Shown piece by piece: positions 1 through 48,427 of a stretch of 48,427 nt of DNA (within the stretch, counting starts at the first letter, position 1; every line of letters begins with the position of its first letter). The notes beneath the pieces were generated by a model. That model did not search any database, had not been told where the DNA came from, and saw only the letters and a program-made list of their open reading frames with translations. The DNA is taken from IMG/VR virus record IMGVR_UViG_3300046714_000246, positions 1 through 48,427 of that record. One strand, given 5' to 3'. The DNA comes from a virus. Both the position numbers and the translations under genes were made by a program.

Positions 1-267
1 CTCATTGAAAGTCAGTCGCGGCGCGGGCTGCTGCCGGAACAGCGATCTCAGCTTGGCGCGGGCGGCTTCAACGTCTCGCTTGCGATTTGCATGATGGAAG
101 GCATCGATCGCCGCCTCCACCTCGGCGTCGGTGGCGACAGCAGCCTCGCGCGCAGCGATCAACTCGTCGATGACGAGCCGCGCTTCGTTGAAGTCCATCA
201 CCATGCCTTCAAGGCCCTGGTGGTAAATGTCGCGCAGTTCGCGCAGTCGGTCAGGGGAAAGAGTCAC
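1..267 (-). CDS. Hypothetical protein, 3' part missing (cut by window edge)
   Basis: An open minus-strand frame of 89 codons runs off the left edge without a stop. It starts with GTG at 267 and shares GTGA with the stop of the SNF2 helicase, so it is translationally coupled to it. The product begins MTLSPDRLRELRDIYHQG and is mostly charged helix rich in Ala, Arg and Glu, with no cysteine pairs, membrane segment or catalytic motif. I do not recognise the family. A good Shine-Dalgarno-like AGGAGGTG (minus strand) precedes the GTG by a few bases, supporting this start. As the second gene of the leftward operon it may be an accessory of the helicase, but that is only positional inference. Confidence 0.7.
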   Translation of the reverse strand, partial: MTLSPDRLRELRDIYHQGLEGMVMDFNEARLVIDELIAAREAAVATDAEVEAAIDAFHHANRKRDVEAARAKLRSLFRQQPAPRLTFNE

Positions 268-1571
268 TGCAGCACCTCCTTGATCATCTGAGACTTCCTC
301 GCCAGGATCTCGACGAGACGTTCGTCGATCGATCTGGCAAGCGAGAGAAAACGAACGAGCACCGGCTTGGTCTGCCCGATGCGGTGACAACGGTCCGCGG
401 CCTGCGCGTTCTCGCCGGGGATGAACGACTGCTCGATGAACACGACATCCTGCGCCGCGGTCAGCGTGACACCTTGCCCACCGGCCTGCAGCTGACAGAC
501 CAGGACGCGCGTCTGCGGATCGTTCTGGAACAGGTCGACGTAGAGTTGTCGATCGCGCGACGCAGTGGCACCGGTGATCGCTTGCGCGCCATAGATCGGG
601 AACAAGCGAGCGCGGACTTCCTCGATCACATCGCGATGGTGCGCGAAGACCACGACCTTGTGCATGCCACTGTCGAGGTCGTTCTCCAACATCTCGCACG
701 CAGGCTCGATCTTCGCGCGCCCGCAGGCGTGACGCCACTCACTGAAGCTCGCTTCGTTGCGCACTGCCTCGAGCACAACGTCGTCGATGACATGCGGATT
801 CATCGCTTGCCGCATCCCGGCCGTGTCCGGTGTCGCGTCCGCAGTCAACGTGATCGTCGACCAGCGCATCGCCGGCAGGCTCAGTGCTTCGCTCTTCAGG
901 CGACGCAGCGCGAAGCCTTTCACGCGCTCACGTAGTTCGGGCAGCATGAGCTTGTTCAAGCCAGTGACCACGACCTTGCTCCTCGTGCCGTAGCGCTTCA
1001 CCTGAATCTCGCAGAAACGGTCGCGGAACTGGACCGAGTTCATCAGCTTGCCGTCGAGGCGCAGACGCTCCGGGTCGAGGCCCGCGAACATCGTCCACAG
1101 CTCGCTCGGATTGTTGGGCACCGGCGTCCCGGTGAGGACCCACGTGCGCGGCGTGCGACGGCACAAAGCGTCACCGAGGTAGAACACGCGCGATCGGATC
1201 GCGGACGCGTTGCGCATCGCGTGCGCTTCGTCGAGCACGATCAGGTCGAAGCCACGGAGCTGCTTCACGATCAGAGGCTTCAGCAGCATGCCGTGCGACA
1301 TGATCGTGTAGTGGACTGGCGCCACGGTGGCGGTGCCGTGCTGGATCACCTGCGTGCGCAGGGCGGGCCGGCCGTCCCAACGCTCGATCTCACGCTGCCA
1401 GTTGTGGAGCACGCTCGTGGGGCACACCACCAGCACCCTCTTGAGTTTCAGCCTCGACGCGGCAACGATCACCGAGATGGTCTTGCCGAGCCCTTGTTCA
1501 TCGAAGAGCCCACAGCGGTTGTGGTCGATGAGCCATTGCACCGCTGCTTCCTGGTGGGGGTAGAGTTGCAT
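264..1571 (-). CDS. SNF2-family DEAD/DEAH helicase-like ATPase
   Basis: A 435-residue superfamily 2 ATPase of the SNF2/RapA type, which remodels or translocates on duplex DNA using ATP. Motif I is DEQGLGKT (lysine near residue 30), motif II is DEAH (114-117), motif III is LTGTPVPN (about 146-153), and the C-terminal lobe carries AGGQGVTLT and the SNF2-typical QAADRCHRIGQTKPV (about 390-404). Both RecA-like lobes are complete and there is no extra N- or C-terminal domain, so this is a minimal phage version. The frame is open up to a GTG at 1595, but I prefer the ATG at 1571 (MQLYPHQEAA): the first lobe begins there and a TAGTCT hexamer sits 7 nt upstream, consistent with a leaderless start. 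It is divergent from the primase-helicase and probably acts in replication, recombination or fork restart. Confidence 0.9.
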   Translation of the reverse strand: MQLYPHQEAAVQWLIDHNRCGLFDEQGLGKTISVIVAASRLKLKRVLVVCPTSVLHNWQREIERWDGRPALRTQVIQHGTATVAPVHYTIMSHGMLLKPLIVKQLRGFDLIVLDEAHAMRNASAIRSRVFYLGDALCRRTPRTWVLTGTPVPNNPSELWTMFAGLDPERLRLDGKLMNSVQFRDRFCEIQVKRYGTRSKVVVTGLNKLMLPELRERVKGFALRRLKSEALSLPAMRWSTITLTADATPDTAGMRQAMNPHVIDDVVLEAVRNEASFSEWRHACGRAKIEPACEMLENDLDSGMHKVVVFAHHRDVIEEVRARLFPIYGAQAITGATASRDRQLYVDLFQNDPQTRVLVCQLQAGGQGVTLTAAQDVVFIEQSFIPGENAQAADRCHRIGQTKPVLVRFLSLARSIDERLVEILARKSQMIKEVLQ

Positions 1572-1578
1572 GCCCGGA

Positions 1579-1606
1579 AGACTACCTGTTGACACCCTAG
1601 CGTCAA
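1579..1606 (-). promoter_or_regulatory. Candidate promoter for the SNF2 helicase
   Basis: Reading leftward, TTGACG (1606-1601), a 16-nt spacer and TAGTCT (1584-1579) lie 7 nt before the ATG at 1571. A transcript from this site would have almost no 5' leader. The -35 half-site is one arm of an inverted repeat GTTGAC-N8-GTCAAC (1588-1607) whose other arm is the -35 of the rightward promoter. Confidence 0.5.
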
Positions 1607-1616
1607 CCTCTACCTT
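1589..1616 (+). promoter_or_regulatory. Candidate promoter for the primase-helicase gene
   Basis: TTGACA (1589-1594), a 16-nt spacer and TACCTT (1611-1616) point rightward to the gene at 1689. The -35 lies within TGTTGACACCC (1587-1597), an 11-mer also found as tandem copies at two minus-strand promoters (45457-45478 and 46699-46720). It interlocks with the leftward promoter, so the two should compete or be co-regulated. Confidence 0.45.
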
Positions 1617-1631
1617 GCCTCAGATGAAAAA

Positions 1632-1669
1632 GCGGCGCGTCCGACCAGTTAGAGAGCCGAACGCGCCGC
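1632..1669 (+). promoter_or_regulatory. Leader hairpin upstream of primase-helicase start
   Basis: A perfect 9-bp inverted repeat, GCGGCGCGT (1632-1640) and ACGCGCCGC (1661-1669), with a 20-nt loop, ends 2 nt before the Shine-Dalgarno AGGAGG (1672-1677). In the mRNA it would form a GC-rich hairpin abutting the ribosome site. It could stabilise the leader or modulate translation. No U-run follows, so it is not a terminator. Confidence 0.45.
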
Positions 1670-1688
1670 CCAGGAGGAGACCAACCAC

Positions 1689-3839
1689 ATGCAACCCTAC
1701 CTACCCTCGTTTCTCGTTTCAAGGCGCCTCTTCTGCCTCTGGAATCTGCAGCCAACGGCCGGCGGACGCCCCACCAAGGCCCCTGACCAGTCGACGCTGA
1801 GGCCCGGCCGCAGCTGGGATCAGGTCAAGGACACGCCGCGCACTCACGCCACAGGACAAGGGCTGATCTTCACCGGTGGCATCGAGACGCAGTTCAGCGA
1901 TGGTTCACCGGCGCAGCTGATCGGCATCGATCTGGACAGCTGCCGCGATCCTGAGACCGGCAAGACCGCGCCTTGGGCCCTCGAGATTCTCGACAAGCTC
2001 GGGCGCCCGCTGACCGAGGTCTCGCCATCGGGTGGCGGGCTGCACATCTACGGACTCGTGCGCCCCGAGCAGCTCGAGGGCCTGAAAGCGAAAGCCGGCG
2101 TGCCGCACCCTGGCCTCGTCGCCGGCAAGCAGCCCGAGCTACAACTGTTCACCGCGCACGGCTACATGACGTTGACGCTCGACTGGCTAGCCGATTGTTC
2201 GCAGCAGATCACCGCGCTCGATCTGAGCTGGCTGATCGAGGAGTTCGATCTGCGCGGCGTCTACGACAAGAAAGAGGCGAAGCTGCCCGAGGGCGAAGGC
2301 GAGCCGCCTTCGATGGAAGAGATCAAGGCCGCGATCGTGCACCACAAGCACGGCCCCGAGCTGCTGATCGCTGACTGGGAAGCGGTGATGCCGAACAAGT
2401 CGGCGAGCGAAGCGTTCCACATGCTCGAGCACCTCGTGCTCGAGGCTGCGCGCGGGCACGGCGACGCGGCCGTCGAGTTCCTGCTGAACGAGACTGCGTG
2501 GGGCAGAGGCGAAGTCGACAACAGCAGGGACCCCGGCAAATACATGCGTGAGGACTGGGTCGAGCGTGACGTGGCACGCGCGGCCGGCAAGAACGGGCAC
2601 GCCAGTGCGGTCAGCTTGTTCCCGATCGGCTCTCCCGTTGGTCTGCCAGGGCACCCAGCACCAGAACCAGCACTGCCGGCGAAGCCACTCGTCGATAGCT
2701 CGGTCGACGCGGTGCTCAGCGAGTGGGAGAACGAGGGTGAGCTGGTGCACTTGCCCACGGGCATACCATCACTCGATGCGCTCACCGGTGGGGGTTTCGT
2801 GCTCGGCTCGCGCGTCTACACGGTCGGTGCCCCTGACGCCGGCAAGACAGGCCTGAACCTGCAGATCATCGACCACTACGTGGGGCAAGGCATCTGCTGC
2901 GGCATCCTCGGTGTTGACGAAGAGCGAGGTGACCTGTTGATGCGATTCGCGCAGCGGCGTGACATCACGCGTGTCGACTGCGAGCTGCGCACCAAGGCGA
3001 CACTGCAGCGTGTTCGCAAAGCGCTCGAGCAGTTGCCGCTGTTGCTGTTCGATCCAGAGACCTCGATCGAAGAGGCTGCGCACCGCCTGCACGAGTTCGC
3101 GAAGAAACGCTGCCCGGCGCCTTCAGGGTGGGACCCTCGCATACCGTGGCGTCCGCCGTGCGTGCTGATGGTTGACACCGTGCAGACAGCGCGCAGTGGT
3201 GGTGAGAATCCAGACGAGTCCCTCTATCGCATCGTGACCCACCGCGTGCGTGCGATTCGCACCGGGTCGACGCGCTACCGGATGCTGATGCTGATCACGA
3301 GCGAGATGTCGCGCGCAGCCTACAAGCACAAACGCGTCGAGGATCAGGTCGCGGATCTCGCGAGCGCGAAGGAGAGTGGCGCCATCGAGTTCTCGGCTCG
3401 TGTGCTGCTCGCGTTGCGCAGCGTGCCTGGGACGCACGACAAGGTCGAGCTGCGCGTGGCGAAGAACAAGCACGGGCCCTCGCACCGCGGTGACCAGGAC
3501 GGCATCTTTCTGCAGCTGGACCGTGACAAGCAGACCTTCGTCGAGGATGCTGCCTTCAAGCCGCTCGATCTCGAGGACGTGAAGAGCGGTGAGGCCTTGG
3601 ACATGGAACGGATCTCAGACATCACCTCCCTTTGCCGCGTGCTGCTGATGCAGGGCGCGATGGGGGTCCGTGAAGCGATGGAAGCGACGGGGATCAATGC
3701 GCGTCGTTTGGCCAAGGCGCGCACGTGGCTGGTGGGGGTGGGAGCGTTGATCGAGATGCCTGCCCCGAGGAGCGGATTCACGCTCACGTTGCGCCTCGAA
3801 AAGCTGCCGCAAGAGATCAAGGACAGGGTGATGCTGTGA
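1689..3839 (+). CDS. Primase-helicase fusion (prim-pol-like domain plus RecA-like ATPase)
   Basis: A 716-residue replication protein with two recognisable parts. The N-terminal part resembles bifunctional primase-polymerase (prim-pol) domains: IGIDLDSC with D81 and D83, and SPSGGGLHIYG with H119, the usual acidic pair and S-G-G-x-H motif. The C-terminal part is a RecA/DnaB-like ATPase: LPTGIPSLDALTGGG leads to Walker A GAPDAGKT (380-387), and Walker B is VLMVDT (D496). The last ~70 residues resemble a winged-helix segment. The architecture parallels T7 gp4 in joining primer synthesis and unwinding, but the primase half is prim-pol-like, not TOPRIM. The ATG at 1689 has AGGAGG 11 nt upstream. 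Its stop codon touches the first copy of the repeat array, which places the origin candidate right behind the initiator-type gene. Confidence 0.88.
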   Translation: MQPYLPSFLVSRRLFCLWNLQPTAGGRPTKAPDQSTLRPGRSWDQVKDTPRTHATGQGLIFTGGIETQFSDGSPAQLIGIDLDSCRDPETGKTAPWALEILDKLGRPLTEVSPSGGGLHIYGLVRPEQLEGLKAKAGVPHPGLVAGKQPELQLFTAHGYMTLTLDWLADCSQQITALDLSWLIEEFDLRGVYDKKEAKLPEGEGEPPSMEEIKAAIVHHKHGPELLIADWEAVMPNKSASEAFHMLEHLVLEAARGHGDAAVEFLLNETAWGRGEVDNSRDPGKYMREDWVERDVARAAGKNGHASAVSLFPIGSPVGLPGHPAPEPALPAKPLVDSSVDAVLSEWENEGELVHLPTGIPSLDALTGGGFVLGSRVYTVGAPDAGKTGLNLQIIDHYVGQGICCGILGVDEERGDLLMRFAQRRDITRVDCELRTKATLQRVRKALEQLPLLLFDPETSIEEAAHRLHEFAKKRCPAPSGWDPRIPWRPPCVLMVDTVQTARSGGENPDESLYRIVTHRVRAIRTGSTRYRMLMLITSEMSRAAYKHKRVEDQVADLASAKESGAIEFSARVLLALRSVPGTHDKVELRVAKNKHGPSHRGDQDGIFLQLDRDKQTFVEDAAFKPLDLEDVKSGEALDMERISDITSLCRVLLMQGAMGVREAMEATGINARRLAKARTWLVGVGALIEMPAPRSGFTLTLRLEKLPQEIKDRVML

Positions 3840-4091
3840 CTGTTGCACGACTGTTGTCAACAGTGCCACAACAGTGCACAACAGTGACTGTTGTGGTGTC
3901 CACTGTTGTGACGAGGATCACAACAGTCGTAATGCGGTCGAGCGTGCAAAACAGGCGTTGTAGATACTAGACTTATGACTGTTCCGACTGTTGTGGGACT
4001 GTTGACAACAGTCGGGACATGACTGTTGTGTTGCTACTATAGTAGCAACACTCAGTCAGCAACACTCAACACTCGAATGAGTCACAACAGT
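3839..4091. repeat. Array of 13 ACTGTTG/CAACAGT sites: candidate replication origin or regulator-binding region
   Basis: The gene-free gap between the primase-helicase and the resolvase-like gene holds seven ACTGTTG copies on the plus strand (3839, 3850, 3887, 3902, 3987, 3998, 4022) and six CAACAGT copies (3858, 3869, 3879, 3921, 4006, 4085). A degenerate ACTGTTC lies at 3978. Two pairs form perfect 15-nt dyads, ACTGTTGTCAACAGT (3850-3864) and ACTGTTGACAACAGT (3998-4012). The extended consensus is about SACTGTTGTG. No credible coding frame crosses it. Iteron-like density beside a primase-helicase fits a replication origin; binding by a phage regulator is the main alternative. Confidence 0.75.
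4028..4051. repeat. Perfect 24-nt palindrome inside the array
   Basis: GTGTTGCTACTA is followed directly by its reverse complement, giving a perfect dyad without a loop, centred on 4039/4040. Its centre contains TATAGT. It is AT-richer than its surroundings and could be a dimer operator, a cruciform or the melting site of an origin. A TTGACA lies at 4002-4007 but the spacing (30 nt) is too long for a normal promoter with TATAGT. Confidence 0.55.
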
Positions 4092-4102
4092 CGAAGGCGA
4101 CC

Positions 4103-4888
4103 ATGAAAAGAAAGAACTCCAGAACCAAGGGCGCGGTGGGGGAGCGAGAGTTGAGCGAACTGTTTCGGCGCTTCGGTTACACGACTGCGCGCCGCGGACA
4201 GCAGCGCAGCGGTGTAGATCAGGCCGACGTGATCGGTGGCCCCGAGGGCTGGCACTTCGAGTGTAAGCGAACCGAGAAGCTGAAACTGCGCGAGGCATTC
4301 GAGCAGGCTGAACGCGACGCGCCGGACGACGAGGAGCCGGTGGTGGCGTGGCGAAGCAATCGCCTGTCGTGGCTCGCGGTGATTCGGCTCGAGACCTTCC
4401 TCGACTTCCTGCGTAGCCACGACGATCTGCTCGCGGCCAGCGTGAAGCACAACGTCGCTGCGCTCGAGGCACAGTCGCAGGCCGCGGCCAAAAGCTACAA
4501 AGCGCGCAAGCCGCGCAAGCCGCCGAGCGTGACCGAGCCGGTGATTGATGTCGAGGAGGAGCGAACCGACCTGCGTGAGGACTTCGGGCTGCGTGAGCTG
4601 CGTGAGACACTCGCGCACGACCCTGCGGCAGTGATGGCTGCGAACCCGCCGGCAGCGCTGGCGCAAGCACCGGGGCCCGCAGACTCGGTGCACGGGCGCG
4701 TGCTCTCGCGCACGATGCTCGATGCACCTGGGCCCACGGTGATGGTGTCGCCTGATGATCTGCCGGATGTCGACTCGATACCGCGCGTGGTCGAGGGAGC
4801 TGAAGGCGTGCAAGCGTTGCGCGCGAAGTTCGCGAAGGAGAAGGCGGACGCTGACAAGTTCCTCGCGGAGGTGTTGCGTGGAACCTAG
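4103..4888 (+). CDS. PD-(D/E)XK nuclease, Holliday-junction-resolvase-like (Hjc type)
   Basis: A 261-residue protein whose first ~90 residues match the Hjc/VRR-type nuclease core: KGAVGERE with E14, then a basic stretch (TTARRGQQRSG), D42 in QADVIGG, and the E-x-K pair in FECKR (E53, K55). These are the metal-binding residues of the family, which resolves branched DNA intermediates in recombination or packaging. The rest (about 110-261) is a long Ala/Glu/Pro-rich extension with no recognised fold, unusually long compared with stand-alone resolvases. The ATG follows GAAGGCGACC, a weak Shine-Dalgarno. It sits directly after the repeat array, so its leader includes the last CAACAGT copy. It heads a chain of overlapping small genes. 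Confidence 0.75.
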   Translation: MKRKNSRTKGAVGERELSELFRRFGYTTARRGQQRSGVDQADVIGGPEGWHFECKRTEKLKLREAFEQAERDAPDDEEPVVAWRSNRLSWLAVIRLETFLDFLRSHDDLLAASVKHNVAALEAQSQAAAKSYKARKPRKPPSVTEPVIDVEEERTDLREDFGLRELRETLAHDPAAVMAANPPAALAQAPGPADSVHGRVLSRTMLDAPGPTVMVSPDDLPDVDSIPRVVEGAEGVQALRAKFAKEKADADKFLAEVLRGT

Positions 4889-5522
4889 CAAGACGATCGA
4901 GCAGCACTTCGTCGACTGGGAAGCTGACGCGTTCGGCTTCAGCTACGGCACTGGTGAGCCGCACATTCTCGCGGCGCTGAAGACGTTCCTCGCGCTGACG
5001 CCGTTCGGGCAGAGCTACCAGTTCGAGATGTTGGAGCAGGTGCTCACGCCGACGGTCGCGTGGCTGATGATCAACGCGCTGTGCAAGTGCGACATCGTCG
5101 AGTATGGCAGCTCGCCGCGCTACGGTTGGCTCACCGAGGGCGGCAAGCAGCTGCGCGCGTTCGTCGGGCAGCGCACGGTCGAGGAGCTGGTCACGTTGGT
5201 CACGAGCATCGACAACGGCAACTACGTGCACTGTGGCCGAGGAAGGAAGGAGTGCCAGTGCGGTGGCTTCGACTACGGACAGCGAATGTGCCCAAACCCA
5301 TTCTGGCGATGCTGGCGCGACAGTCTCGTGTCAACACCGCTCGAGGGCCTCGAGCGAGCGCGCGAGCCGATCGTGCGCGCGCTGCAACCGGGCGCGCCTG
5401 ACGCAGACGGGCCAACGTGGCATCGCCGCGGAGGCAAGCTCTACGCATTGCCGGCGCCCGAGCCATTGCTTCGGCCGCAAGACGTGCAGTATCCCGCCAA
5501 CCCACCGAAGGAGACGACGTGA
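4878..5522 (+). CDS. Hypothetical protein with Cys-rich patch
   Basis: A 214-residue protein starting at GTG 4878, which overlaps the resolvase gene by 11 nt; GGAGG at 4867-4871 lies at ideal distance and decides this start over upstream frames. The product begins MEPSKTIEQHFVDWEADAFG. Its middle (about residues 48-95) looks like a winged helix (EMLEQVLTPTVAWLMINAL, then YGWLTEGGKQLRAFV). A patch HCGRGRKECQCGGFDYGQRMC near residues 119-138 has four cysteines and a histidine that could bind zinc. I do not recognise the family. A DNA-binding role is plausible from the winged-helix-like part but is not shown. Confidence 0.7.
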   Translation: MEPSKTIEQHFVDWEADAFGFSYGTGEPHILAALKTFLALTPFGQSYQFEMLEQVLTPTVAWLMINALCKCDIVEYGSSPRYGWLTEGGKQLRAFVGQRTVEELVTLVTSIDNGNYVHCGRGRKECQCGGFDYGQRMCPNPFWRCWRDSLVSTPLEGLERAREPIVRALQPGAPDADGPTWHRRGGKLYALPAPEPLLRPQDVQYPANPPKETT

Positions 5523-5821
5523 GCATCCTTGTCTTGAAAGCTGGCCAGAAGTTCGACACCGACAGCGTCGCGGATCTCCACGCACTCGTGGAGACCCAGC
5601 CGCTGCCGCCCGACATCGAGGGCATACGCAGCGTGCTGCGCGAGCGTGTTGCGCAGATCAAGAGCGCGGTGGAGATGATCGAAGCTGCGTTCGATCGTGA
5701 GCAGCGCAAGTCGTGGATCGGGCACTGCCGCCGGCAACTGGAAGACGCAATCGCGGTCGACAACGCAGCGAATGCGAAGCTGCCCCCGGCTCTGCTTGCG
5801 CGGCACGAAGCCAAAACGTAA
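5519..5821 (+). CDS. Hypothetical protein
   Basis: A 100-residue protein starting at GTG 5519, overlapping the previous stop by GTGA, with GAAGGAG just upstream. It begins MSILVLKAGQKFDTDSVADL. The rest is mainly charged helix (VLRERVAQIKSAVEMIEAAF), suggesting a small helical bundle or coiled coil. No catalytic or metal-binding motif is visible. Not recognised. Confidence 0.65.
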   Translation: MSILVLKAGQKFDTDSVADLHALVETQPLPPDIEGIRSVLRERVAQIKSAVEMIEAAFDREQRKSWIGHCRRQLEDAIAVDNAANAKLPPALLARHEAKT

Positions 5822-5824
5822 CCT
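5819..5824 (+). promoter_or_regulatory. TANNNT hexamer 9 nt before an ATG (possible leaderless promoter)
   Basis: TAACCT overlaps the stop of the preceding gene and lies 9 nt before the ATG at 5834, which has no Shine-Dalgarno. It belongs to a set of similarly placed hexamers in this genome. Taken alone it is weak evidence. Confidence 0.3.
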
Positions 5825-5833
5825 GCTGCCCCC

Positions 5834-6073
5834 ATGCACATCGTTGGCAATCCGGTCGTGGGAGCTGAAGGCGCGGTCGACCTCGACAAGCCGCCGTGCG
5901 GCAGCTGTCGCTGGCGCACGATGGGCGGCCTGTGTCGCCGCTACCCGCCGATCTTCATCCCGCCGATCCCGGTCCCGCAGCCCAACGGTCAGGTGGGCAT
6001 GCAGCAAGCGACGTGGGCGTTTCCTCCAGCTGTGGTGCGATGCGGGGAGTGGACCCAGCCAAACAGCGAGTGA
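5834..6073 (+). CDS. Small Cys-containing (putative zinc-binding) protein
   Basis: A 79-residue protein starting MHIVGNPVVGAEGAV. Cysteines occur as PCGSCRW near residue 22, GLCRR near 34 and VRCGEW near 70, the last followed by a Trp. This CxxC-C-C spacing recurs in small phage proteins that probably fold around one zinc or Fe-S site. The centre is proline-rich (PPIFIPPIPVPQP), which may be an exposed loop. The function is unknown. It ends in a GTGA overlap with the next gene. Confidence 0.65.
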   Translation: MHIVGNPVVGAEGAVDLDKPPCGSCRWRTMGGLCRRYPPIFIPPIPVPQPNGQVGMQQATWAFPPAVVRCGEWTQPNSE

Positions 6074-6282
6074 CACGCAACGTGCGTGGCTATCGCGTCG
6101 GCGAGAGCCACGGCCGTGCAACGCAGAGCGACGCGCTCGTGCGTGAGCTGCGCTTCCTCTACGAGGCGCAGGGCGTGAGCTGCCGCGAGCTGATCGCGCT
6201 GTTCGCTGAGCGCGGTGTCGTGATACGCTACCGATGGCTGCGCAAGATCGTGGCCCACCAGATCAGGCCTCACCAATGCTGA
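6070..6282 (+). CDS. Small helix-turn-helix-like protein
   Basis: A 70-residue protein starting at GTG 6070 in a GTGA overlap. After a basic N-terminus (TRNVRGYRVG) the stretch ALVRELRFLYEAQGVSCREL and its continuation (IALFAERGVVIRYRWLRKIV) has the pattern of a resolvase/homeodomain-like helix-turn-helix: a first helix, a G-V-S-C-R-E-L turn, and a basic second helix. A role as a small DNA-binding regulator or recombination helper is plausible but is inferred only from this pattern. Confidence 0.6.
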   Translation: MTRNVRGYRVGESHGRATQSDALVRELRFLYEAQGVSCRELIALFAERGVVIRYRWLRKIVAHQIRPHQC

Positions 6283-6545
6283 ACAGCCCCGCGCCATTCT
6301 TCCGTCCGATGCACTACGGTGTTCGAGCGACTCGCGACTTCTCGGAGACGCAGGAACAGGCCGACGCCGAGTATGCGCGCTCGATGGCCGAGCAGGCACT
6401 CGCGAAGTGCAAGCCGTGCTGTGGTGCGTTCATCCGCTACGAGCGCGGCGCGTTCTGGATCAGGATCGACTGCGGCGACGGCGACGAGGTGCCGCTTGCC
6501 ATCAAGTTCTGCCCATCGTGCGGCAAGCCGCCGGAGCGCGCGTGA
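6276..6545 (+). CDS. Small zinc-ribbon-like protein
   Basis: An 89-residue protein starting at ATG 6276, overlapping the previous gene by 7 nt. Two cysteine pairs, KCKPCCG (around residue 44) and FCPSCGKPP (near the C-terminus), flank a 25-35-residue beta-like segment (FIRYERGAFWIRIDCGDGDE), the layout of a zinc ribbon. Similar ribbons are common in phage accessory genes of unknown role. The frame is open upstream to 6234, but the overlap with the previous gene favours 6276. Confidence 0.65.
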   Translation: MLNSPAPFFRPMHYGVRATRDFSETQEQADAEYARSMAEQALAKCKPCCGAFIRYERGAFWIRIDCGDGDEVPLAIKFCPSCGKPPERA

Positions 6546-6766
6546 ACGAAGAGACGACCAAGGCCTACGAGCAGCTGATGCGCTTGTGCGGTGAGCACTG
6601 CGCTGAGGCGTGGGCCACCGCGCGGCGCCTCGGCGGGCACACGCCGCCGGCCTGCGAGTTCTGCGGCTACCCTTGTTACAGCAGTGGCGCGTGGCGTCTC
6701 GAGGGGCACTACTTCTGTTGCGGGCGCTGTGTGTCCGCGTGGCGCGAGGAACAGCCTGTATGCTGA
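6542..6766 (+). CDS. Small zinc-finger-like protein
   Basis: A 74-residue protein from GTG 6542 in a GTGA overlap. Cysteine pairs CEFCGYPC and FCCGRCV, together with H57 (in LEGHYF), form a probable treble-clef or zinc-ribbon site. The N-terminal half is an acidic helix (NEETTKAYEQLMRLCGEHC). It is the third consecutive Cys-rich small gene here. Not recognised by family. Confidence 0.65.
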   Translation: MNEETTKAYEQLMRLCGEHCAEAWATARRLGGHTPPACEFCGYPCYSSGAWRLEGHYFCCGRCVSAWREEQPVC

Positions 6767-7230
6767 GCGAGGACGAAGAGAAAGCCGCCTTCCTGCGCGA
6801 GGTATTGCCGCCGCGCCGCGACCCGGTGACGGGCATGTTCCCTCCGAACCCGAACGCGCGTCGCGGTGCGCTGCGAGGGCGCGGCTACTACAACTTCAAC
6901 GCGGTGGTGCGCGAATACGTCGAGGCCCACGGCGGCTTCTGTGAGGATGTGATCATCGACATCTTCCGCTCGATGTTCCTGCTCGCGCGCAATGGCGACG
7001 TGGCTGCGGCCCGTCTGCTGCTCGATCGCTTCTGCGGCAAGGACGCCGACGTGCTCGATGCCGTGATCAGCTCGCCCTCGACCCGCATGTCGGACGTCGA
7101 GCGCGCCGCGCGGCTGCAGTCGATCCTCACCTCGGCGACCGCTCGAGCCGAGGCCCACCGTCAACAGATCACTGGAGCGAAGGACGCGCAGGTGCGTCGC
7201 ATTACAGTCAACAACGGAACCAAGCCATGA
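6760..7230 (+). CDS. Hypothetical protein, possible small terminase or DNA-binding protein
   Basis: A 156-residue protein starting at ATG 6760 (GAGGA about 9 nt upstream; 7-nt overlap with the previous gene). The N-terminus holds a basic Gly-rich stretch (NPNARRGALRGRGYYNFN), then a helical domain with FRSMFLLARNGDVAAARLLL and DRFCGKDADV. The pattern 'arng-D-x-A-A-A-R-L-L-L-D-R-x-x-G-K' resembles phage small-terminase and DUF5681-type proteins, and no other small terminase candidate is seen in the window. The large terminase lies 4 kb downstream, so the assignment is tentative. Confidence 0.55.
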   Translation: MLSEDEEKAAFLREVLPPRRDPVTGMFPPNPNARRGALRGRGYYNFNAVVREYVEAHGGFCEDVIIDIFRSMFLLARNGDVAAARLLLDRFCGKDADVLDAVISSPSTRMSDVERAARLQSILTSATARAEAHRQQITGAKDAQVRRITVNNGTKP

Positions 7231-7376
7231 ACCTCACCGAAGAACAAGTGCAGATGCTCAAGCGTGTCCTCGACGCCGCGATCTTCCACCAACGCGCCAG
7301 CGAACGTCTCGACAAGGATCTGCGCGACGCGATCCGCAACCTCGAGAAGGCGGTCGAGGCCCACGAGAGCAGCTGA
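7227..7376 (+). CDS. 49-residue helical protein
   Basis: A short gene starting in an ATGA overlap with the previous stop. The product begins MNLTEEQVQMLKRVLDAAIF and continues as one amphipathic helix rich in Leu, Arg and Asp, ending VEAHESS. It probably forms a coiled coil. Its support is the perfect stop-start overlap and clean frame; function is unknown. Confidence 0.5.
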   Translation: MNLTEEQVQMLKRVLDAAIFHQRASERLDKDLRDAIRNLEKAVEAHESS

Positions 7377-7443
7377 TGCCTGACCCAGGCGGCCGACCGC
7401 TCGTCAACTGCAGCCTTGCCGATGAAACTGGGCTGCACGATGG

Positions 7444-7449
7444 TATTCT
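7444..7449 (+). promoter_or_regulatory. TATTCT hexamer 7 nt before ATG 7457
   Basis: TATTCT closely matches a -10 element and lies 7 nt upstream of an ATG with no Shine-Dalgarno. The position suggests a leaderless transcript and supports 7457 as the start of the fibre-like gene. No good -35 is found at 16-18 nt spacing; TTGCCG at 7416 is 22 nt away. Confidence 0.4.
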
Positions 7450-7456
7450 GACCGGC

Positions 7457-8053
7457 ATGGCTTCGACCGTGAAGTATGCGGAGTTCCTCGGCACGGTGCG
7501 GTTCCTGTTCACGACGAACTCGGCGGTCGGCGCCGCGGTGGCCCCGAGCACTGCGTTCGAAGCGGCCGACGTGCGCGTCTACAAGAACGGCGGCACCACC
7601 GAGTCGACTGCCGGCGTCACGATGACGAGTCCGTTCGACAGCGTCACCGGGCTGCACCAGATCACGATCGACCTGAGTGCCGACTCCAGCTTCTACGACT
7701 TGGGCAGCAACTTCGACGTCGTGCTGAAGCCAGACGACGAGACGGTCGACGGCCAGACCGTGGTTGCGATCGTCGGCAGCTTCCGCGTCGTGCTGCCGGG
7801 GAGCGCGCCCGGCGTGCCGGTGGCCGAAACGGTCAGCCTCAGCGCCGACGTGATCACGGCCGGCGTGATCGCTGATGGCGCGATCGACGGCGCGGCGATC
7901 GATCCCAGTGCAGCGCAGAAGATTGCGCAATACAACGTGCCCCCGTCCAGCATGCGCAATCTCGAGCGCAGCGTCGAGGGCGGCAGGCGGGCCGACACGC
8001 GCCGCTCCAGCGAGCGCAACACGGAACGTGACGGCGAAGGTTCAGCTCGCTAG
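7457..8053 (+). CDS. Virion fibre/spike-associated protein (putative)
   Basis: A 198-residue protein starting MASTVKYAEFLGTVRFLF. Residues ~10-115 form a beta-rich domain ending VDGQTVVAIVGSFRV. Its pattern 'A-D-V-R-V-Y-K-N-G ... S-P-F-D-S-V-T-G-L-H-Q ... F-D-V-V-L' is familiar from phage appendage proteins located beside spike-base genes. The segment AETVSLSADVITAGVIADGA looks like a linker of collagen-like or trimerising type. The last ~35 residues are strikingly Arg-rich (RNLERSVEGGRRADTRRSSE), unlike the rest. The frame is open to ATG 7376, touching the previous stop (TGATG); I prefer 7457 because of the TATTCT hexamer. Likely function: structural adaptor or fibre for receptor contact. 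The C-terminal composition may reflect a recent frame change. Confidence 0.55.
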   Translation: MASTVKYAEFLGTVRFLFTTNSAVGAAVAPSTAFEAADVRVYKNGGTTESTAGVTMTSPFDSVTGLHQITIDLSADSSFYDLGSNFDVVLKPDDETVDGQTVVAIVGSFRVVLPGSAPGVPVAETVSLSADVITAGVIADGAIDGAAIDPSAAQKIAQYNVPPSSMRNLERSVEGGRRADTRRSSERNTERDGEGSAR

Positions 8054-8056
8054 ACT
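8028..8056 (+). promoter_or_regulatory. Candidate promoter for the spike-base gene
   Basis: GTGACG (8028-8033), a 17-nt spacer and TAGACT (8051-8056) lie 6 nt before ATG 8063, which lacks a Shine-Dalgarno. It is one of the better leaderless-promoter candidates in the window because the spacer is canonical. Confidence 0.4.
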
Positions 8057-8062
8057 CGCGGC

Positions 8063-8323
8063 ATGGCTGTCCTTCCACTCCCAACGCGTGCGTCCCAGCA
8101 TCCCGAACTCTACGGCAACGCGGTCCAGGTCACGAAGAGCGACACGGTCGACATCCCGGTGTTGCCGCAAGCGTTGCAGGTCATCACCACCGGCAACATC
8201 GTGTGCGTTCTGCCCGATGACTCGCTGATCACCTACACCGCGATCCCGTGCGGTGCGGTCATCCCCTACCCAGTGAAGCGCGTGAACGCGGCCACCACCG
8301 GGGTAGTTGTTGCGCTCTACTGA
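8063..8323 (+). CDS. Spike base protein (RCAP_Rcc01079-like family)
   Basis: An 86-residue beta protein. It has the family pattern: an early block 'L-Y-G-N-A-V-Q-V-T-K-S-D-T-V-D-I-P', a central 'I-V-C-V-L-P-D-D-S-L-I-T-Y' strand, 'I-P-C-G-A-V-I-P-Y-P-V-K-R-V' and a C-terminal end 'T-T-G-V-V-V-A-L-Y'. In the Rhodobacter gene transfer agent this family forms the base of head spikes that bind host capsule. The length of about 90 residues matches the family. It lies between a fibre-like gene and a large unknown gene, so this cluster is probably the phage's surface-attachment module. Confidence 0.72.
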   Translation: MAVLPLPTRASQHPELYGNAVQVTKSDTVDIPVLPQALQVITTGNIVCVLPDDSLITYTAIPCGAVIPYPVKRVNAATTGVVVALY

Positions 8324-8339
8324 GCGAAGCCAGTAAGCT
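8310..8339 (+). promoter_or_regulatory. Candidate promoter for the HAD-like gene
   Basis: TTGCGC (8310-8315), an 18-nt spacer and TAAGCT (8334-8339) lie 8 nt before ATG 8348. No Shine-Dalgarno is present, as in the other leaderless candidates. The -35 is weak. Confidence 0.35.
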
Positions 8340-8347
8340 GACTGTCT

Positions 8348-8749
8348 ATGGCTGGCCTGATCATCGCGGTCGATTTCGACGGCACGCTCGTTGAGCACAA
8401 GTTCCCTGCGATCGGCGACGAGGTGCCGGGCGCGATCGTGACGCTGCGCGACTGCGTCTCGCTCGGGGCACGCATCATCCTGTGGACGATGCGCAGCGAC
8501 GGCATGTCAGGCGGCGACCTCCTCACGGCTGCGGTCGAGTGGCTGCGCGAGCGCGGCGTCGAGCCGTGGGGCGTCAACGTGAACCCCGAGCAGGACTGGA
8601 GCGGCTCGCCGAAGGCCTACGCGCAGGTCTACATCGACGACGCGGGTCTTGGCATCCCGCTGATCAAGTCTCCTACTGGCGGCCGGCCGATGGTCGACTG
8701 GCGCCGCATCCGACCGATCCTGATCGAACTCTGCGAACGAACCCGATGA
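8348..8749 (+). CDS. HAD-superfamily hydrolase-like protein
   Basis: A 133-residue protein with HAD motif I IIAVDFDGTLV (D9 nucleophile, D11 acid/base, T13), a motif II-like region LWTMRS and the acidic motif IV YIDDAG. The cap domain is minimal. HAD proteins of this size in phages hydrolyse phosphate from nucleotides, polynucleotide ends or small metabolites; the substrate cannot be read from the sequence. The final segment (GGRPMVDWRRIRPILIELC) is typical of this phage subfamily. It overlaps the next start by ATGA. It is the only enzyme-like gene in the attachment block. Confidence 0.78.
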   Translation: MAGLIIAVDFDGTLVEHKFPAIGDEVPGAIVTLRDCVSLGARIILWTMRSDGMSGGDLLTAAVEWLRERGVEPWGVNVNPEQDWSGSPKAYAQVYIDDAGLGIPLIKSPTGGRPMVDWRRIRPILIELCERTR

Positions 8750-9015
8750 ACGAACCTCCCGAGACCGTGACCGATCAAGTCGAACGTGAGCGCAACGCCC
8801 GCAAGGGCGGTATGAAGATTTGGGTGCCGGGCATGAAGCTGCCCGAGCGCGTGAAGGAGCTGGCCGCGGTGTTCTTCGTCGAGGCCTGGAAGTCGACGCT
8901 TGCGCGCGGTCTCGACGTGATCACGTTCCGCGACAACGCGGAGAAGAACTACCAGGACTGCGTCGCGATGGCGCGCGTGCTGGTCGAGATCGACAACACC
9001 GAGGTGCCACGATGA
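8746..9015 (+). CDS. Hypothetical protein
   Basis: An 89-residue protein starting in an ATGA overlap and ending in an ATGA overlap with the next gene. It begins MNEPPETVTDQVERERNARKG and contains IWVPGMKLPERVKELAAVFF, a mixed charged-hydrophobic helical domain. No motif is recognised. Coupling on both sides argues it is real and co-produced with the neighbouring large protein. Confidence 0.6.
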   Translation: MNEPPETVTDQVERERNARKGGMKIWVPGMKLPERVKELAAVFFVEAWKSTLARGLDVITFRDNAEKNYQDCVAMARVLVEIDNTEVPR

Positions 9016-10892
9016 GTGTCATCCTCGCCAACCGGTCTGAGTTCCCGTTCGCCGGTTTCGTGCGTGTCAACTGCGACCCCGTGCCGCCACACCAACGCGG
9101 CATCGTGAAGCACGACAGACAGGAGATCACCTACTTCGTCGGCCGGCAGACGGGCCGCAAGTCGCGCGGCGTCGACTTCAAGGTCGCGTTGCTGCCGGGG
9201 CAGGAGATCAAGCTCGATCTGTCCACTTCGGTGGAGACGACCCGCAAACCGCCGCGTCCGCCCGAGCACGTCAAGACGTGGTTCAGCGGCTCGCCAACGA
9301 TCAACGGGGCGCCATTCGCGGACCCGGTGATGACGACGGACGGGGCCGGCATCCGGTTGCTCTACCTCGCGCGCGTCGGCACGACCTTCCTGCTGAAGCT
9401 GTGGGTGCACTGGATCCCCGGTCAGTCCTGGTGCAGCGGTGAACTGTTGATCGTTTCATCGAGCAGCTTCTCGACGCTGATGACAGAGCCGCTACCTGCG
9501 CTGTTGCTCGCCTGGGGTGACGCGCAGGTGCTCGTCCCTGGTCTTGTCGCGCCCGGTCCGATCGTGGGCACGTATGTCAGCATCGGCGACGACATCGTTG
9601 CCGACGGCGCGGGTCGCCCGATGCCAGTGACGTTCGCGTGGCCGCAAGATCAGGCGGCTGACGGCGTGATCGACGAGGCGACGATCAACGCGGTGGCGAA
9701 CCTCGGTGTCACTGGCATCGGTGTTGACGAGCTGTGGCCAGGGCTCGGCAATCCCTACACGTCGCACGACATCGAGCCACAGAAGTGGCGCGATGCGCGC
9801 CTCGGTGAGTCGGTGCGTCGTCTCTTCACCTGGGAGCCTGCGTTACTCGGGCCGAACCGCAACAGTCGCGACAGCGGGGCGCAGGAGGATCAAGTCTTCA
9901 AGGGCGGCGAATGCTTCCTTGGCAGTGGCGTCGGCGCGGAGACGATCACCTATCTCGCTGACCTGAAGCGGTGGGCGCGGCCGTGTCACTTCTACGAGCA
10001 GAACGGGCGCGTCGTCGATGTCGACGATCACCCGAACCTCGCATACTGGGACAGTCGGCCTTACCTCTACGTGCCCGACTGGCTCGGCAAGGAACGTGGC
10101 CTCAGCTTGGAGGAGTCGCACGGTTGGCATGGTGCTGATGACGAGCACTTCCTGTTGAACCGCCAAGCCGCGGGCGCGCGGCTGATTGACAGCGACGTGT
10201 TGCAGGAAGAGCTGCGCCACCAAGCGATGATCTACCTCGGCATGTTCCGCGTCGACCCGGAGCGGCTGCCGTATCTCTCGATCCCGTTCGCCGCGCGCAC
10301 GACGTGCTGGGAAGGTCTGCTCGTCTACCACTGCTTCCACAACCTCGCCGATCGCGCGCTCGCAGATCGTGTTCTCGTTCGCGCCAAGGACAGGGTCAAC
10401 GAGGTCATCGTGCCGGCCTACCAGTCGATCCCCGGCGCCGTGTGGGACTGGAGGAGAGACGATCGCATCGGCCCCGGAATGCGCTGGATGCCGTGGCAAC
10501 AGGCTGCCGGATCGTTCGGTTTGGATCTCATGAGTCAGCTGGTCGACAGCCCTGATGGTCGCAAGGTCGCGTTCAAGGCCGCGCAGGCCGTGATGCGCGA
10601 CGCCGCGGTGAAGATCGGCGGCCAGTGGACCTTCCGCGACGTGATCGCAGCTGACGGCGCCGAGGTGCCGACCGGGGCCTACGATTGGTTCGGTTGTCCG
10701 CTCGCAGTCGCCACCGTGCTGCGCAACGACCGCCGCGATGAGAAGGCGCGCTCGGTGTGGGCGCAATACATGCAGCAGGCGACGAACGCGCAGGACTTTG
10801 CGTGGCTCTGCCCTGGCATGGGTGATGTGCTACAGTTGCCGCCGCGTAAGATCAGCACGAACGTCTGTCGTCTGCTCAAGGCCACCAAGTGA
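9012..10892 (+). CDS. Large unknown protein, probable virion attachment/depolymerase component
   Basis: A 626-residue protein starting MSVILANRSEFPFAGFVRVN in an ATGA overlap. The first ~200 residues are beta-rich (receptor or barrel-like: FPFAGFVRVNCDPVPPHQRG, VALLPGQEIKLDLS). The remaining ~400 residues are rich in aromatic residues and regularly spaced helices (YLADLKRWARPCHFYEQ, EELRHQAMIYLGMFRVD, PYLSIPFAARTTCWEGLL), the style of an alpha/alpha-toroid as in six-hairpin glycosidases and lyases. There is no signal peptide or membrane segment. Position beside the spike-base and fibre-like genes suggests a surface protein, possibly polysaccharide-degrading. I cannot name catalytic residues, so the enzymatic idea is low confidence. 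Confidence 0.6.
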   Translation: MSVILANRSEFPFAGFVRVNCDPVPPHQRGIVKHDRQEITYFVGRQTGRKSRGVDFKVALLPGQEIKLDLSTSVETTRKPPRPPEHVKTWFSGSPTINGAPFADPVMTTDGAGIRLLYLARVGTTFLLKLWVHWIPGQSWCSGELLIVSSSSFSTLMTEPLPALLLAWGDAQVLVPGLVAPGPIVGTYVSIGDDIVADGAGRPMPVTFAWPQDQAADGVIDEATINAVANLGVTGIGVDELWPGLGNPYTSHDIEPQKWRDARLGESVRRLFTWEPALLGPNRNSRDSGAQEDQVFKGGECFLGSGVGAETITYLADLKRWARPCHFYEQNGRVVDVDDHPNLAYWDSRPYLYVPDWLGKERGLSLEESHGWHGADDEHFLLNRQAAGARLIDSDVLQEELRHQAMIYLGMFRVDPERLPYLSIPFAARTTCWEGLLVYHCFHNLADRALADRVLVRAKDRVNEVIVPAYQSIPGAVWDWRRDDRIGPGMRWMPWQQAAGSFGLDLMSQLVDSPDGRKVAFKAAQAVMRDAAVKIGGQWTFRDVIAADGAEVPTGAYDWFGCPLAVATVLRNDRRDEKARSVWAQYMQQATNAQDFAWLCPGMGDVLQLPPRKISTNVCRLLKATK

Positions 10893-10897
10893 ACACT

Positions 10898-10974
10898 GTG
10901 GTTGTAGCTCAGCCCGGTAGAGCGTCGGAATGTGGCTCCGAAGGTCGCGAGTTCAACTCTCGTCAACCACCCCA
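10898..10974 (+). tRNA. tRNA-His (GTG anticodon)
   Basis: A full cloverleaf folds: acceptor GTGGTTG (10898-10904) with CAACCAC (10964-10970), D-arm GCTC...GAGC, anticodon stem TCGGA/TCCGA with loop ATGTGGC giving anticodon GTG at 10932-10934, variable loop, T-stem GCGAG/CTCGT with loop TTCAACT, discriminator C73 (10971) and encoded CCA (10972-10974). The base before the acceptor is T, so the G-1 typical of tRNA-His is not encoded although C73 is. It starts 5 nt after the stop of the large unknown gene and is probably processed from that transcript. Confidence 0.92.
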
Positions 10975-10980
10975 TCTCCC

Positions 10981-11391
10981 ATGAACCGTCGATCCTTCTT
11001 CCGCCGAATCGGCGGCGCCATGCTCGCCGCGGTGGCGCAGCATTACGCGCCGTCGGCGTTGGCGAAGAACCCCTCGCCGTCTCTCACTGGCACTAGCTAC
11101 CAGCAGACGCTGCAGGCGTTGCGGGAGCCGCTGCGCAGCGATCTGTTGCACGGCATCGAGAGGATGGACTACGGCGTGATGATCGTCTCGGACGGCGAGG
11201 GTCGCACGTGGCCGACCTATGTGACTCGATTCAAAGCTGGCCCGTTCGAAGCGTGGTCGCACGTTGACGTGACACTGGCTCAGTTGACCGGTGAGCCCTC
11301 GCGGTATCGCGCCGAGGAAGACAACATCATGCGCGAGCAGCTCATTCATCGTCTCACAGAGCGTCTCGAGCATGCCGAAGTTCGACCCTGA
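10981..11391 (+). CDS. Tat-signal protein with terminase-like segment
   Basis: A 136-residue protein. The N-terminus MNRRSFFRRIGGAMLAAVA followed by Gln-His-Tyr and ending APSALA-KN looks like a twin-arginine signal peptide: RRSFF consensus, a moderately hydrophobic core and an A-x-A cleavage site near residue 28. Right after it, GTSYQQTLQALREPLRSDLL closely matches GTGYMRTLQALPEPLRSQML in the large terminase encoded next door, and the two DNA segments are also similar. The remainder (about 55-136) is a soluble alpha/beta segment ending in a helix, not recognised. The ATG at 10981 is 6 nt after the tRNA; the 3' end overlaps terL by 20 nt. Function is unknown; an exported or decoy-like product is possible, but mis-called export signals also occur. 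Confidence 0.6.
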   Translation: MNRRSFFRRIGGAMLAAVAQHYAPSALAKNPSPSLTGTSYQQTLQALREPLRSDLLHGIERMDYGVMIVSDGEGRTWPTYVTRFKAGPFEAWSHVDVTLAQLTGEPSRYRAEEDNIMREQLIHRLTERLEHAEVRP

Positions 11392-12973
11392 GATTCTGAA
11401 GCACTTCACGATCGAGGAGCTGCTCGAAGCAAACTCCATCCTCGACGAAGACGCGCAACTCTGGCACCCGCTCGAGGGCCCGCAGACTGATGCGACTGAC
11501 TCGCATGCCGACATCACCGGCTTCGGGGGCGCAGGCGGCGGCGGCAAAAGCGACTGGATCCTCGGGCTCGCGTTGACGCGTCACCGACACTCGATCGTGT
11601 TCCGCGAGAACGGCACCGAGCTGGCCGGCCTGAACATCCGCCTGCGCGAGATCCTGCCGCCCGACAACTACAACGGCCGCGAACAGCGGTGGTCGTTCAC
11701 GCGTCCCGACGGCGTGCCGTGCGCGATCGAGCTGGGCTCGTTCCCTGACATCGGCGACGAGCAGAAGTATCGCGGCCGGCCTCACGATCTGCTCGCGTTC
11801 GACGAAGCGACGAACATGAGAGAGCAGCAGGTGCGCTTCTTGTTCGCGTGGGCGCGCACGGTGCAGCCCGAGCAGCGAGTGCGCATCGTGCTGACCTTCA
11901 ACCCGCCGTCGACAGTCGAGGGGCGATGGATCATCTCGTTCTTCGCTCCGTGGCTTGACGACCTGCACCCGAACCCGGCGTTGCCCGGCGAACTGCGGTG
12001 GTTCGCCACGATCGCCGGTATTGACATCGAGGTGCCAGACAACCGCGCCTTCGTGTTGTCGTCCGACAACGTGACACGGGTCTATGACTTCGACCCGGCG
12101 CAGCATCGGCTCGAGGACGTGATCAAGCCGCAGAGCCGCACCTTCATTCCGTCGCGCGTGACGGACAATCCGTTCCTCGCCGGCACCGGCTACATGCGCA
12201 CGCTGCAAGCACTGCCCGAGCCCTTGCGCTCGCAGATGCTGAAGGGCGACTTCAAGGCTGGCATGCGCGAGGACGCGTTCCAGGTGATCCCCACGGCCTG
12301 GGTCGATGCCGCGATGGCCCGCTGGAAGCCGCGTCCGAAGAAGCCGGTGATGGACAGTATGGGTGTTGACGTCGCGATGGGCGGCGCCGACGAGCACGTC
12401 ATCATGCGGCGGCACGCCAACTGGTTCGACGAGCCGATTGCGCACAAGGGATCCGAGATCCCTGACGGCGCGCAGAGCGGGTCGCAGGTCGTGGCCGCGT
12501 TGCGCGACAACGCGGTGATTCACGTCGACCTCCTCGGGCCCGGTGCGATGACCTACGGCTTCCTGATGCAGCTCCAGCTGCAAGCCATCGGCGTCAACTT
12601 CGGTGAGCTGGTGTCGGCAGCCACCGACCAGCATGGCCGGTTGCGCTTCACGAACCTGCGCTCCTACCTGTGGTGGAAGATGCGCGAAGCGCTCGATCCG
12701 TTGAACAACAACGCGATCGAGTTGCCGCCGCACAAGCGGCTGCGCGCGGATCTCTGCGCGCCGAAGTATTCGCTGCCGGGGCAAGCGATCAAGGTGCAGA
12801 GCAGAGACGACATCATCAAAGCGATCGGCCGCTCACCCGACTACGGCACTGCGGCGATCCTAGCCTTGATCGACACGCCAAAGGTCTCGTTGCTGCGCCA
12901 GATCGTCGGCGGGCACGAACGAATCGATCGCGGCTACGACCCCTACGCGATCCTCAACAGCCCGACCCCATAA
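11372..12973 (+). CDS. terL: Terminase large subunit
   Basis: A 533-residue packaging motor. The N-terminal ATPase domain has a glycine-rich Walker A GFGGAGGGGKS (K59, S60) and Walker B LLAFDEAT (D144, E145), then a coupling-type region FNPPSTVEGRW. The C-terminal RNase-H-like nuclease domain begins at GVDVAMGGADEH (D333), the first metal-binding acid, and continues with HVDLLGPG. The protein cuts and pumps concatemeric DNA into the prohead with the portal. The start at ATG 11372 (MPKFDPEILKHF) overlaps the previous gene by 20 nt; longer frames upstream are non-homologous in composition. It begins the packaging and head cluster. Confidence 0.95.
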   Translation: MPKFDPEILKHFTIEELLEANSILDEDAQLWHPLEGPQTDATDSHADITGFGGAGGGGKSDWILGLALTRHRHSIVFRENGTELAGLNIRLREILPPDNYNGREQRWSFTRPDGVPCAIELGSFPDIGDEQKYRGRPHDLLAFDEATNMREQQVRFLFAWARTVQPEQRVRIVLTFNPPSTVEGRWIISFFAPWLDDLHPNPALPGELRWFATIAGIDIEVPDNRAFVLSSDNVTRVYDFDPAQHRLEDVIKPQSRTFIPSRVTDNPFLAGTGYMRTLQALPEPLRSQMLKGDFKAGMREDAFQVIPTAWVDAAMARWKPRPKKPVMDSMGVDVAMGGADEHVIMRRHANWFDEPIAHKGSEIPDGAQSGSQVVAALRDNAVIHVDLLGPGAMTYGFLMQLQLQAIGVNFGELVSAATDQHGRLRFTNLRSYLWWKMREALDPLNNNAIELPPHKRLRADLCAPKYSLPGQAIKVQSRDDIIKAIGRSPDYGTAAILALIDTPKVSLLRQIVGGHERIDRGYDPYAILNSPTP

Positions 12974-13006
12974 GTCTCGAGGCGTCTGCTAGCGTTCTGC
13001 GGCGTG
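12964..13006 (+). promoter_or_regulatory. Repeated 43-nt promoter-like block before the GNAT gene
   Basis: GACCCCATAAGTC, an 11-nt variable spacer and GCTAGCGT plus 8 nt end exactly with the GTG start at 13004. The same 43-nt arrangement occurs at 16081-16123 with identical first 13 nt and identical GCTAGCGT. TAGCGT (12990-12995) is placed like a -10 element 8 nt from the start codon and the conserved 13-mer covers the -35 position. No Shine-Dalgarno is present, so a leaderless transcript is likely. The block overlaps the last codons of terL. Confidence 0.6.
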
Positions 13007-13483
13007 GCCAAGACGCTGAACGAGACTCACGCTGCTGCCGCGGAAGTGCGACACGTTCCGGTAGCGCAGTTGCTGACTCAGGGGCGCGAGTTGTTCAGGA
13101 TGCACTTCGACGAGGTGGGGAACTTCGGCGAGCCTCTGTTCATCAACGAGGGCATCTTCCTCGGTCTTGAGGAAGGCAACGTGCTGGTCACACTCGGCGC
13201 GTTCACGATGCAGCAACGGCTGATCGGCTACGCCACAGCGACGTGCACGCCGCAGCCGTTCGCCGACATCCTGGTCTGCAAGCCGCAAGCGATCTTCGTG
13301 CACCCCGGCTACCGCCGGTGCGGCAACGGAACGCGGCTGATGGCGTGCATGAAGCACGAGGCTGACGCGCGCGGCGCGCGAATGTTGTGGGGCGCGAAAC
13401 CGGGGAGCACTCTCGACCTCATCCTGCAGAAGGGTCGCTACGAAGTGCTCGAGACGATCTACACCGAACGGAGACCAGCATGA
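13004..13483 (+). CDS. GNAT-family N-acetyltransferase
   Basis: A 159-residue protein starting at GTG 13004 (MAKTLNETHAAAAEVR). The GNAT fold is shown by the beta4-beta5 region (LIGYATATCTPQPF) and motif A AIFVHPGYRRCGNGTRLM, whose R-R-x-G-N-G-T binds acetyl-CoA pyrophosphate. It transfers acetyl groups to an amine; the target is unknown. GNAT genes between terminase and portal genes are known in BPP-1- and T7-like podoviruses and may modify host or virion proteins. It has its own promoter-like block and ends in an ATGA overlap with the next gene. Confidence 0.82.
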   Translation: MAKTLNETHAAAAEVRHVPVAQLLTQGRELFRMHFDEVGNFGEPLFINEGIFLGLEEGNVLVTLGAFTMQQRLIGYATATCTPQPFADILVCKPQAIFVHPGYRRCGNGTRLMACMKHEADARGARMLWGAKPGSTLDLILQKGRYEVLETIYTERRPA

Positions 13484-13815
13484 TTCTTTCGATGCTCGCG
13501 ATAGGCGAAGGCCTGGGCACGGCGCTCTACATCGGAGGCACGTTGCTGGCGGCGGCGTCTGGCACCTACAGTGCCATCAACTCGACGGGTCAAGCTCGCA
13601 AGGGCCGCCAGATGCAACGCAGCGCGCAGCAGACTGCGATGAACGCAGCGTTGAAGAACGAGCAGAACACCGAGAACGATCTGATCAAGGCGAAGCAGAA
13701 GCAGAACCTCGACATCGCTTCGCTGCTCGCCGCGCAGCAGACCGGTGGCGGTCGTTCGGGCACGATGTTGACAGGGTCCGCCGGGGTGGCCAGCAATTCC
13801 CTACTCGGTGGATGA
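13480..13815 (+). CDS. Small internal/structural protein with N-terminal hydrophobic helix
   Basis: A 111-residue protein starting in an ATGA overlap (MILSMLAIGEGLGTALYIGG). Residues ~1-30 form a hydrophobic segment, followed by a Gln/Lys/Asn-rich helix (RSAQQTAMNAALKNEQNTEN) and a Gly/Ser-rich end with GTMLTGSAGV. This layout (membrane or core helix, coiled helix, T-L/M-L-T-G-x-x-G-V end) recurs in podovirus proteins encoded just before the portal. A minor virion or ejection role is likely but unproven. Confidence 0.6.
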   Translation: MILSMLAIGEGLGTALYIGGTLLAAASGTYSAINSTGQARKGRQMQRSAQQTAMNAALKNEQNTENDLIKAKQKQNLDIASLLAAQQTGGGRSGTMLTGSAGVASNSLLGG

Positions 13816-13818
13816 CGC

Positions 13819-15555
13819 ATGCCTGCCGTTCTCGAAGTCGCGCGAGCTGAGCAAGCGAGCTGGTTGTCCGAGCGCGAGATGTATGACTCGCGATGGCTGC
13901 AGCTCGACACCGAGTTCGGATCGTGGAAGACGCACTGGCAGGACCTGAGCACCTATATCCTGCCGCGCAACGGACGCTTCGTCGAACGTGAGGACCGAGG
14001 GGCGCGCGGCCAGAAGAAGCACAACAGCATCTACGACAACACGGGCACGCGATCGGTGCGTGTTGTCGGTTCGGGTCTCATGGCCGGCGCGACGAGCCCC
14101 GCTCGAGCGTGGGTGCGCATCGTCACCGGTGATCCGGTGCTCAACCGTCAGCAAGCGGTGAAACTCTGGCTCGACGAGGTCACGAAGCTCGTGTTGAAGG
14201 TGTTCGCGAAGGGCAACACCTACCGCGTGCTGCACACGATGTATGAGGAGCTGGCCGTGTTCGGCACGGCGGCCTGCATCGTGTTGCCTGACCCGGAAAA
14301 CGTGCTGCACTGCTACCCGCTCGCGCCCGGTGAGTATCGACTGGCCACGGACTACAAGGGCGCCGTCAACACCTGCTACCGCAGGTTCACGAAGACGGTT
14401 GCAGAGACGGTCCGCGAGTTCGGCTGGGAGAACTGCTCGAGTTCGGTGCAGCAGTTGTTCGACAAGGGCTTCCTGAGCAATGCGGTCCAAATCTGTCATG
14501 TCATCGAGCCGCGTGACGACCGTGACCCCGAGAAGGTCGACAACCTCAACATGCCGTGGAAGTCGATCTACTACGAGGTCGGCGTCAACGAGGGCAAGTG
14601 GCTCCGCGAGTCTGGCTTCGAGAACTTCCCGGTGCTGGCGCCACGTTGGGCCGCGGACTCATGCGAGACCTACGGCAGCAGTCCAGGCATGGAAGCGCTT
14701 GGCGACGTCAAGCAGCTGCAGCACGAGCAGCTCCGCAAGGCCGAGAATATCGACTTCAAGACAAAGCCGTCGATGCTGGCGCCGACCGAGGCGAAAGCCA
14801 ACGTGCTGAAGTGGACGCCCGGCGGTGTCAACTACGTCAACTCGCTCACGCCGAGCACGGGCGTGCGGCCGGCGTTCGAGTCAACCGTCGACCTCTCGCA
14901 TCTGCTCGAAGACATCCGCGACGTGCGAGACCGCATTCGCGCCTCGTTCTTCGCCGACCTGTTCTTGATGCTGTCGTTCGCGGGTGTCGACACTCGGATG
15001 ACGGCTCGCGAGGTCGCCGAACGACACGAGGAGAAGCTGATCCAGCTCGGGCCAGTGCTCGAGCGGTTGCACACCGAGCTGTTGGCGCCGTTGGTCAACC
15101 TCGCTTACCTGGAACTGGAGGCCGCCGGGCTGCTGCCGCCGGAACCCCCGGAGATCGGAACCTCGGGTCTCACCTTGGAGTTCATCTCGATGCTCGCGCA
15201 GGCGCAGCGCGCGGTCGGTGTCGCCGGTGTCGAGCGCATGCTGACGATCGCCGGCAGCGTGCAGCAGGTGAAGCCGGACATGATCGACAACCTCGACGAG
15301 GACGAGCTGTGGTCAGAACTCTCCGACATGATCGGAGTCACGCCGCGCATCAGTAGATCACCTGAGGCGCGCAACAAGCTGCGGCAGGCTAGGATCGCGG
15401 CGCAGAACGCAGCGGCGCAGTCACAGATGGCGCAGCAGAATTCGGAGACCGCGAAGAATCTTGCGGCGTCACCGACCGACCAGAACAACGCACTGCGGGA
15501 CGTGATGTCCCTGTTCAGCGGCTACAACCAGCCGCCAGCTCAGGCTTACAGCTGA
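13819..15555 (+). CDS. Portal (head-to-tail connector) protein
   Basis: A 578-residue T7-type connector. The N-terminus (EREMYDSRWLQLDTEFGSWK, followed by LSTYILPRNGRF) and the middle (RSVRVVGSGLMAGATSPARA, EELAVFGTAACIVLPDPEN, NMPWKSIYYEV) match the bacteriophage head-to-tail connecting family. The C-terminal ~130 residues contain the wing/crown helices and a Gln/Ala-rich tail (ARIAAQNAAAQSQMAQQNSE). Twelve copies form the ring through which terminase packages DNA and to which the tail adaptor binds. The ATG is 4 nt after the previous stop, with GGTGGATG as ribosome site. Length is normal for the family. Confidence 0.92.
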   Translation: MPAVLEVARAEQASWLSEREMYDSRWLQLDTEFGSWKTHWQDLSTYILPRNGRFVEREDRGARGQKKHNSIYDNTGTRSVRVVGSGLMAGATSPARAWVRIVTGDPVLNRQQAVKLWLDEVTKLVLKVFAKGNTYRVLHTMYEELAVFGTAACIVLPDPENVLHCYPLAPGEYRLATDYKGAVNTCYRRFTKTVAETVREFGWENCSSSVQQLFDKGFLSNAVQICHVIEPRDDRDPEKVDNLNMPWKSIYYEVGVNEGKWLRESGFENFPVLAPRWAADSCETYGSSPGMEALGDVKQLQHEQLRKAENIDFKTKPSMLAPTEAKANVLKWTPGGVNYVNSLTPSTGVRPAFESTVDLSHLLEDIRDVRDRIRASFFADLFLMLSFAGVDTRMTAREVAERHEEKLIQLGPVLERLHTELLAPLVNLAYLELEAAGLLPPEPPEIGTSGLTLEFISMLAQAQRAVGVAGVERMLTIAGSVQQVKPDMIDNLDEDELWSELSDMIGVTPRISRSPEARNKLRQARIAAQNAAAQSQMAQQNSETAKNLAASPTDQNNALRDVMSLFSGYNQPPAQAYS

Positions 15556-15857
15556 TGGCGGCCTTTCCTGTTGGAGGTGAAGTGAAGCTCGATCTTGCTA
15601 CCGCGTGGCTGAAGGCTCCGACGGTGTGGGCCCTCGGTGCTTTCCTGGTCTCAGCGACGCTGCTCTACGCGCGCATGGACGCGGCGATTGTTCAGCTGCA
15701 GGGTGGGCAAGCGGAGATCGTGAAGGGCGTAGGTGACATGCGCGATGATCTTCGAAAACTCGTCACAGAGAACATCTCGCAACGTGAGTTCGACGCATGG
15801 CTGAAACTCCTCAAAGCAATGAATCCTTCGCTCTCGTTGCCCGAGGCGCCCCGCTGA
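15555..15857 (+). CDS. Single-membrane-span protein, candidate lysis (i-spanin-like) protein
   Basis: A 100-residue protein, ATG sharing one base with the portal stop (TGATG). An N-terminal segment is followed by one membrane span (about residues 24-40, TVWALGAFLVSATLLYA) and a charged helical tail (QAEIVKGVGDMRDDLRKLVT). The topology resembles an Rz-like inner-membrane spanin or a one-span holin. The next gene starts within its 3' end in a different frame, an arrangement typical of Rz/Rz1 pairs. No sequence family is recognised, so the lysis role is inferred from topology and arrangement. Confidence 0.5.
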   Translation: MAAFPVGGEVKLDLATAWLKAPTVWALGAFLVSATLLYARMDAAIVQLQGGQAEIVKGVGDMRDDLRKLVTENISQREFDAWLKLLKAMNPSLSLPEAPR

Positions 15858-16090
15858 TCTTCTTGCTGGTGTGCGGGTGCACGCTGGCGACTGAGGCTCT
15901 GCGTTCGGTTGGCATTCCCATCGGCCCTGGGGTTACCGCGGCTGCAGGTGCAGTCGACGCGGCAGTTCGCGGTTGGTTCGACGCACTGATTTGGGGAGGC
16001 CTCGGTGTTGCTGGCGTCGGCGGTGCGTGCGCTGCACATCGCGTTGTGAAGCGGCGCCGCGAGAAGAAAAAGGCCGCCCCGACCCCATAA
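15797..16090 (+). CDS. Two-span membrane protein, candidate holin or o-spanin
   Basis: A 97-residue protein whose first 61 nt lie inside the preceding gene in another frame. It has two hydrophobic segments: APLIFLLVCGCTLA (about 18-31) and IWGGLGVAGVGGACAA (about 65-80), then a very basic C-terminus (KRRREKKKAAPTP). Two spans plus a basic tail fit a class II holin. VCGC at 25-28 could instead be a lipobox, which with the nested arrangement would suggest an Rz1-like outer spanin. The sequence does not decide between them. Confidence 0.5.
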   Translation: MAETPQSNESFALVARGAPLIFLLVCGCTLATEALRSVGIPIGPGVTAAAGAVDAAVRGWFDALIWGGLGVAGVGGACAAHRVVKRRREKKKAAPTP

Positions 16091-16123
16091 GTCGCTGGCC
16101 GTTGGCTAGCGTCCGTCGTCGTG
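16081..16123 (+). promoter_or_regulatory. Second copy of the 43-nt promoter-like block
   Basis: Identical in length and end-point to the block at 12964-13006: GACCCCATAAGTC, an 11-nt unrelated spacer, GCTAGCGT and 8 nt, ending at the GTG start at 16121. TAGCGT lies at 16107-16112. The repeated block here overlaps the end of the two-span membrane gene. Confidence 0.6.
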
Positions 16124-16462
16124 CATGATCCGACGGACATCGTCGAGCAAGAGATCACGAAGGCCGAACAGGCCAAGCGTGAACGCCACGAGCGAGCCGT
16201 AGAGGTCTCCATCGTGCAGCGGATCTTGAGCAGCGAGGTCGGCCGCACCTTCGTGTGGGGGCTGCTGGAACGCGCAGGCGTCTACCAGTTGTCAATCGAC
16301 CCCAGCGCTACGGAGCTGACGCATCGAACTGCGTTCGCAGAAGGCCGCCGTAGCGAGGGCCTGCACATCTACAGCCTGATCTTGGAACACTGTTCAGAAC
16401 TCTGGCCGGTCATGGTCCGCGAGAACGCTCAACGACTTGCCGCGAAGAGAAACAACCAATGA
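16121..16462 (+). CDS. Bbp19-like phage protein
   Basis: A 113-residue protein starting at GTG 16121 (MHDPTDIVEQEITKAEQAKR). The core FVWGLLERAGVYQLSIDPSA, followed by FAEGRRSEGLHIYSLI, matches the Bbp19-like family: a W/L-L-E-x-A-G-V-Y-x-x-S block and E-G-R-R-x-x-G-L. Members lie between connector and capsid genes of BPP-1-like podoviruses and are presumed virion or assembly proteins. The gene overlaps the scaffold gene by ATGA. Its own promoter-like block suggests that the head genes from here on can be transcribed separately. Confidence 0.72.
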   Translation: MHDPTDIVEQEITKAEQAKRERHERAVEVSIVQRILSSEVGRTFVWGLLERAGVYQLSIDPSATELTHRTAFAEGRRSEGLHIYSLILEHCSELWPVMVRENAQRLAAKRNNQ

Positions 16463-17124
16463 CGACGACAGTTGCAGATAGCAAGACGCCCGCAGCCGGT
16501 GGCAAAGCACCGGCGGCTCCAATCGCGAATGCCACGCCCTCGTCGGGCGAAGCACTCTTGGGTGGAGAGCAGAAGGCAGCGGGCAAGGAACCGGCGGCAC
16601 CAGCCGACAAGACTGGGCTGCTCGGTAAGGACAAGGACGATAACGCCGGGGACACCACGAAGAGTGGGACCCCCGCGCCCTACACCTACAAGCCGTCACC
16701 TGACGGCTTCGAAGTTGGGGAGCAGCCTGGAGCAGCGCTGACCGAAGTCGCCCGCGAACTGAACCTCTCGAATGACGCCGCGCAGAAGATCGTCGACAAA
16801 GTTGCCCCCGCGCTGATCAAGCAGCAGGAGAGCAACACCGCGTCGATGATCGCTGGATGGCTTGCAGAGACGAAGGCCGACCCTGTTGTCGGTGGCAAGA
16901 ATCTGCAAGAGACGCTCGAACTCGCGGAAGCGGGATTCGCGCTCTGTCCTGATCTGCGTCAACTGCTGTTGAACGCCGGTCTCACGAAGCACAAGACAGT
17001 TCTTGCTGGCTTCGCCGCGATCGGTCGCAAGGTGAGCCCCGACAGAAAAGTTGTCCAGGGCACGCCCGCGAGTCCGCCACCGAAGACGCCACAAGAGCGT
17101 CTGGCCGACTCCTACAACAAGTAG
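16459..17124 (+). CDS. Scaffolding protein (putative)
   Basis: A 221-residue protein. The first ~75 residues are low-complexity Ala/Pro/Lys/Gly (KTPAAGGKAPAAPIANATPS). Then comes the capsid-assembly-like section EVARELNLSNDAAQKIVDKV, and a helix with SMIAGWLAETKADPVVGGKN and LQETLELAEAGF, a pattern found in podovirus scaffold proteins, which often contain 'D-P-x-x-G-G-x-x-x-x-E-x'. The C-terminus is basic and Pro-rich. It lies directly before the major capsid gene and in an ATGA overlap, as expected. It should template prohead assembly and leave before DNA packaging finishes. Confidence 0.75.
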   Translation: MTTTVADSKTPAAGGKAPAAPIANATPSSGEALLGGEQKAAGKEPAAPADKTGLLGKDKDDNAGDTTKSGTPAPYTYKPSPDGFEVGEQPGAALTEVARELNLSNDAAQKIVDKVAPALIKQQESNTASMIAGWLAETKADPVVGGKNLQETLELAEAGFALCPDLRQLLLNAGLTKHKTVLAGFAAIGRKVSPDRKVVQGTPASPPPKTPQERLADSYNK

Positions 17125-17137
17125 AGGACTCTGAAAC

Positions 17138-18154
17138 ATGGCTGCTCTTCCGAACACCCGACTGACGCTCGCCGATCTGGCGAAATACATGGACCCGGCT
17201 GGCAAGGTCCAACCTGTCACCGAGCTGCTCCTGCAGCGCAACGACATCCTGTTCGATCCGATGTGGATGCCCGGCAACCTGCCGACGGGCCACCAGTTCT
17301 CGGTGCGCACCGCGCTGCCGGCCGCGTCACTCCGCGACTACAACGAAGGCGTGCTGCCGAGCAAGTCGGCCGTCGCGCAACAGACCGAGGGCATGTCGAT
17401 CATCGAGGCATGGTCCGAGGTCGACGCCGCGGAAGCGAACCTCAACGGCAACGCGGCCGAGTTCCGCGCCGGTGAAGACGCCGCGTTCATCCAGACGCTC
17501 GAGCAGACGCTCACGCAGCTGATGATCTACGGCAACACCAAGACGAGCAGCAAAGAGTTCAACGGCATCGCGACGCGTATCGCGGCTCTCGCTAATCCGC
17601 AGTTCGTCACAGCCAACACCGGCTTCACCGGCGGCGGTGCGGTCTACACCTCGATCTACCTCGCAGAGTGGGGTGACGAGTTGTTCATGACCTACCCGCG
17701 TGGCACGGAAGCAGGCCTGCACAACACCGACCTCGGTCGGCAGATCATCCAGTTCACCGACGGCAAGCGCATGTTGGCGCTGGTCAGTCAATACGTCTGG
17801 AACTGCGGCATGGTCGCGCGCGACTATCGCCGTCTCGTGCGTGTCGGCAACATCAAGGTCGCCGACGTGCGCACGCGCACGAACTCGCAGGCACTGACCG
17901 CAGACACGAACATCATCTACAAGATGACGGACGCGCTCTATCGGCTGCCGCACGGCAACGGTCGCAGGGTGTTCTACATGAACCGCACCTGCCACGCCGC
18001 GCTCGCCAAGATCGCGCTCGACAAGAGCCAGAACGTCGTCACGATCGAGCAAGGGCTCACGCAGTTCGGCATGCCGCACAGCTGGCTGTCGTTCCTCGGC
18101 AACCCCATCCGTCCTGTCGACAAGATCCTCAACACGGAAGCGGAGGTGGTGTGA
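17138..18154 (+). CDS. Major capsid protein (GP7/Bbp17-like)
   Basis: A 338-residue protein with an HK97-like head-protein pattern of the BPP-1 type: N-arm NTRLTLADLAKYMDPAGKVQ, the segment LLQRNDILFDPMWMPGN, TGHQFSVRTALPAASLRDYN, and a C-terminal P-domain end with FGMPHSWLSFLGNPIRPVD. The region GEDAAFIQTLEQTLTQLMIY is the spine helix. It has no cleavable scaffold domain, in agreement with the separate scaffold gene. GAGGAC lies before the ATG. It forms the icosahedral shell, and the downstream Bbp16-like proteins are the expected cement. Confidence 0.9.
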   Translation: MAALPNTRLTLADLAKYMDPAGKVQPVTELLLQRNDILFDPMWMPGNLPTGHQFSVRTALPAASLRDYNEGVLPSKSAVAQQTEGMSIIEAWSEVDAAEANLNGNAAEFRAGEDAAFIQTLEQTLTQLMIYGNTKTSSKEFNGIATRIAALANPQFVTANTGFTGGGAVYTSIYLAEWGDELFMTYPRGTEAGLHNTDLGRQIIQFTDGKRMLALVSQYVWNCGMVARDYRRLVRVGNIKVADVRTRTNSQALTADTNIIYKMTDALYRLPHGNGRRVFYMNRTCHAALAKIALDKSQNVVTIEQGLTQFGMPHSWLSFLGNPIRPVDKILNTEAEVV

Positions 18155-19161
18155 TGCTAGGAGACGTCAACAACAAGGTCTCGGTCGCGCAGGCAATCAC
18201 CGGCACTGCGTTCTCGACCAGCAGCATCGACCGGCTCGCGCGCCAGGACATGGGCGCGGGCCGCAGCATCGCGATGTGCTTCCGCACGACGCAGTCGGTG
18301 CTCCCTGCGGCGATTGGCACGCCGCCGGCCGGCATCACGGTGACCATGACCGATACCGGCGACCTCGTGAACTTGACCGCGCACGGTCTGAGGCCGGGCA
18401 ACATGGTCACGTTCATCTCTCTCGGGGCCACGACCGGTCTCACCATCGGCCGCATCTACTACGTCAACACGGTGCCGACGGCCAACTCGTTCACTGTTTC
18501 TGCCACGCTCAATGGTGTTGGTGGAACGCCAGTCGCGCTGACCACGGACAGCGGCGCGGGCGCGGCGATGATTGCTTTGCCGACCGTCGAGTTCCAGGTC
18601 GTCGCAGGTGACGTGGAAACGCTCGACGCCGACGCCGGCTCGGGTGCCGATGTGGCGCTCGCCGACGTGCTTGTGCTCGGCAGTTCGGGCCCGCTGGCGT
18701 ATCGCGGCCCGCGCACGGTGGAGGTTTTCACCAACGGCACCGACACGATCACGTCGACCAACCACAACCTCGCGACGGGCATGCCTGTCGTGTTCGCTGT
18801 GCAGGGCGCCGGTGTCATGCCGACGAACCTCTTGGTGGCGACGACCTACTTTGCGATCAAGGTCGACCTCGACAACTTCAAGGTGGCGACCTCGCGCGCG
18901 AACGCGGATGCAGGCATCGCGGTCGACTTCACGACGAACGGCACGTTGCCGATCGCGTGGAGCGTCGCTGACGGTCAGCTGACACTCGGTGGCCCGATGG
19001 TTCACGTCGAGTTCAACCCGCAGGAGTCGATCGGCCGTCGGTTCATCGGAGCGCGCTACGTCGTGCAGGGGCTTCTTCAGACCGGCGCGTTCGACGCGCA
19101 AATCGAACTCGAGGCCTCGCAAGAGCCGAAGCTCTACCTGAGTGGCTTCGCCACCCCGTGA
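18154..19161 (+). CDS. Bbp16-like capsid cement protein enlarged by two inserted beta modules
   Basis: A 335-residue protein. The two ends match the Bbp16-like cement fold: N-terminus SVAQAITGTAFSTSSIDRLA, then FQVVAGDVETLDADAGSGAD, and C-terminus NPQESIGRRFIGARYVVQGL ending in IELEASQEP. Known relatives are about 130-150 residues. The excess is two inserted modules, around 72-135 (LTAHGLRPGNMVTFISLGAT ... YYVNTVPTANSFTVSATL) and around 198-262 (HNLATGMPVVFAVQGAGVMP ... YFAIKVDLDNFKVA). The same module recurs in the tail adaptor fusion. The modules resemble FCCH-like beta domains seen in phage virion proteins and probably decorate the head surface. GGAGG 7 nt before ATG 18154 decides the start; GTG 18151 is the alternative. 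Confidence 0.75.
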   Translation: MLGDVNNKVSVAQAITGTAFSTSSIDRLARQDMGAGRSIAMCFRTTQSVLPAAIGTPPAGITVTMTDTGDLVNLTAHGLRPGNMVTFISLGATTGLTIGRIYYVNTVPTANSFTVSATLNGVGGTPVALTTDSGAGAAMIALPTVEFQVVAGDVETLDADAGSGADVALADVLVLGSSGPLAYRGPRTVEVFTNGTDTITSTNHNLATGMPVVFAVQGAGVMPTNLLVATTYFAIKVDLDNFKVATSRANADAGIAVDFTTNGTLPIAWSVADGQLTLGGPMVHVEFNPQESIGRRFIGARYVVQGLLQTGAFDAQIELEASQEPKLYLSGFATP

Positions 19162-19169
19162 GGTAACCC

Positions 19170-19760
19170 ATGATCCATGATGTCGCTGTCAGCTTCGACA
19201 TGTCCAATGCGGACCTGATAGCTCTGCCGTCGCAGATGCTCGACGCGCCGGAAGGGGCGGAAGCCGTCTTCCCGCCGCGCATCTTCTATCCGTTGCCGGG
19301 TGGTCTGCTTGGCACGAAGACGATGTGGGACCTCCAGGTGATCGAAGACGTCGGCCGTGGCACGCCGATCATCTTTCGCTTGGAAGTGACCACTGCGATT
19401 ACGTCTTCCGACGCGGGGCTGACAATGGCCCTCGGTTTCGCCCTTGCCACTGACCAGGGCTTTTCAGTCGACACGATGGAATTGGGCGTGAGCGAGTTCG
19501 TCCCGCTCGCCCGATTGGGGATCGGTGCCGCGATCGAGTTCCCACTCCCTCCGACCGGCTTCTCGAACGCGATCGTCGGTCCTCCGGCGAAGCCTCCCGG
19601 TCGACGTTACGTCTACGTCGGCATCGTCGTGCAGACGGCGACGATCATCAACCCGAACCCTCTGTTCACTGCGGGAGCGTTCAGGCTTCGGCTCGTGCTC
19701 AACGGGCAGAACGATGTCGCCACCCCCTTCCCCGCTGGTTGGAACGCCGCAGGCGTGTAG
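19170..19760 (+). CDS. Second Bbp16-like capsid cement/decoration protein
   Basis: A 196-residue beta protein (MIHDVAVSFDMSNADLIALP). The patterns FRLEVTTAITSSDAGLTMAL, FALATDQGFSVDTMELGVSE and RRYVYVGIVVQTA...AGAFRLRLVL match the standard Bbp16-like cement fold without insertions, so this is a compact paralogue of the preceding gene. GAGGTAA lies 5 nt before the ATG. Two adjacent cement genes suggest different capsid positions or a division between shell stabilising and surface decoration. Confidence 0.65.
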   Translation: MIHDVAVSFDMSNADLIALPSQMLDAPEGAEAVFPPRIFYPLPGGLLGTKTMWDLQVIEDVGRGTPIIFRLEVTTAITSSDAGLTMALGFALATDQGFSVDTMELGVSEFVPLARLGIGAAIEFPLPPTGFSNAIVGPPAKPPGRRYVYVGIVVQTATIINPNPLFTAGAFRLRLVLNGQNDVATPFPAGWNAAGV

Positions 19761-19768
19761 GTGCTCTC

Positions 19769-19969
19769 ATGCATGTTCGTGCCCTTCAGGATTGCTACAT
19801 CGACAGCACGCATCGTGCTGCTGGCGAGGTCTTCGAACACGACGGGAAAGCTCTCACGCGCGGCGTGCTCGTTCCTGTGTCTCCTGACGCGGCGCCGCCC
19901 CCGCCCGTGTCGGTGCCGATCCCGCGCGTGTTCACTCCCCCTGAGGATGGCTCCGACTTGCTGAGCTGA
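19769..19969 (+). CDS. Small conserved-style head-cluster protein
   Basis: A 66-residue protein starting MHVRALQDCYIDSTHRAAGE. The form 'Y-I-D-x-x-x-R-x-x-G-E-V-F-E-x-D-G-K-A-L' is seen in tiny proteins of podovirus head clusters. The C-terminal half is Pro-rich (APPPPVSVPIPRVFTPPE). A TAGGTG ribosome site precedes the ATG. The role is unknown; location suggests a virion accessory. Confidence 0.6.
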   Translation: MHVRALQDCYIDSTHRAAGEVFEHDGKALTRGVLVPVSPDAAPPPPVSVPIPRVFTPPEDGSDLLS

Positions 19970-19977
19970 CGCATTGC

Positions 19978-22860
19978 ATGGCCGACGTTGATGTCATCCT
20001 CGTAGTCGGCTCCAGCAATTTCGCGGGGTTCCTTGCGCTGCTCGACGATGTCCCGACCCTCGACCTGACTCGGTGGCTCGGCAGCGGCAGCTCGCACCCG
20101 CCGATCCCTTCGGTCAGCTCGCAACGCCCCTACGAGGCCCGCATCCCTGGGGGCCGCATTTGGGCCGCGCGGAGGCCTTTCAGCAACAACGTCTCGCGCG
20201 CCATCGCTGCGAACACGACTCTGACAGCCGGATACCTCAATTCCGGCGCGATGTCCGCGTCGGCCAAGAAAGACAGCTGGGTCTACGTTCGCACCAACAG
20301 CACAGGGCAGGGCAACTTCCGCAAGCTCGACACTGCGGCAGCGACCAACATCCTGGCGACGGTGACGACTCCTTGGAGTCCCTCGCTCTCGCCTGACGGC
20401 ACGATCCACTTCCTGCTCGACAGTCACACGACCGAGACGCACACGGTTGGTCAGTTCGACTCGAGTTCCGGCATCACGGGCAACACCATCACGGTCACCG
20501 CGCACGGGTTGAAAAGCGGAGACCAGATCACGATCACGGGCACGGTGGGCGCTACCGGGCTCGCGCTCAACACCACCTACTACATCATCAACCCGACCGT
20601 TGACACGTTCCAGGTGTCGCGCAGCCCTGGTGGCACAGTGGTCACGTTGACTTCTGGCGGCGCGCAGACGCTCACTGTGCTCACGAACTCGACCAGCACG
20701 GTCCTGTTCAAGACCAGCGCCACGGACGCCATCACTTCAGCGGTCACCGCGAACGGCGGGCGGCACGTGCTGGTCCTGGGCGCGATACAAGCGTTCACTG
20801 CGACGGCGAAGTTCGACGCGACGTTCCCGAACACCGTCATCCGTGCGGCGGCGCACGGCTTGGCCGCCAACACCAGACTCCACGTCGTCAGCACTGCTAC
20901 GCTGCCCGGCGGCCTCGTGGCCGACACCGACTACTACGTGCGCACTGCGCACAGCTTCGCGGTGACTGTCGGTAACACGCTGGACGCAGTCGCGCACGGA
21001 TTCGTCAACGGGGCCAGGGTCCGGGCCAGCGGTGTCTCGGGACTCACCGCGGGGATCGACTACTTCATCATCAACGCCACAGCGAACACCTTCCAAGTGT
21101 CACTGACGTTAGCTGGGTCCGCGGTGGTGTTCTCTCCTGTCGCCGGCACTTTCACGTTCACGACGCTCGACGACTTCAAGCTGACAACGACAGCGGGTGG
21201 GACCACGCTGATCTCGTTTGCTGACGCCGGCACCGGCACGCATTCATTCCAGACCTACGACGACACAGTCCGCAAGGTGACTGCGTTCACGGCCACGTCG
21301 ATCACGCTGGACGTTGCGCTCACGCCCCCGCCCCCAGGCAGTTGCTTCTGCATCCTTTCTGGCGCCAATTCGTGTGAGTCGTTGGCGACGATGCAGTCGC
21401 CCAACGCGGTGCTGCAGGATCTCACCTTCTACCTCGACCAGAACGCGCCGGTGTATCTCACCGGGCTCGATTACTACATCCCTGACAGCACGCCGTTCCA
21501 GAGTCCGCGTGTAGCCTACGCAGCGGGGCCGACGGTCAACCTCATGCCCGAGCTGCAGTATCACCTGCGCTCGCGACTGGCGAATCTCGTGATCGTGCCG
21601 ATGACTGTTTCGGCTTCGATGATCTCGCCGTTCTTGAACGGGCAGGTGTTCGGGCCCGCGCCTGTGGTCCCTTTCGGGGGGTTCACCAGCTGGTTCCATG
21701 ACATCCTCAGTCTGGACTTCCATCCGTCGAGCCCGAGTTCGCTCTACACGGCTCTCACGAATGCGATCACGTCGGCCACCGCGCTCATCGTCGCGGAAGG
21801 CAACAAGCCTCGCTTCCGCGGGCTGATCCTGAACCTGTTCGATAACGACCCGACCGCGGACGCACAGAGGGCCGCGCGGCTCGGTTCCAACGCTGTGTTG
21901 TTCCGTGACGCGTTGCGGGTGTTCGTCGGCGAACCATCGATGCCGTGTGCGCTCAGCGGACCGAGCACCTATGCCGGCACCGAAGATCAGCGTGAGCTGG
22001 TCTACGACACTCTGTGGCAGGTCGCGGCCAGTGACCCGGCTGGCACGACGAGCGTCACCGACACGCGCAGCAACACGAACAAGGCGATCGACGGGCTGCA
22101 CTACAACGCGCTCGGGCAGATCCTTCTCGCGCAGCAGAACTTCGCGACCTGGGATCCGATCTACTCTGCGCTGGTCGATGACACCGCGGCAGCCAACAGC
22201 ATGGGTGTCGAGATCAGCAACATCGCGCTCAGCTACATCGGTGAGACGGCGAAGGTGTTCTCGCTCGACGTGACGGTCGACCAGTCAACCCAGGCTCGCG
22301 TCTGCGCGCAATTCTATCCCGAAGCATTCAAGCACACTCGAGAAGCGCACAGCTGGGCCTTCGCCACGACCGTCAAGGCCCTGGAAGCGGTGGTGAAGGA
22401 CGACCTGCGCACCGACTGGGCCTTCGCTTACCTGCCGCCGCCTGACATGGACACGCCGATTCGAGTCGTGTCGCCAGGAGCGACGACGACCAGTGGCGAA
22501 GTGCCGCCTTGGTGGCGATTCCCGAACGCCGAGAACGTGACCTTGATGAAGGTCGACGATCCTGATTACGAGATCGAGGTCGACAGCTCAGGTCGGCGTG
22601 TCCTCTACACGAACGTCGAGGCCGCGCTGCTGAAATACAACAAGCGCATGAGCAGCAAGACGCTCGTGCCGCACAGCTTCAAGCTCGCCGTGGCGCGCAG
22701 GCTCGCCGCGTTCATCTCGGGCCCGACCCGCAAGGACATCGCGCTCACGGAGAAGCTCGAGGCAATGGCGCGCATCGAGACCGGTGACGCTGCCGCGATC
22801 GACGCGAACCGCCAGCAGAAGGGGCCGCCGCCCGACAGGATGCCCTGGAATCGAGGTTAG
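19978..22860 (+). CDS. Fusion: SGNH esterase-like domain with inserted beta modules plus T7-gp11-like tail adaptor
   Basis: A 960-residue protein with three kinds of domain. SGNH/sialate-O-acetylesterase-like halves: block I VVGSSNFAG (residues 9-17, S13 the likely nucleophile) and block V DGLHYNALGQ (D705, H708). Between them lie at least three copies of a beta module: about 168-232 (TAHGLKSGDQITITG...YYIINPTVDTFQVS), 285-325 (AAHGLAANTRLHV...DYYVR) and 332-395 (VAHGFVNGARVRA...DYFIINATANTFQVS). The C-terminal ~220 residues from M742 (VEISNIALSYIGETAKVFSL, CAQFYPEAFKHTREAHSW) are a tail tubular protein A/adaptor domain linking portal and nozzle. Normally the adaptor is a separate ~200-residue protein. 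No stop separates the parts; an internal start at ATG 22201 is possible but lacks a clear Shine-Dalgarno. An enzyme on the tail ring could deacetylate surface glycans during adsorption. Confidence 0.78.
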   Translation: MADVDVILVVGSSNFAGFLALLDDVPTLDLTRWLGSGSSHPPIPSVSSQRPYEARIPGGRIWAARRPFSNNVSRAIAANTTLTAGYLNSGAMSASAKKDSWVYVRTNSTGQGNFRKLDTAAATNILATVTTPWSPSLSPDGTIHFLLDSHTTETHTVGQFDSSSGITGNTITVTAHGLKSGDQITITGTVGATGLALNTTYYIINPTVDTFQVSRSPGGTVVTLTSGGAQTLTVLTNSTSTVLFKTSATDAITSAVTANGGRHVLVLGAIQAFTATAKFDATFPNTVIRAAAHGLAANTRLHVVSTATLPGGLVADTDYYVRTAHSFAVTVGNTLDAVAHGFVNGARVRASGVSGLTAGIDYFIINATANTFQVSLTLAGSAVVFSPVAGTFTFTTLDDFKLTTTAGGTTLISFADAGTGTHSFQTYDDTVRKVTAFTATSITLDVALTPPPPGSCFCILSGANSCESLATMQSPNAVLQDLTFYLDQNAPVYLTGLDYYIPDSTPFQSPRVAYAAGPTVNLMPELQYHLRSRLANLVIVPMTVSASMISPFLNGQVFGPAPVVPFGGFTSWFHDILSLDFHPSSPSSLYTALTNAITSATALIVAEGNKPRFRGLILNLFDNDPTADAQRAARLGSNAVLFRDALRVFVGEPSMPCALSGPSTYAGTEDQRELVYDTLWQVAASDPAGTTSVTDTRSNTNKAIDGLHYNALGQILLAQQNFATWDPIYSALVDDTAAANSMGVEISNIALSYIGETAKVFSLDVTVDQSTQARVCAQFYPEAFKHTREAHSWAFATTVKALEAVVKDDLRTDWAFAYLPPPDMDTPIRVVSPGATTTSGEVPPWWRFPNAENVTLMKVDDPDYEIEVDSSGRRVLYTNVEAALLKYNKRMSSKTLVPHSFKLAVARRLAAFISGPTRKDIALTEKLEAMARIETGDAAAIDANRQQKGPPPDRMPWNRG

Positions 22861-22863
22861 CGC

Positions 22864-25362
22864 ATGAAGTCCTACTTGCGCTCCTTTGCCGGCGGCGAGG
22901 TGACGCCGGAGCTGTTCGGCCGCATCGACGACATCAGGTTCCAGACGGGCCTCGCGCTCGCCAAGAACTTCGTCACGTTGCCACACGGGCCGGCGAAGAA
23001 CCGGCCGGGCTCGATGCAGATCATCGTGTCTGGCACGACGGGTAGCCCGACTGCGCCACCGCGATTGATCGCTTTCAAGTTCTCGTCGAACCAGGAAGTC
23101 GCGATCGAGATGGGTTCGCAGTATTTTCGGTTCTTCGTGAACAAGGCGCCGGTGATGCACCCGACCGGTGGCGGCGCCCCGAACTGGAGCAACGGCACTG
23201 ACTACACTGTCGGGCAGTTCGTCACCTACGTGCCGGACGGCCGTATCTACCAAGCGCTGCAGGCGAGCGGGCCGAGCGGCGTCGGCGCGAAGCAGCCGGA
23301 CACCAACCCTCTTTTCTGGCACAAGCAGCCACTCTCCGGGCAATACGAAGTCGAGCACCCGTTCACTGGCGCGCAGTTGCCCTTTGTGCGCTATTGGCAG
23401 TCTAACGACATCATCACGCTGGCGCATCGCGACGTGCCGACGCGCGAGCTGAGACGTTATGGCGCTACGGACTGGCGCGTCGTGATCGTGGCGCCGACGC
23501 CGACGTTACCCACACCGGGGTCCCAGGTTGCCGCGCTCGGGTCCGCCGGCATGACGACGATCACTGACGCGACAGTCGCCGCAGGAACCACGCTGCGGCT
23601 GCGAGTGATCGGTCCCGTGACTTGGATCAACGGAGAATCGATCTACGGATCGGTGGTCTTCGTCACGCCGAACTTCACGCTGGGGCCGCGGTTCTTCCGC
23701 GCGGTGAATCCGAGTGGCAGCACTTTTGACCTTCTCGAAGTCGACGGCACGAATCCGACGGGCTGGGGGGCGAGCACGTTTTCGAGCGGCTCGTTCCAGG
23801 CCGTGCCGTCCTCGTCCGAACGTATCAACAACTACCGCGTCACCGCGGTGGACGCTGACGGCAACGAGTCACAACCGCCGATTCCGGCGACTGCGACGCG
23901 CGACAACAACCTCAACGCTGAGGGGGCCTACAACACGATCACCTGGACCGCGGTCACGGGCGCAGTGCGATATCGTGTTTACAAGAAGTTGTCTGGAGCC
24001 TACGGATTGATCGGAGTCACTGAAGGTCTGACCTTCAAAGACGACAACATCACACCCGAAATCGACAAGGGGCACTCGATCCTCGACACCACACTGACGG
24101 TGTCGCCTTATCCCGAGGCGGGCTGCTACCACGAGCAGCGCAGGGTCTTCGCCGTCGACCAGCTGTTGCGCATGACGCGATCTGGCACCGAGATCGACAT
24201 GAGCTACCACATCCCGGTGCTCGACGACGATCGCATCAGTTTCCCGATCGCGTCCAACGAGTTCAGCCCGATCCAGCACTGCGTCTCGATGAACGAGTTG
24301 ATCTTGCTGACGAGCGCGGTCGAGTATGTGGTCAACTCGCCTGATGCCGCGGTGTTGACACCGTCATCGATCGCGCTGCGACCGGCGAGCTTTGTGGGCA
24401 GCAGCCACGTCAGGCCGGTGCTCGTCAACAACACCTTGCTCTTCTGCGCTGCGCGCGGCGGACACCTGCGGGATCTCACTTACCGTGTGACCGCGCAGGG
24501 CTACGTGCCCGGAGACCTCTCGCTGCGAGCCGCGCACTTGTTCGACAATCTCACGATCGTCGATCTCACGTTCGCGAAGGCACCTTACCCGATCGCGTGG
24601 GCAGTCAGCAGCAACGGCAAACTCCTGGGGCTCACGGACGTGCCCGACCAGGAAGTGCTCGGTTGGCACCAGCACACGCTCGGTGACAGCGACGCGATCG
24701 TCGAGTCATGTCTTGCGGTCACTGAAGGCAACGAAGACACGCTCTATCTCATCGTGCGGCGCACGGTCAACGGATCCTCGGTGCGCTACATCGAAGCGTT
24801 GACCCCGTTCGCGTTCGGCGCGGCGGCCGACTGGTTCTTCGTCGACTGCGGCAAGACAGTCACCGGGTCGTTCACTGCCGGCGTGCAGATCGGTGGCTTC
24901 TCACATCTGATCGGCAAGACGGTGTCCATTCTCGCCAACGGCATCGTGTTGCCGCAGCAAGTTGTCAACAGCTCTGGCGAGATCAAGAACACGCTCGGTG
25001 CCATCATCACGAAGGTCACCGCGGGCCTGCCGATCGACGCGCAGCTGCAGACCTTGCCGATCGCACTACAGATTGACGGCTTCGCGCAGGCGCAGCCGAA
25101 GGCTGTCAGCAACGTCTATGTTCGAGTCGCGAACTCGGCTCCTTTCCGTCTTGGCCCTGCACTCACTGATATGGCTCCATCTGACGCTGCAGCTGCTTCG
25201 ATTCGTGGCTTGCTCGCCGTGGAGACTCTGCGCACGGAACGCGTCCCGGTGCTATCGCCGCCTGCGTGGTCGGCGGACGGGCAAGTCTTCATCAAGCACA
25301 CGACACCATTGCCGCTGACCGTCGTCGGTGTCACACTGGAGGTCGTCCTCGGCGGCGACTGA
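22864..25362 (+). CDS. Tail nozzle (T7 gp12-like tail tubular protein B) with carbohydrate-binding-like insert
   Basis: An 832-residue nozzle. The N-terminus SYLRSFAGGEVTPELFGRID, then ALAKNFVTLPHGPAKNRPG, is diagnostic of the family. Residues ~107-154 (NWSNGTDYTVGQFVTYVPDG ... DTNPLFW) look like a CBM5/12-type chitin/carbohydrate-binding domain. Around 240-300 there is a probable copy of the beta module (FFRAVNPSGSTFDLLEVDGT), and 320-400 holds a fibronectin-III-like segment (INNYRVTAVDADGNESQPP, RYRVYKKLSG). The rest is the propeller-like nozzle body (VLDDDRISFPIASNEFSPIQ). It forms the distal tail tube under the adaptor. The inserts point to glycan contact at the tip. Confidence 0.86.
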   Translation: MKSYLRSFAGGEVTPELFGRIDDIRFQTGLALAKNFVTLPHGPAKNRPGSMQIIVSGTTGSPTAPPRLIAFKFSSNQEVAIEMGSQYFRFFVNKAPVMHPTGGGAPNWSNGTDYTVGQFVTYVPDGRIYQALQASGPSGVGAKQPDTNPLFWHKQPLSGQYEVEHPFTGAQLPFVRYWQSNDIITLAHRDVPTRELRRYGATDWRVVIVAPTPTLPTPGSQVAALGSAGMTTITDATVAAGTTLRLRVIGPVTWINGESIYGSVVFVTPNFTLGPRFFRAVNPSGSTFDLLEVDGTNPTGWGASTFSSGSFQAVPSSSERINNYRVTAVDADGNESQPPIPATATRDNNLNAEGAYNTITWTAVTGAVRYRVYKKLSGAYGLIGVTEGLTFKDDNITPEIDKGHSILDTTLTVSPYPEAGCYHEQRRVFAVDQLLRMTRSGTEIDMSYHIPVLDDDRISFPIASNEFSPIQHCVSMNELILLTSAVEYVVNSPDAAVLTPSSIALRPASFVGSSHVRPVLVNNTLLFCAARGGHLRDLTYRVTAQGYVPGDLSLRAAHLFDNLTIVDLTFAKAPYPIAWAVSSNGKLLGLTDVPDQEVLGWHQHTLGDSDAIVESCLAVTEGNEDTLYLIVRRTVNGSSVRYIEALTPFAFGAAADWFFVDCGKTVTGSFTAGVQIGGFSHLIGKTVSILANGIVLPQQVVNSSGEIKNTLGAIITKVTAGLPIDAQLQTLPIALQIDGFAQAQPKAVSNVYVRVANSAPFRLGPALTDMAPSDAAAASIRGLLAVETLRTERVPVLSPPAWSADGQVFIKHTTPLPLTVVGVTLEVVLGGD

Positions 25363-25364
25363 TC

Positions 25365-26153
25365 ATGTATCCCTGGCTCAACGTCTCTCAGCTCTTCAAC
25401 CTGACCTTGCGCACGCAGGGTCCCGAGCCCCAGGGGCCGTTGCCGATGGGTCCACTGCCTGAGTTCGAGCTGGACTTCCCCGACTTCAGCCCGGTCGGCG
25501 TGACGCCACAGCTGAACCCCTACGGCGGCGCCCCGCCGGTCGGCCGGACCTCCGCGTCCGGTCTGTCCGCGGCGCAGCTGGCGACGCCAGCCCCGCCAGC
25601 GGTGTCAACAGGCCCCAGCGCTTCCCAGGTCGCGCAGCTCGTCGGTGGAGGCCTCTCTGCCCTTGGCACCTTCTTCGGCGTCAAGGCCCAGCAGGAAGAG
25701 CTGAAGACGCAGTCGCTCTCCCTGGAGCACGAGGCGTCGATGAGCGCAATCACCGCGCGGCAGGCCGAGCGCGAGGCGCAGTCGATCATCGAGGCCGGTG
25801 CGTTCGAGAAGGCGGGCTACGGACTGCAGGCCAACGCAGACGCTGCGACTCGCGCCGCGACGATGGCTGGCCGAGGCATGCGGCTCGGCGCCGGCAGCGC
25901 AGCTGAAGTGCAAGCCAGCGGCAAGTTCATCGAAGCCGTCGACAAGATGTCCATCGATCTGAACACGGCGAATGCTGCCGCTGCTGCGCGCACGCAAGGT
26001 GTCAACGCGCTCAACCGCGGCCTGCTGGTCGGTGTCTCGGCCCGCAACCGGCGTCGTTCGGCAGGCAACGATCTGCTCTCGCTCGGTGCCGCGGGCACGT
26101 CGCTGCTCGGCAGCCTGAACCGCTACAGCGAGTCACGGAACCGCCGCGAATGA
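25365..26153 (+). CDS. Internal virion protein (T7 gp14-like position)
   Basis: A 262-residue protein starting MYPWLNVSQLFNLTLRTQGP. A Pro-rich N-terminal section (to about residue 85) is followed by a glycine-rich hydrophobic segment (QLVGGGLSALGTFFGV) and a long Ala/Gln/Glu helix (KAQQEELKTQSLSLEHEASM), ending in SLGAAGTSLLGSL. Size, gene position between nozzle and the next internal protein, and the helix-plus-hydrophobic layout match ejection proteins that form the outer-membrane part of the trans-envelope channel. Sequence similarity is too low to be sure. It overlaps the next gene by ATGA. Confidence 0.65.
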   Translation: MYPWLNVSQLFNLTLRTQGPEPQGPLPMGPLPEFELDFPDFSPVGVTPQLNPYGGAPPVGRTSASGLSAAQLATPAPPAVSTGPSASQVAQLVGGGLSALGTFFGVKAQQEELKTQSLSLEHEASMSAITARQAEREAQSIIEAGAFEKAGYGLQANADAATRAATMAGRGMRLGAGSAAEVQASGKFIEAVDKMSIDLNTANAAAAARTQGVNALNRGLLVGVSARNRRRSAGNDLLSLGAAGTSLLGSLNRYSESRNRRE

Positions 26154-28660
26154 AAACTCCGACCACGTTCACGATCGGCCGCCGGCCGGCGAGCCGACCC
26201 GGCTACGAAGCGACGAGCGTCGTTCCGCAGGAGAACGCCGTGCCGGCCACGGTGGCACGGGCCGGCAGAGCGATCGAAGAGGCTGGCAGCGAAGCGCAGC
26301 GCACCGAAGAGATCCTGACAGGGCGCGTCGATCTGGCTCGAGCCCAGGAAGCCGACGCCAAGATTGCGGACGGCTACCGCACGCTGATGTTCTCGCCCGA
26401 GGGCTACACCAACCGGATTGGCCGCGAGGCCGTCGACAAGCGGCAGGAGATCATCACCGCGCTCGACGACCACCGGCGCCAAATCCTCGACCCGCTGACC
26501 CCGAGGCAACGCAAGCTGATCGCAGCCTCTGACGAGACGCGTTACCAGCACGTGCGCAGTCAGGTCGACGGGCACTACATGCAGCAAATCTCGGCCTACG
26601 AGATGGCCGAGACCGAGGCGCGAGCCAACTCGCTGATGCTCGACGCGAGCAACGGCTACTTCGCGGCCACCGCGCCGGTGATGCCGCAAGAGCAAGGGCA
26701 GCAGTCGCAGCAGTCGTCGGTGGACGCCAGCTACGCGGAGGGCGTCGCGCGCGGTGAGATCACGCCCCAGGGGCCGGACAAGGGCCCGCCTTCCGCGTTC
26801 ACCGACAACCGGAAAGCGATGCAGTCCGAGTTGCAGCGGCTCGCAGCGCAGAAAGGTCTCGGGCCTGACGCAGTCAAAGCACTGCTGCAGCACGCTGACA
26901 ACAACCTCTATGGGTCGATCATCACTCGTTTGGTGGGCTCGAATCGCGCGCTCGAAGCGGCTGATCTGTTGCGCGAGAGCCCGGATGTCACGCTGTCGCA
27001 AGAGACACGCGCACGCCTGCAACGCGATGTTCAGGAAGCTGGTGTCGCTGAACAGGGCTTCCACATCGCGCGCGTGCTAGGACAGTCGGGTCGTGACCTC
27101 GGCGAGCAGCTCGACGCTCTTGCGCAGCTGCACGAGAAGGGCAGCATCAGTCTGCTGGCGCACGACGCGGCCGAGAAGCGCATCCTCGCCAACGACAAAG
27201 TGCAGCACGAGGCCCTCGGCCGGGCCGGTGAGAAAGCTCTCACCGACGCGCAGACGTGGCAGTCGCTGAACCCGACGGTTGCCTTGCCGGAGAGTGAGCG
27301 CAGCAAGCTGCGCGCCACCGGCAAGGAAGCGGCCTTCGATCTGTGGACACTGCAGGGCAAGCAGTTCGTGACGACGGATCAGGCTCGTCTCGAAGAGCAG
27401 ACGATGGACGACAAGATGCTCGCGAATCGCTTCGAGAGCCACGTGGAGCTGGCGCAGTCGTTCGCGCATCGCATGAGCCCCGAGGACTTCGGCAAGCTGA
27501 CACTGCGATGGCGCAAGGCACGCGGTGAAGCACTCGATCCGAAAGACGCGTTGGCTCTAGAGCACGATGTCGCCGAGAAGAACTTCCTGCAGGCATCGTT
27601 GTTCTACGACAACTTCAAGTCGACGCCGGGGAGCGGTGGCATGGCGCGCGACTCGATCAGCTCGCGCGAGAGCCGCTTTCACGAAGCAGTAGTGCTGCGT
27701 GTCAATCAGTTGGCCGCGGAAGGCAAGACGCTGAAGAACAACCTCTACAAGCTCGCGATCGAGGATGTCTGGAAGAACGGCGCGGTGGTCGACGACAAGT
27801 GGCTGCCCACCGTGATGATGACGAAGGAAGAGGTTGAGCGGGCGAAGAGTGAGGTCACGGCCGCGACTCGCAAGGCCTACAGTCTGGAGTTCCAGATGTC
27901 GGGCCAGCAGATGCCATCGCAGGCCTACCTTGTCACCGGGGAACGAGTCAATCTGGCGTCGACCAAGGAGGACGACCGGGTGTTCACGTTCGACGAGTTG
28001 TCCGACAAGATGAAAGCGGATCGGCATGGAGTCGACCCCACCTACCCCGAGGTCTCCGCAGAGTTCGCGCGTCTCGAACGTGATCGTCTGCAGCGCACGA
28101 AGGACGCGAAGGAGATCGCTTCGGTGCTCAACAAGACTCGAGCGGCGACACTGATGCAGCAGCTGCCCGCCGAGTTCGACCGCGAGTTCAACCGTCAATA
28201 CGGGCAGATGCTCGCCACTCGTGCCGCAGAAATGAAGACAGTGCGCGGGGGCTACCAAGCAGATCGCGGTGTCTACGGACGGATACCGTCAACAGGCGAG
28301 ATCGAGCGCGAGCGCGTAGAGACGAGCAAGACGCCGTCACGAGACCGCGGCTTTGCCTCACCGGCCCGCCCCGGTGAGCTGACGCAGATTCAGTCCGTCT
28401 ACCAAGACGCAGTTCGAACCGTGCTCAGTCAACACCGCAAAGAGATCACCGGCTACGGCCTGCGCGATGCTGACATCGTTCAGGGCGTCATCCCTGACAC
28501 GCGGTTGCCGGGTAACGCTCCGGTCCGATTCGGTCTCACCCCAGGCGGTGCAAACCCACTCGGCACGAAGCCGGATCTCAGCTTCACGCAAGCTGAGCAG
28601 GAGTTCCTGACTGACATGCGGAAGCGCTACAAGAAGACCGAGTTCGTGGAGTCGAAGTGA
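26150..28660 (+). CDS. Internal virion/ejection protein (T7 gp15-like position)
   Basis: An 836-residue, almost entirely helical protein rich in Gln, Glu, Arg and Ala. It begins MKTPTTFTIGRRPASRPGYE. Recurrent TPR- or helical-repeat-like stretches include QSELQRLAAQKGLGPDAVKA, LVGSNRALEAADLLRESPDV and LGEQLDALAQLHEKGSISLL. There is no signal peptide, membrane span or enzyme motif. Position between a short and a giant ejection protein is that of T7 gp15, which builds the periplasmic tube for DNA entry. It overlaps both neighbours by 4 nt. Confidence 0.7.
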   Translation: MKTPTTFTIGRRPASRPGYEATSVVPQENAVPATVARAGRAIEEAGSEAQRTEEILTGRVDLARAQEADAKIADGYRTLMFSPEGYTNRIGREAVDKRQEIITALDDHRRQILDPLTPRQRKLIAASDETRYQHVRSQVDGHYMQQISAYEMAETEARANSLMLDASNGYFAATAPVMPQEQGQQSQQSSVDASYAEGVARGEITPQGPDKGPPSAFTDNRKAMQSELQRLAAQKGLGPDAVKALLQHADNNLYGSIITRLVGSNRALEAADLLRESPDVTLSQETRARLQRDVQEAGVAEQGFHIARVLGQSGRDLGEQLDALAQLHEKGSISLLAHDAAEKRILANDKVQHEALGRAGEKALTDAQTWQSLNPTVALPESERSKLRATGKEAAFDLWTLQGKQFVTTDQARLEEQTMDDKMLANRFESHVELAQSFAHRMSPEDFGKLTLRWRKARGEALDPKDALALEHDVAEKNFLQASLFYDNFKSTPGSGGMARDSISSRESRFHEAVVLRVNQLAAEGKTLKNNLYKLAIEDVWKNGAVVDDKWLPTVMMTKEEVERAKSEVTAATRKAYSLEFQMSGQQMPSQAYLVTGERVNLASTKEDDRVFTFDELSDKMKADRHGVDPTYPEVSAEFARLERDRLQRTKDAKEIASVLNKTRAATLMQQLPAEFDREFNRQYGQMLATRAAEMKTVRGGYQADRGVYGRIPSTGEIERERVETSKTPSRDRGFASPARPGELTQIQSVYQDAVRTVLSQHRKEITGYGLRDADIVQGVIPDTRLPGNAPVRFGLTPGGANPLGTKPDLSFTQAEQEFLTDMRKRYKKTEFVESK

Positions 28661-31600
28661 TGCCCGACTACGAAGAGCCGCTGCCGCAGGATCAGATGAT
28701 GGAGCCCGAGCTGCAGGAGCCGAAGCCGGCGCCTGAGCCGGCGCCCTATCAGGAACCCGAGCCACCGGAGAAACGCGCCGGACGACTCGATGGGATCATC
28801 GCGCTCCACCGGCAGCAGGACGCGGCAACGCTGCGAGACGTGTTTCGCGCTGTCGCCGACGTGGACCCGGCGCAAGCGGCCAACCTGGACGCTGCCGCGA
28901 AAGCACTCGGTGTCGATCCACGCACGTTGCCCGCGGATCCTGACGTAGTGAAGCGTTTGCTGCGCGAGCAGCGGCTGAAGGAGCTGAACTTCGAGCAGTT
29001 CACGCCTGCGCTCACTGCGCACCTGAAGGAGATCCCGAACGCTCGCCTGTGGCACGACGACCTGGGCAACCTGCAGGAAACCCAAGGACACTTCGACTGG
29101 TTCTGGAAGGGCACCGAAGCCGGGCAGGTGACGAACGAGGAAGGCTTCTTGTTCGCCAAGCGTGCGTGGGCGCGTATGCACAACACGAAGCTCACGCCAC
29201 AGGAAGAGGATCGCATCACCGAGATCCAAGACATCACCAGGATGTCGGACCTCCAGGCGACTGGCCTGCTCGACGCGTTCGCGAAAACACTCGGCCAGCT
29301 CGTCGAGCCCGCGTTGGCGTCAGTCGCCGCGGGCGCCGCGCTCGCGTATCCCACGCTGGCCGGCGGGCCGATCAGCGGTGGAGTTGCGTTCACCACTGGT
29401 GCCCTGTCTGCAGCATTCGCTTACTCCGCGGTGGTCGAGTTCGGTCACCAATACGAGGAGACTTACAACAAGTTGACTGCGGCAGGTGTGCCCGCGGATC
29501 AAGCGCACGAGGCTGCGCTGGAGACCGGCATCGGCTACGCAATCGCCGCCGGCTTCGTTGAAGTCGGAGGCACGGCTGTGCTCGGCAAGCCGTTCGTCAG
29601 CGCTACCAAGATTGCTCTCGGTCTGACGAAGCCGACGATCGCTGGCGCCTGGAAACGCCTCGCCAAGGAAACCGTGTCCGGTTTGCTTGTTGAGCCCTGG
29701 GAAGAAGGGGTGCAGCAGTTCGAGTCGGCCATCGCGGAGAACCTCGCAGCCAAGCAGACCGGGACCGACATCGGGCCAACCCTCAGTCAGGCCGTCTCTG
29801 AGGCGGGTCAAGCCGCGTGGGCTGCTGCGAAAGGCATGATCCTCATCGCGCCGCTCGGCCCGGCGTTACACTTCACCGCGGACCTGAACCGAGCGCATCA
29901 GGCTCGAGCCGCGGTGGAGCTGGCTGACCGTGTTGCCGAATCGATGTCGAAGTCCGAGGTGCTGAAGCGCAACCCGGACGCCGTGGCTGCCGCGGTGCAA
30001 GCGGCTGCCGGCCCCACCGACGCCTATTACATCGAGGGGCCGAAGCTCGCGCAGGGTCTCGTGAAGTCAGGCCAGACGCGTGAGCAGCTGGGGCGTGACC
30101 TTCCTGACGTTCTCCGTCAGCTCACGATCGCAGAGAAGACTGGCGACGATGTCATGATCCCGATGGGCGACTTCGCGGCGAAGATCGCACCGACGGATCT
30201 GTTCCCTGCGATTCGCGAGTCGATCCGCCTGAAGAACGGCTGGAGTCTCGATCGTGCTGACGAGTGGTTCGCAGAAAGGGACGCGAACGCGAAGGCAACG
30301 CAGCAGATGGTCGCCGAAGCATCGGCCAAGGTGGTGGACTGGGACAAGCAGGCTCTCGCAGTGCAGGACCGCTTTCGTGTCGAGCTGCGCAACGACCCGC
30401 GGTTGACCACCGAACAGGTCGGCTACTACTCGCTGCTCTACCGCCAGAACGTCGAGATCATGGCCGCGCGCGAGGGCAAGACGCCGGCCGAGTGGGACGC
30501 GAAGAACGGATTGAAGGTGCGACTCGGGGCGCCGACCGGTGAAACACTGCCGCAGTTCGCCGGCATGCAGTCGAAGACGGCGAACCTGTTCGACTTCAGC
30601 AAGGCACAGCAGATGCTCGCCGAAGGCAAGGACGCAGAGACCATTCGAAACAAGACTGGCTGGTTCAAGGGCGCTGACGGTGAGTGGCGATACGAGATCA
30701 GTGATCGTGACGCGAAGTGGATCGGTCCTACAGACACCGCGTCCACCGTGGCCGCGTTCGCCAAGAAGCGTGGGGTCTCGACTCGCGAAGCGATGCGCCG
30801 GTTCTCGCCGCGGGAGCTGACGACGTTGACAGTTGGCGACGTGCTCGAGCACCCGACGCTGTTCGAAGCCTACCCTTCGCTGCGCGACATGCCGGTGATG
30901 TTGTTCCGTTCGTCCAGCTCGACGATGGGGTTCACGAGCAACATCGGCATCGGTGTCAACCTGAACGCTTCGGAGTCGCCTGACGACATCCTGTTGCACG
31001 AACTGCAGCACGTCATCCAAGAGGTCGAGGGCTTCGCGCTCGGCGGCAACACTAATCAGTTCACCGCTGCGGACCTAGAGAAGATCAAGCAGGCCGACTT
31101 CGAGCGCGTCCTCACCGAGATCAAGAAGACGGACCCGGCGGCGGTCGATGACTTCGAGCGCTACATGGAAGTGCGCAAGCGATGGTCAGACCTTCAGGCG
31201 CAAGACGGAGCTTCGGAGGAAGCCACTGCCGCAGCTGCCAAGGAAGCCACGCAGTTGTTCAACGGAATGTCGCCTAACGTGCAGCGTCTGGTGCTGGCGA
31301 AGATTTCGACCCTCCGTCCGTTCGCGGCCTACGAGCGGCTGGCCGGTGAAGTCGAGGCGCGCAACACCGTGTTGCGGCGCAAACTCACCTACAAGCAACG
31401 CGAGTCGAAGAAGCAGTCGCCTTTCACGACAGCTGACACTCCGCTGGAGAAGTTGTTGATCCAGTTCGAGCGCCCGAAGCGCGAGGTCGATCCGGGCACG
31501 TTCCGTCAGACGCGCACCGAAGACGAAGAGTGGGCCGACTACGAGCCGCTTCGCACCAAAGAAGGCAAGATCCGCGGCGCGCCAGAGTGGGTGAAGACCG

Positions 31601-34600
31601 ACTCAGACCTGAAGTCCCTTCGCGCGCAGCTGCGCAGCCGCATCGAGGAAGGCGAGGTCGGTCGCTATTGGTATGAAGAGTCGACTCGCATGGTGTTGGA
31701 AGTCACCGGCGGCAACGTGCTCGATGCCGAGAAGCTGATCCAGCTGATCGCGATCTACTCGCCGAACAACGAGATCTGGGTCAACCTGATCATGGCGGTT
31801 CGGTCCTACTCACACTGGAAGAACGGCGGCACGCGTGAGACTCTGAAGTCGGGAATGCCGGCGCTCGACGAGAAAGCTCAAGCCTTGCTCTACGAAGGCA
31901 AGTCGTGGGGCGGCCGGAAGACGAACAACTTCTACCTCAACCTGATGCACGAGATCGTGCACACCCAGCCGCAGGCGGAAGTCGCCAAGCTGAACCTCGA
32001 TCCTGATCTGCTCGAACGGATCAATAAGGCCGTCACCGCGGACGTGTGGATGTATCGCGTGTTCGGCTACGAGAACGAGCAAGGCGGCGAGGGCAAAGGT
32101 GGCGACAAGTATTCGTTCGTCGAAGGTGAGACGAGGCGCCTGATCGCGCGCAAGAATCTCGCGGGCGCACCGGTGCGTTGGCTGCCACACCAGGGGCAGG
32201 CTGCGATGTGGACGGGCATGAAGACCCGATACGAGATGCAGAAGGTGATGGAGCAGACCAACGCGAAGAGCCTGCGTGACGGTCTAATCACCTACGAGAC
32301 CGACAAGAAGGGCAAGCGTGTTGCGGTCTACCCGACGACTCCCGATGACCAGCGGGCCCACTTCGCAAACTGGCGCCACTTCGCGCTGCAGCCCACGATC
32401 GCAGAGACGAAGGCCGCAGCCGAGACGAGCGCACGAAGCTTCGCCGACGATCTCGCCGCGATGTCGCAGACCGTCACCTGGGAAACGGTGCCGGCCCCGA
32501 CGTTCGCGCACCCGATCAACGCCGCGTCGCCTGAAGTGCGACAGCAGTTCACCGGTGAAGCGGTGCGCCTCATCCTCGGGGACGACAGCCACGACCTGAT
32601 CGCGGCCCGGCTCGGTGTGGTGCTCGGGTTCGGCACGGCGGCGCAGGGCAGCTTCGAGGGCAAGATCTCGCCGAACTGGTTGAGCCACCTGTTGGCGCCG
32701 AAGCAGATCGGGCAGGACTTCAGCGTCAAGGAAGTGCGGCTCTACACGCGCATCGTCCAATACATCTTCAAGCAGAAGGCAGTGCCGTGGATCCGCCCTG
32801 ACAATCGGGTGTTGTCAGACAGCGGCGAAAAGGCGCAACGATTCAAGGTCGTCAACAAGACCGGCAAGACCTTGCGCACGTTCGACACGCAGAAGGACGC
32901 CGAAACCTATGCTGCCCAGGCACCCGAGGAACGATCGGTGCGCGGTGGCCAGATGGCACTTGGCGTGCTGTTCCGCTTTGCCCAGGATCCCGATGCCACC
33001 GCGGTCGACACCTTCTACCAAGCGTTGAAGCAGCACGTCGGGCCCATGACCGAGTTTACTCGCATGGGCAGCAACGAGTTCCTTGTGGTAAACTTCAGGG
33101 ACGACACCACCAGGGTGCCGTTCGCTCAGACCGATGAGACCTTTCTCGCCGGTGTGACGGCTCTGGCCAAGACCAGCAGCACGTTGGGACTGGCCTCACA
33201 TGGTGCGATCTACGTAGATGGCGAATACGGACAAGAACACGACTGGGCAGCGGACCCTCAAGGGGGAACACTTCTCAGTGCCCCTGCTCTCAGCGGACGA
33301 CCCGATCTACAAGCGTGGCTACGCGATCGGCGTGACGCGTTCGAACAACTCCTCGCCGGCTACGACGCCCGAGGAATCAAAGAAGCCCAAGCCGCCATCG
33401 ACGCCCGGCAAGCCGCCGTCGAGCAGCGAGCCGCCGCCGAGCGAGAAGCCCAGCTAGCTGAGAAGCAGCGTGAGCAGGCCAAGCAGGGTCTGCTCGGGCC
33501 CGAGGCGCAGACGCAGGCGCTCGCTGAAGAAGCACAGCGAGCCGCGATCGAAGCCGGCCCCGGCCAGCGGCTCGCGCAGACGGGCGCCGAACGGCCGCGC
33601 GGTGAGTTCGAGATCAAGACCAAGACCGTCTGGCTGAACCCGAACGCCGACGCCAGCACGGTGCTGCACGAGATGAGCCACTACTGGCTCCGCATGTTGT
33701 TCGAGACAGCGTCGCAAGCCACCGCGTCGGAGCAGACGAAGGCCGATGCGCAGACGGTGCTCGACTGGTTCGGCGTCAAGGACATCGAGACCTGGAACAA
33801 GATGTCGTTCGCCGAGCAGAAGCAGCACGACGAGGCTTGGGCCTACAACGCAGAGAAGCACTTCTTCGGTGAAGGTCTCGGGCCCGGCGTGAACGAAGAC
33901 CAGCGGCGCATGTTCCGCGTCTTCGGCCGGTGGATCCGTCAGGTCTACCGCGGCGTGCTCAACGTGCTGAACGTCAACTACAAGCAAGAGCACGGTGTCG
34001 ATCTGCCGGGCCTCACACCGCAGGTGCGCGACGTGTTCAACCGCATGGTCGCGAGCGAGGACGCAATCGAGGCCGCGAAGACCGAGCGCGCGATGGCGCC
34101 CATGCTGCGCGAGAAGCCGGCCGACATGTCTGACGAAGACTGGGCCAACTACGTGCTCGAGAGCATCGACAGCTCTGCCGTCGCCACCGACGAGCTGCAG
34201 CGCGCCAGCCTGCAAGCGATGAAGTGGGGCCGTGACAACAGCGCGACGATGGCCAAGAAGGTCCAACGCTACACGCGCACGATCCGCAAGAAGGTCGAAG
34301 CCGAAGAGCGGGCCAAGGTCGAAACCGAACCGGTCTACCTTGCCGAGCAGCGGCTGCGCCACGGCGTGCTCGACGACAACGGCACCGCGCGGCCCTTCAA
34401 GTTGAACCTCACCGAGTTCCGCAACCTGAGCTGGGTCGGTGACAAGACCACCGAGGAGCTGGAGCAGAAATTCGGCACTGGCCCGAGCGGCATGCTCGCG
34501 TTGAATGGGCTGCCGCTCGACTCCGCCGCGCAGATGCTCGGCTTCCCGTCCGGTGAGACTCTCGTGAAAGCTCTGACCGCTGCGCCGCCGAAGGAAGAAG

Positions 34601-37548
34601 TCGTGCAGCAGCGCACCGACACACGCATGGCCGCGGAGCACAGCGAACTCACCGACCCCGCGAAGGTGAAGCTGCTGGTCGAGAAGGCGCTCCACAACCA
34701 AGTGCGCACGAAGATGGTCGCGGCCGAGCTGAAGTGGCTGCGCAAGATCACCGCTCCGATCCAGCTGATGATTCGTGCCGCGCGTGAGCATGCCCGCAAC
34801 GTGCTAGGCATCCAACCGGTGGGGCTGGTTCGACCGCACGAGCATGCGCAGGCCGAGGTGCGTGCACGTCGTGAGGCCGAGCGATTCCTGATCAAGGGTG
34901 ATCACGCGATGGCAGCTGCGCAGAAACGTCGTGAGCTGATCGAGGGCCAGATGGAGCGGGAAGCCATCGAGGTGCAGGAGACGATCGAAGAAGCTCGAGA
35001 GCTGGTGCGCAAGCTGTTCCGTTCCGACGCCAAGCTCGCAGCCTCGCGAGATGTCGACTACGTCGCAGTAGCTCGATACCTCGCTGCAACCTTCACCCTC
35101 GCCCCAGGAGATCGCGCGCCCGGCGACTACATCCGTCAACTCCAAGCATACAACCCGGCCCTTGCCGAGAAGCTGCAGCCGCAGATCGAGCTGGCGCAGA
35201 AGTGGGCCGCAAACGCTCTTGCTGATGGACGCACGGTAAACACTTGGCGTGACCTCACCGTCGACGAGTTCCGCGACCTCTTCGATGCGATCAAAGCGCT
35301 CTGGAACATGTCGCTCCGCGAAGAGCAGTTTGCGACAGAGCGAGGCAACAAGGCCCTCGCCGATGTGGCCGGCGAAGTCGTCGCCCAACACGCCAAGAGC
35401 GGACCGAAGGAAGTGAAGCCGGTCACCGCGGTGGGCCGCGCCTGGAACAGCCTGAAGCAACTGATCTACCGCCCCGAGCACTGGGCCTACCGTCGTGACG
35501 GCGCGCAGGTCGGCGCCTTCACCCGCTACTTCTGGCGGCCGATCCGCGACGCAGTGGACCGCTACGTCACCAAACGGAACGAGTTCACGCGTCGCATCGC
35601 TGACCGGGTGAAAGAGCTGCGCTCGCAGATGAAGCTCGGGCAGATCGAATTCCGAGACCGGAAGGGAGAGCTGCTGCATGTCTTCGGCAAGGATAACGGC
35701 GGCTTCGGTGAAGCTGAACTCGTTGCTGCGCTGCTGCACACCGGAAACTTCGGCAACCTGCGCCGCCTGATCGTCGGTCGCAAATGGGGAGCCTATGATG
35801 TTGACAGCGAGACGCTCGACACTCGCGAGTGGGACGCGTTCACGAAGCGGATGCGTGACGAAGGTCGCCTGACGAAGGCGAGCTACGACTTCGTGCAGTG
35901 GGTGTGGGACTTGAACGAAGAGATCAAGCCGCTGGCGCAGAAGGCGCACCACGACCTGTCTGGCTTCTACTTCAAGGAAGTCGAGGCTGTGCCGGTGGCG
36001 ACACCGTGGGGCACATATCGAGGCGGCTACATGCCGGCGAAGCTCGACGAGAACGCGGCCAGCGCCAACCGGATCCAGAGTCTCGCCGACCTGGAGAAGG
36101 ACTTCCGCAAGCAGTTCGCGAGCACCGGCAAGGGCTTCACGAAAGACCGCGCCGAGAACTTCGCCGAGCCGCTGATGCTGAACCTCGACATGGTGCCGGC
36201 GCACGTTGACGACGTGCTGCGCTTCAGCATCCTGCAGCCGGTGATCCGTGACATCGAACGACTCGCGAAGCACGGTGATGTCGCCACGGTGCTCGAGGGC
36301 ACGCAACCCGGTGTGTGGAACAACATGCTGCTACCCTGGCTGCAGCGCGTTGCTTCGCAGTCGATCACGCGTGCAGGCAAGAACAAGACGATCGACGCTT
36401 TCTGGCGCAGTGCGCGCAGCAACGCCGGCATCTCGATGATGTTCGCGAACGTCGGCAACGCGCTGCAGCAGTTGACCGGTGTCTTCGTCGCGGCGTTGAA
36501 GGTGAAGCCGCGCTACCTGTTCCGGGGGATGTGGCGCTTCCTCACCGAGCGCGGTGACCTCTTTCAGAGCATCGCCGACAAGAGCGGGTTCATGTCGAAC
36601 CGCCAGAAGAACCAAGTGTTCGACAGCCTCGAGCGGATCCAAGAGCTGTCGACGAACCCCAGCAAGTTCGCGAAGTTCAAGAAGTGGTCGCGTCAACACG
36701 GCTACTTCCTGCAGACATGGCTCCAGAACATGGTCGACACCGTGGTGTGGACCGGAGCCTACGAGCAGGCGAACGAGCAGTCAGCGCGCAGCATCACCGA
36801 CGAGAACACCGAGGCCGAAGCGATCAAGCAGGCTGACGCCGCGGTGCGCATGACGCAGTCGAGCTTCGACCCGACCGACGTGGCCCAATATGAAGAGGGC
36901 ACACCCTTCTATCGGATCTGGACGATGTTCTCGGGCTACTTCAACACGCTCGCGAACCTGCAGGCCGACCAGCTCGTGCGCATGGGCAACGAGATGGGGT
37001 TCGGCAAGGCGGGCGTCGCGTTCCAGATGTATCTGCTCGGGTTCATGGCCCCGATGCTCTTGGCCGAAGCGATCACGCGCACGACCCGCGGCCAGTGGGA
37101 TGACGACGACGGCGACGGCGACGTGGACGTGCTGACCCTCGACTTCCTGTTCCTGTCGCAGCTGCGGTCCCTGGCCGCCGAGCTGCCCGTGTTCGGCACC
37201 GGCGCCAACAGCGCCCTGAGCATGCTGGACAACCAGCCCTGGAACGATCGCATGACGAGCAGCCCTGCCATCACGGCCCTCGAGAAGGCCTTTGGCGGCA
37301 CCGCCAGGGGCGCCAGACGGGCGATGGGACTGCAGGTCGACAAGAAGGGCAACGTGCGGGGCCCCGAGGGGGAGGATCTCAGGGACGTGCTGACCCTGCT
37401 CGGGATCATTTTCGGTGTGCCGGTTGGCGCCCTCGGGGCCAGGGCTGGCTACGCGGCCGACGTTGCCTCTGGAGCGGTCCAGGCGCGCAGCGGGGCAGAC
37501 TTCATCCGAGGTCTGATCAGCGGCGCAGCGAGCCGGCAGGCGCGCTGA
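28657..37548 (+). CDS. Giant polyvalent virion/ejection protein (2963 aa) with two HExxH sites and LPD38-like C-terminal domain
   Basis: An 8.9-kb gene filling the position of T7 gp16. In order: an acidic Pro/Glu-rich N-terminus; hydrophobic Ala/Gly segments at about 216-262 and 289-309 (AGAALAYPTLAGG, ETGIGYAIAAGFVEVGG) that may insert in membrane; a zincin-like site HELQH at 781-785 within ILLHELQHVIQEVEGF; an enzyme-like domain around 1020-1150 (LIQLIAIYSPNNEIWVNLIM, VTADVWMYRVFGYE); a charged coiled coil at about 1558-1645; a second zincin-like site HEMSH at 1671-1675 (VLHEMSHYWLRML); long helical regions; and a C-terminal LPD38-like domain from ~2732 (MTQSSFDPTDVAQYE, IWTMFSGYFNTLANLQADQL) with a hydrophobic helix near 2785-2805. 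This is the style of phage polyvalent proteins, which enter the host with the DNA. No lytic transglycosylase motif is recognisable. Confidence 0.82.
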   Translation: MMPDYEEPLPQDQMMEPELQEPKPAPEPAPYQEPEPPEKRAGRLDGIIALHRQQDAATLRDVFRAVADVDPAQAANLDAAAKALGVDPRTLPADPDVVKRLLREQRLKELNFEQFTPALTAHLKEIPNARLWHDDLGNLQETQGHFDWFWKGTEAGQVTNEEGFLFAKRAWARMHNTKLTPQEEDRITEIQDITRMSDLQATGLLDAFAKTLGQLVEPALASVAAGAALAYPTLAGGPISGGVAFTTGALSAAFAYSAVVEFGHQYEETYNKLTAAGVPADQAHEAALETGIGYAIAAGFVEVGGTAVLGKPFVSATKIALGLTKPTIAGAWKRLAKETVSGLLVEPWEEGVQQFESAIAENLAAKQTGTDIGPTLSQAVSEAGQAAWAAAKGMILIAPLGPALHFTADLNRAHQARAAVELADRVAESMSKSEVLKRNPDAVAAAVQAAAGPTDAYYIEGPKLAQGLVKSGQTREQLGRDLPDVLRQLTIAEKTGDDVMIPMGDFAAKIAPTDLFPAIRESIRLKNGWSLDRADEWFAERDANAKATQQMVAEASAKVVDWDKQALAVQDRFRVELRNDPRLTTEQVGYYSLLYRQNVEIMAAREGKTPAEWDAKNGLKVRLGAPTGETLPQFAGMQSKTANLFDFSKAQQMLAEGKDAETIRNKTGWFKGADGEWRYEISDRDAKWIGPTDTASTVAAFAKKRGVSTREAMRRFSPRELTTLTVGDVLEHPTLFEAYPSLRDMPVMLFRSSSSTMGFTSNIGIGVNLNASESPDDILLHELQHVIQEVEGFALGGNTNQFTAADLEKIKQADFERVLTEIKKTDPAAVDDFERYMEVRKRWSDLQAQDGASEEATAAAAKEATQLFNGMSPNVQRLVLAKISTLRPFAAYERLAGEVEARNTVLRRKLTYKQRESKKQSPFTTADTPLEKLLIQFERPKREVDPGTFRQTRTEDEEWADYEPLRTKEGKIRGAPEWVKTDSDLKSLRAQLRSRIEEGEVGRYWYEESTRMVLEVTGGNVLDAEKLIQLIAIYSPNNEIWVNLIMAVRSYSHWKNGGTRETLKSGMPALDEKAQALLYEGKSWGGRKTNNFYLNLMHEIVHTQPQAEVAKLNLDPDLLERINKAVTADVWMYRVFGYENEQGGEGKGGDKYSFVEGETRRLIARKNLAGAPVRWLPHQGQAAMWTGMKTRYEMQKVMEQTNAKSLRDGLITYETDKKGKRVAVYPTTPDDQRAHFANWRHFALQPTIAETKAAAETSARSFADDLAAMSQTVTWETVPAPTFAHPINAASPEVRQQFTGEAVRLILGDDSHDLIAARLGVVLGFGTAAQGSFEGKISPNWLSHLLAPKQIGQDFSVKEVRLYTRIVQYIFKQKAVPWIRPDNRVLSDSGEKAQRFKVVNKTGKTLRTFDTQKDAETYAAQAPEERSVRGGQMALGVLFRFAQDPDATAVDTFYQALKQHVGPMTEFTRMGSNEFLVVNFRDDTTRVPFAQTDETFLAGVTALAKTSSTLGLASHGAIYVDGEYGQEHDWAADPQGGTLLSAPALSGRPDLQAWLRDRRDAFEQLLAGYDARGIKEAQAAIDARQAAVEQRAAAEREAQLAEKQREQAKQGLLGPEAQTQALAEEAQRAAIEAGPGQRLAQTGAERPRGEFEIKTKTVWLNPNADASTVLHEMSHYWLRMLFETASQATASEQTKADAQTVLDWFGVKDIETWNKMSFAEQKQHDEAWAYNAEKHFFGEGLGPGVNEDQRRMFRVFGRWIRQVYRGVLNVLNVNYKQEHGVDLPGLTPQVRDVFNRMVASEDAIEAAKTERAMAPMLREKPADMSDEDWANYVLESIDSSAVATDELQRASLQAMKWGRDNSATMAKKVQRYTRTIRKKVEAEERAKVETEPVYLAEQRLRHGVLDDNGTARPFKLNLTEFRNLSWVGDKTTEELEQKFGTGPSGMLALNGLPLDSAAQMLGFPSGETLVKALTAAPPKEEVVQQRTDTRMAAEHSELTDPAKVKLLVEKALHNQVRTKMVAAELKWLRKITAPIQLMIRAAREHARNVLGIQPVGLVRPHEHAQAEVRARREAERFLIKGDHAMAAAQKRRELIEGQMEREAIEVQETIEEARELVRKLFRSDAKLAASRDVDYVAVARYLAATFTLAPGDRAPGDYIRQLQAYNPALAEKLQPQIELAQKWAANALADGRTVNTWRDLTVDEFRDLFDAIKALWNMSLREEQFATERGNKALADVAGEVVAQHAKSGPKEVKPVTAVGRAWNSLKQLIYRPEHWAYRRDGAQVGAFTRYFWRPIRDAVDRYVTKRNEFTRRIADRVKELRSQMKLGQIEFRDRKGELLHVFGKDNGGFGEAELVAALLHTGNFGNLRRLIVGRKWGAYDVDSETLDTREWDAFTKRMRDEGRLTKASYDFVQWVWDLNEEIKPLAQKAHHDLSGFYFKEVEAVPVATPWGTYRGGYMPAKLDENAASANRIQSLADLEKDFRKQFASTGKGFTKDRAENFAEPLMLNLDMVPAHVDDVLRFSILQPVIRDIERLAKHGDVATVLEGTQPGVWNNMLLPWLQRVASQSITRAGKNKTIDAFWRSARSNAGISMMFANVGNALQQLTGVFVAALKVKPRYLFRGMWRFLTERGDLFQSIADKSGFMSNRQKNQVFDSLERIQELSTNPSKFAKFKKWSRQHGYFLQTWLQNMVDTVVWTGAYEQANEQSARSITDENTEAEAIKQADAAVRMTQSSFDPTDVAQYEEGTPFYRIWTMFSGYFNTLANLQADQLVRMGNEMGFGKAGVAFQMYLLGFMAPMLLAEAITRTTRGQWDDDDGDGDVDVLTLDFLFLSQLRSLAAELPVFGTGANSALSMLDNQPWNDRMTSSPAITALEKAFGGTARGARRAMGLQVDKKGNVRGPEGEDLRDVLTLLGIIFGVPVGALGARAGYAADVASGAVQARSGADFIRGLISGAASRQAR

Positions 37549-37551
37549 GAG

Positions 37552-37625
37552 TGGCACCCCGTGCCAGAATCGAACTGGCGTTGCCGGGGTGAAATCCCGG
37601 TGGCCTACCACTAACCGAACGGGGC
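37552..37625 (-). tRNA. tRNA-Glu (TTC anticodon)
   Basis: On the minus strand a complete cloverleaf folds: acceptor GCCCCGT with ACGGGGT (first pair G-U), T8-C9, short D-stem GGT/GCC, anticodon stem CCGGG/CCCGG with loop ATTTCAC (anticodon TTC), 4-nt variable loop, T-stem GCCAG/CTGGC with loop TTCGATT, discriminator G73 and encoded CCA at 37554-37552. The layout, including the short D-stem, is typical of bacterial tRNA-Glu. Its 3' end lies 3 nt from the stop of the convergent giant virion gene. It is the last element of the leftward operon. Confidence 0.9.
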
Positions 37626-37713
37626 ACAAACACCCCGTCCCCGTCCCCTGTGGGCGTTACTCCAAGGGGCGGGGCACGGGCAGAACCTTTTCCCGCTCTC
37701 GACGGGGGTTCCC
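37626..37713. other. Convergent junction without a gene; GC-rich inverted repeats
   Basis: Between the tRNA and the last minus-strand CDS there is no credible gene. It holds a tandem CCCCGT repeat (37633-37648) that can pair imperfectly with GGGGCGGGG (37666-37674) to give a hairpin with a 17-nt loop. A second small hairpin, CCTCAG (37712-37717) with CTGAGG (37726-37731), spans the stop of the membrane gene. Neither is followed by a convincing T-run. They may slow or end transcription from both sides. Confidence 0.35.
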
Positions 37714-37935
37714 TCAGCGGTCAGACTGAGGCCCGGCGCGAACACCGGCCGGGTGGGTAGTCTCCGAGACGAATCTCCAGGCGCCGAAGAAGATCAACCA
37801 GAGGACCAGCGCAGCGAGCACGCCGTAGATGACGCCGCGCGAGGACTCGAGGCGGTCGATCGGTTCGCAGAAGTGATCGACACCGGGGAAGAGCGGCTCC
37901 CGGCAGTCGGGGCAGTGGGGCAGGAGGTGGGTCAT
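37714..37935 (-). CDS. Small membrane protein with CxxC motif
   Basis: A 73-residue protein starting MTHLLPHCPDCREPLFPGVD. A CPDC pair with a downstream H-F-C (near residue 22-24) could bind zinc. One strong membrane span follows (about 38-54, YGVLAALVLWLIFFGAW), with a short polar tail. It starts in an ATGA overlap with the DUF6378 gene. A zinc-ribbon-plus-span layout is common in small phage proteins of unknown role; a membrane-targeted anti-host function is possible but untested. Confidence 0.65.
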   Translation of the reverse strand: MTHLLPHCPDCREPLFPGVDHFCEPIDRLESSRGVIYGVLAALVLWLIFFGAWRFVSETTHPAGVRAGPQSDR

Positions 37936-38216
37936 GGCAGTTCGGCGAGGACGCAGGCGTGGGCGTTCGCAGCATACCCGGCAACGTCGATCAGGTTGTC
38001 ACGTGTCGGGCGGTGCCGTTCACGCGACAACTTCTGCAAGATGTTCAGCACGCAGACATCTTTCGGCTTCACCTCCACGCCGAGGTAGGCCGACCAGAGT
38101 GCCGCGGTGCGGCCGTGGTTCTCGCTCGGCATTCCATAGGACCCGTTGCGTTCACCGGTGACGAGGTCGCGAGCCTTCTCCAGCAAGATCGACATCTCTT
38201 GCACTTCGTCTCTCAT
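37932..38216 (-). CDS. DUF6378-like protein
   Basis: A 94-residue protein with the DUF6378 pattern: VTGERNGSYGMPSENHGRTA, LWSAYLGVEVKPKDVCVLNI and RHRPTRDNLIDVAGYAANAH. The G-D/E-R-x-x-x-Y-G-x-P-x-E-N and the R-D-N-L-x-D-x-A-G-Y-A blocks are hallmark features. The all-alpha fold is related to MazG/phage nucleotide pyrophosphohydrolase-like proteins, so a role in nucleotide metabolism is suspected in the family, but the function is not established. Starts and ends in ATGA overlaps. Confidence 0.75.
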   Translation of the reverse strand: MRDEVQEMSILLEKARDLVTGERNGSYGMPSENHGRTAALWSAYLGVEVKPKDVCVLNILQKLSRERHRPTRDNLIDVAGYAANAHACVLAELP

Positions 38217-38452
38217 CGCTTTCTCCGCTTCGCGGTGTTGGCCACCGCGAGGTCGAGGGTCTTCTTCGAGACCTTGAACAGCTTCGCGAGGCGGAAGCGA
38301 ATCCTGAGGCCGGGCCGTTGGGCACCGTCGCGCAGGCTGTAGAGATGCTGGCGGCTGATCTTGCCGCGACGCGCGACAACCGTGAGCGGGACAGGAGGGT
38401 CTTGTCTGTTTCGGTATTGCTCGACAAGGGCAGCAACGGTGACTGTGGTCAT
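38213..38452 (-). CDS. HTH (Cro/CI-type) DNA-binding protein
   Basis: A 79-residue protein starting MTTVTVAALVEQYRNRQDPP. The segment VVARRGKISRQHLYSLRDGA, followed by QRPGLRIRFRLAKLFKVSKK, is an XRE-like five-helix domain: S-R-Q-H-L-Y is the recognition helix start and 'L-A-K-L-F-K-V-S' the final helix pattern. It fills nearly the whole protein, so it is a Cro-sized regulator without an effector domain. It is the only obvious transcription regulator in the window and therefore the first candidate to bind the TGTTGWCA-type repeats. A TACTCT hexamer lies 9 nt before its ATG. Confidence 0.8.
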   Translation of the reverse strand: MTTVTVAALVEQYRNRQDPPVPLTVVARRGKISRQHLYSLRDGAQRPGLRIRFRLAKLFKVSKKTLDLAVANTAKRRKR

Positions 38453-38461
38453 GATGTCGAC

Positions 38462-38467
38462 AGAGTA
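38462..38467 (-). promoter_or_regulatory. TACTCT hexamer 9 nt before the HTH gene start
   Basis: Reading leftward, TACTCT and 9 nt precede ATG 38452 in the short gap after the polymerase stop, with no Shine-Dalgarno. It fits the leaderless set and would allow the HTH gene to be transcribed independently of polA. Confidence 0.35.
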
Positions 38468-38471
38468 GCGA

Positions 38472-40511
38472 CTAGCCTTTGAAGTGTCTACCGCGATAGC
38501 CTTCTACCGCGATGGGAAGGTCGGGGGCCCAGGTCGGCACCTCGCCCATGACGCTGCAGAACTCTTCCGGTGAGCCGAGACCGGGGCGGATCTCGACAGC
38601 GATCGAGTCGTGGACGTGGAGGACAATCTGGTCGTAAGGGTCACAGCTGTCGAGCCGCAGCAGCGCGTCACGTAGCACGTCACGCGCGATTGCCTGCACG
38701 ACGTTCTCCGAGAGCTTGCCGCCGTAGGTCGACTCTGGACGCATGCCTTGCTTGTGGGGCCGCATGAAGCGCAGCTCGCGCATCGGGACTTCCTGCACGA
38801 CGATGTTGCCCTCGTCGTCCACCGTCTCGATGGCTCGGACCACGTCCTTCTGGTGTGGCCGCCAGTAGTGCAACGCGCGACCTGACGGCAGGAAGATCCG
38901 CAAGCAGTCTTTGCTGCAGAGCACGGAGATGCGATCACCGACGAGGAAGCGGACACCGGGCTGTTCCATCGATTTGGCCACCGCGTCCTGCAGCGCGTGC
39001 CAGAAGTCAACGATCAGTCTGTTCGCTCGCCGCCACGCCAGCTGGATCCGCCGAGCTTCCTTCAGCGTCAACGTGACGCCGAACTTCAGTGCCGTGTTGC
39101 GGAACTTGATCGCGCCCATGCCATACTGCAGGGCCAGCTCGCAGACCTTGCCGAGGTCGCGGTTGTCGGACCCGATCTTGGCGGCAGCGATGATGTAGGG
39201 GTCGAGCACGGCGCGCTCGGCCGCGGTGGAAGCAGCGTCGTAGCGACGGAACACCGCGAGCTTCTCTTCGTCACCGGCAACGAGGGCCATGACTCGTGCC
39301 TCGATGCCGGCGAAGTCGCCGCCGATCAGATCGAGCCCTGGTCCTGCGATCACGAGCGCTCGCAGCGAGTAACTCAGGCCTTCGAGCACCGAGTGCAGCA
39401 TCGAGGCGAGGTCCAGGTTGCCGGTGCGGATCGCGTGCAGAAACGGACCGCTGACTTGCTTGTAGCTCTTGGTCGGGCGCGTCAGGTTGTGCAGCTGCAG
39501 CTGCTCGCTGCTCCAGCGACCGGTGTGGGCCTTGCTGTAGCGAAGCTGCCACCGGGCGCGGCCGTCGGCGCAAACGACGCGCGGCACCTTGGCGGCCTTC
39601 GCGAGACTCGTGAGACGACCAGTCTCCAGACGCAGGTCGAGCACGTCGCGCACGAGTTCGGGCGTGTCGTTGCGCGCGAGGATCTCGGTGATCGCGTTGC
39701 GATCGATCGAGTCCGTGTTGCGGAAACCGTCTTTCGTCTTCCTCACCGCGGTGGGCAGCTCGATGCCCTGGTCGCGGAGCCAGTCCTTCAGTGGGGCAGG
39801 ATTGCGCACGCCGATCATGTCGAGCGTGTCGTCGAGCACGACGTGCGCGATCTCGTGCTCTCGCTTCGTTGCCATCTTCTGGATTGCGACCGCGAGCTTG
39901 GTGTCGATCATCGCGCCGCGTTCGTTGATGCGACGATCGACTTCGACCATCTGCGCTTCTTCGCGCGGCAGCGTAGGCATCTTGTCGTGGCAGTCGAGCA
40001 TCGCGTCCACGTCGTCAGCGCAGTATTTGACGAGACGCTCGAGCTGCTCTGCAGTTGGCTGCGGGTAGATCCAGACGCCTTTCTTCTGCTTCACCTTGGC
40101 CAGGGACAGCATCAGCTTGTGCCCTTCCTGGTCCTTCTGGTGCGGTGTGCCGAGCGCGACGCCGAGCTGGTAGAGACCGAGCGGCAGGTTGTGGTTGGCT
40201 GCGATCAACATCGTGTCGCGCCACCGGCCCGGCATCGGGAAGCCGAAGTGCGGCACGAGGATGTTCTTGAAGATGCTCAGCTCGAATGCTGCGTTGTGCG
40301 CCAGGACAACGAAGTTGGTCAGGCACTCGCGCGAGAACAGGGACAGCTCTTGGCCCGGCGTCCACCAGTCGCGCAGGCGTTGGCCACCGAGGTCTTCCGC
40401 GGTGATCACAACGCAGTGCACTCGCGTGGTCGGGTGTTCGGCGTAGTGCGCGGCGCCCTGCGTCTTCAGCGATGCTGCGCTGCAGGTCTCGATGTCGACG
40501 CCGACGATCAT
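38472..40511 (-). CDS. Family A DNA polymerase with 3'-5' exonuclease domain
   Basis: A 679-residue replicative polymerase. The exonuclease domain carries Exo I VDIETCS (D6, E8), Exo II AHNAAFE and Exo III KYCADDVDA. The polymerase domain carries motif A GGDFAGIEARV, motif B (O-helix) region RDLGKVCELALQYGMG and motif C LHVHDSIAVE with the catalytic H-D. There is no 5'-3' exonuclease domain, as in T7-like polymerases. I start at ATG 40511 (MIVGVDIETC), which overlaps the stop of the upstream 43-codon gene by ATGA; a longer frame upstream has non-homologous, basic composition. It works with the primase-helicase and SSB encoded by this phage. Confidence 0.93.
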   Translation of the reverse strand: MIVGVDIETCSAASLKTQGAAHYAEHPTTRVHCVVITAEDLGGQRLRDWWTPGQELSLFSRECLTNFVVLAHNAAFELSIFKNILVPHFGFPMPGRWRDTMLIAANHNLPLGLYQLGVALGTPHQKDQEGHKLMLSLAKVKQKKGVWIYPQPTAEQLERLVKYCADDVDAMLDCHDKMPTLPREEAQMVEVDRRINERGAMIDTKLAVAIQKMATKREHEIAHVVLDDTLDMIGVRNPAPLKDWLRDQGIELPTAVRKTKDGFRNTDSIDRNAITEILARNDTPELVRDVLDLRLETGRLTSLAKAAKVPRVVCADGRARWQLRYSKAHTGRWSSEQLQLHNLTRPTKSYKQVSGPFLHAIRTGNLDLASMLHSVLEGLSYSLRALVIAGPGLDLIGGDFAGIEARVMALVAGDEEKLAVFRRYDAASTAAERAVLDPYIIAAAKIGSDNRDLGKVCELALQYGMGAIKFRNTALKFGVTLTLKEARRIQLAWRRANRLIVDFWHALQDAVAKSMEQPGVRFLVGDRISVLCSKDCLRIFLPSGRALHYWRPHQKDVVRAIETVDDEGNIVVQEVPMRELRFMRPHKQGMRPESTYGGKLSENVVQAIARDVLRDALLRLDSCDPYDQIVLHVHDSIAVEIRPGLGSPEEFCSVMGEVPTWAPDLPIAVEGYRGRHFKG

Positions 40512-40639
40512 GGTCTTGCCGGCAGGCCGGCGCGCACGCGCCGCTTCGCCTGGAAGATCATGTCGCGGTAGGCACGGATCTGCTGACGTCGACTCCAGAG
40601 CCGGCGGCCCCAGCCAGGGATGTTGGGCTTTCGTTTCAT
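40508..40639 (-). CDS. 43-residue basic protein directly upstream of polA
   Basis: A 44-codon frame beginning MKRKPNIPGWGRRLWSRRQQ and ending ATGA-coupled to the polymerase. About one third of the residues are Arg or Lys, with Trp at 10 and 15. Evidence for reality is the exact overlap and the position after a hairpin, like a leader gene for polA. It could be a DNA- or RNA-contacting peptide or only a translational-coupling leader; no family is recognised. Confidence 0.5.
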   Translation of the reverse strand: MKRKPNIPGWGRRLWSRRQQIRAYRDMIFQAKRRVRAGLPARP

Positions 40640-40660
40640 GGTTGTGCTCGTGAAGGAAAC

Positions 40661-40707
40661 GGTTCCCGGCCGTCGCGATGGAGACGCGACGACCGGGTCC
40701 GGGAACC
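40661..40707. promoter_or_regulatory. Long imperfect hairpin between SSB and polA leader gene
   Basis: An outer 9-bp arm GGTTCCCGG (40661-40669) pairs with CCGGGAACC (40699-40707), and an inner 7-bp arm CGTCGCG (40671-40677) with CGCGACG (40685-40691), around a 7-nt loop. The interior loop is asymmetric (1 versus 7 nt). In the leftward transcript it lies after the SSB stop. There is no T-run, so partial termination, RNA processing or transcript protection are all possible; it could set the SSB-to-polymerase ratio. Confidence 0.5.
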
Positions 40708-40753
40708 CCAGGACTGCGCACCGGTGGGGGCGGCTGCCTGGAGTTTTCTTCGA

Positions 40754-41377
40754 CTAGAACTTGAGGCCGGCGAACAGATCGTCACCGGTGTCGCCACCCA
40801 CTTCCGGCGGCATCTCCAGCGCTTCGAACACCTCGTTCGGGTCGACGCGCTTGCCGCGGCCGTCGATGCGCGGGCCATCGGGATCGGTGTCCGCGCCATC
40901 GCGGATGATCTGCACGGCCTGCAGTGAGAAGCTGACACCCTCGTCGCGCCAACCGTAGGCATCGAGCACGACGTTCGCCCATTGGCCCGCCCACACCTTG
41001 GTCGGGTCAGTAATCGGCAGACGCAGAGCGTTCACCACCGGTGGCTGCGCTTCGTTTCTGACGTTGATGTGGAACCACCCATTGGCGTAGCCCTTGTTGC
41101 TGCTGCCGTCGCAACGACGGATCGGGTTGCAGCGTCCTTCGATGTTCTTGATCTTCCTGAAGTCCTTCACCATCGCGGCGCGCATCGCGTCAACGTATGG
41201 CTTCAGATCCGTCGTCGGCGGCAGCAGTAGCGTGACGGAGTAAACGAGCGGCTCGGTGGGCAGCGAGTCCTTGTATTTCTTGCCGCGCACGAACAGCTGC
41301 TTGGTATAGGCAAGGCGAACGTTCGTTGCGACGATGCGACACGGGTCGACCGTCTTCACTGGTTTCATGTCTGTCAT
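40754..41377 (-). CDS. ssDNA-binding protein, DUF2815 (Enc34-like SSB) family
   Basis: A 207-residue protein with the DUF2815 pattern: VRLAYTKQLFVRG early, YSVTLLLPPTTDLKPYVDAM, a central WFHINVRNEAQPPVVN and the family-typical VWAGQWANVVLDAYGW. The C-terminus is acidic and ends in Phe (GGDTGDDLFAGLKF), as in SSBs that recruit partner enzymes through an acidic tip. It should coat single-stranded DNA at the phage fork. Start ATG 41377; an in-frame ATG at 41368 is an alternative. It lies between the DUF2800 nuclease and the polymerase, a common arrangement for these families. Confidence 0.85.
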   Translation of the reverse strand: MTDMKPVKTVDPCRIVATNVRLAYTKQLFVRGKKYKDSLPTEPLVYSVTLLLPPTTDLKPYVDAMRAAMVKDFRKIKNIEGRCNPIRRCDGSSNKGYANGWFHINVRNEAQPPVVNALRLPITDPTKVWAGQWANVVLDAYGWRDEGVSFSLQAVQIIRDGADTDPDGPRIDGRGKRVDPNEVFEALEMPPEVGGDTGDDLFAGLKF

Positions 41378-41391
41378 TGGTTTGTTGCTCT

Positions 41392-42552
41392 CTAGTTTTG
41401 GGGCGGCAGGATCTGGAACTCCGCGACCGGATTGACTGCCGGCCGTCGGTCTTGGTCTGGCACCAGTGCCACCCCGGTGACTGGGCGCGAGACCATCTTT
41501 GCGATGAGCGGCTTCAGGGCGCGCGACTTGCGCTCCGCTTCGGCCGGTGTGATCAGTGCAGGCTTCTCCATCGGGTCGATACCGTAGTGGCGCAGCATCG
41601 CTGCCGCGACTTCGTCGGACAGCCAGCGACGGTTGCCGATCTTCTCGACCAGCTTGTGGCCGGGGACCGCTTCACCGGCGACAGCTCGCTTGAACGCGTG
41701 CTCGCGGATCGTCTCGATCCAGCTCTCGACGGTGTGAAGGTTCTTCAGCACGATCGCGAGCTGGTCGGCTGGCATCGTGCGGAACAGGCTCATGTCGGGC
41801 GCGCTGTTGATCTGCAGCGCATCACCGGTGGGGAAGAGGTCGATCGCCACCTGGAGCGCTTGCTTGCGCAGCTCGGGACACGTCGCGGCGGCCGGGCAGA
41901 ACTTGCAGTGATCACCGGCCACGAGTGGCGCGTTCGGCTGTCGCGTTGCGACCACGGCCTGGAGGACACGCTGCTCGAGCGCGGCCAGCTCGTCGCCGGT
42001 GACGGTCGCGGTGCGCGATGGGTCGCCACCGACATAGCGCGGTTGCACGATCGTGAGGTTGATCTTCTTGACCTTCCGCAGGGGGCGGCCGGCCTTCTTG
42101 ATCACGCCGATTGCGTAGATTTGCAGCTGCTCGTTGTCAGTCTCATCGACGTAGGTGCCTCGGCCGAGCTTCAGGTCGACCACGTCGAGGGTCTCTTCGT
42201 CTGCGCTCCAGCACGCGAAGTCGGCTGTCCCCCACACGTCGTCAGACAGGGCCACCTCCTCTTCGATCGCCGGCTTGATGCCGCCGAGCATCATGATCTC
42301 GCGGCACACGTTCACGTAGACCTGGATCGCGTCAGCCAGCTCGCGGTCGAGCGTGAACTCACCGTCGGTGAGCCCGAGCAGCGAGTGCACGGTGTCGATG
42401 TCTTCCTTCAGGACACGCGAACCGACCGCGTGCCCGAAGGTGCCTTCGCGGCTGTAGACGTTGTCGTCCGTGCCTTCCCTGGGCGAGCCAGGGCAGCGCA
42501 TCCACCGCTTTGCGGCGGACGGTGGATACGGGGCGTGTGCGCGTTCGGTCAC
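41392..42552 (-). CDS. DUF2800 Cas4/RecB-like PD-(D/E)XK nuclease
   Basis: A 386-residue nuclease. The catalytic core shows GTFGHAVG (H41), VWGTADFACW (D111) and VVDLKLG (D126, K128). Four cysteines, C20 (WMRCPGSP), C216, C219 and C225 (HCKFCPAAATC), are spaced like the Fe-S cluster ligands of Cas4/AddB nucleases: one before the core and three after it. The predicted job is single-strand end resection in recombination-dependent replication, together with the neighbouring SSB. I choose GTG 42552, in a GTGA overlap with the previous gene; GTG 42567 would add five residues. Confidence 0.85.
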   Translation of the reverse strand: MTERAHAPYPPSAAKRWMRCPGSPREGTDDNVYSREGTFGHAVGSRVLKEDIDTVHSLLGLTDGEFTLDRELADAIQVYVNVCREIMMLGGIKPAIEEEVALSDDVWGTADFACWSADEETLDVVDLKLGRGTYVDETDNEQLQIYAIGVIKKAGRPLRKVKKINLTIVQPRYVGGDPSRTATVTGDELAALEQRVLQAVVATRQPNAPLVAGDHCKFCPAAATCPELRKQALQVAIDLFPTGDALQINSAPDMSLFRTMPADQLAIVLKNLHTVESWIETIREHAFKRAVAGEAVPGHKLVEKIGNRRWLSDEVAAAMLRHYGIDPMEKPALITPAEAERKSRALKPLIAKMVSRPVTGVALVPDQDRRPAVNPVAEFQILPPQN

Positions 42553-42929
42553 TGTGCGCGCCTCCACTTGACGAACGCGCGGATCGAGGCCGCGACTTCC
42601 TTCGGTGTCGCCTTTTCAGGGAGCACCGATTGGTCGGCCCAATCACGAAGGCGCTCGGGGCAGAACAAATCCGTTGCAGCAATGCAGCCGATATCGAAGA
42701 TGACCTCAGCCGCGCCGAAGTTTGTGTGGTAGTCGTCGCGAAGGGAAACGCCAAAGCCCCGGTCCTCCCACTTGGCCAGCTTCGGGAAGACTGCCGGCAG
42801 CCACCCGACTGCGCAGCACACTGAGCCACAGCCATTGCGTGCTCTAGAAACAACCGACGCGAAGTCGAACTTGCGCGCCGGCAGCTTTTCGAGGAAGCGC
42901 GCCAGCTTCAGCAGACGTGGCGCGTTCAT
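42549..42929 (-). CDS. Hypothetical phage protein with C-G-S-V-C-C-A-V-G-W motif
   Basis: A 126-residue protein (MNAPRLLKLARFLEKLPARK). The block CGSVCCAVGWLP near residues 34-45 resembles a widespread uncharacterised phage family with 'C-G-T-x-A-C-x-x-G-W', which begins with a similar helical 'L-x-x-L-A-x-F-L-E-x-L' start. The middle is AEVIFDIGCIAATDLFCPER. It may bind metal through its clustered cysteines. Coupled by ATGA to the gene before and by GTGA to DUF2800, so it is co-made with the recombination nuclease. Confidence 0.65.
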   Translation of the reverse strand: MNAPRLLKLARFLEKLPARKFDFASVVSRARNGCGSVCCAVGWLPAVFPKLAKWEDRGFGVSLRDDYHTNFGAAEVIFDIGCIAATDLFCPERLRDWADQSVLPEKATPKEVAASIRAFVKWRRAQ

Positions 42930-43405
42930 GACGTGGCCACCATCTGCTCGGCTTCCTGCAGCGCGGCGCAGAACGCCGGCAGCTGCTCGGGCTTCAGCTC
43001 GAGGACGCGCCCGACGGAGAACTTCTTCAAGACGGCGCGCATCGCGGGCACGCCGATGCGATCCATCGTGGCCGAGACCATCCTGGCCACGTCTTCGATC
43101 GACGGGCCAGCGCCGGGCACCCTGGCCGTGGGGATTGGAGCGGCGGTCGGCGGCACGATGGCCAGCGGTGGGGGCGGCGGGGCAGCGGCTGCCCGTGCCT
43201 CGGCCGTCGTGTCGGACATGGTGGCCGTTTTGCGGGGCCGCTTCACTGGCGGCGCTTCTTCGGCTGCGGGCATCGGCGCGCTGTTCAGTTCGACGGTCTT
43301 GCCGTCGGGCGTCGCGAGACGTGTCGGCTGTGAGCCGACGAAGCGTTGCAGCAGCTGCTCGATGGCGGGGGAAAGACGATGCGTGATGGTGATGTCTAGG
43401 TTCAT
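42926..43405 (-). CDS. Hypothetical protein with Pro/Ala linker and conserved-style C-terminal helix pair
   Basis: A 159-residue protein from ATG 43405 (MNLDITITHRLSPAIEQLLQ). The first ~35 residues form a small helical unit. A long Pro/Ala/Lys-rich linker (VKRPRKTATMSDTTAEARAA and a poly-Pro run) leads to a C-terminal domain SIEDVARMVSATMDRIGVPA and LKKFSVGRVLELKPEQLPAF. The pattern 'L-K-K-F-x-V-x-R-V-x-E-L-K-P-E-Q-x-x-x-F' recurs at the C-terminus of uncharacterised phage proteins near recombination genes. Function is unknown. The frame extends to a TTG at 43447, which I consider unlikely. Confidence 0.6.
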   Translation of the reverse strand: MNLDITITHRLSPAIEQLLQRFVGSQPTRLATPDGKTVELNSAPMPAAEEAPPVKRPRKTATMSDTTAEARAAAAPPPPPLAIVPPTAAPIPTARVPGAGPSIEDVARMVSATMDRIGVPAMRAVLKKFSVGRVLELKPEQLPAFCAALQEAEQMVATS

Positions 43406-43449
43406 GTTTGGATCAGAGAAGGTAAACAGGGTGTCGTCAGGTTGCAAGA

Positions 43450-43743
43450 TCAGTTGAGCCGGTTCGGCGGCGCGTCAGGCTTGATCGGGTAGACGAGCGT
43501 CTCTTGGCTCGGCTGGGTGCCAGGGCTCGCTAGGCGCGCGATCGTGGCGAGGTAGTCGGCGAGGCTAGCAGTGCGGGGCACCGAGAGGATCACGAAGCCG
43601 AGGTCGCACGGCAGCGCGAACGACCCGACGTTGCAGCAGTGATCGTCCGCGATGCGCTGCGCCATGATGCGGTCAAGGGCGTCGTTGAAGGCACGCCGCA
43701 GCGTGTCGATGTCCGCGGCGCGAACGGGAGGGGAGCCAGCCAT
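43450..43743 (-). CDS. Hypothetical protein
   Basis: A 97-residue protein starting at ATG 43743, sharing one base with the previous stop (TGATG). Begins MAGSPPVRAADIDTLRRAFN. A DHCCNVGSFALPCD segment near residue 34 contains three cysteines and a histidine; the rest is alpha/beta with a Pro-rich end. Not recognised. Confidence 0.55.
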   Translation of the reverse strand: MAGSPPVRAADIDTLRRAFNDALDRIMAQRIADDHCCNVGSFALPCDLGFVILSVPRTASLADYLATIARLASPGTQPSQETLVYPIKPDAPPNRLN

Positions 43744-44045
43744 CAGACTAGAGCCTCCGCTCGCAGCGCGTCTACCACCGCGCGCCGGGTGCGGCCGACG
43801 ATTTCTGCGCCGGCCCACACCACGATGTGCTCGAGGTCGTGGATCGAGGCGCCGGCCCCGAGGTAGCGGTTCGCCTCGCGGCTGCTCGGAGCGTGCATCT
43901 CCTTGACCAGCTGGCCGTGCCAGCGCTCGCGTGGCGCGCTGTCGGCGTCCTGCCACACGAGACCCCACTCGACGCCGAAGCGCACGAGCGCGGACCCTGG
44001 GCGGGCAAGGCGAAGGTGTTCCTTCTGCGCTTCGGAGAGTCTCAC
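43743..44045 (-). CDS. Hypothetical protein
   Basis: A 100-residue protein starting at GTG 44045 in a GTGA overlap (MRLSEAQKEHLRLARPGSAL). It has a helix, then a beta segment (RFGVEWGLVWQDADSAP) and a second helical part (EIVGRTRRAVVDALRAEALV). No motif is recognised. The overlap decides the start against a longer basic frame. Confidence 0.55.
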   Translation of the reverse strand: MRLSEAQKEHLRLARPGSALVRFGVEWGLVWQDADSAPRERWHGQLVKEMHAPSSREANRYLGAGASIHDLEHIVVWAGAEIVGRTRRAVVDALRAEALV

Positions 44046-44275
44046 TTGGCCACCTCGACGGCCTGCAGCCGACCCTCGACCCACTTGTAGTTGACGGGGT
44101 CCTGCGACTCGACGGCGCGCGTCGCGCGCACGAGCATCCATCGACCATAGAGGTCGAGGGCGTTCGCCTCAGCTTCCTCGCGCGTGGCGAAGCGGAGCGC
44201 GTTGCCATACCACTTGCCGGTGGCGTCAGTGGTCACTTCAGGGGCCCAGGAGACGGGCTTCTCGATAACTGTCAT
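44042..44275 (-). CDS. Small hypothetical protein
   Basis: A 77-residue protein (MTVIEKPVSWAPEVTTDATG). The block NALRFATREEAEANALDLYG, then RWMLVRATRAVESQDPVNYK, matches a style common in phage accessory proteins: 'L-R-F-A-T-x-x-E-A-x-A-x-x-x-D-L' followed by a beta strand. The fold is probably a small alpha/beta sandwich; function is unknown. AAGGACAGAGAC precedes the ATG. An 87-nt gap separates it from the DUF932 gene. Confidence 0.6.
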   Translation of the reverse strand: MTVIEKPVSWAPEVTTDATGKWYGNALRFATREEAEANALDLYGRWMLVRATRAVESQDPVNYKWVEGRLQAVEVAK

Positions 44276-44362
44276 GTCTCTGTCCTTGCGGTTGAGGTTC
44301 GCCGGTGGCCGACCGGCAGCGGTGTGGATGGCAGCGCAGGGAGGGCGCGCTGCACGAGCCCG

Positions 44363-45379
44363 TCAGACCAGCGCCAGCGCCAGCTTCAGCGTCTTGCTCT
44401 TCGCCTCGCGGGAGACGCCGAACAGGTTGCTGTGCACGCGCACGTCGCTGCCCTCGTCGGTCCGGCCACGGCCGTGATCGTGCCACTCGGTGACCGTGTT
44501 GAACGCGGCCCAGGCCGTGCCGCGGATCGCGAGCATCCCATTGTTGCGCTCGCTGACGAACAGCTGGCGCCACTCCTCGAACGTCTCGCTCTTCTTCGCG
44601 ACCCACTTGTCGAACAGCTCGATGTCCTTCGCGTCCGGGCGCGGGAAGGCGGCCTCGAACGCCGCGTTCATGAACTCCTTCACCTGCGCGCCACTGATCT
44701 GCGTCGCGGCCAGTGCCTTCACCTGCTCGGCCATGCGCTCGATCTGCTTCGTCGCGAAACCGAGCAGCATGCGAGCGCTCTTGAGCTTGTCCTGCACGTT
44801 GCCGGTATGGATGAACCGGAAACCGCTCTGCCCGATCTCGCGGTCAGCCATCGCGATCGTGTTGGCGCAGACGACGCGCACGCCGGTGGCGCCGCCCTGG
44901 ATCGAAGCGAAGCCGCCGTGCCCCCAGCTGAGGCAGATGTAGGGCTTCACGATGTCGTCGCCCTTCGCGACGATCGACTTCGGCAGGTTCAGCAGCACGA
45001 ACACGCGCCGCCCGCCGTAGAGCGAGCTGGCCGTTTCCACCGAGGCAGCGGCGTCCTCGCCGAGGATCGTGTCGGCGAAGCGGGCGCCCTCTTCGTTGTC
45101 GAACTTCTTGTAGTCGGCGCTGACCATGCCGAGCTGGTCACCGGTGTCGGAGCGCACGTGCATCTTGTGGGTGCTGATCTCCAGCCGCTCGACGCCGTTC
45201 GGAGTGAGCCGGTCGGCGAACACTGGCAGCAGCTCGGTGCCCCAGCCGAGACCGATCTGCTTGAAGGCGTCGACTGCGCCGAGGCCGGCGGGGATCTCGA
45301 TGCCGAGGCCGTGCCATGCGCGCTGGCCGTTGGAGCGAACTTCACCGAAGCTGTCGTTACTGCGGATCTCGTGACTCAT
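44363..45379 (-). CDS. DUF932 (phage/plasmid-like) protein
   Basis: A 338-residue protein with the DUF932 pattern: AWHGLGIEIPAGLGAVDAFK, VSADYKKFDNEEGARFADTI, GGRRVFVLLNLPKSI, IQGGATGVRVVCANTIAMAD and a helical end AFNTVTEWHDHGRGRT. Family members occur on phages and plasmids; the function is not known, although suggestions relate it to DNA or recombination. ATG 45379 is preceded by AGAGAGAAG. It is transcribed from a candidate promoter with tandem repeats just upstream, so it may be highly expressed. Confidence 0.85.
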   Translation of the reverse strand: MSHEIRSNDSFGEVRSNGQRAWHGLGIEIPAGLGAVDAFKQIGLGWGTELLPVFADRLTPNGVERLEISTHKMHVRSDTGDQLGMVSADYKKFDNEEGARFADTILGEDAAASVETASSLYGGRRVFVLLNLPKSIVAKGDDIVKPYICLSWGHGGFASIQGGATGVRVVCANTIAMADREIGQSGFRFIHTGNVQDKLKSARMLLGFATKQIERMAEQVKALAATQISGAQVKEFMNAAFEAAFPRPDAKDIELFDKWVAKKSETFEEWRQLFVSERNNGMLAIRGTAWAAFNTVTEWHDHGRGRTDEGSDVRVHSNLFGVSREAKSKTLKLALALV

Positions 45380-45412
45380 CTGACTTCTCTCTTGGTTTGG
45401 GTTTGAAAGCCG

Positions 45413-45454
45413 AGCGGGAGTCGCTCGACCCGGTAGATCAGAGCGACTCCCGCT
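45413..45454. repeat. Perfect 14-bp inverted repeat with 14-nt loop upstream of DUF932
   Basis: AGCGGGAGTCGCTC (45413-45426) and its exact reverse complement (45441-45454) flank a 14-nt loop that carries most of the candidate -10 TCTGAT (45437-45442, minus strand). It could be an operator, or a stem-loop that ends transcripts coming from the upstream genes. The stem is very GC-rich with no T-run. Confidence 0.6.
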
Positions 45455-45478
45455 ATCGGTGTCAACAGGGTGACAACA
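45437..45478 (-). promoter_or_regulatory. Candidate promoter with tandem 11-mers for DUF932
   Basis: Leftward: two head-to-tail 11-mers, TGTTGTCACCC (45478-45468) and TGTTGACACCG (45467-45457). The second contains TTGACA (45465-45460) as -35; a 17-nt spacer and TCTGAT (45442-45437) follow. A near-identical arrangement occurs at 46679-46720 with the same spacing, which makes chance unlikely. The tandem repeat suggests an activator or repressor site overlapping the -35. Confidence 0.6.
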
Positions 45479-45486
45479 GAAATTTT

Positions 45487-45708
45487 TCAAGCTGCCTTGC
45501 GACGCCACACCTCCTCGCCGTTCTCGAACACGGCGGCCAGACGCTCCCAGGGGCGGACGCGGTCCGTCCAGTAGACGAACCACTTGCTGCCGGCGTCGCT
45601 GCGTGACTCGATCACGTAGCGACGGTCGGCCTGCGGGTTGCGGGAAAGGCGGCGCGCGAAGGCGCAGGCCTTGTCGAGGGTGAGGTGCCAGCGGGTGTCG
45701 TAGATCAT
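45487..45708 (-). CDS. Hypothetical protein
   Basis: A 73-residue protein (MIYDTRWHLTLDKACAFARR) in an ATGA overlap with the previous gene. Alternating basic and aromatic residues (SKWFVYWTDRVRPWERLAAV) suggest a small alpha/beta fold. Not recognised. Confidence 0.6.
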   Translation of the reverse strand: MIYDTRWHLTLDKACAFARRLSRNPQADRRYVIESRSDAGSKWFVYWTDRVRPWERLAAVFENGEEVWRRKAA

Positions 45709-45965
45709 GATGGGTCTACCTCCAGGGTCAGGTCGGTGCCACAGTGCACGCAGTAGGTGTAGGGAAAGCCACCACGGTGGTAGCTCTTGTCGGTGGACGC
45801 CTCGTGCTCGCAGGTATCGGGGTCGGCGTTGCCAGGGTGCTCGGGGCCGTCGCAGTTGTCACGCTTGCAGGCGGCGCCGAGGCACTCGCAGTATTGGCAC
45901 TCGCCGTCGGTCTCGTGGTTCTGCGCGTTGCAGACGTTGCAGTGCCAGAAGGGGGAGCGGCTCAC
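45705..45965 (-). CDS. RanBP2-type zinc-finger protein with further Cys clusters
   Basis: An 86-residue protein starting at GTG 45965 in a GTGA overlap. FWHCNVCNAQN...GECQYC near the N-terminus exactly fits the RanBP2/Npl4 zinc-finger rule W-x-C-x2-C-x3-N-x6-C-x2-C. More cysteines and histidines follow (LGAACKRDNCDG, DTCEHE) and a C-terminal YCVHCG pair, so at least two zinc sites are likely. In eukaryotes RanBP2 fingers bind single-stranded RNA or ubiquitin; in bacteria such fingers are uncommon. The role here is unknown; nucleic-acid contact is the most natural guess. Confidence 0.68.
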   Translation of the reverse strand: MSRSPFWHCNVCNAQNHETDGECQYCECLGAACKRDNCDGPEHPGNADPDTCEHEASTDKSYHRGGFPYTYCVHCGTDLTLEVDPS

Positions 45966-46171
45966 GACTTCACCTCCAGTTCGACGAACGACAGCTCGTG
46001 CATCGCGATACCTGCGCCTGCGTGCCGGGTCGGCAGCGGACGCACGAGAATCCGCCACGCGCTGTAGCAGCTGCGGCAGGTGCGACGCACTTGGTAGGTC
46101 GCGACGCGGAGGCCGTCGATCTTGGCGAGTCGATACCCGCAGCGCGGGCACTTGGCGAGAAGGTCGATCAC
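45962..46171 (-). CDS. Small zinc-ribbon protein
   Basis: A 69-residue protein from GTG 46171 in a GTGA overlap (MIDLLAKCPRCGYRLAKIDG). CPRCG at residues 8-12 and CRSC near 34 form a classic zinc ribbon of two CxxC pairs about 22 residues apart, with a basic strand between (RVATYQVRRT). Ribbons like this often bind nucleic acid or act as subunits of transcription-related proteins. The specific role is unknown. Confidence 0.62.
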   Translation of the reverse strand: MIDLLAKCPRCGYRLAKIDGLRVATYQVRRTCRSCYSAWRILVRPLPTRHAGAGIAMHELSFVELEVKS

Positions 46172-46386
46172 GACTTCACCTCGTAGCCCATCGCGCGACG
46201 CACGAGGGTCTTCGCGGCATCGAACTGCTTGCTGCTCTCGGCCTGCCCGAGCAGGATGAACATCACCTCGCGCGCGACCAGGGCCTCGCGGTGGTCCGGG
46301 GTCAGCTTGTCCCAACCCAAGCCCCAGGGGGCGCGGGCGCGATCGTTGGCGAGGACGTGCAGACGGTCGAACTTGGGGTTGCTCAC
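46168..46386 (-). CDS. Hypothetical protein
   Basis: A 72-residue protein from GTG 46386 in a GTGA overlap (MSNPKFDRLHVLANDRARAP). It has WGLGWDKLTPDHREALVARE then a helix ending in VRRAMGYEVKS. All-helical and charged; not recognised. Confidence 0.58.
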   Translation of the reverse strand: MSNPKFDRLHVLANDRARAPWGLGWDKLTPDHREALVAREVMFILLGQAESSKQFDAAKTLVRRAMGYEVKS

Positions 46387-46631
46387 GACTGCACCCCCAA
46401 GGCCCACTGCGGGGCGAACTGCGGCAGCCAAGCCGTCTTCGAATCGCCAGTCCGCTGCACGATCGCGAGACCAGCGGCGCGCAGACTCTCGGCCGTTCGA
46501 TACCAGCCACTGGCGACACGCCCGGCGTCGCGTCCGCCGATGAAGGGGCAGCGTTCACCCTTCGTCGTCGCAGTGAGAAGACGCGCGATCATCGCGCGCT
46601 GAGTCGGGGAGAGCTTTGTTGAGGTCGTCAT
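46383..46631 (-). CDS. Small winged-helix-like protein
   Basis: An 82-residue protein (MTTSTKLSPTQRAMIARLLT). A helix, then GWYRTAESLRAAGLAIVQRT and a short beta wing (DSKTAWLPQF) resemble a minimal winged-helix domain. It is the first gene after the second tandem-repeat promoter, so it heads the operon that continues to 45487. A regulator role is plausible, not demonstrated. Confidence 0.55.
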   Translation of the reverse strand: MTTSTKLSPTQRAMIARLLTATTKGERCPFIGGRDAGRVASGWYRTAESLRAAGLAIVQRTGDSKTAWLPQFAPQWALGVQS

Positions 46632-46647
46632 CTTGTCTTTCTCGGTT

Positions 46648-47142
46648 TCAGGGCCGGGCGAGGTTGCCCGGTCCGCAGATCGGACCAGAAAGCGGGTCCG
46701 GTGTCAACAGGGTGTCAACAGATTTTTGGCCGCGCAGCCACTGCACCATCGTGATGCCCATCTGAGAGCCTGCGTTCTTCCACCGCAGATCGAGGAAGTC
46801 GGGATACCCAAGCTGCTCCAGCTTTCGGTCTGTTGCAAAGTTGATCCGCCACTCCCCGATTTCACGCAGCGTGCGGCCGTCCCAATCCATGCGGCGCACA
46901 CTCAGCTCGTGCACGAGGTCGCCGTTGTTGTAGTCGCGACGCTCGTGAATCTTTGGCACGAGGAAGACCTTCGGGCCGCCCAGCGCGCGGGTCATGTTAT
47001 CGAGGGCCCCGAGCAACATCGAGAGGCTAGCGCGCTGGCGCGTGTTGTTCGCGGTGAGCTTCGACGCGCGCAGCTCAAGCTGCTGCTGGTAGTTCTTCGC
47101 GCGTCGTTGACGAGCACGACGGTTGTCTCGGCTGTGGCTCAT
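46648..47142 (-). CDS. Hypothetical basic protein whose 3' end carries a promoter
   Basis: A 164-residue protein from ATG 47142, with GGAGAAGCC as Shine-Dalgarno and an ATGA overlap with the upstream gene. It begins MSHSRDNRRARQRRAKNYQQ, a strongly basic helix, followed by a mixed domain (VFLVPKIHERRDYNNGDLVH, WRINFATDRKLEQLGYPDFL). The last ~25 residues (SVDTLLTPDPLSG and on) are encoded by the tandem-repeat promoter of the next operon, so this end may be constrained by DNA sites, not protein function. Not recognised. Confidence 0.6.
   Translation of the reverse strand: MSHSRDNRRARQRRAKNYQQQLELRASKLTANNTRQRASLSMLLGALDNMTRALGGPKVFLVPKIHERRDYNNGDLVHELSVRRMDWDGRTLREIGEWRINFATDRKLEQLGYPDFLDLRWKNAGSQMGITMVQWLRGQKSVDTLLTPDPLSGPICGPGNLARP
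46679..46720 (-). promoter_or_regulatory. Second tandem-11-mer promoter, inside the 3' end of the upstream gene
   Basis: Leftward: TGTTGACACCC (46720-46710) then TGTTGACACCG (46709-46699); TTGACA (46707-46702), a 17-nt spacer and TCCGAT (46684-46679). Number, order and spacing of elements equal those at 45437-45478. A short inverted repeat CGGACC/GGTCCG (46681-46700) lies across the spacer. It should drive the operon starting at 46631. Confidence 0.6.
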
Positions 47143-48053
47143 GGCTTCTCCTTGAGCGCCCTGCGGCACAGTTCGGCGATGACGCGATCCGTCGAACTGG
47201 TCGGAACATGCTCCTTGAGCCACTGTCGCAGCAACGCCTCGTCGTCCTCAACCGCAGGCACCACGGGCGCAGCCGGCGCGGGCGGATGGGCGGCGAGTGC
47301 TTTGAATACTGCCGTGAGGTGATCCTCACTGTAGTTGTCAGCATCAAACGCAACCTTGAGTGCCTGTGCCGCCTCCCGCAGCCCCGCATCGCTCTTGGGC
47401 TCGGGCTGGGACGCGAGGAGTTCGCGCACAGAGTCAATCTCGGCGATCACGTCGCGGATGATGCTCGCGCGGGTGAACGTGCCGGCGATCACTGACATCG
47501 CAGCGGTCCTCTCCCACCCGACCAACGTCTCGCGCAACCGCAGCAGCGCCCCGTCGCCACGCGAGCGACGCATGAGGGAGACGGCTTTCTCGATGCAGGT
47601 GCTGCTTACGTCGTAGTGCTCGTCCCTGTCTTCGGTGATGGTCGAGATGTCGAACAGCCGCGCGTCCTCTTCCCACGCCGCGATCTCAGCCTCACTCACC
47701 GCCGGCTGCGCGGCTGCGGCTTTCAGGCGGTCGCGCTCGGCCTCCAGTGCGCGCATTGGGTGCTTGGCGCATGTCCGCTCGTGCTCGCGGTTCTGCTCAT
47801 TGACCTCAGCATTGCCGCCATCGTCCTCCGTGATCCATGGACCCTCCCATCCGCAATGGATGCAGTAGGCTTTCTGGTCTCTGGTGGCCGACTCGAATGC
47901 GTCGACCTTCGCGCGCAGGTCGGCGGCTTCCTTGCGGGCGGCGATCAACCCGTCAAGTAGATCGGCAACCTCGTGGCGCTGCCAAAAGACCACATCGTCG
48001 GCGCGTAGTGCCTGGATAAGCCATTGGACGCGATTGTTTCCGGTGTCGCTCAT
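47139..48053 (-). CDS. Hypothetical protein with zinc-finger-like and coiled-coil parts
   Basis: A 304-residue protein from ATG 48053 (MSDTGNNRVQWLIQALRADD), coupled by ATGA to the genes on both sides and with GGAAG before the start. After a helical coiled-coil region (LIAARKEAADLRAKVDAFES) there is a likely zinc site YCIHCGWEG...EHERTCAKH (C-x2-C, H, C). The C-terminal half is helical with an Ala/Pro linker (AAHPPAPAAPVVPAVEDDEA) and a short C-terminal domain. It resembles composite phage accessory proteins but I cannot name the family. Confidence 0.62.
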   Translation of the reverse strand: MSDTGNNRVQWLIQALRADDVVFWQRHEVADLLDGLIAARKEAADLRAKVDAFESATRDQKAYCIHCGWEGPWITEDDGGNAEVNEQNREHERTCAKHPMRALEAERDRLKAAAAQPAVSEAEIAAWEEDARLFDISTITEDRDEHYDVSSTCIEKAVSLMRRSRGDGALLRLRETLVGWERTAAMSVIAGTFTRASIIRDVIAEIDSVRELLASQPEPKSDAGLREAAQALKVAFDADNYSEDHLTAVFKALAAHPPAPAAPVVPAVEDDEALLRQWLKEHVPTSSTDRVIAELCRRALKEKP

Positions 48054-48196
48054 GGCTTCCTTGCGCCTTCCACGAACAGCCACCGCAGGAACGACGGCTT
48101 GCTCGCCTCCAACCGCATCAGCCAGCGATTGCCGAACGTGGCGAACACGATGACCCACGCCATGAAGAGAACGGTGAAGTAGTCGTTGGTGGTCAT
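48050..48196 (-). CDS. 48-residue single-span membrane protein
   Basis: Begins MTTNDYFTVLFMAWVIVFAT; a hydrophobic span at about residues 7-22, then a basic tail (NRWLMRLEASKPSFLRW). AAGGAAA lies before the ATG, and both ends are in ATGA overlaps. It could be a small membrane or anti-host peptide; nothing further can be said. Confidence 0.55.
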   Translation of the reverse strand: MTTNDYFTVLFMAWVIVFATFGNRWLMRLEASKPSFLRWLFVEGARKP

Positions 48197-48427
48197 TTGG
48201 TTTCCTTCCTTGCGCTCTCGACGGCGGCGCGGAGTGCGTCTACCGCATCGCATACAACGATCGGCACATGGCCACGCCAAACTGGCTCACTTGCCAACAG
48301 CGTGAATGCCTTTTTCCAGTCGAGATTCACGATCGCGTCGCACGCCGCGAGCAGATCGGGCGCGGGCTGCTGCGGCTGCGTGCGCATCAAGGCGCAAGCC
48401 TCGTTTAGCACAGCATCCCACTCGCCC
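48193..48427 (-). CDS. Hypothetical protein, 5' end missing (cut by window edge)
   Basis: The minus-strand frame is open to the right edge, so the true start lies outside. A GTG at 48411 is in frame, but the codons upstream of it (reading G-E-W-D-A-V-L-N-E-A) still look coding. The visible part is helical: LNEACALMRTQPQQPAPDLL, then VNLDWKKAFTLLASEPVW and VVCDAVDALRAAVESARKET. The stop overlaps the next start by ATGA. Not recognised. Confidence 0.6.
   Translation of the reverse strand, partial: GEWDAVLNEACALMRTQPQQPAPDLLAACDAIVNLDWKKAFTLLASEPVWRGHVPIVVCDAVDALRAAVESARKETK

Follow-up and report, generated by a model that had tools for sequence, protein, structure and literature searches.

The repeat array directly behind the primase-helicase gene of this phage is, in all likelihood, an iteron-type replication origin that the protein encoded upstream would bind through its C-terminal domain. 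The array was found in the window, i.e. the whole 48,427-nucleotide stretch of DNA analysed (IMG/VR record IMGVR_UViG_3300046714_000246). The same layout recurs with other repeat words behind related genes in other phages. In one natural pair of relatives, the repeat word and the C-terminal domain of the replication protein have changed together.

A preliminary description of the window had reported 13 exact copies of ACTGTTG or CAACAGT, in both orientations, within 253 bp (3839-4091), and a direct count bore this out. Seven are forward (ACTGTTG at 3839, 3850, 3887, 3902, 3987, 3998 and 4022) and six are reverse (CAACAGT at 3858, 3869, 3879, 3921, 4006 and 4085). These sites are mostly 8-19 bp apart within two blocks (3839-3927 and 3987-4028), with the final site at 4085. 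The array does start in the primase-helicase stop codon, as had been stated: its first site begins with the final A of the TGA that ends ORF 1689-3839. The two 15-nt dyads (3850-3864 and 3998-4012) proved to be exact, but the second is simply the first on the other strand rather than a differing dyad. Four further sites carry one mismatch (ACTGTTC at 3978; CAACACT at 4046, 4060 and 4067), so that 17 sites with at most one mismatch lie within 266 bp, compared with four or fewer in any other 266-bp stretch of the window. The 7-mer occurs 15 times across the 48.4-kb window, where 3.8 copies would be expected and none of 100 shuffles had more than 11. The commonest 7-mer of the 360 bp surrounding the array has 13 copies, while the highest count in 100 dinucleotide shuffles was four. 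Counts so far above the shuffles, together with the local density of sites, rule out a chance origin of the array. The only two exact copies outside it (9443 and 9860) both lie inside a 690-aa ORF (8820-10892) that precedes the terminase and has no match in Pfam or PHROG.

Table 1. Features of the proposed origin and of the associated replication genes (positions in the window).
Feature	Position	Strand	Basis
716-aa putative PrimPol-helicase, proposed initiator	1689..3839	+	PHROG primase and DnaB-like helicase matches; KaiC/RecA-fold ATPase
Codons of C-terminal ~90 residues, proposed iteron-binding domain	3570..3836	+	Inferred from joint change of array word and last ~80 residues in relatives
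Iteron block 1, eight exact ACTGTTG/CAACAGT sites	3839..3927		Motif count
AT-rich spacer, candidate melting region	3928..3977		53% AT (3928-3978) vs genome 36%, a modest contrast
Iteron block 2, four exact sites and ACTGTTC at 3978	3978..4028		Motif count
Perfect 24-nt palindrome GTGTTGCTACTATAGTAGCAACAC, core CTATAG	4028..4051		CT(T/A)TAG-core counterparts in relatives' arrays
Right-hand reverse sites (CAACACT 4046, 4060, 4067; exact CAACAGT 4085)	4046..4091	-	Motif count
RusA-like Holliday-junction-resolvase-family ORF, downstream of array	4103..4888	+	phrog_244, E 5.5e-20
Family-A DNA polymerase, proposed primer extender	38472..40721	-	DNA_pol_A, phrog_17
ssDNA-binding protein	40754..41377	-	Enc34_ssDNA-bd, Gp2.5-like

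The N-terminus of the proposed initiator matches a PHROG primase family (E 3e-8) and, weakly, NrS-1 PrimPol structures (E about 0.01), while the Pfam Prim-Pol family was not reached. Its helicase part is a RecA/DnaB/KaiC-like ATPase and not of the SF3 type. The C-terminal stretch has no family match, and an AF2 model of the full 716-aa protein was too poor for use (pLDDT 38). An exonuclease is also encoded in the window, on the same arm as the family-A polymerase and the ssDNA-binding protein, so that a good part of the replisome is the phage's own. The record, a virus contig, carries a BPP-1-like head-tail adaptor gene together with terminase, major head and tail genes, and a single 2963-aa ORF occupies 28657-37548 of its structural arm. 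An Rfam scan of the window returned two tRNA genes, at 10898-10971 (+) and 37555-37625 (-), and nothing else.

No close relative of the 1689-3839 protein was found in the viral, genome, phage or plasmid collections searched. Viral and genome contigs queried with this protein and the resolvase gave no usable relative, and 26 records related to the window by their portal protein held no match to it. The recurrence of the architecture was therefore examined instead of the conservation of ACTGTTG. Scanning viral sequences for the dyad together with one more site gave a single hit, whose three sites lie in what is apparently repetitive coding sequence. Some of the portal relatives carry other two-way word arrays, with words such as AGGGTGG and ATCAGAT (L052, 5900-6500; L070, 1200-1420; also L031, L036, L038 and L054). 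The array in L052 sits inside an ORF upstream of the portal gene, different from the replication gene of the window, and recalls an origin within an initiator gene, as in lambda O. A candidate array of CGATAAC in L059 was discarded as a tandem repeat inside an ORF.

Two comparisons show how regularly such arrays follow replication genes. In the first, 14 phage loci were scanned on either side of the replication gene, over ~350 bp behind it and 360 bp in front of it. Arrays of differing words were identified downstream in the window, RHph_N65, EBPR siphovirus 5, MW202867 and RHph_X2_25, with a weaker one in Mae-Yong1326-1; none was found within 360 bp upstream of the replication genes at the loci scanned. 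A scan with an alignment of four array-bearing proteins yielded 80 IMG/VR loci, and an array was scored where at least five copies of one 7-mer lay within 250 bp downstream of a gene end. Arrays follow 64 of 77 primase/helicase gene ends, a sample that includes close relatives, was drawn by similarity to array-bearing proteins and is thus neither independent nor a measure of the frequency of the layout in all phages. Among the 505 remaining gene ends of these loci, a single one has an array, with three displaced arrays set aside. These three are replication-gene arrays shifted behind an inserted ORF (L154, L157 and L169), which in L157 is PAPS-reductase-like, and L173 shows the same separation of gene and array. 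In Vibrio phage 1.210.O (L190), a PAPS-reductase gene likewise stands between the helicase gene and a weak array with a hairpin.

The repeat word differs from phage group to phage group, and the ACTGTTG motif itself is therefore not the point. Isolated phages with the layout include RHph_N65, RHph_X2_25, Rhizobium phage 16-3, PB15, 1N2-2 and CRP-831. The layout is also present in the isolate MJing1, whose PrimPol region matches that of the window protein and in which six sites flank an AT-rich stretch. No such array was found on scanning ctsHD2, BPP-1, BL94, BFK20, GB2A, X2_26, MW202475 and some others, even though ctsHD2 is the isolate with the most similar ATPase.

Evidence for a link between the array and the C-terminal domain comes from the relatives L177 and L181. 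Their PrimPol and ATPase domains are 98.8% and 98.7% identical, respectively, whereas the last ~80 residues have diverged. At the DNA level, the two loci are 91% identical up to the C-terminal divergence and 89% identical again from inside the array onward. All eight sites are at matching positions, with recognisable spacers, and read CGTCACA in L177 and CGTAGCA in L181. A C-terminal domain that reads the sites would be expected to change jointly with them in this way. Because the C-terminal codons and the array are adjacent, one recombination event could have moved both. Across all pairs, with a linear control for the other domains, word and C-terminal identity showed a trend that was not significant (129 of 2000 permutations), so the claim of joint change rests mainly on the L177/L181 pair. 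In L102, the C-terminal domain was predicted with good confidence to fold as helix-strand-helices-hairpin-helix, a winged-helix-like arrangement, although the winged-helix assignment of the relative's domain is weak (best PDB E 0.078). Overall, two findings strengthen the earlier reading of the array as an iteron-type origin: the layout recurs directly behind PrimPol/RepA-family helicase genes but is very rare at other gene ends, and word and domain have changed together in one pair.

Several features inside the array are consistent with this function. The 24-nt palindrome is the sole perfect palindrome in the window with arms of 12, and it is preceded by the forward site at 4022 and followed by the four right-hand reverse sites. 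In relatives, the hairpin also often has forward sites to its left and reverse sites to its right. Of 29 distinct arrays, 10 have a palindrome with an exact CT(T/A)TAG core within or next to them, where shuffles predict 0.01, a contrast that overstates the surprise because the core was picked after viewing the arrays. Some of the hairpin stems contain GTG/CAC. GTG serves as a start signal for the NrS-1 PrimPol (PMC8718748), and GTG/CAC is marked in the pRN1 origin stem-loop (PMC4234260). The hairpin may be the priming site. A stem-loop test downstream of 1689-3839 gave a DNA fold z of -7.6, which stems largely from the inverted iterons, with the palindrome in addition.

The two iteron sets flank an AT-rich region, and the most AT-rich 100-bp stretches of the 48.4 kb scanned fall in the array region. 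This is mild support for an origin, since intergenic DNA tends to be richer in AT anyway. The preliminary description had also proposed looking for a GC-skew switch at 3.8-4.1 kb; no clear or sharp switch was seen at the array, and the result is uninformative since gene orientation also changes nearby. A search for an intrinsic terminator found none.

Taken together, these features suggest how replication might begin. The C-terminal domain of the 1689-3839 protein would bind the ACTGTTG sites as double-stranded DNA, and the bound initiator would assemble its helicase at the array. AT-rich DNA between and beside the site blocks would then open, possibly with extrusion of a hairpin from the CTATAG palindrome. 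The predicted PrimPol domain would lay down the first primers, from which the phage family-A DNA polymerase and ssDNA-binding protein would continue synthesis.

Other functions have been considered for the array. Transcription control is unlikely, though the most probable of these alternatives: the sites would be operators through which a phage regulator, either a repressor or an activator and perhaps the primase-helicase itself, controls the resolvase gene and later ones. Regulators that act as dimers often bind dyads, there is a weak sigma-70-like match at 4014-4043 whose -10 hexamer falls within the palindrome, and iterons can act as both origin and regulatory sites, as in iteron plasmids. 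However, the sites lie directly 3' of the replication gene, not upstream or at other gene ends, and the word and the replication protein's C-terminal domain change together. The suggestion of a master control region, made in the preliminary description, gained no support. It is very improbable that the array is a partition or copy-control site (parS- or crr-like) recognised by a DNA-binding protein other than the initiator, of the type found in some extrachromosomal prophages. Direct repeats adjoining repA do act as parS in some mycobacteriophages (PMC7157519), but no ParA/ParB match was found among the families scanned with part of the window ORFs, and the link to the C-terminal domain points to the replication protein rather than a separate one. 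Equally improbable is a packaging or recombination site, or a set of functionless repeats: a resolvase gene does come after the array, but the terminase genes are some 7 kb away, and recurrence at the same place with changing words argues against both packaging and neutral repeats.

If the array is an origin, the layout may have wider meaning. One possibility, put forward tentatively, is that these phages belong to a widespread class of tailed-phage replicon not described so far: a single protein would serve as initiator, helicase and primase, and the origin, made up of iterons and a CT(T/A)TAG-core hairpin at which PrimPol would start, would lie directly behind its gene. In this class, the C-terminal domain and all iterons would turn over together, and new specificities would keep arising. 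To our knowledge, the origins of most environmental phages are unknown, and the layout suggests a rule for finding them: a repeated word and a CTTTAG- or CTATAG-core hairpin directly behind a PrimPol/RepA-family helicase gene. It may also be a natural record of an initiator and its whole site set changing specificity together. The isolates 16-3, RHph_X2_25 and RHph_N65 carry the same layout, which makes these proposals testable at the bench.

Parts of the layout are known from other replicons. The NrS-1 PrimPol, which the N-terminus of the window protein weakly matches, starts de novo at the template words TTTGGTTA or GTG (PMC8718748). However, the NrS-1 genome holds two octamer copies, and no iteron array is described there (PMC7102993). 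RSF1010, with its iterons and ssi hairpins, likewise combines a helicase (RepA), a primase (RepB') and an iteron binder (RepC) (PMC4234260), and a related Rep helicase weakly matches RSF1010-type RepA (1g8y, E 0.007). These are three separate proteins in RSF1010, whereas the window has one fused protein, and the iterons and layout differ.

The PrimPol plasmid pRN1 depends on a stem-loop that follows its gene. Its ORF904 combines PrimPol and helicase in a single protein, as BIP-1 does and as the window protein probably does, and the stem-loop lies just 3' of the gene, being required in pRN1 and proposed in BIP-1 (PMC4234260). BPP-1 and BIP-1 are also portal relatives of the window phage. In contrast to the window, pRN1 and BIP-1 have a helicase of the SF3 type and a single large stem-loop but no iteron array, and BPP-1 showed none in the scan.

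The proposed origin would work in the manner of SaPI/PICI and SCCmec origins, with a hairpin reminiscent of pRN1. The C-terminal domains of SaPI Rep and SCCmec Cch2 bind iterons that lie immediately behind the genes of these proteins (PMC7581432), as is proposed for the window protein. The SCCmec system (AAGTG repeats) differs in its three iterons, its separate primase and polymerase proteins and its helicase family, and it is not a phage. In SaPIs and PICIs, as in the window, the origin lies directly 3' of the primase/initiator gene (PMC6092414, PMC7581432), and a PICI pri-rep-ori segment replicates plasmids (PMC6092414). These elements are satellites with other helicase families, whereas the window joins a putative PrimPol and a RecA-fold helicase in one protein and has a CTATAG palindrome; its terminase, head-tail adaptor, major head and tail genes mark it as a tailed phage rather than a PICI. 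In 2018, the authors of the PICI study stated that this origin layout was present in no other known bacterial replicon (PMC6092414). The phages described here appear to be further cases of it, although an earlier description may exist beyond the open-access literature.

Follow-up and report, generated by a model that had tools for sequence, protein, structure and literature searches.

The gene at positions 19978 to 22860 of the window, by which we mean the complete 48,427-nucleotide stretch of the viral record IMGVR_UViG_3300046714_000246, raises the question of whether a phage tail adaptor can carry an esterase-like module of the SGNH kind within its own chain, and what such a protein would do in the virion.

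A single open frame spans both regions

The gene (19978..22860, + strand) is a single open frame with an ATG start, which encodes 960 aa and is free of stops across the junction between the two regions. Its GC3 is even, with 0.79-0.91 in each 80-codon block, and continues unbroken at the junction, and tandem DNA repeats were not found within 19978-22860. The same architecture is encoded by three further loci, L003 (876 aa), L006 (990 aa) and L086 (854 aa), of which the L003 fusion was recovered again, from another sample, as L008, while L004 holds the N-terminal part only. The adaptor had initially been described as joined to the upstream region without a stop, which these observations bear out. 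As the window is one metagenomic record, a misassembly or a missed stop merging two genes was considered and rejected, because independent contigs from other samples share the junction, with SGNH-adaptor regions 28-48% identical to that of L086, leaving an artefact with a negligible probability.

Met742 (22201..22203, + strand) had been proposed as the beginning of the adaptor and as a possible internal start. The first proposal was accurate, with adaptor homology beginning at residue 744, two residues past Met742. The ATG at the junction and the fact that standalone adaptors begin at exactly that point would agree with a separated chain, in which translation begins internally at 22201, or a protease cuts near residue 742, to give a normal adaptor of ~24 kDa and an SGNH part that is free or located elsewhere. 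We consider such a separation improbable, as no Shine-Dalgarno-like site was found upstream of Met742 and none of the three relatives (L003, L006, L086) has a Met at the equivalent position, although the start at 19978 and the starts of the relatives likewise have no Shine-Dalgarno-like site, so that its absence at Met742 alone is a weak argument. Furthermore, a dispensable upstream domain would hardly keep one frame in four lineages. Translation from 22201 only, the alternative named in the initial annotation, is unlikely on the same grounds, and one translated chain is the simplest reading, with cleavage after assembly being possible.

The C-terminal part is an adaptor in a BPP-1-like virion module

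The T7 gp11-like adaptor domain comprises residues 744-960 (22207..22857, + strand). It was assigned by phrog_394 (tail protein), which matches residues 744-953 (E 7e-27, profile positions 5-181 of 190), by the connector protein of phage Carin1 (PDB 8ck1_E, E 2.5e-7) and by tblastn, with which the homologues of residues 744-960 in public phages are proteins such as Bbp14 of BPP-1. The fused gene ends at 22860, directly before the nozzle gene of the virion module (22864..25362, + strand, 832 aa; phrog_376, E 1e-151), and is preceded by a major capsid protein of the GP7 family (17138..18154, + strand; Pfam GP7, 1.2e-87) and a Bbp16-like protein. This order is that of BPP-1 (Rauchvirus), where capsid protein, cement protein, small gene, adaptor and nozzle follow one another. 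The sequence places the window, as a fragment, among the BPP-1/Rauchvirus-like podophages.

Additional features were observed in the same region. The Bbp16-like capsid protein (18151-19161) carries FCCH-like repeats of the tail-fibre type that are related to those of the adaptor fusion, the nozzle protein has a CBM5/12-like stretch at residues 107-135 (CBM_5_12, E 4.4e-4, below the cut-off), and a 2963-aa protein with LPD22 and LPD23 domains (28657-37548) occupies the position of Bbp10 in BPP-1. No tail fibre was recognised in the window, an observation of little weight given that many fibres escape PHROGs, that part of the ORFs was scanned, and that a 626-residue frame upstream of the terminase (9012-10889) could possibly encode a fibre or an enzyme. 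This frame has no match in Pfam, phage records or PDB, and the longer ORF over it (8820-10892) has none in PHROGs.

The N-terminal region resembles a split SGNH module

Residues 1-742 appear to contain an SGNH module in two pieces (~1-70 and ~500-735), split by ~400 residues rich in FCCH repeats of the tail-fibre type. The first piece (19978..20187, + strand), assigned by motif and position, includes block I, GSSN, at residues 11-14 with the presumed nucleophile Ser13 (20014-20016, + strand). The second piece (21475..22182, + strand), assigned by a profile of the relatives' cores and by hhalign, includes block V, DGLHYN, with Asp705 (22090-22092) and His708 (22099-22101; + strand). GSSN and DGLH (705-708) each occur once within residues 1-742, and in shuffles of these residues (n = 20,000) GxSN within the first 29 together with DxxH within 686-725 was obtained in 0.045%, with windows that were picked post hoc. 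While Ser13, Asp705 and His708, i.e., the Ser of block I and the Asp-x-x-His of block V, are retained in the window copy, its block III is degenerate, reading FDND at residues 621-624 vs. QGE in relatives.

The part between the two pieces includes an insertion with FCCH-like repeats of the phage tail-fibre kind (residues ~166-428; 20473..21261, + strand), which matches phrog_7765 (2e-14), phrog_4711 (1.2e-11) and phrog_9370 (tail fiber protein, 3.6e-10), with Pfam E1_FCCH at 1.6e-4, below the cut-off. Of the ~740-residue SGNH region with blocks I and V that had been described initially, the motifs thus stand, but not the single block, which is interrupted by this insertion. The initial annotation had overlooked the insertion as well as the adaptor terminus as a recurrent fusion point in this and neighboring clades.

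In the window protein itself, SGNH was not detected by Pfam, PHROG and PDB searches. Pfam SASA (PF03629) gave no match up to E 10, and neither phmmer with the SGNH half nor a profile of three cores returned anything meaningful from PDB sequences. Block I was aligned to the GQSN/GQSV of P0003, P0004, P0005 and L086 by motif and position only, and in a full-length automatic alignment with standalone adaptors it stood out of register with the relatives. The second piece reached 20.8 bits against the profile of the three cores, compared to 4.8 bits for the top shuffle (n = 2000), and hhalign gave an E of 5.6e-5 at a probability of 66%, suggesting that it is likely homologous to these cores, yet divergent. 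As single-sequence AlphaFold2 gave an uninformative model of the window protein (pLDDT 32), its SGNH fold leans on a relative, L086, with which it shares about 22% identity in the second piece.

Relatives carry the same fusion with more complete motifs

Using the major capsid protein as query, with more loci added by later searches, we looked for homologues with the same fusion and found it in the three further lineages named above. Block I is GQSN in the fused relatives and GQSV in L006, block III is QGEAE in L003, QGQAD in L006 and QGEAD in L086, and block V is EEIH, DPLH and DLIH, respectively. The motifs of L086 (GQSN, WMQGEAD, DLIH) are canonical, and its second SGNH piece alone passes Pfam SASA with 25.5 bits vs. 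a cut-off of 24.8 (E 1.2e-5); the whole protein (22.3 bits) and the six-frame search stay under this cut-off, and L006 (P0004) matches SASA weakly (E 0.016). Among the 40 records behind the loci, many of which are fragments, only L086 and L006 matched PF03629, both under the cut-off, and in the remaining records PF03629 pointed to no separate SASA gene. The SGNH family assignment is secured via the relatives, because L003, L006 and L086 carry the motifs, and L086 passes SASA and has a model with corresponding matches. Together with the adaptor matches, this supports the initial proposal of a T7 gp11-like adaptor and an SGNH-fold module in one frame.

The variation of these motifs also bears on whether the SGNH domain of the window might be catalytically dead within the same fusion and serve glycan binding or structure only. 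Such a loss would agree with FDND instead of QGE, with the divergent core and its large fibre-type insertion, and with an active site that drifts in the family, where L003 has Glu for the block V Asp and L006 has GQSV and QGQ. We hold it for possible though rather doubtful, considering that the window copy retains Ser, Asp and His and that L086 is canonical throughout.

Predicted structure of a relative

L086 was modeled with AlphaFold2 from a 29-row alignment that included the window protein. The model has a mean pLDDT of 60, with mostly high confidence in the adaptor part and largely low confidence in the insertion, and around the motifs its strands and helices alternate in the order of an SGNH fold, at mixed confidence (block values from about 41 up to 91 across the second SGNH piece). 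In a Foldseek search with this model, phage adaptors ranked first (8ck1_E, E 1.3e-13), T7 gp11 and KP32 TTPA were within the top twenty, and the acetylxylan esterase 1zmb was found with an E of 0.0099. VIA-align, used as a second look at the Foldseek matches, aligned the adaptor part with 8ck1_E (Z 21.1) and T7 gp11 (Z 13.4), and the SGNH part with 2apj (Z 15.5), 7kmm (Z 14.9), 1zmb (Z 14.7), the Pan3 tailspike 9vyh (Z 14.4), SIAE (Z 13.8) and NanS (Z 13.4), the first to last aligned L086 residue of the SGNH matches lying between about 4 and 624. In predicted fold and in motif order, L086 agrees with carbohydrate acetylesterases of the SASA (PF03629) and other SGNH types (2apj, 1zmb, XAC1771, SIAE, NanS), which differ in being cellular and adaptor-free. 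The window copy also differs from them by its missing QGE. In addition, two viral proteins of BFVD align with the L086 model over 578 and 625 columns (E about 1e-32), and to judge by the model the SGNH-adaptor architecture may be present among deposited viral proteins.

Adaptor fusions in neighboring phages

A tree of 51 adaptor domains has one starred clade with ten members, in which the four SGNH fusions are intermixed with standalone adaptors, among them Bbp14 of BPP-1, which is homologous to the adaptor domain of the window, but has 223 aa and no N-terminal module. A second starred clade carries a different N-terminal extension of ~900 residues, which in five tree proteins is followed by two tandem adaptor domains in one chain each (L024:12323-16369, L028:11979-16055, L037:4224-8381, L045:3399-7883 and L073:11927-16015); six such chains could make a twelve-fold ring. 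The SGNH motif set is absent from the ~900-residue extension of L074, L024 and others, and a PDB profile search with this extension yielded only a weak match to an S-layer protein (E 0.023). As the extensions of these separate clades are unrelated, N-terminal fusion to the adaptor arose at least two times.

Enzyme-like or spike genes were also found next to the adaptor. In L094, a 676-aa relative of galactose oxidase (5404-7434; E 9e-10 to PDB 8tx6) is encoded by a gene that lies 8 bases ahead of that for an adaptor with an N-terminal extension of ~120 residues, and in L012, L053 and L060 the slot directly upstream of the adaptor is occupied by separate genes that resemble beta-helix spikes by eye. 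L095 has ORFs of the same sizes and order as L094, and L006 additionally encodes a 1517-aa nozzle protein (9933-14486) with a ~700-residue insertion that has a weak FCCH match. An integrase is present in the record of L086.

These neighbors, together with the fibre-type repeats, argue against an N-terminal module that decorates the capsid side or the lumen and never reaches the cell surface. Such an internal place has been speculated by the authors for the esterase P2_42 of phage Peru-2, which they put in the internal core (PMC13320782). For the window protein we regard it as highly improbable, since the lumen would hardly fit twelve modules of ~740 residues. We tentatively suggest that the adaptor ring of BPP-1-like and neighboring podophages may serve generally as a platform on which receptor-binding or receptor-modifying modules are mounted, and may replace dedicated tail fibres. 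Its N-terminus would have acquired unrelated modules (SGNH esterase-like and the ~900-residue extension) on at least two occasions, with a duplicated adaptor in one clade by which six chains would give a twelve-fold ring with six modules.

Searches beyond these loci returned little. The SGNH half of the window protein had no match by tblastn in 50,697 phage records and that of L086 one weak partial match (E 0.06), and bacterial genomes scanned with A5 gave two adaptor-domain matches only and no fusion. The fusion was likewise absent from the public phage records searched. Among isolated phages, Vibrio phage VP2 has an adaptor with a large extension (CDS 9329-11554, AAR97631; adaptor at residues 5-188 of 741), however this extension lies on the C-terminal side, is Ig-like and rich in Gly, and contains no recognised enzyme. 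Among the titles and abstracts listed by literature searches on tail tubular proteins with SGNH or acetylesterase, none describes such a fusion.

Discussion

On balance, we favor the view that an SGNH-fold module with a fibre-type insertion is fused to the adaptor ring in one virion protein, which likely binds and, triad permitting, deacetylates host glycans. By homology, the C-terminal ~217 residues would make up the adaptor ring that connects the portal to the nozzle, presumably in twelve copies as in T7, with the N-terminal ~740 residues as a module that would face outward. From the sequence and the predicted structure of the relative, this module would be a domain with the SGNH fold, akin to carbohydrate O-acetylesterases of the SASA type and interrupted by a beta-rich insertion of the fibre type. 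It might bind host surface glycans and deacetylate them where the triad is intact, and the adaptor ring would in this way assume some of the tasks that otherwise fall to a separate esterase tailspike. For the window copy, enzymatic activity is uncertain because QGE is replaced by FDND; hydrolysis may be possible with Ser13, Asp705 and His708 kept, but without QGE it may be weakened, or the module may be purely binding.

An action on acetylated host glycans is suggested by analogy with known systems. Esterase activity on podophage tails was reported for the Schitoviridae Moo19 and B2 and for phage G7C (PMC11654681); in these phages and in Pan3 (9vyh) the enzyme is a separate tailspike, whereas the SGNH module of the window lies inside the adaptor chain. 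Enzymatic activity is reported for the adaptors of KP32, KP34 and phiYeO3-12 (PMC5440376, PMC5741709, PMC7060351), and the tail tubular proteins of phage OWB are reported to bind the receptor (PMC7241545). In Klebsiella phage KP32 this adaptor is tail tubular protein A (PDB 5mu4); it and the phiYeO3-12 protein are T7 gp11-like as well, however of ~192 aa, and their reported activity (PMC5440376, PMC7060351) is ascribed to the adaptor fold itself and not to a fused enzyme domain. The initial assessment of the adaptor as an unusual place for a glycan-modifying enzyme is fair, although these reports are precedents.

Adaptors are usually regarded as small conserved joints, and here the joint itself bears an esterase-type module. 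For genome annotation this means that a 'tail protein' match can conceal a host-range module. Short-tailed phages of this kind usually carry their host-surface tool on separate tail fibres, whereas here the ring itself may do so, which would represent a second route for short-tailed phages to display surface tools, with number and position fixed by the ring.
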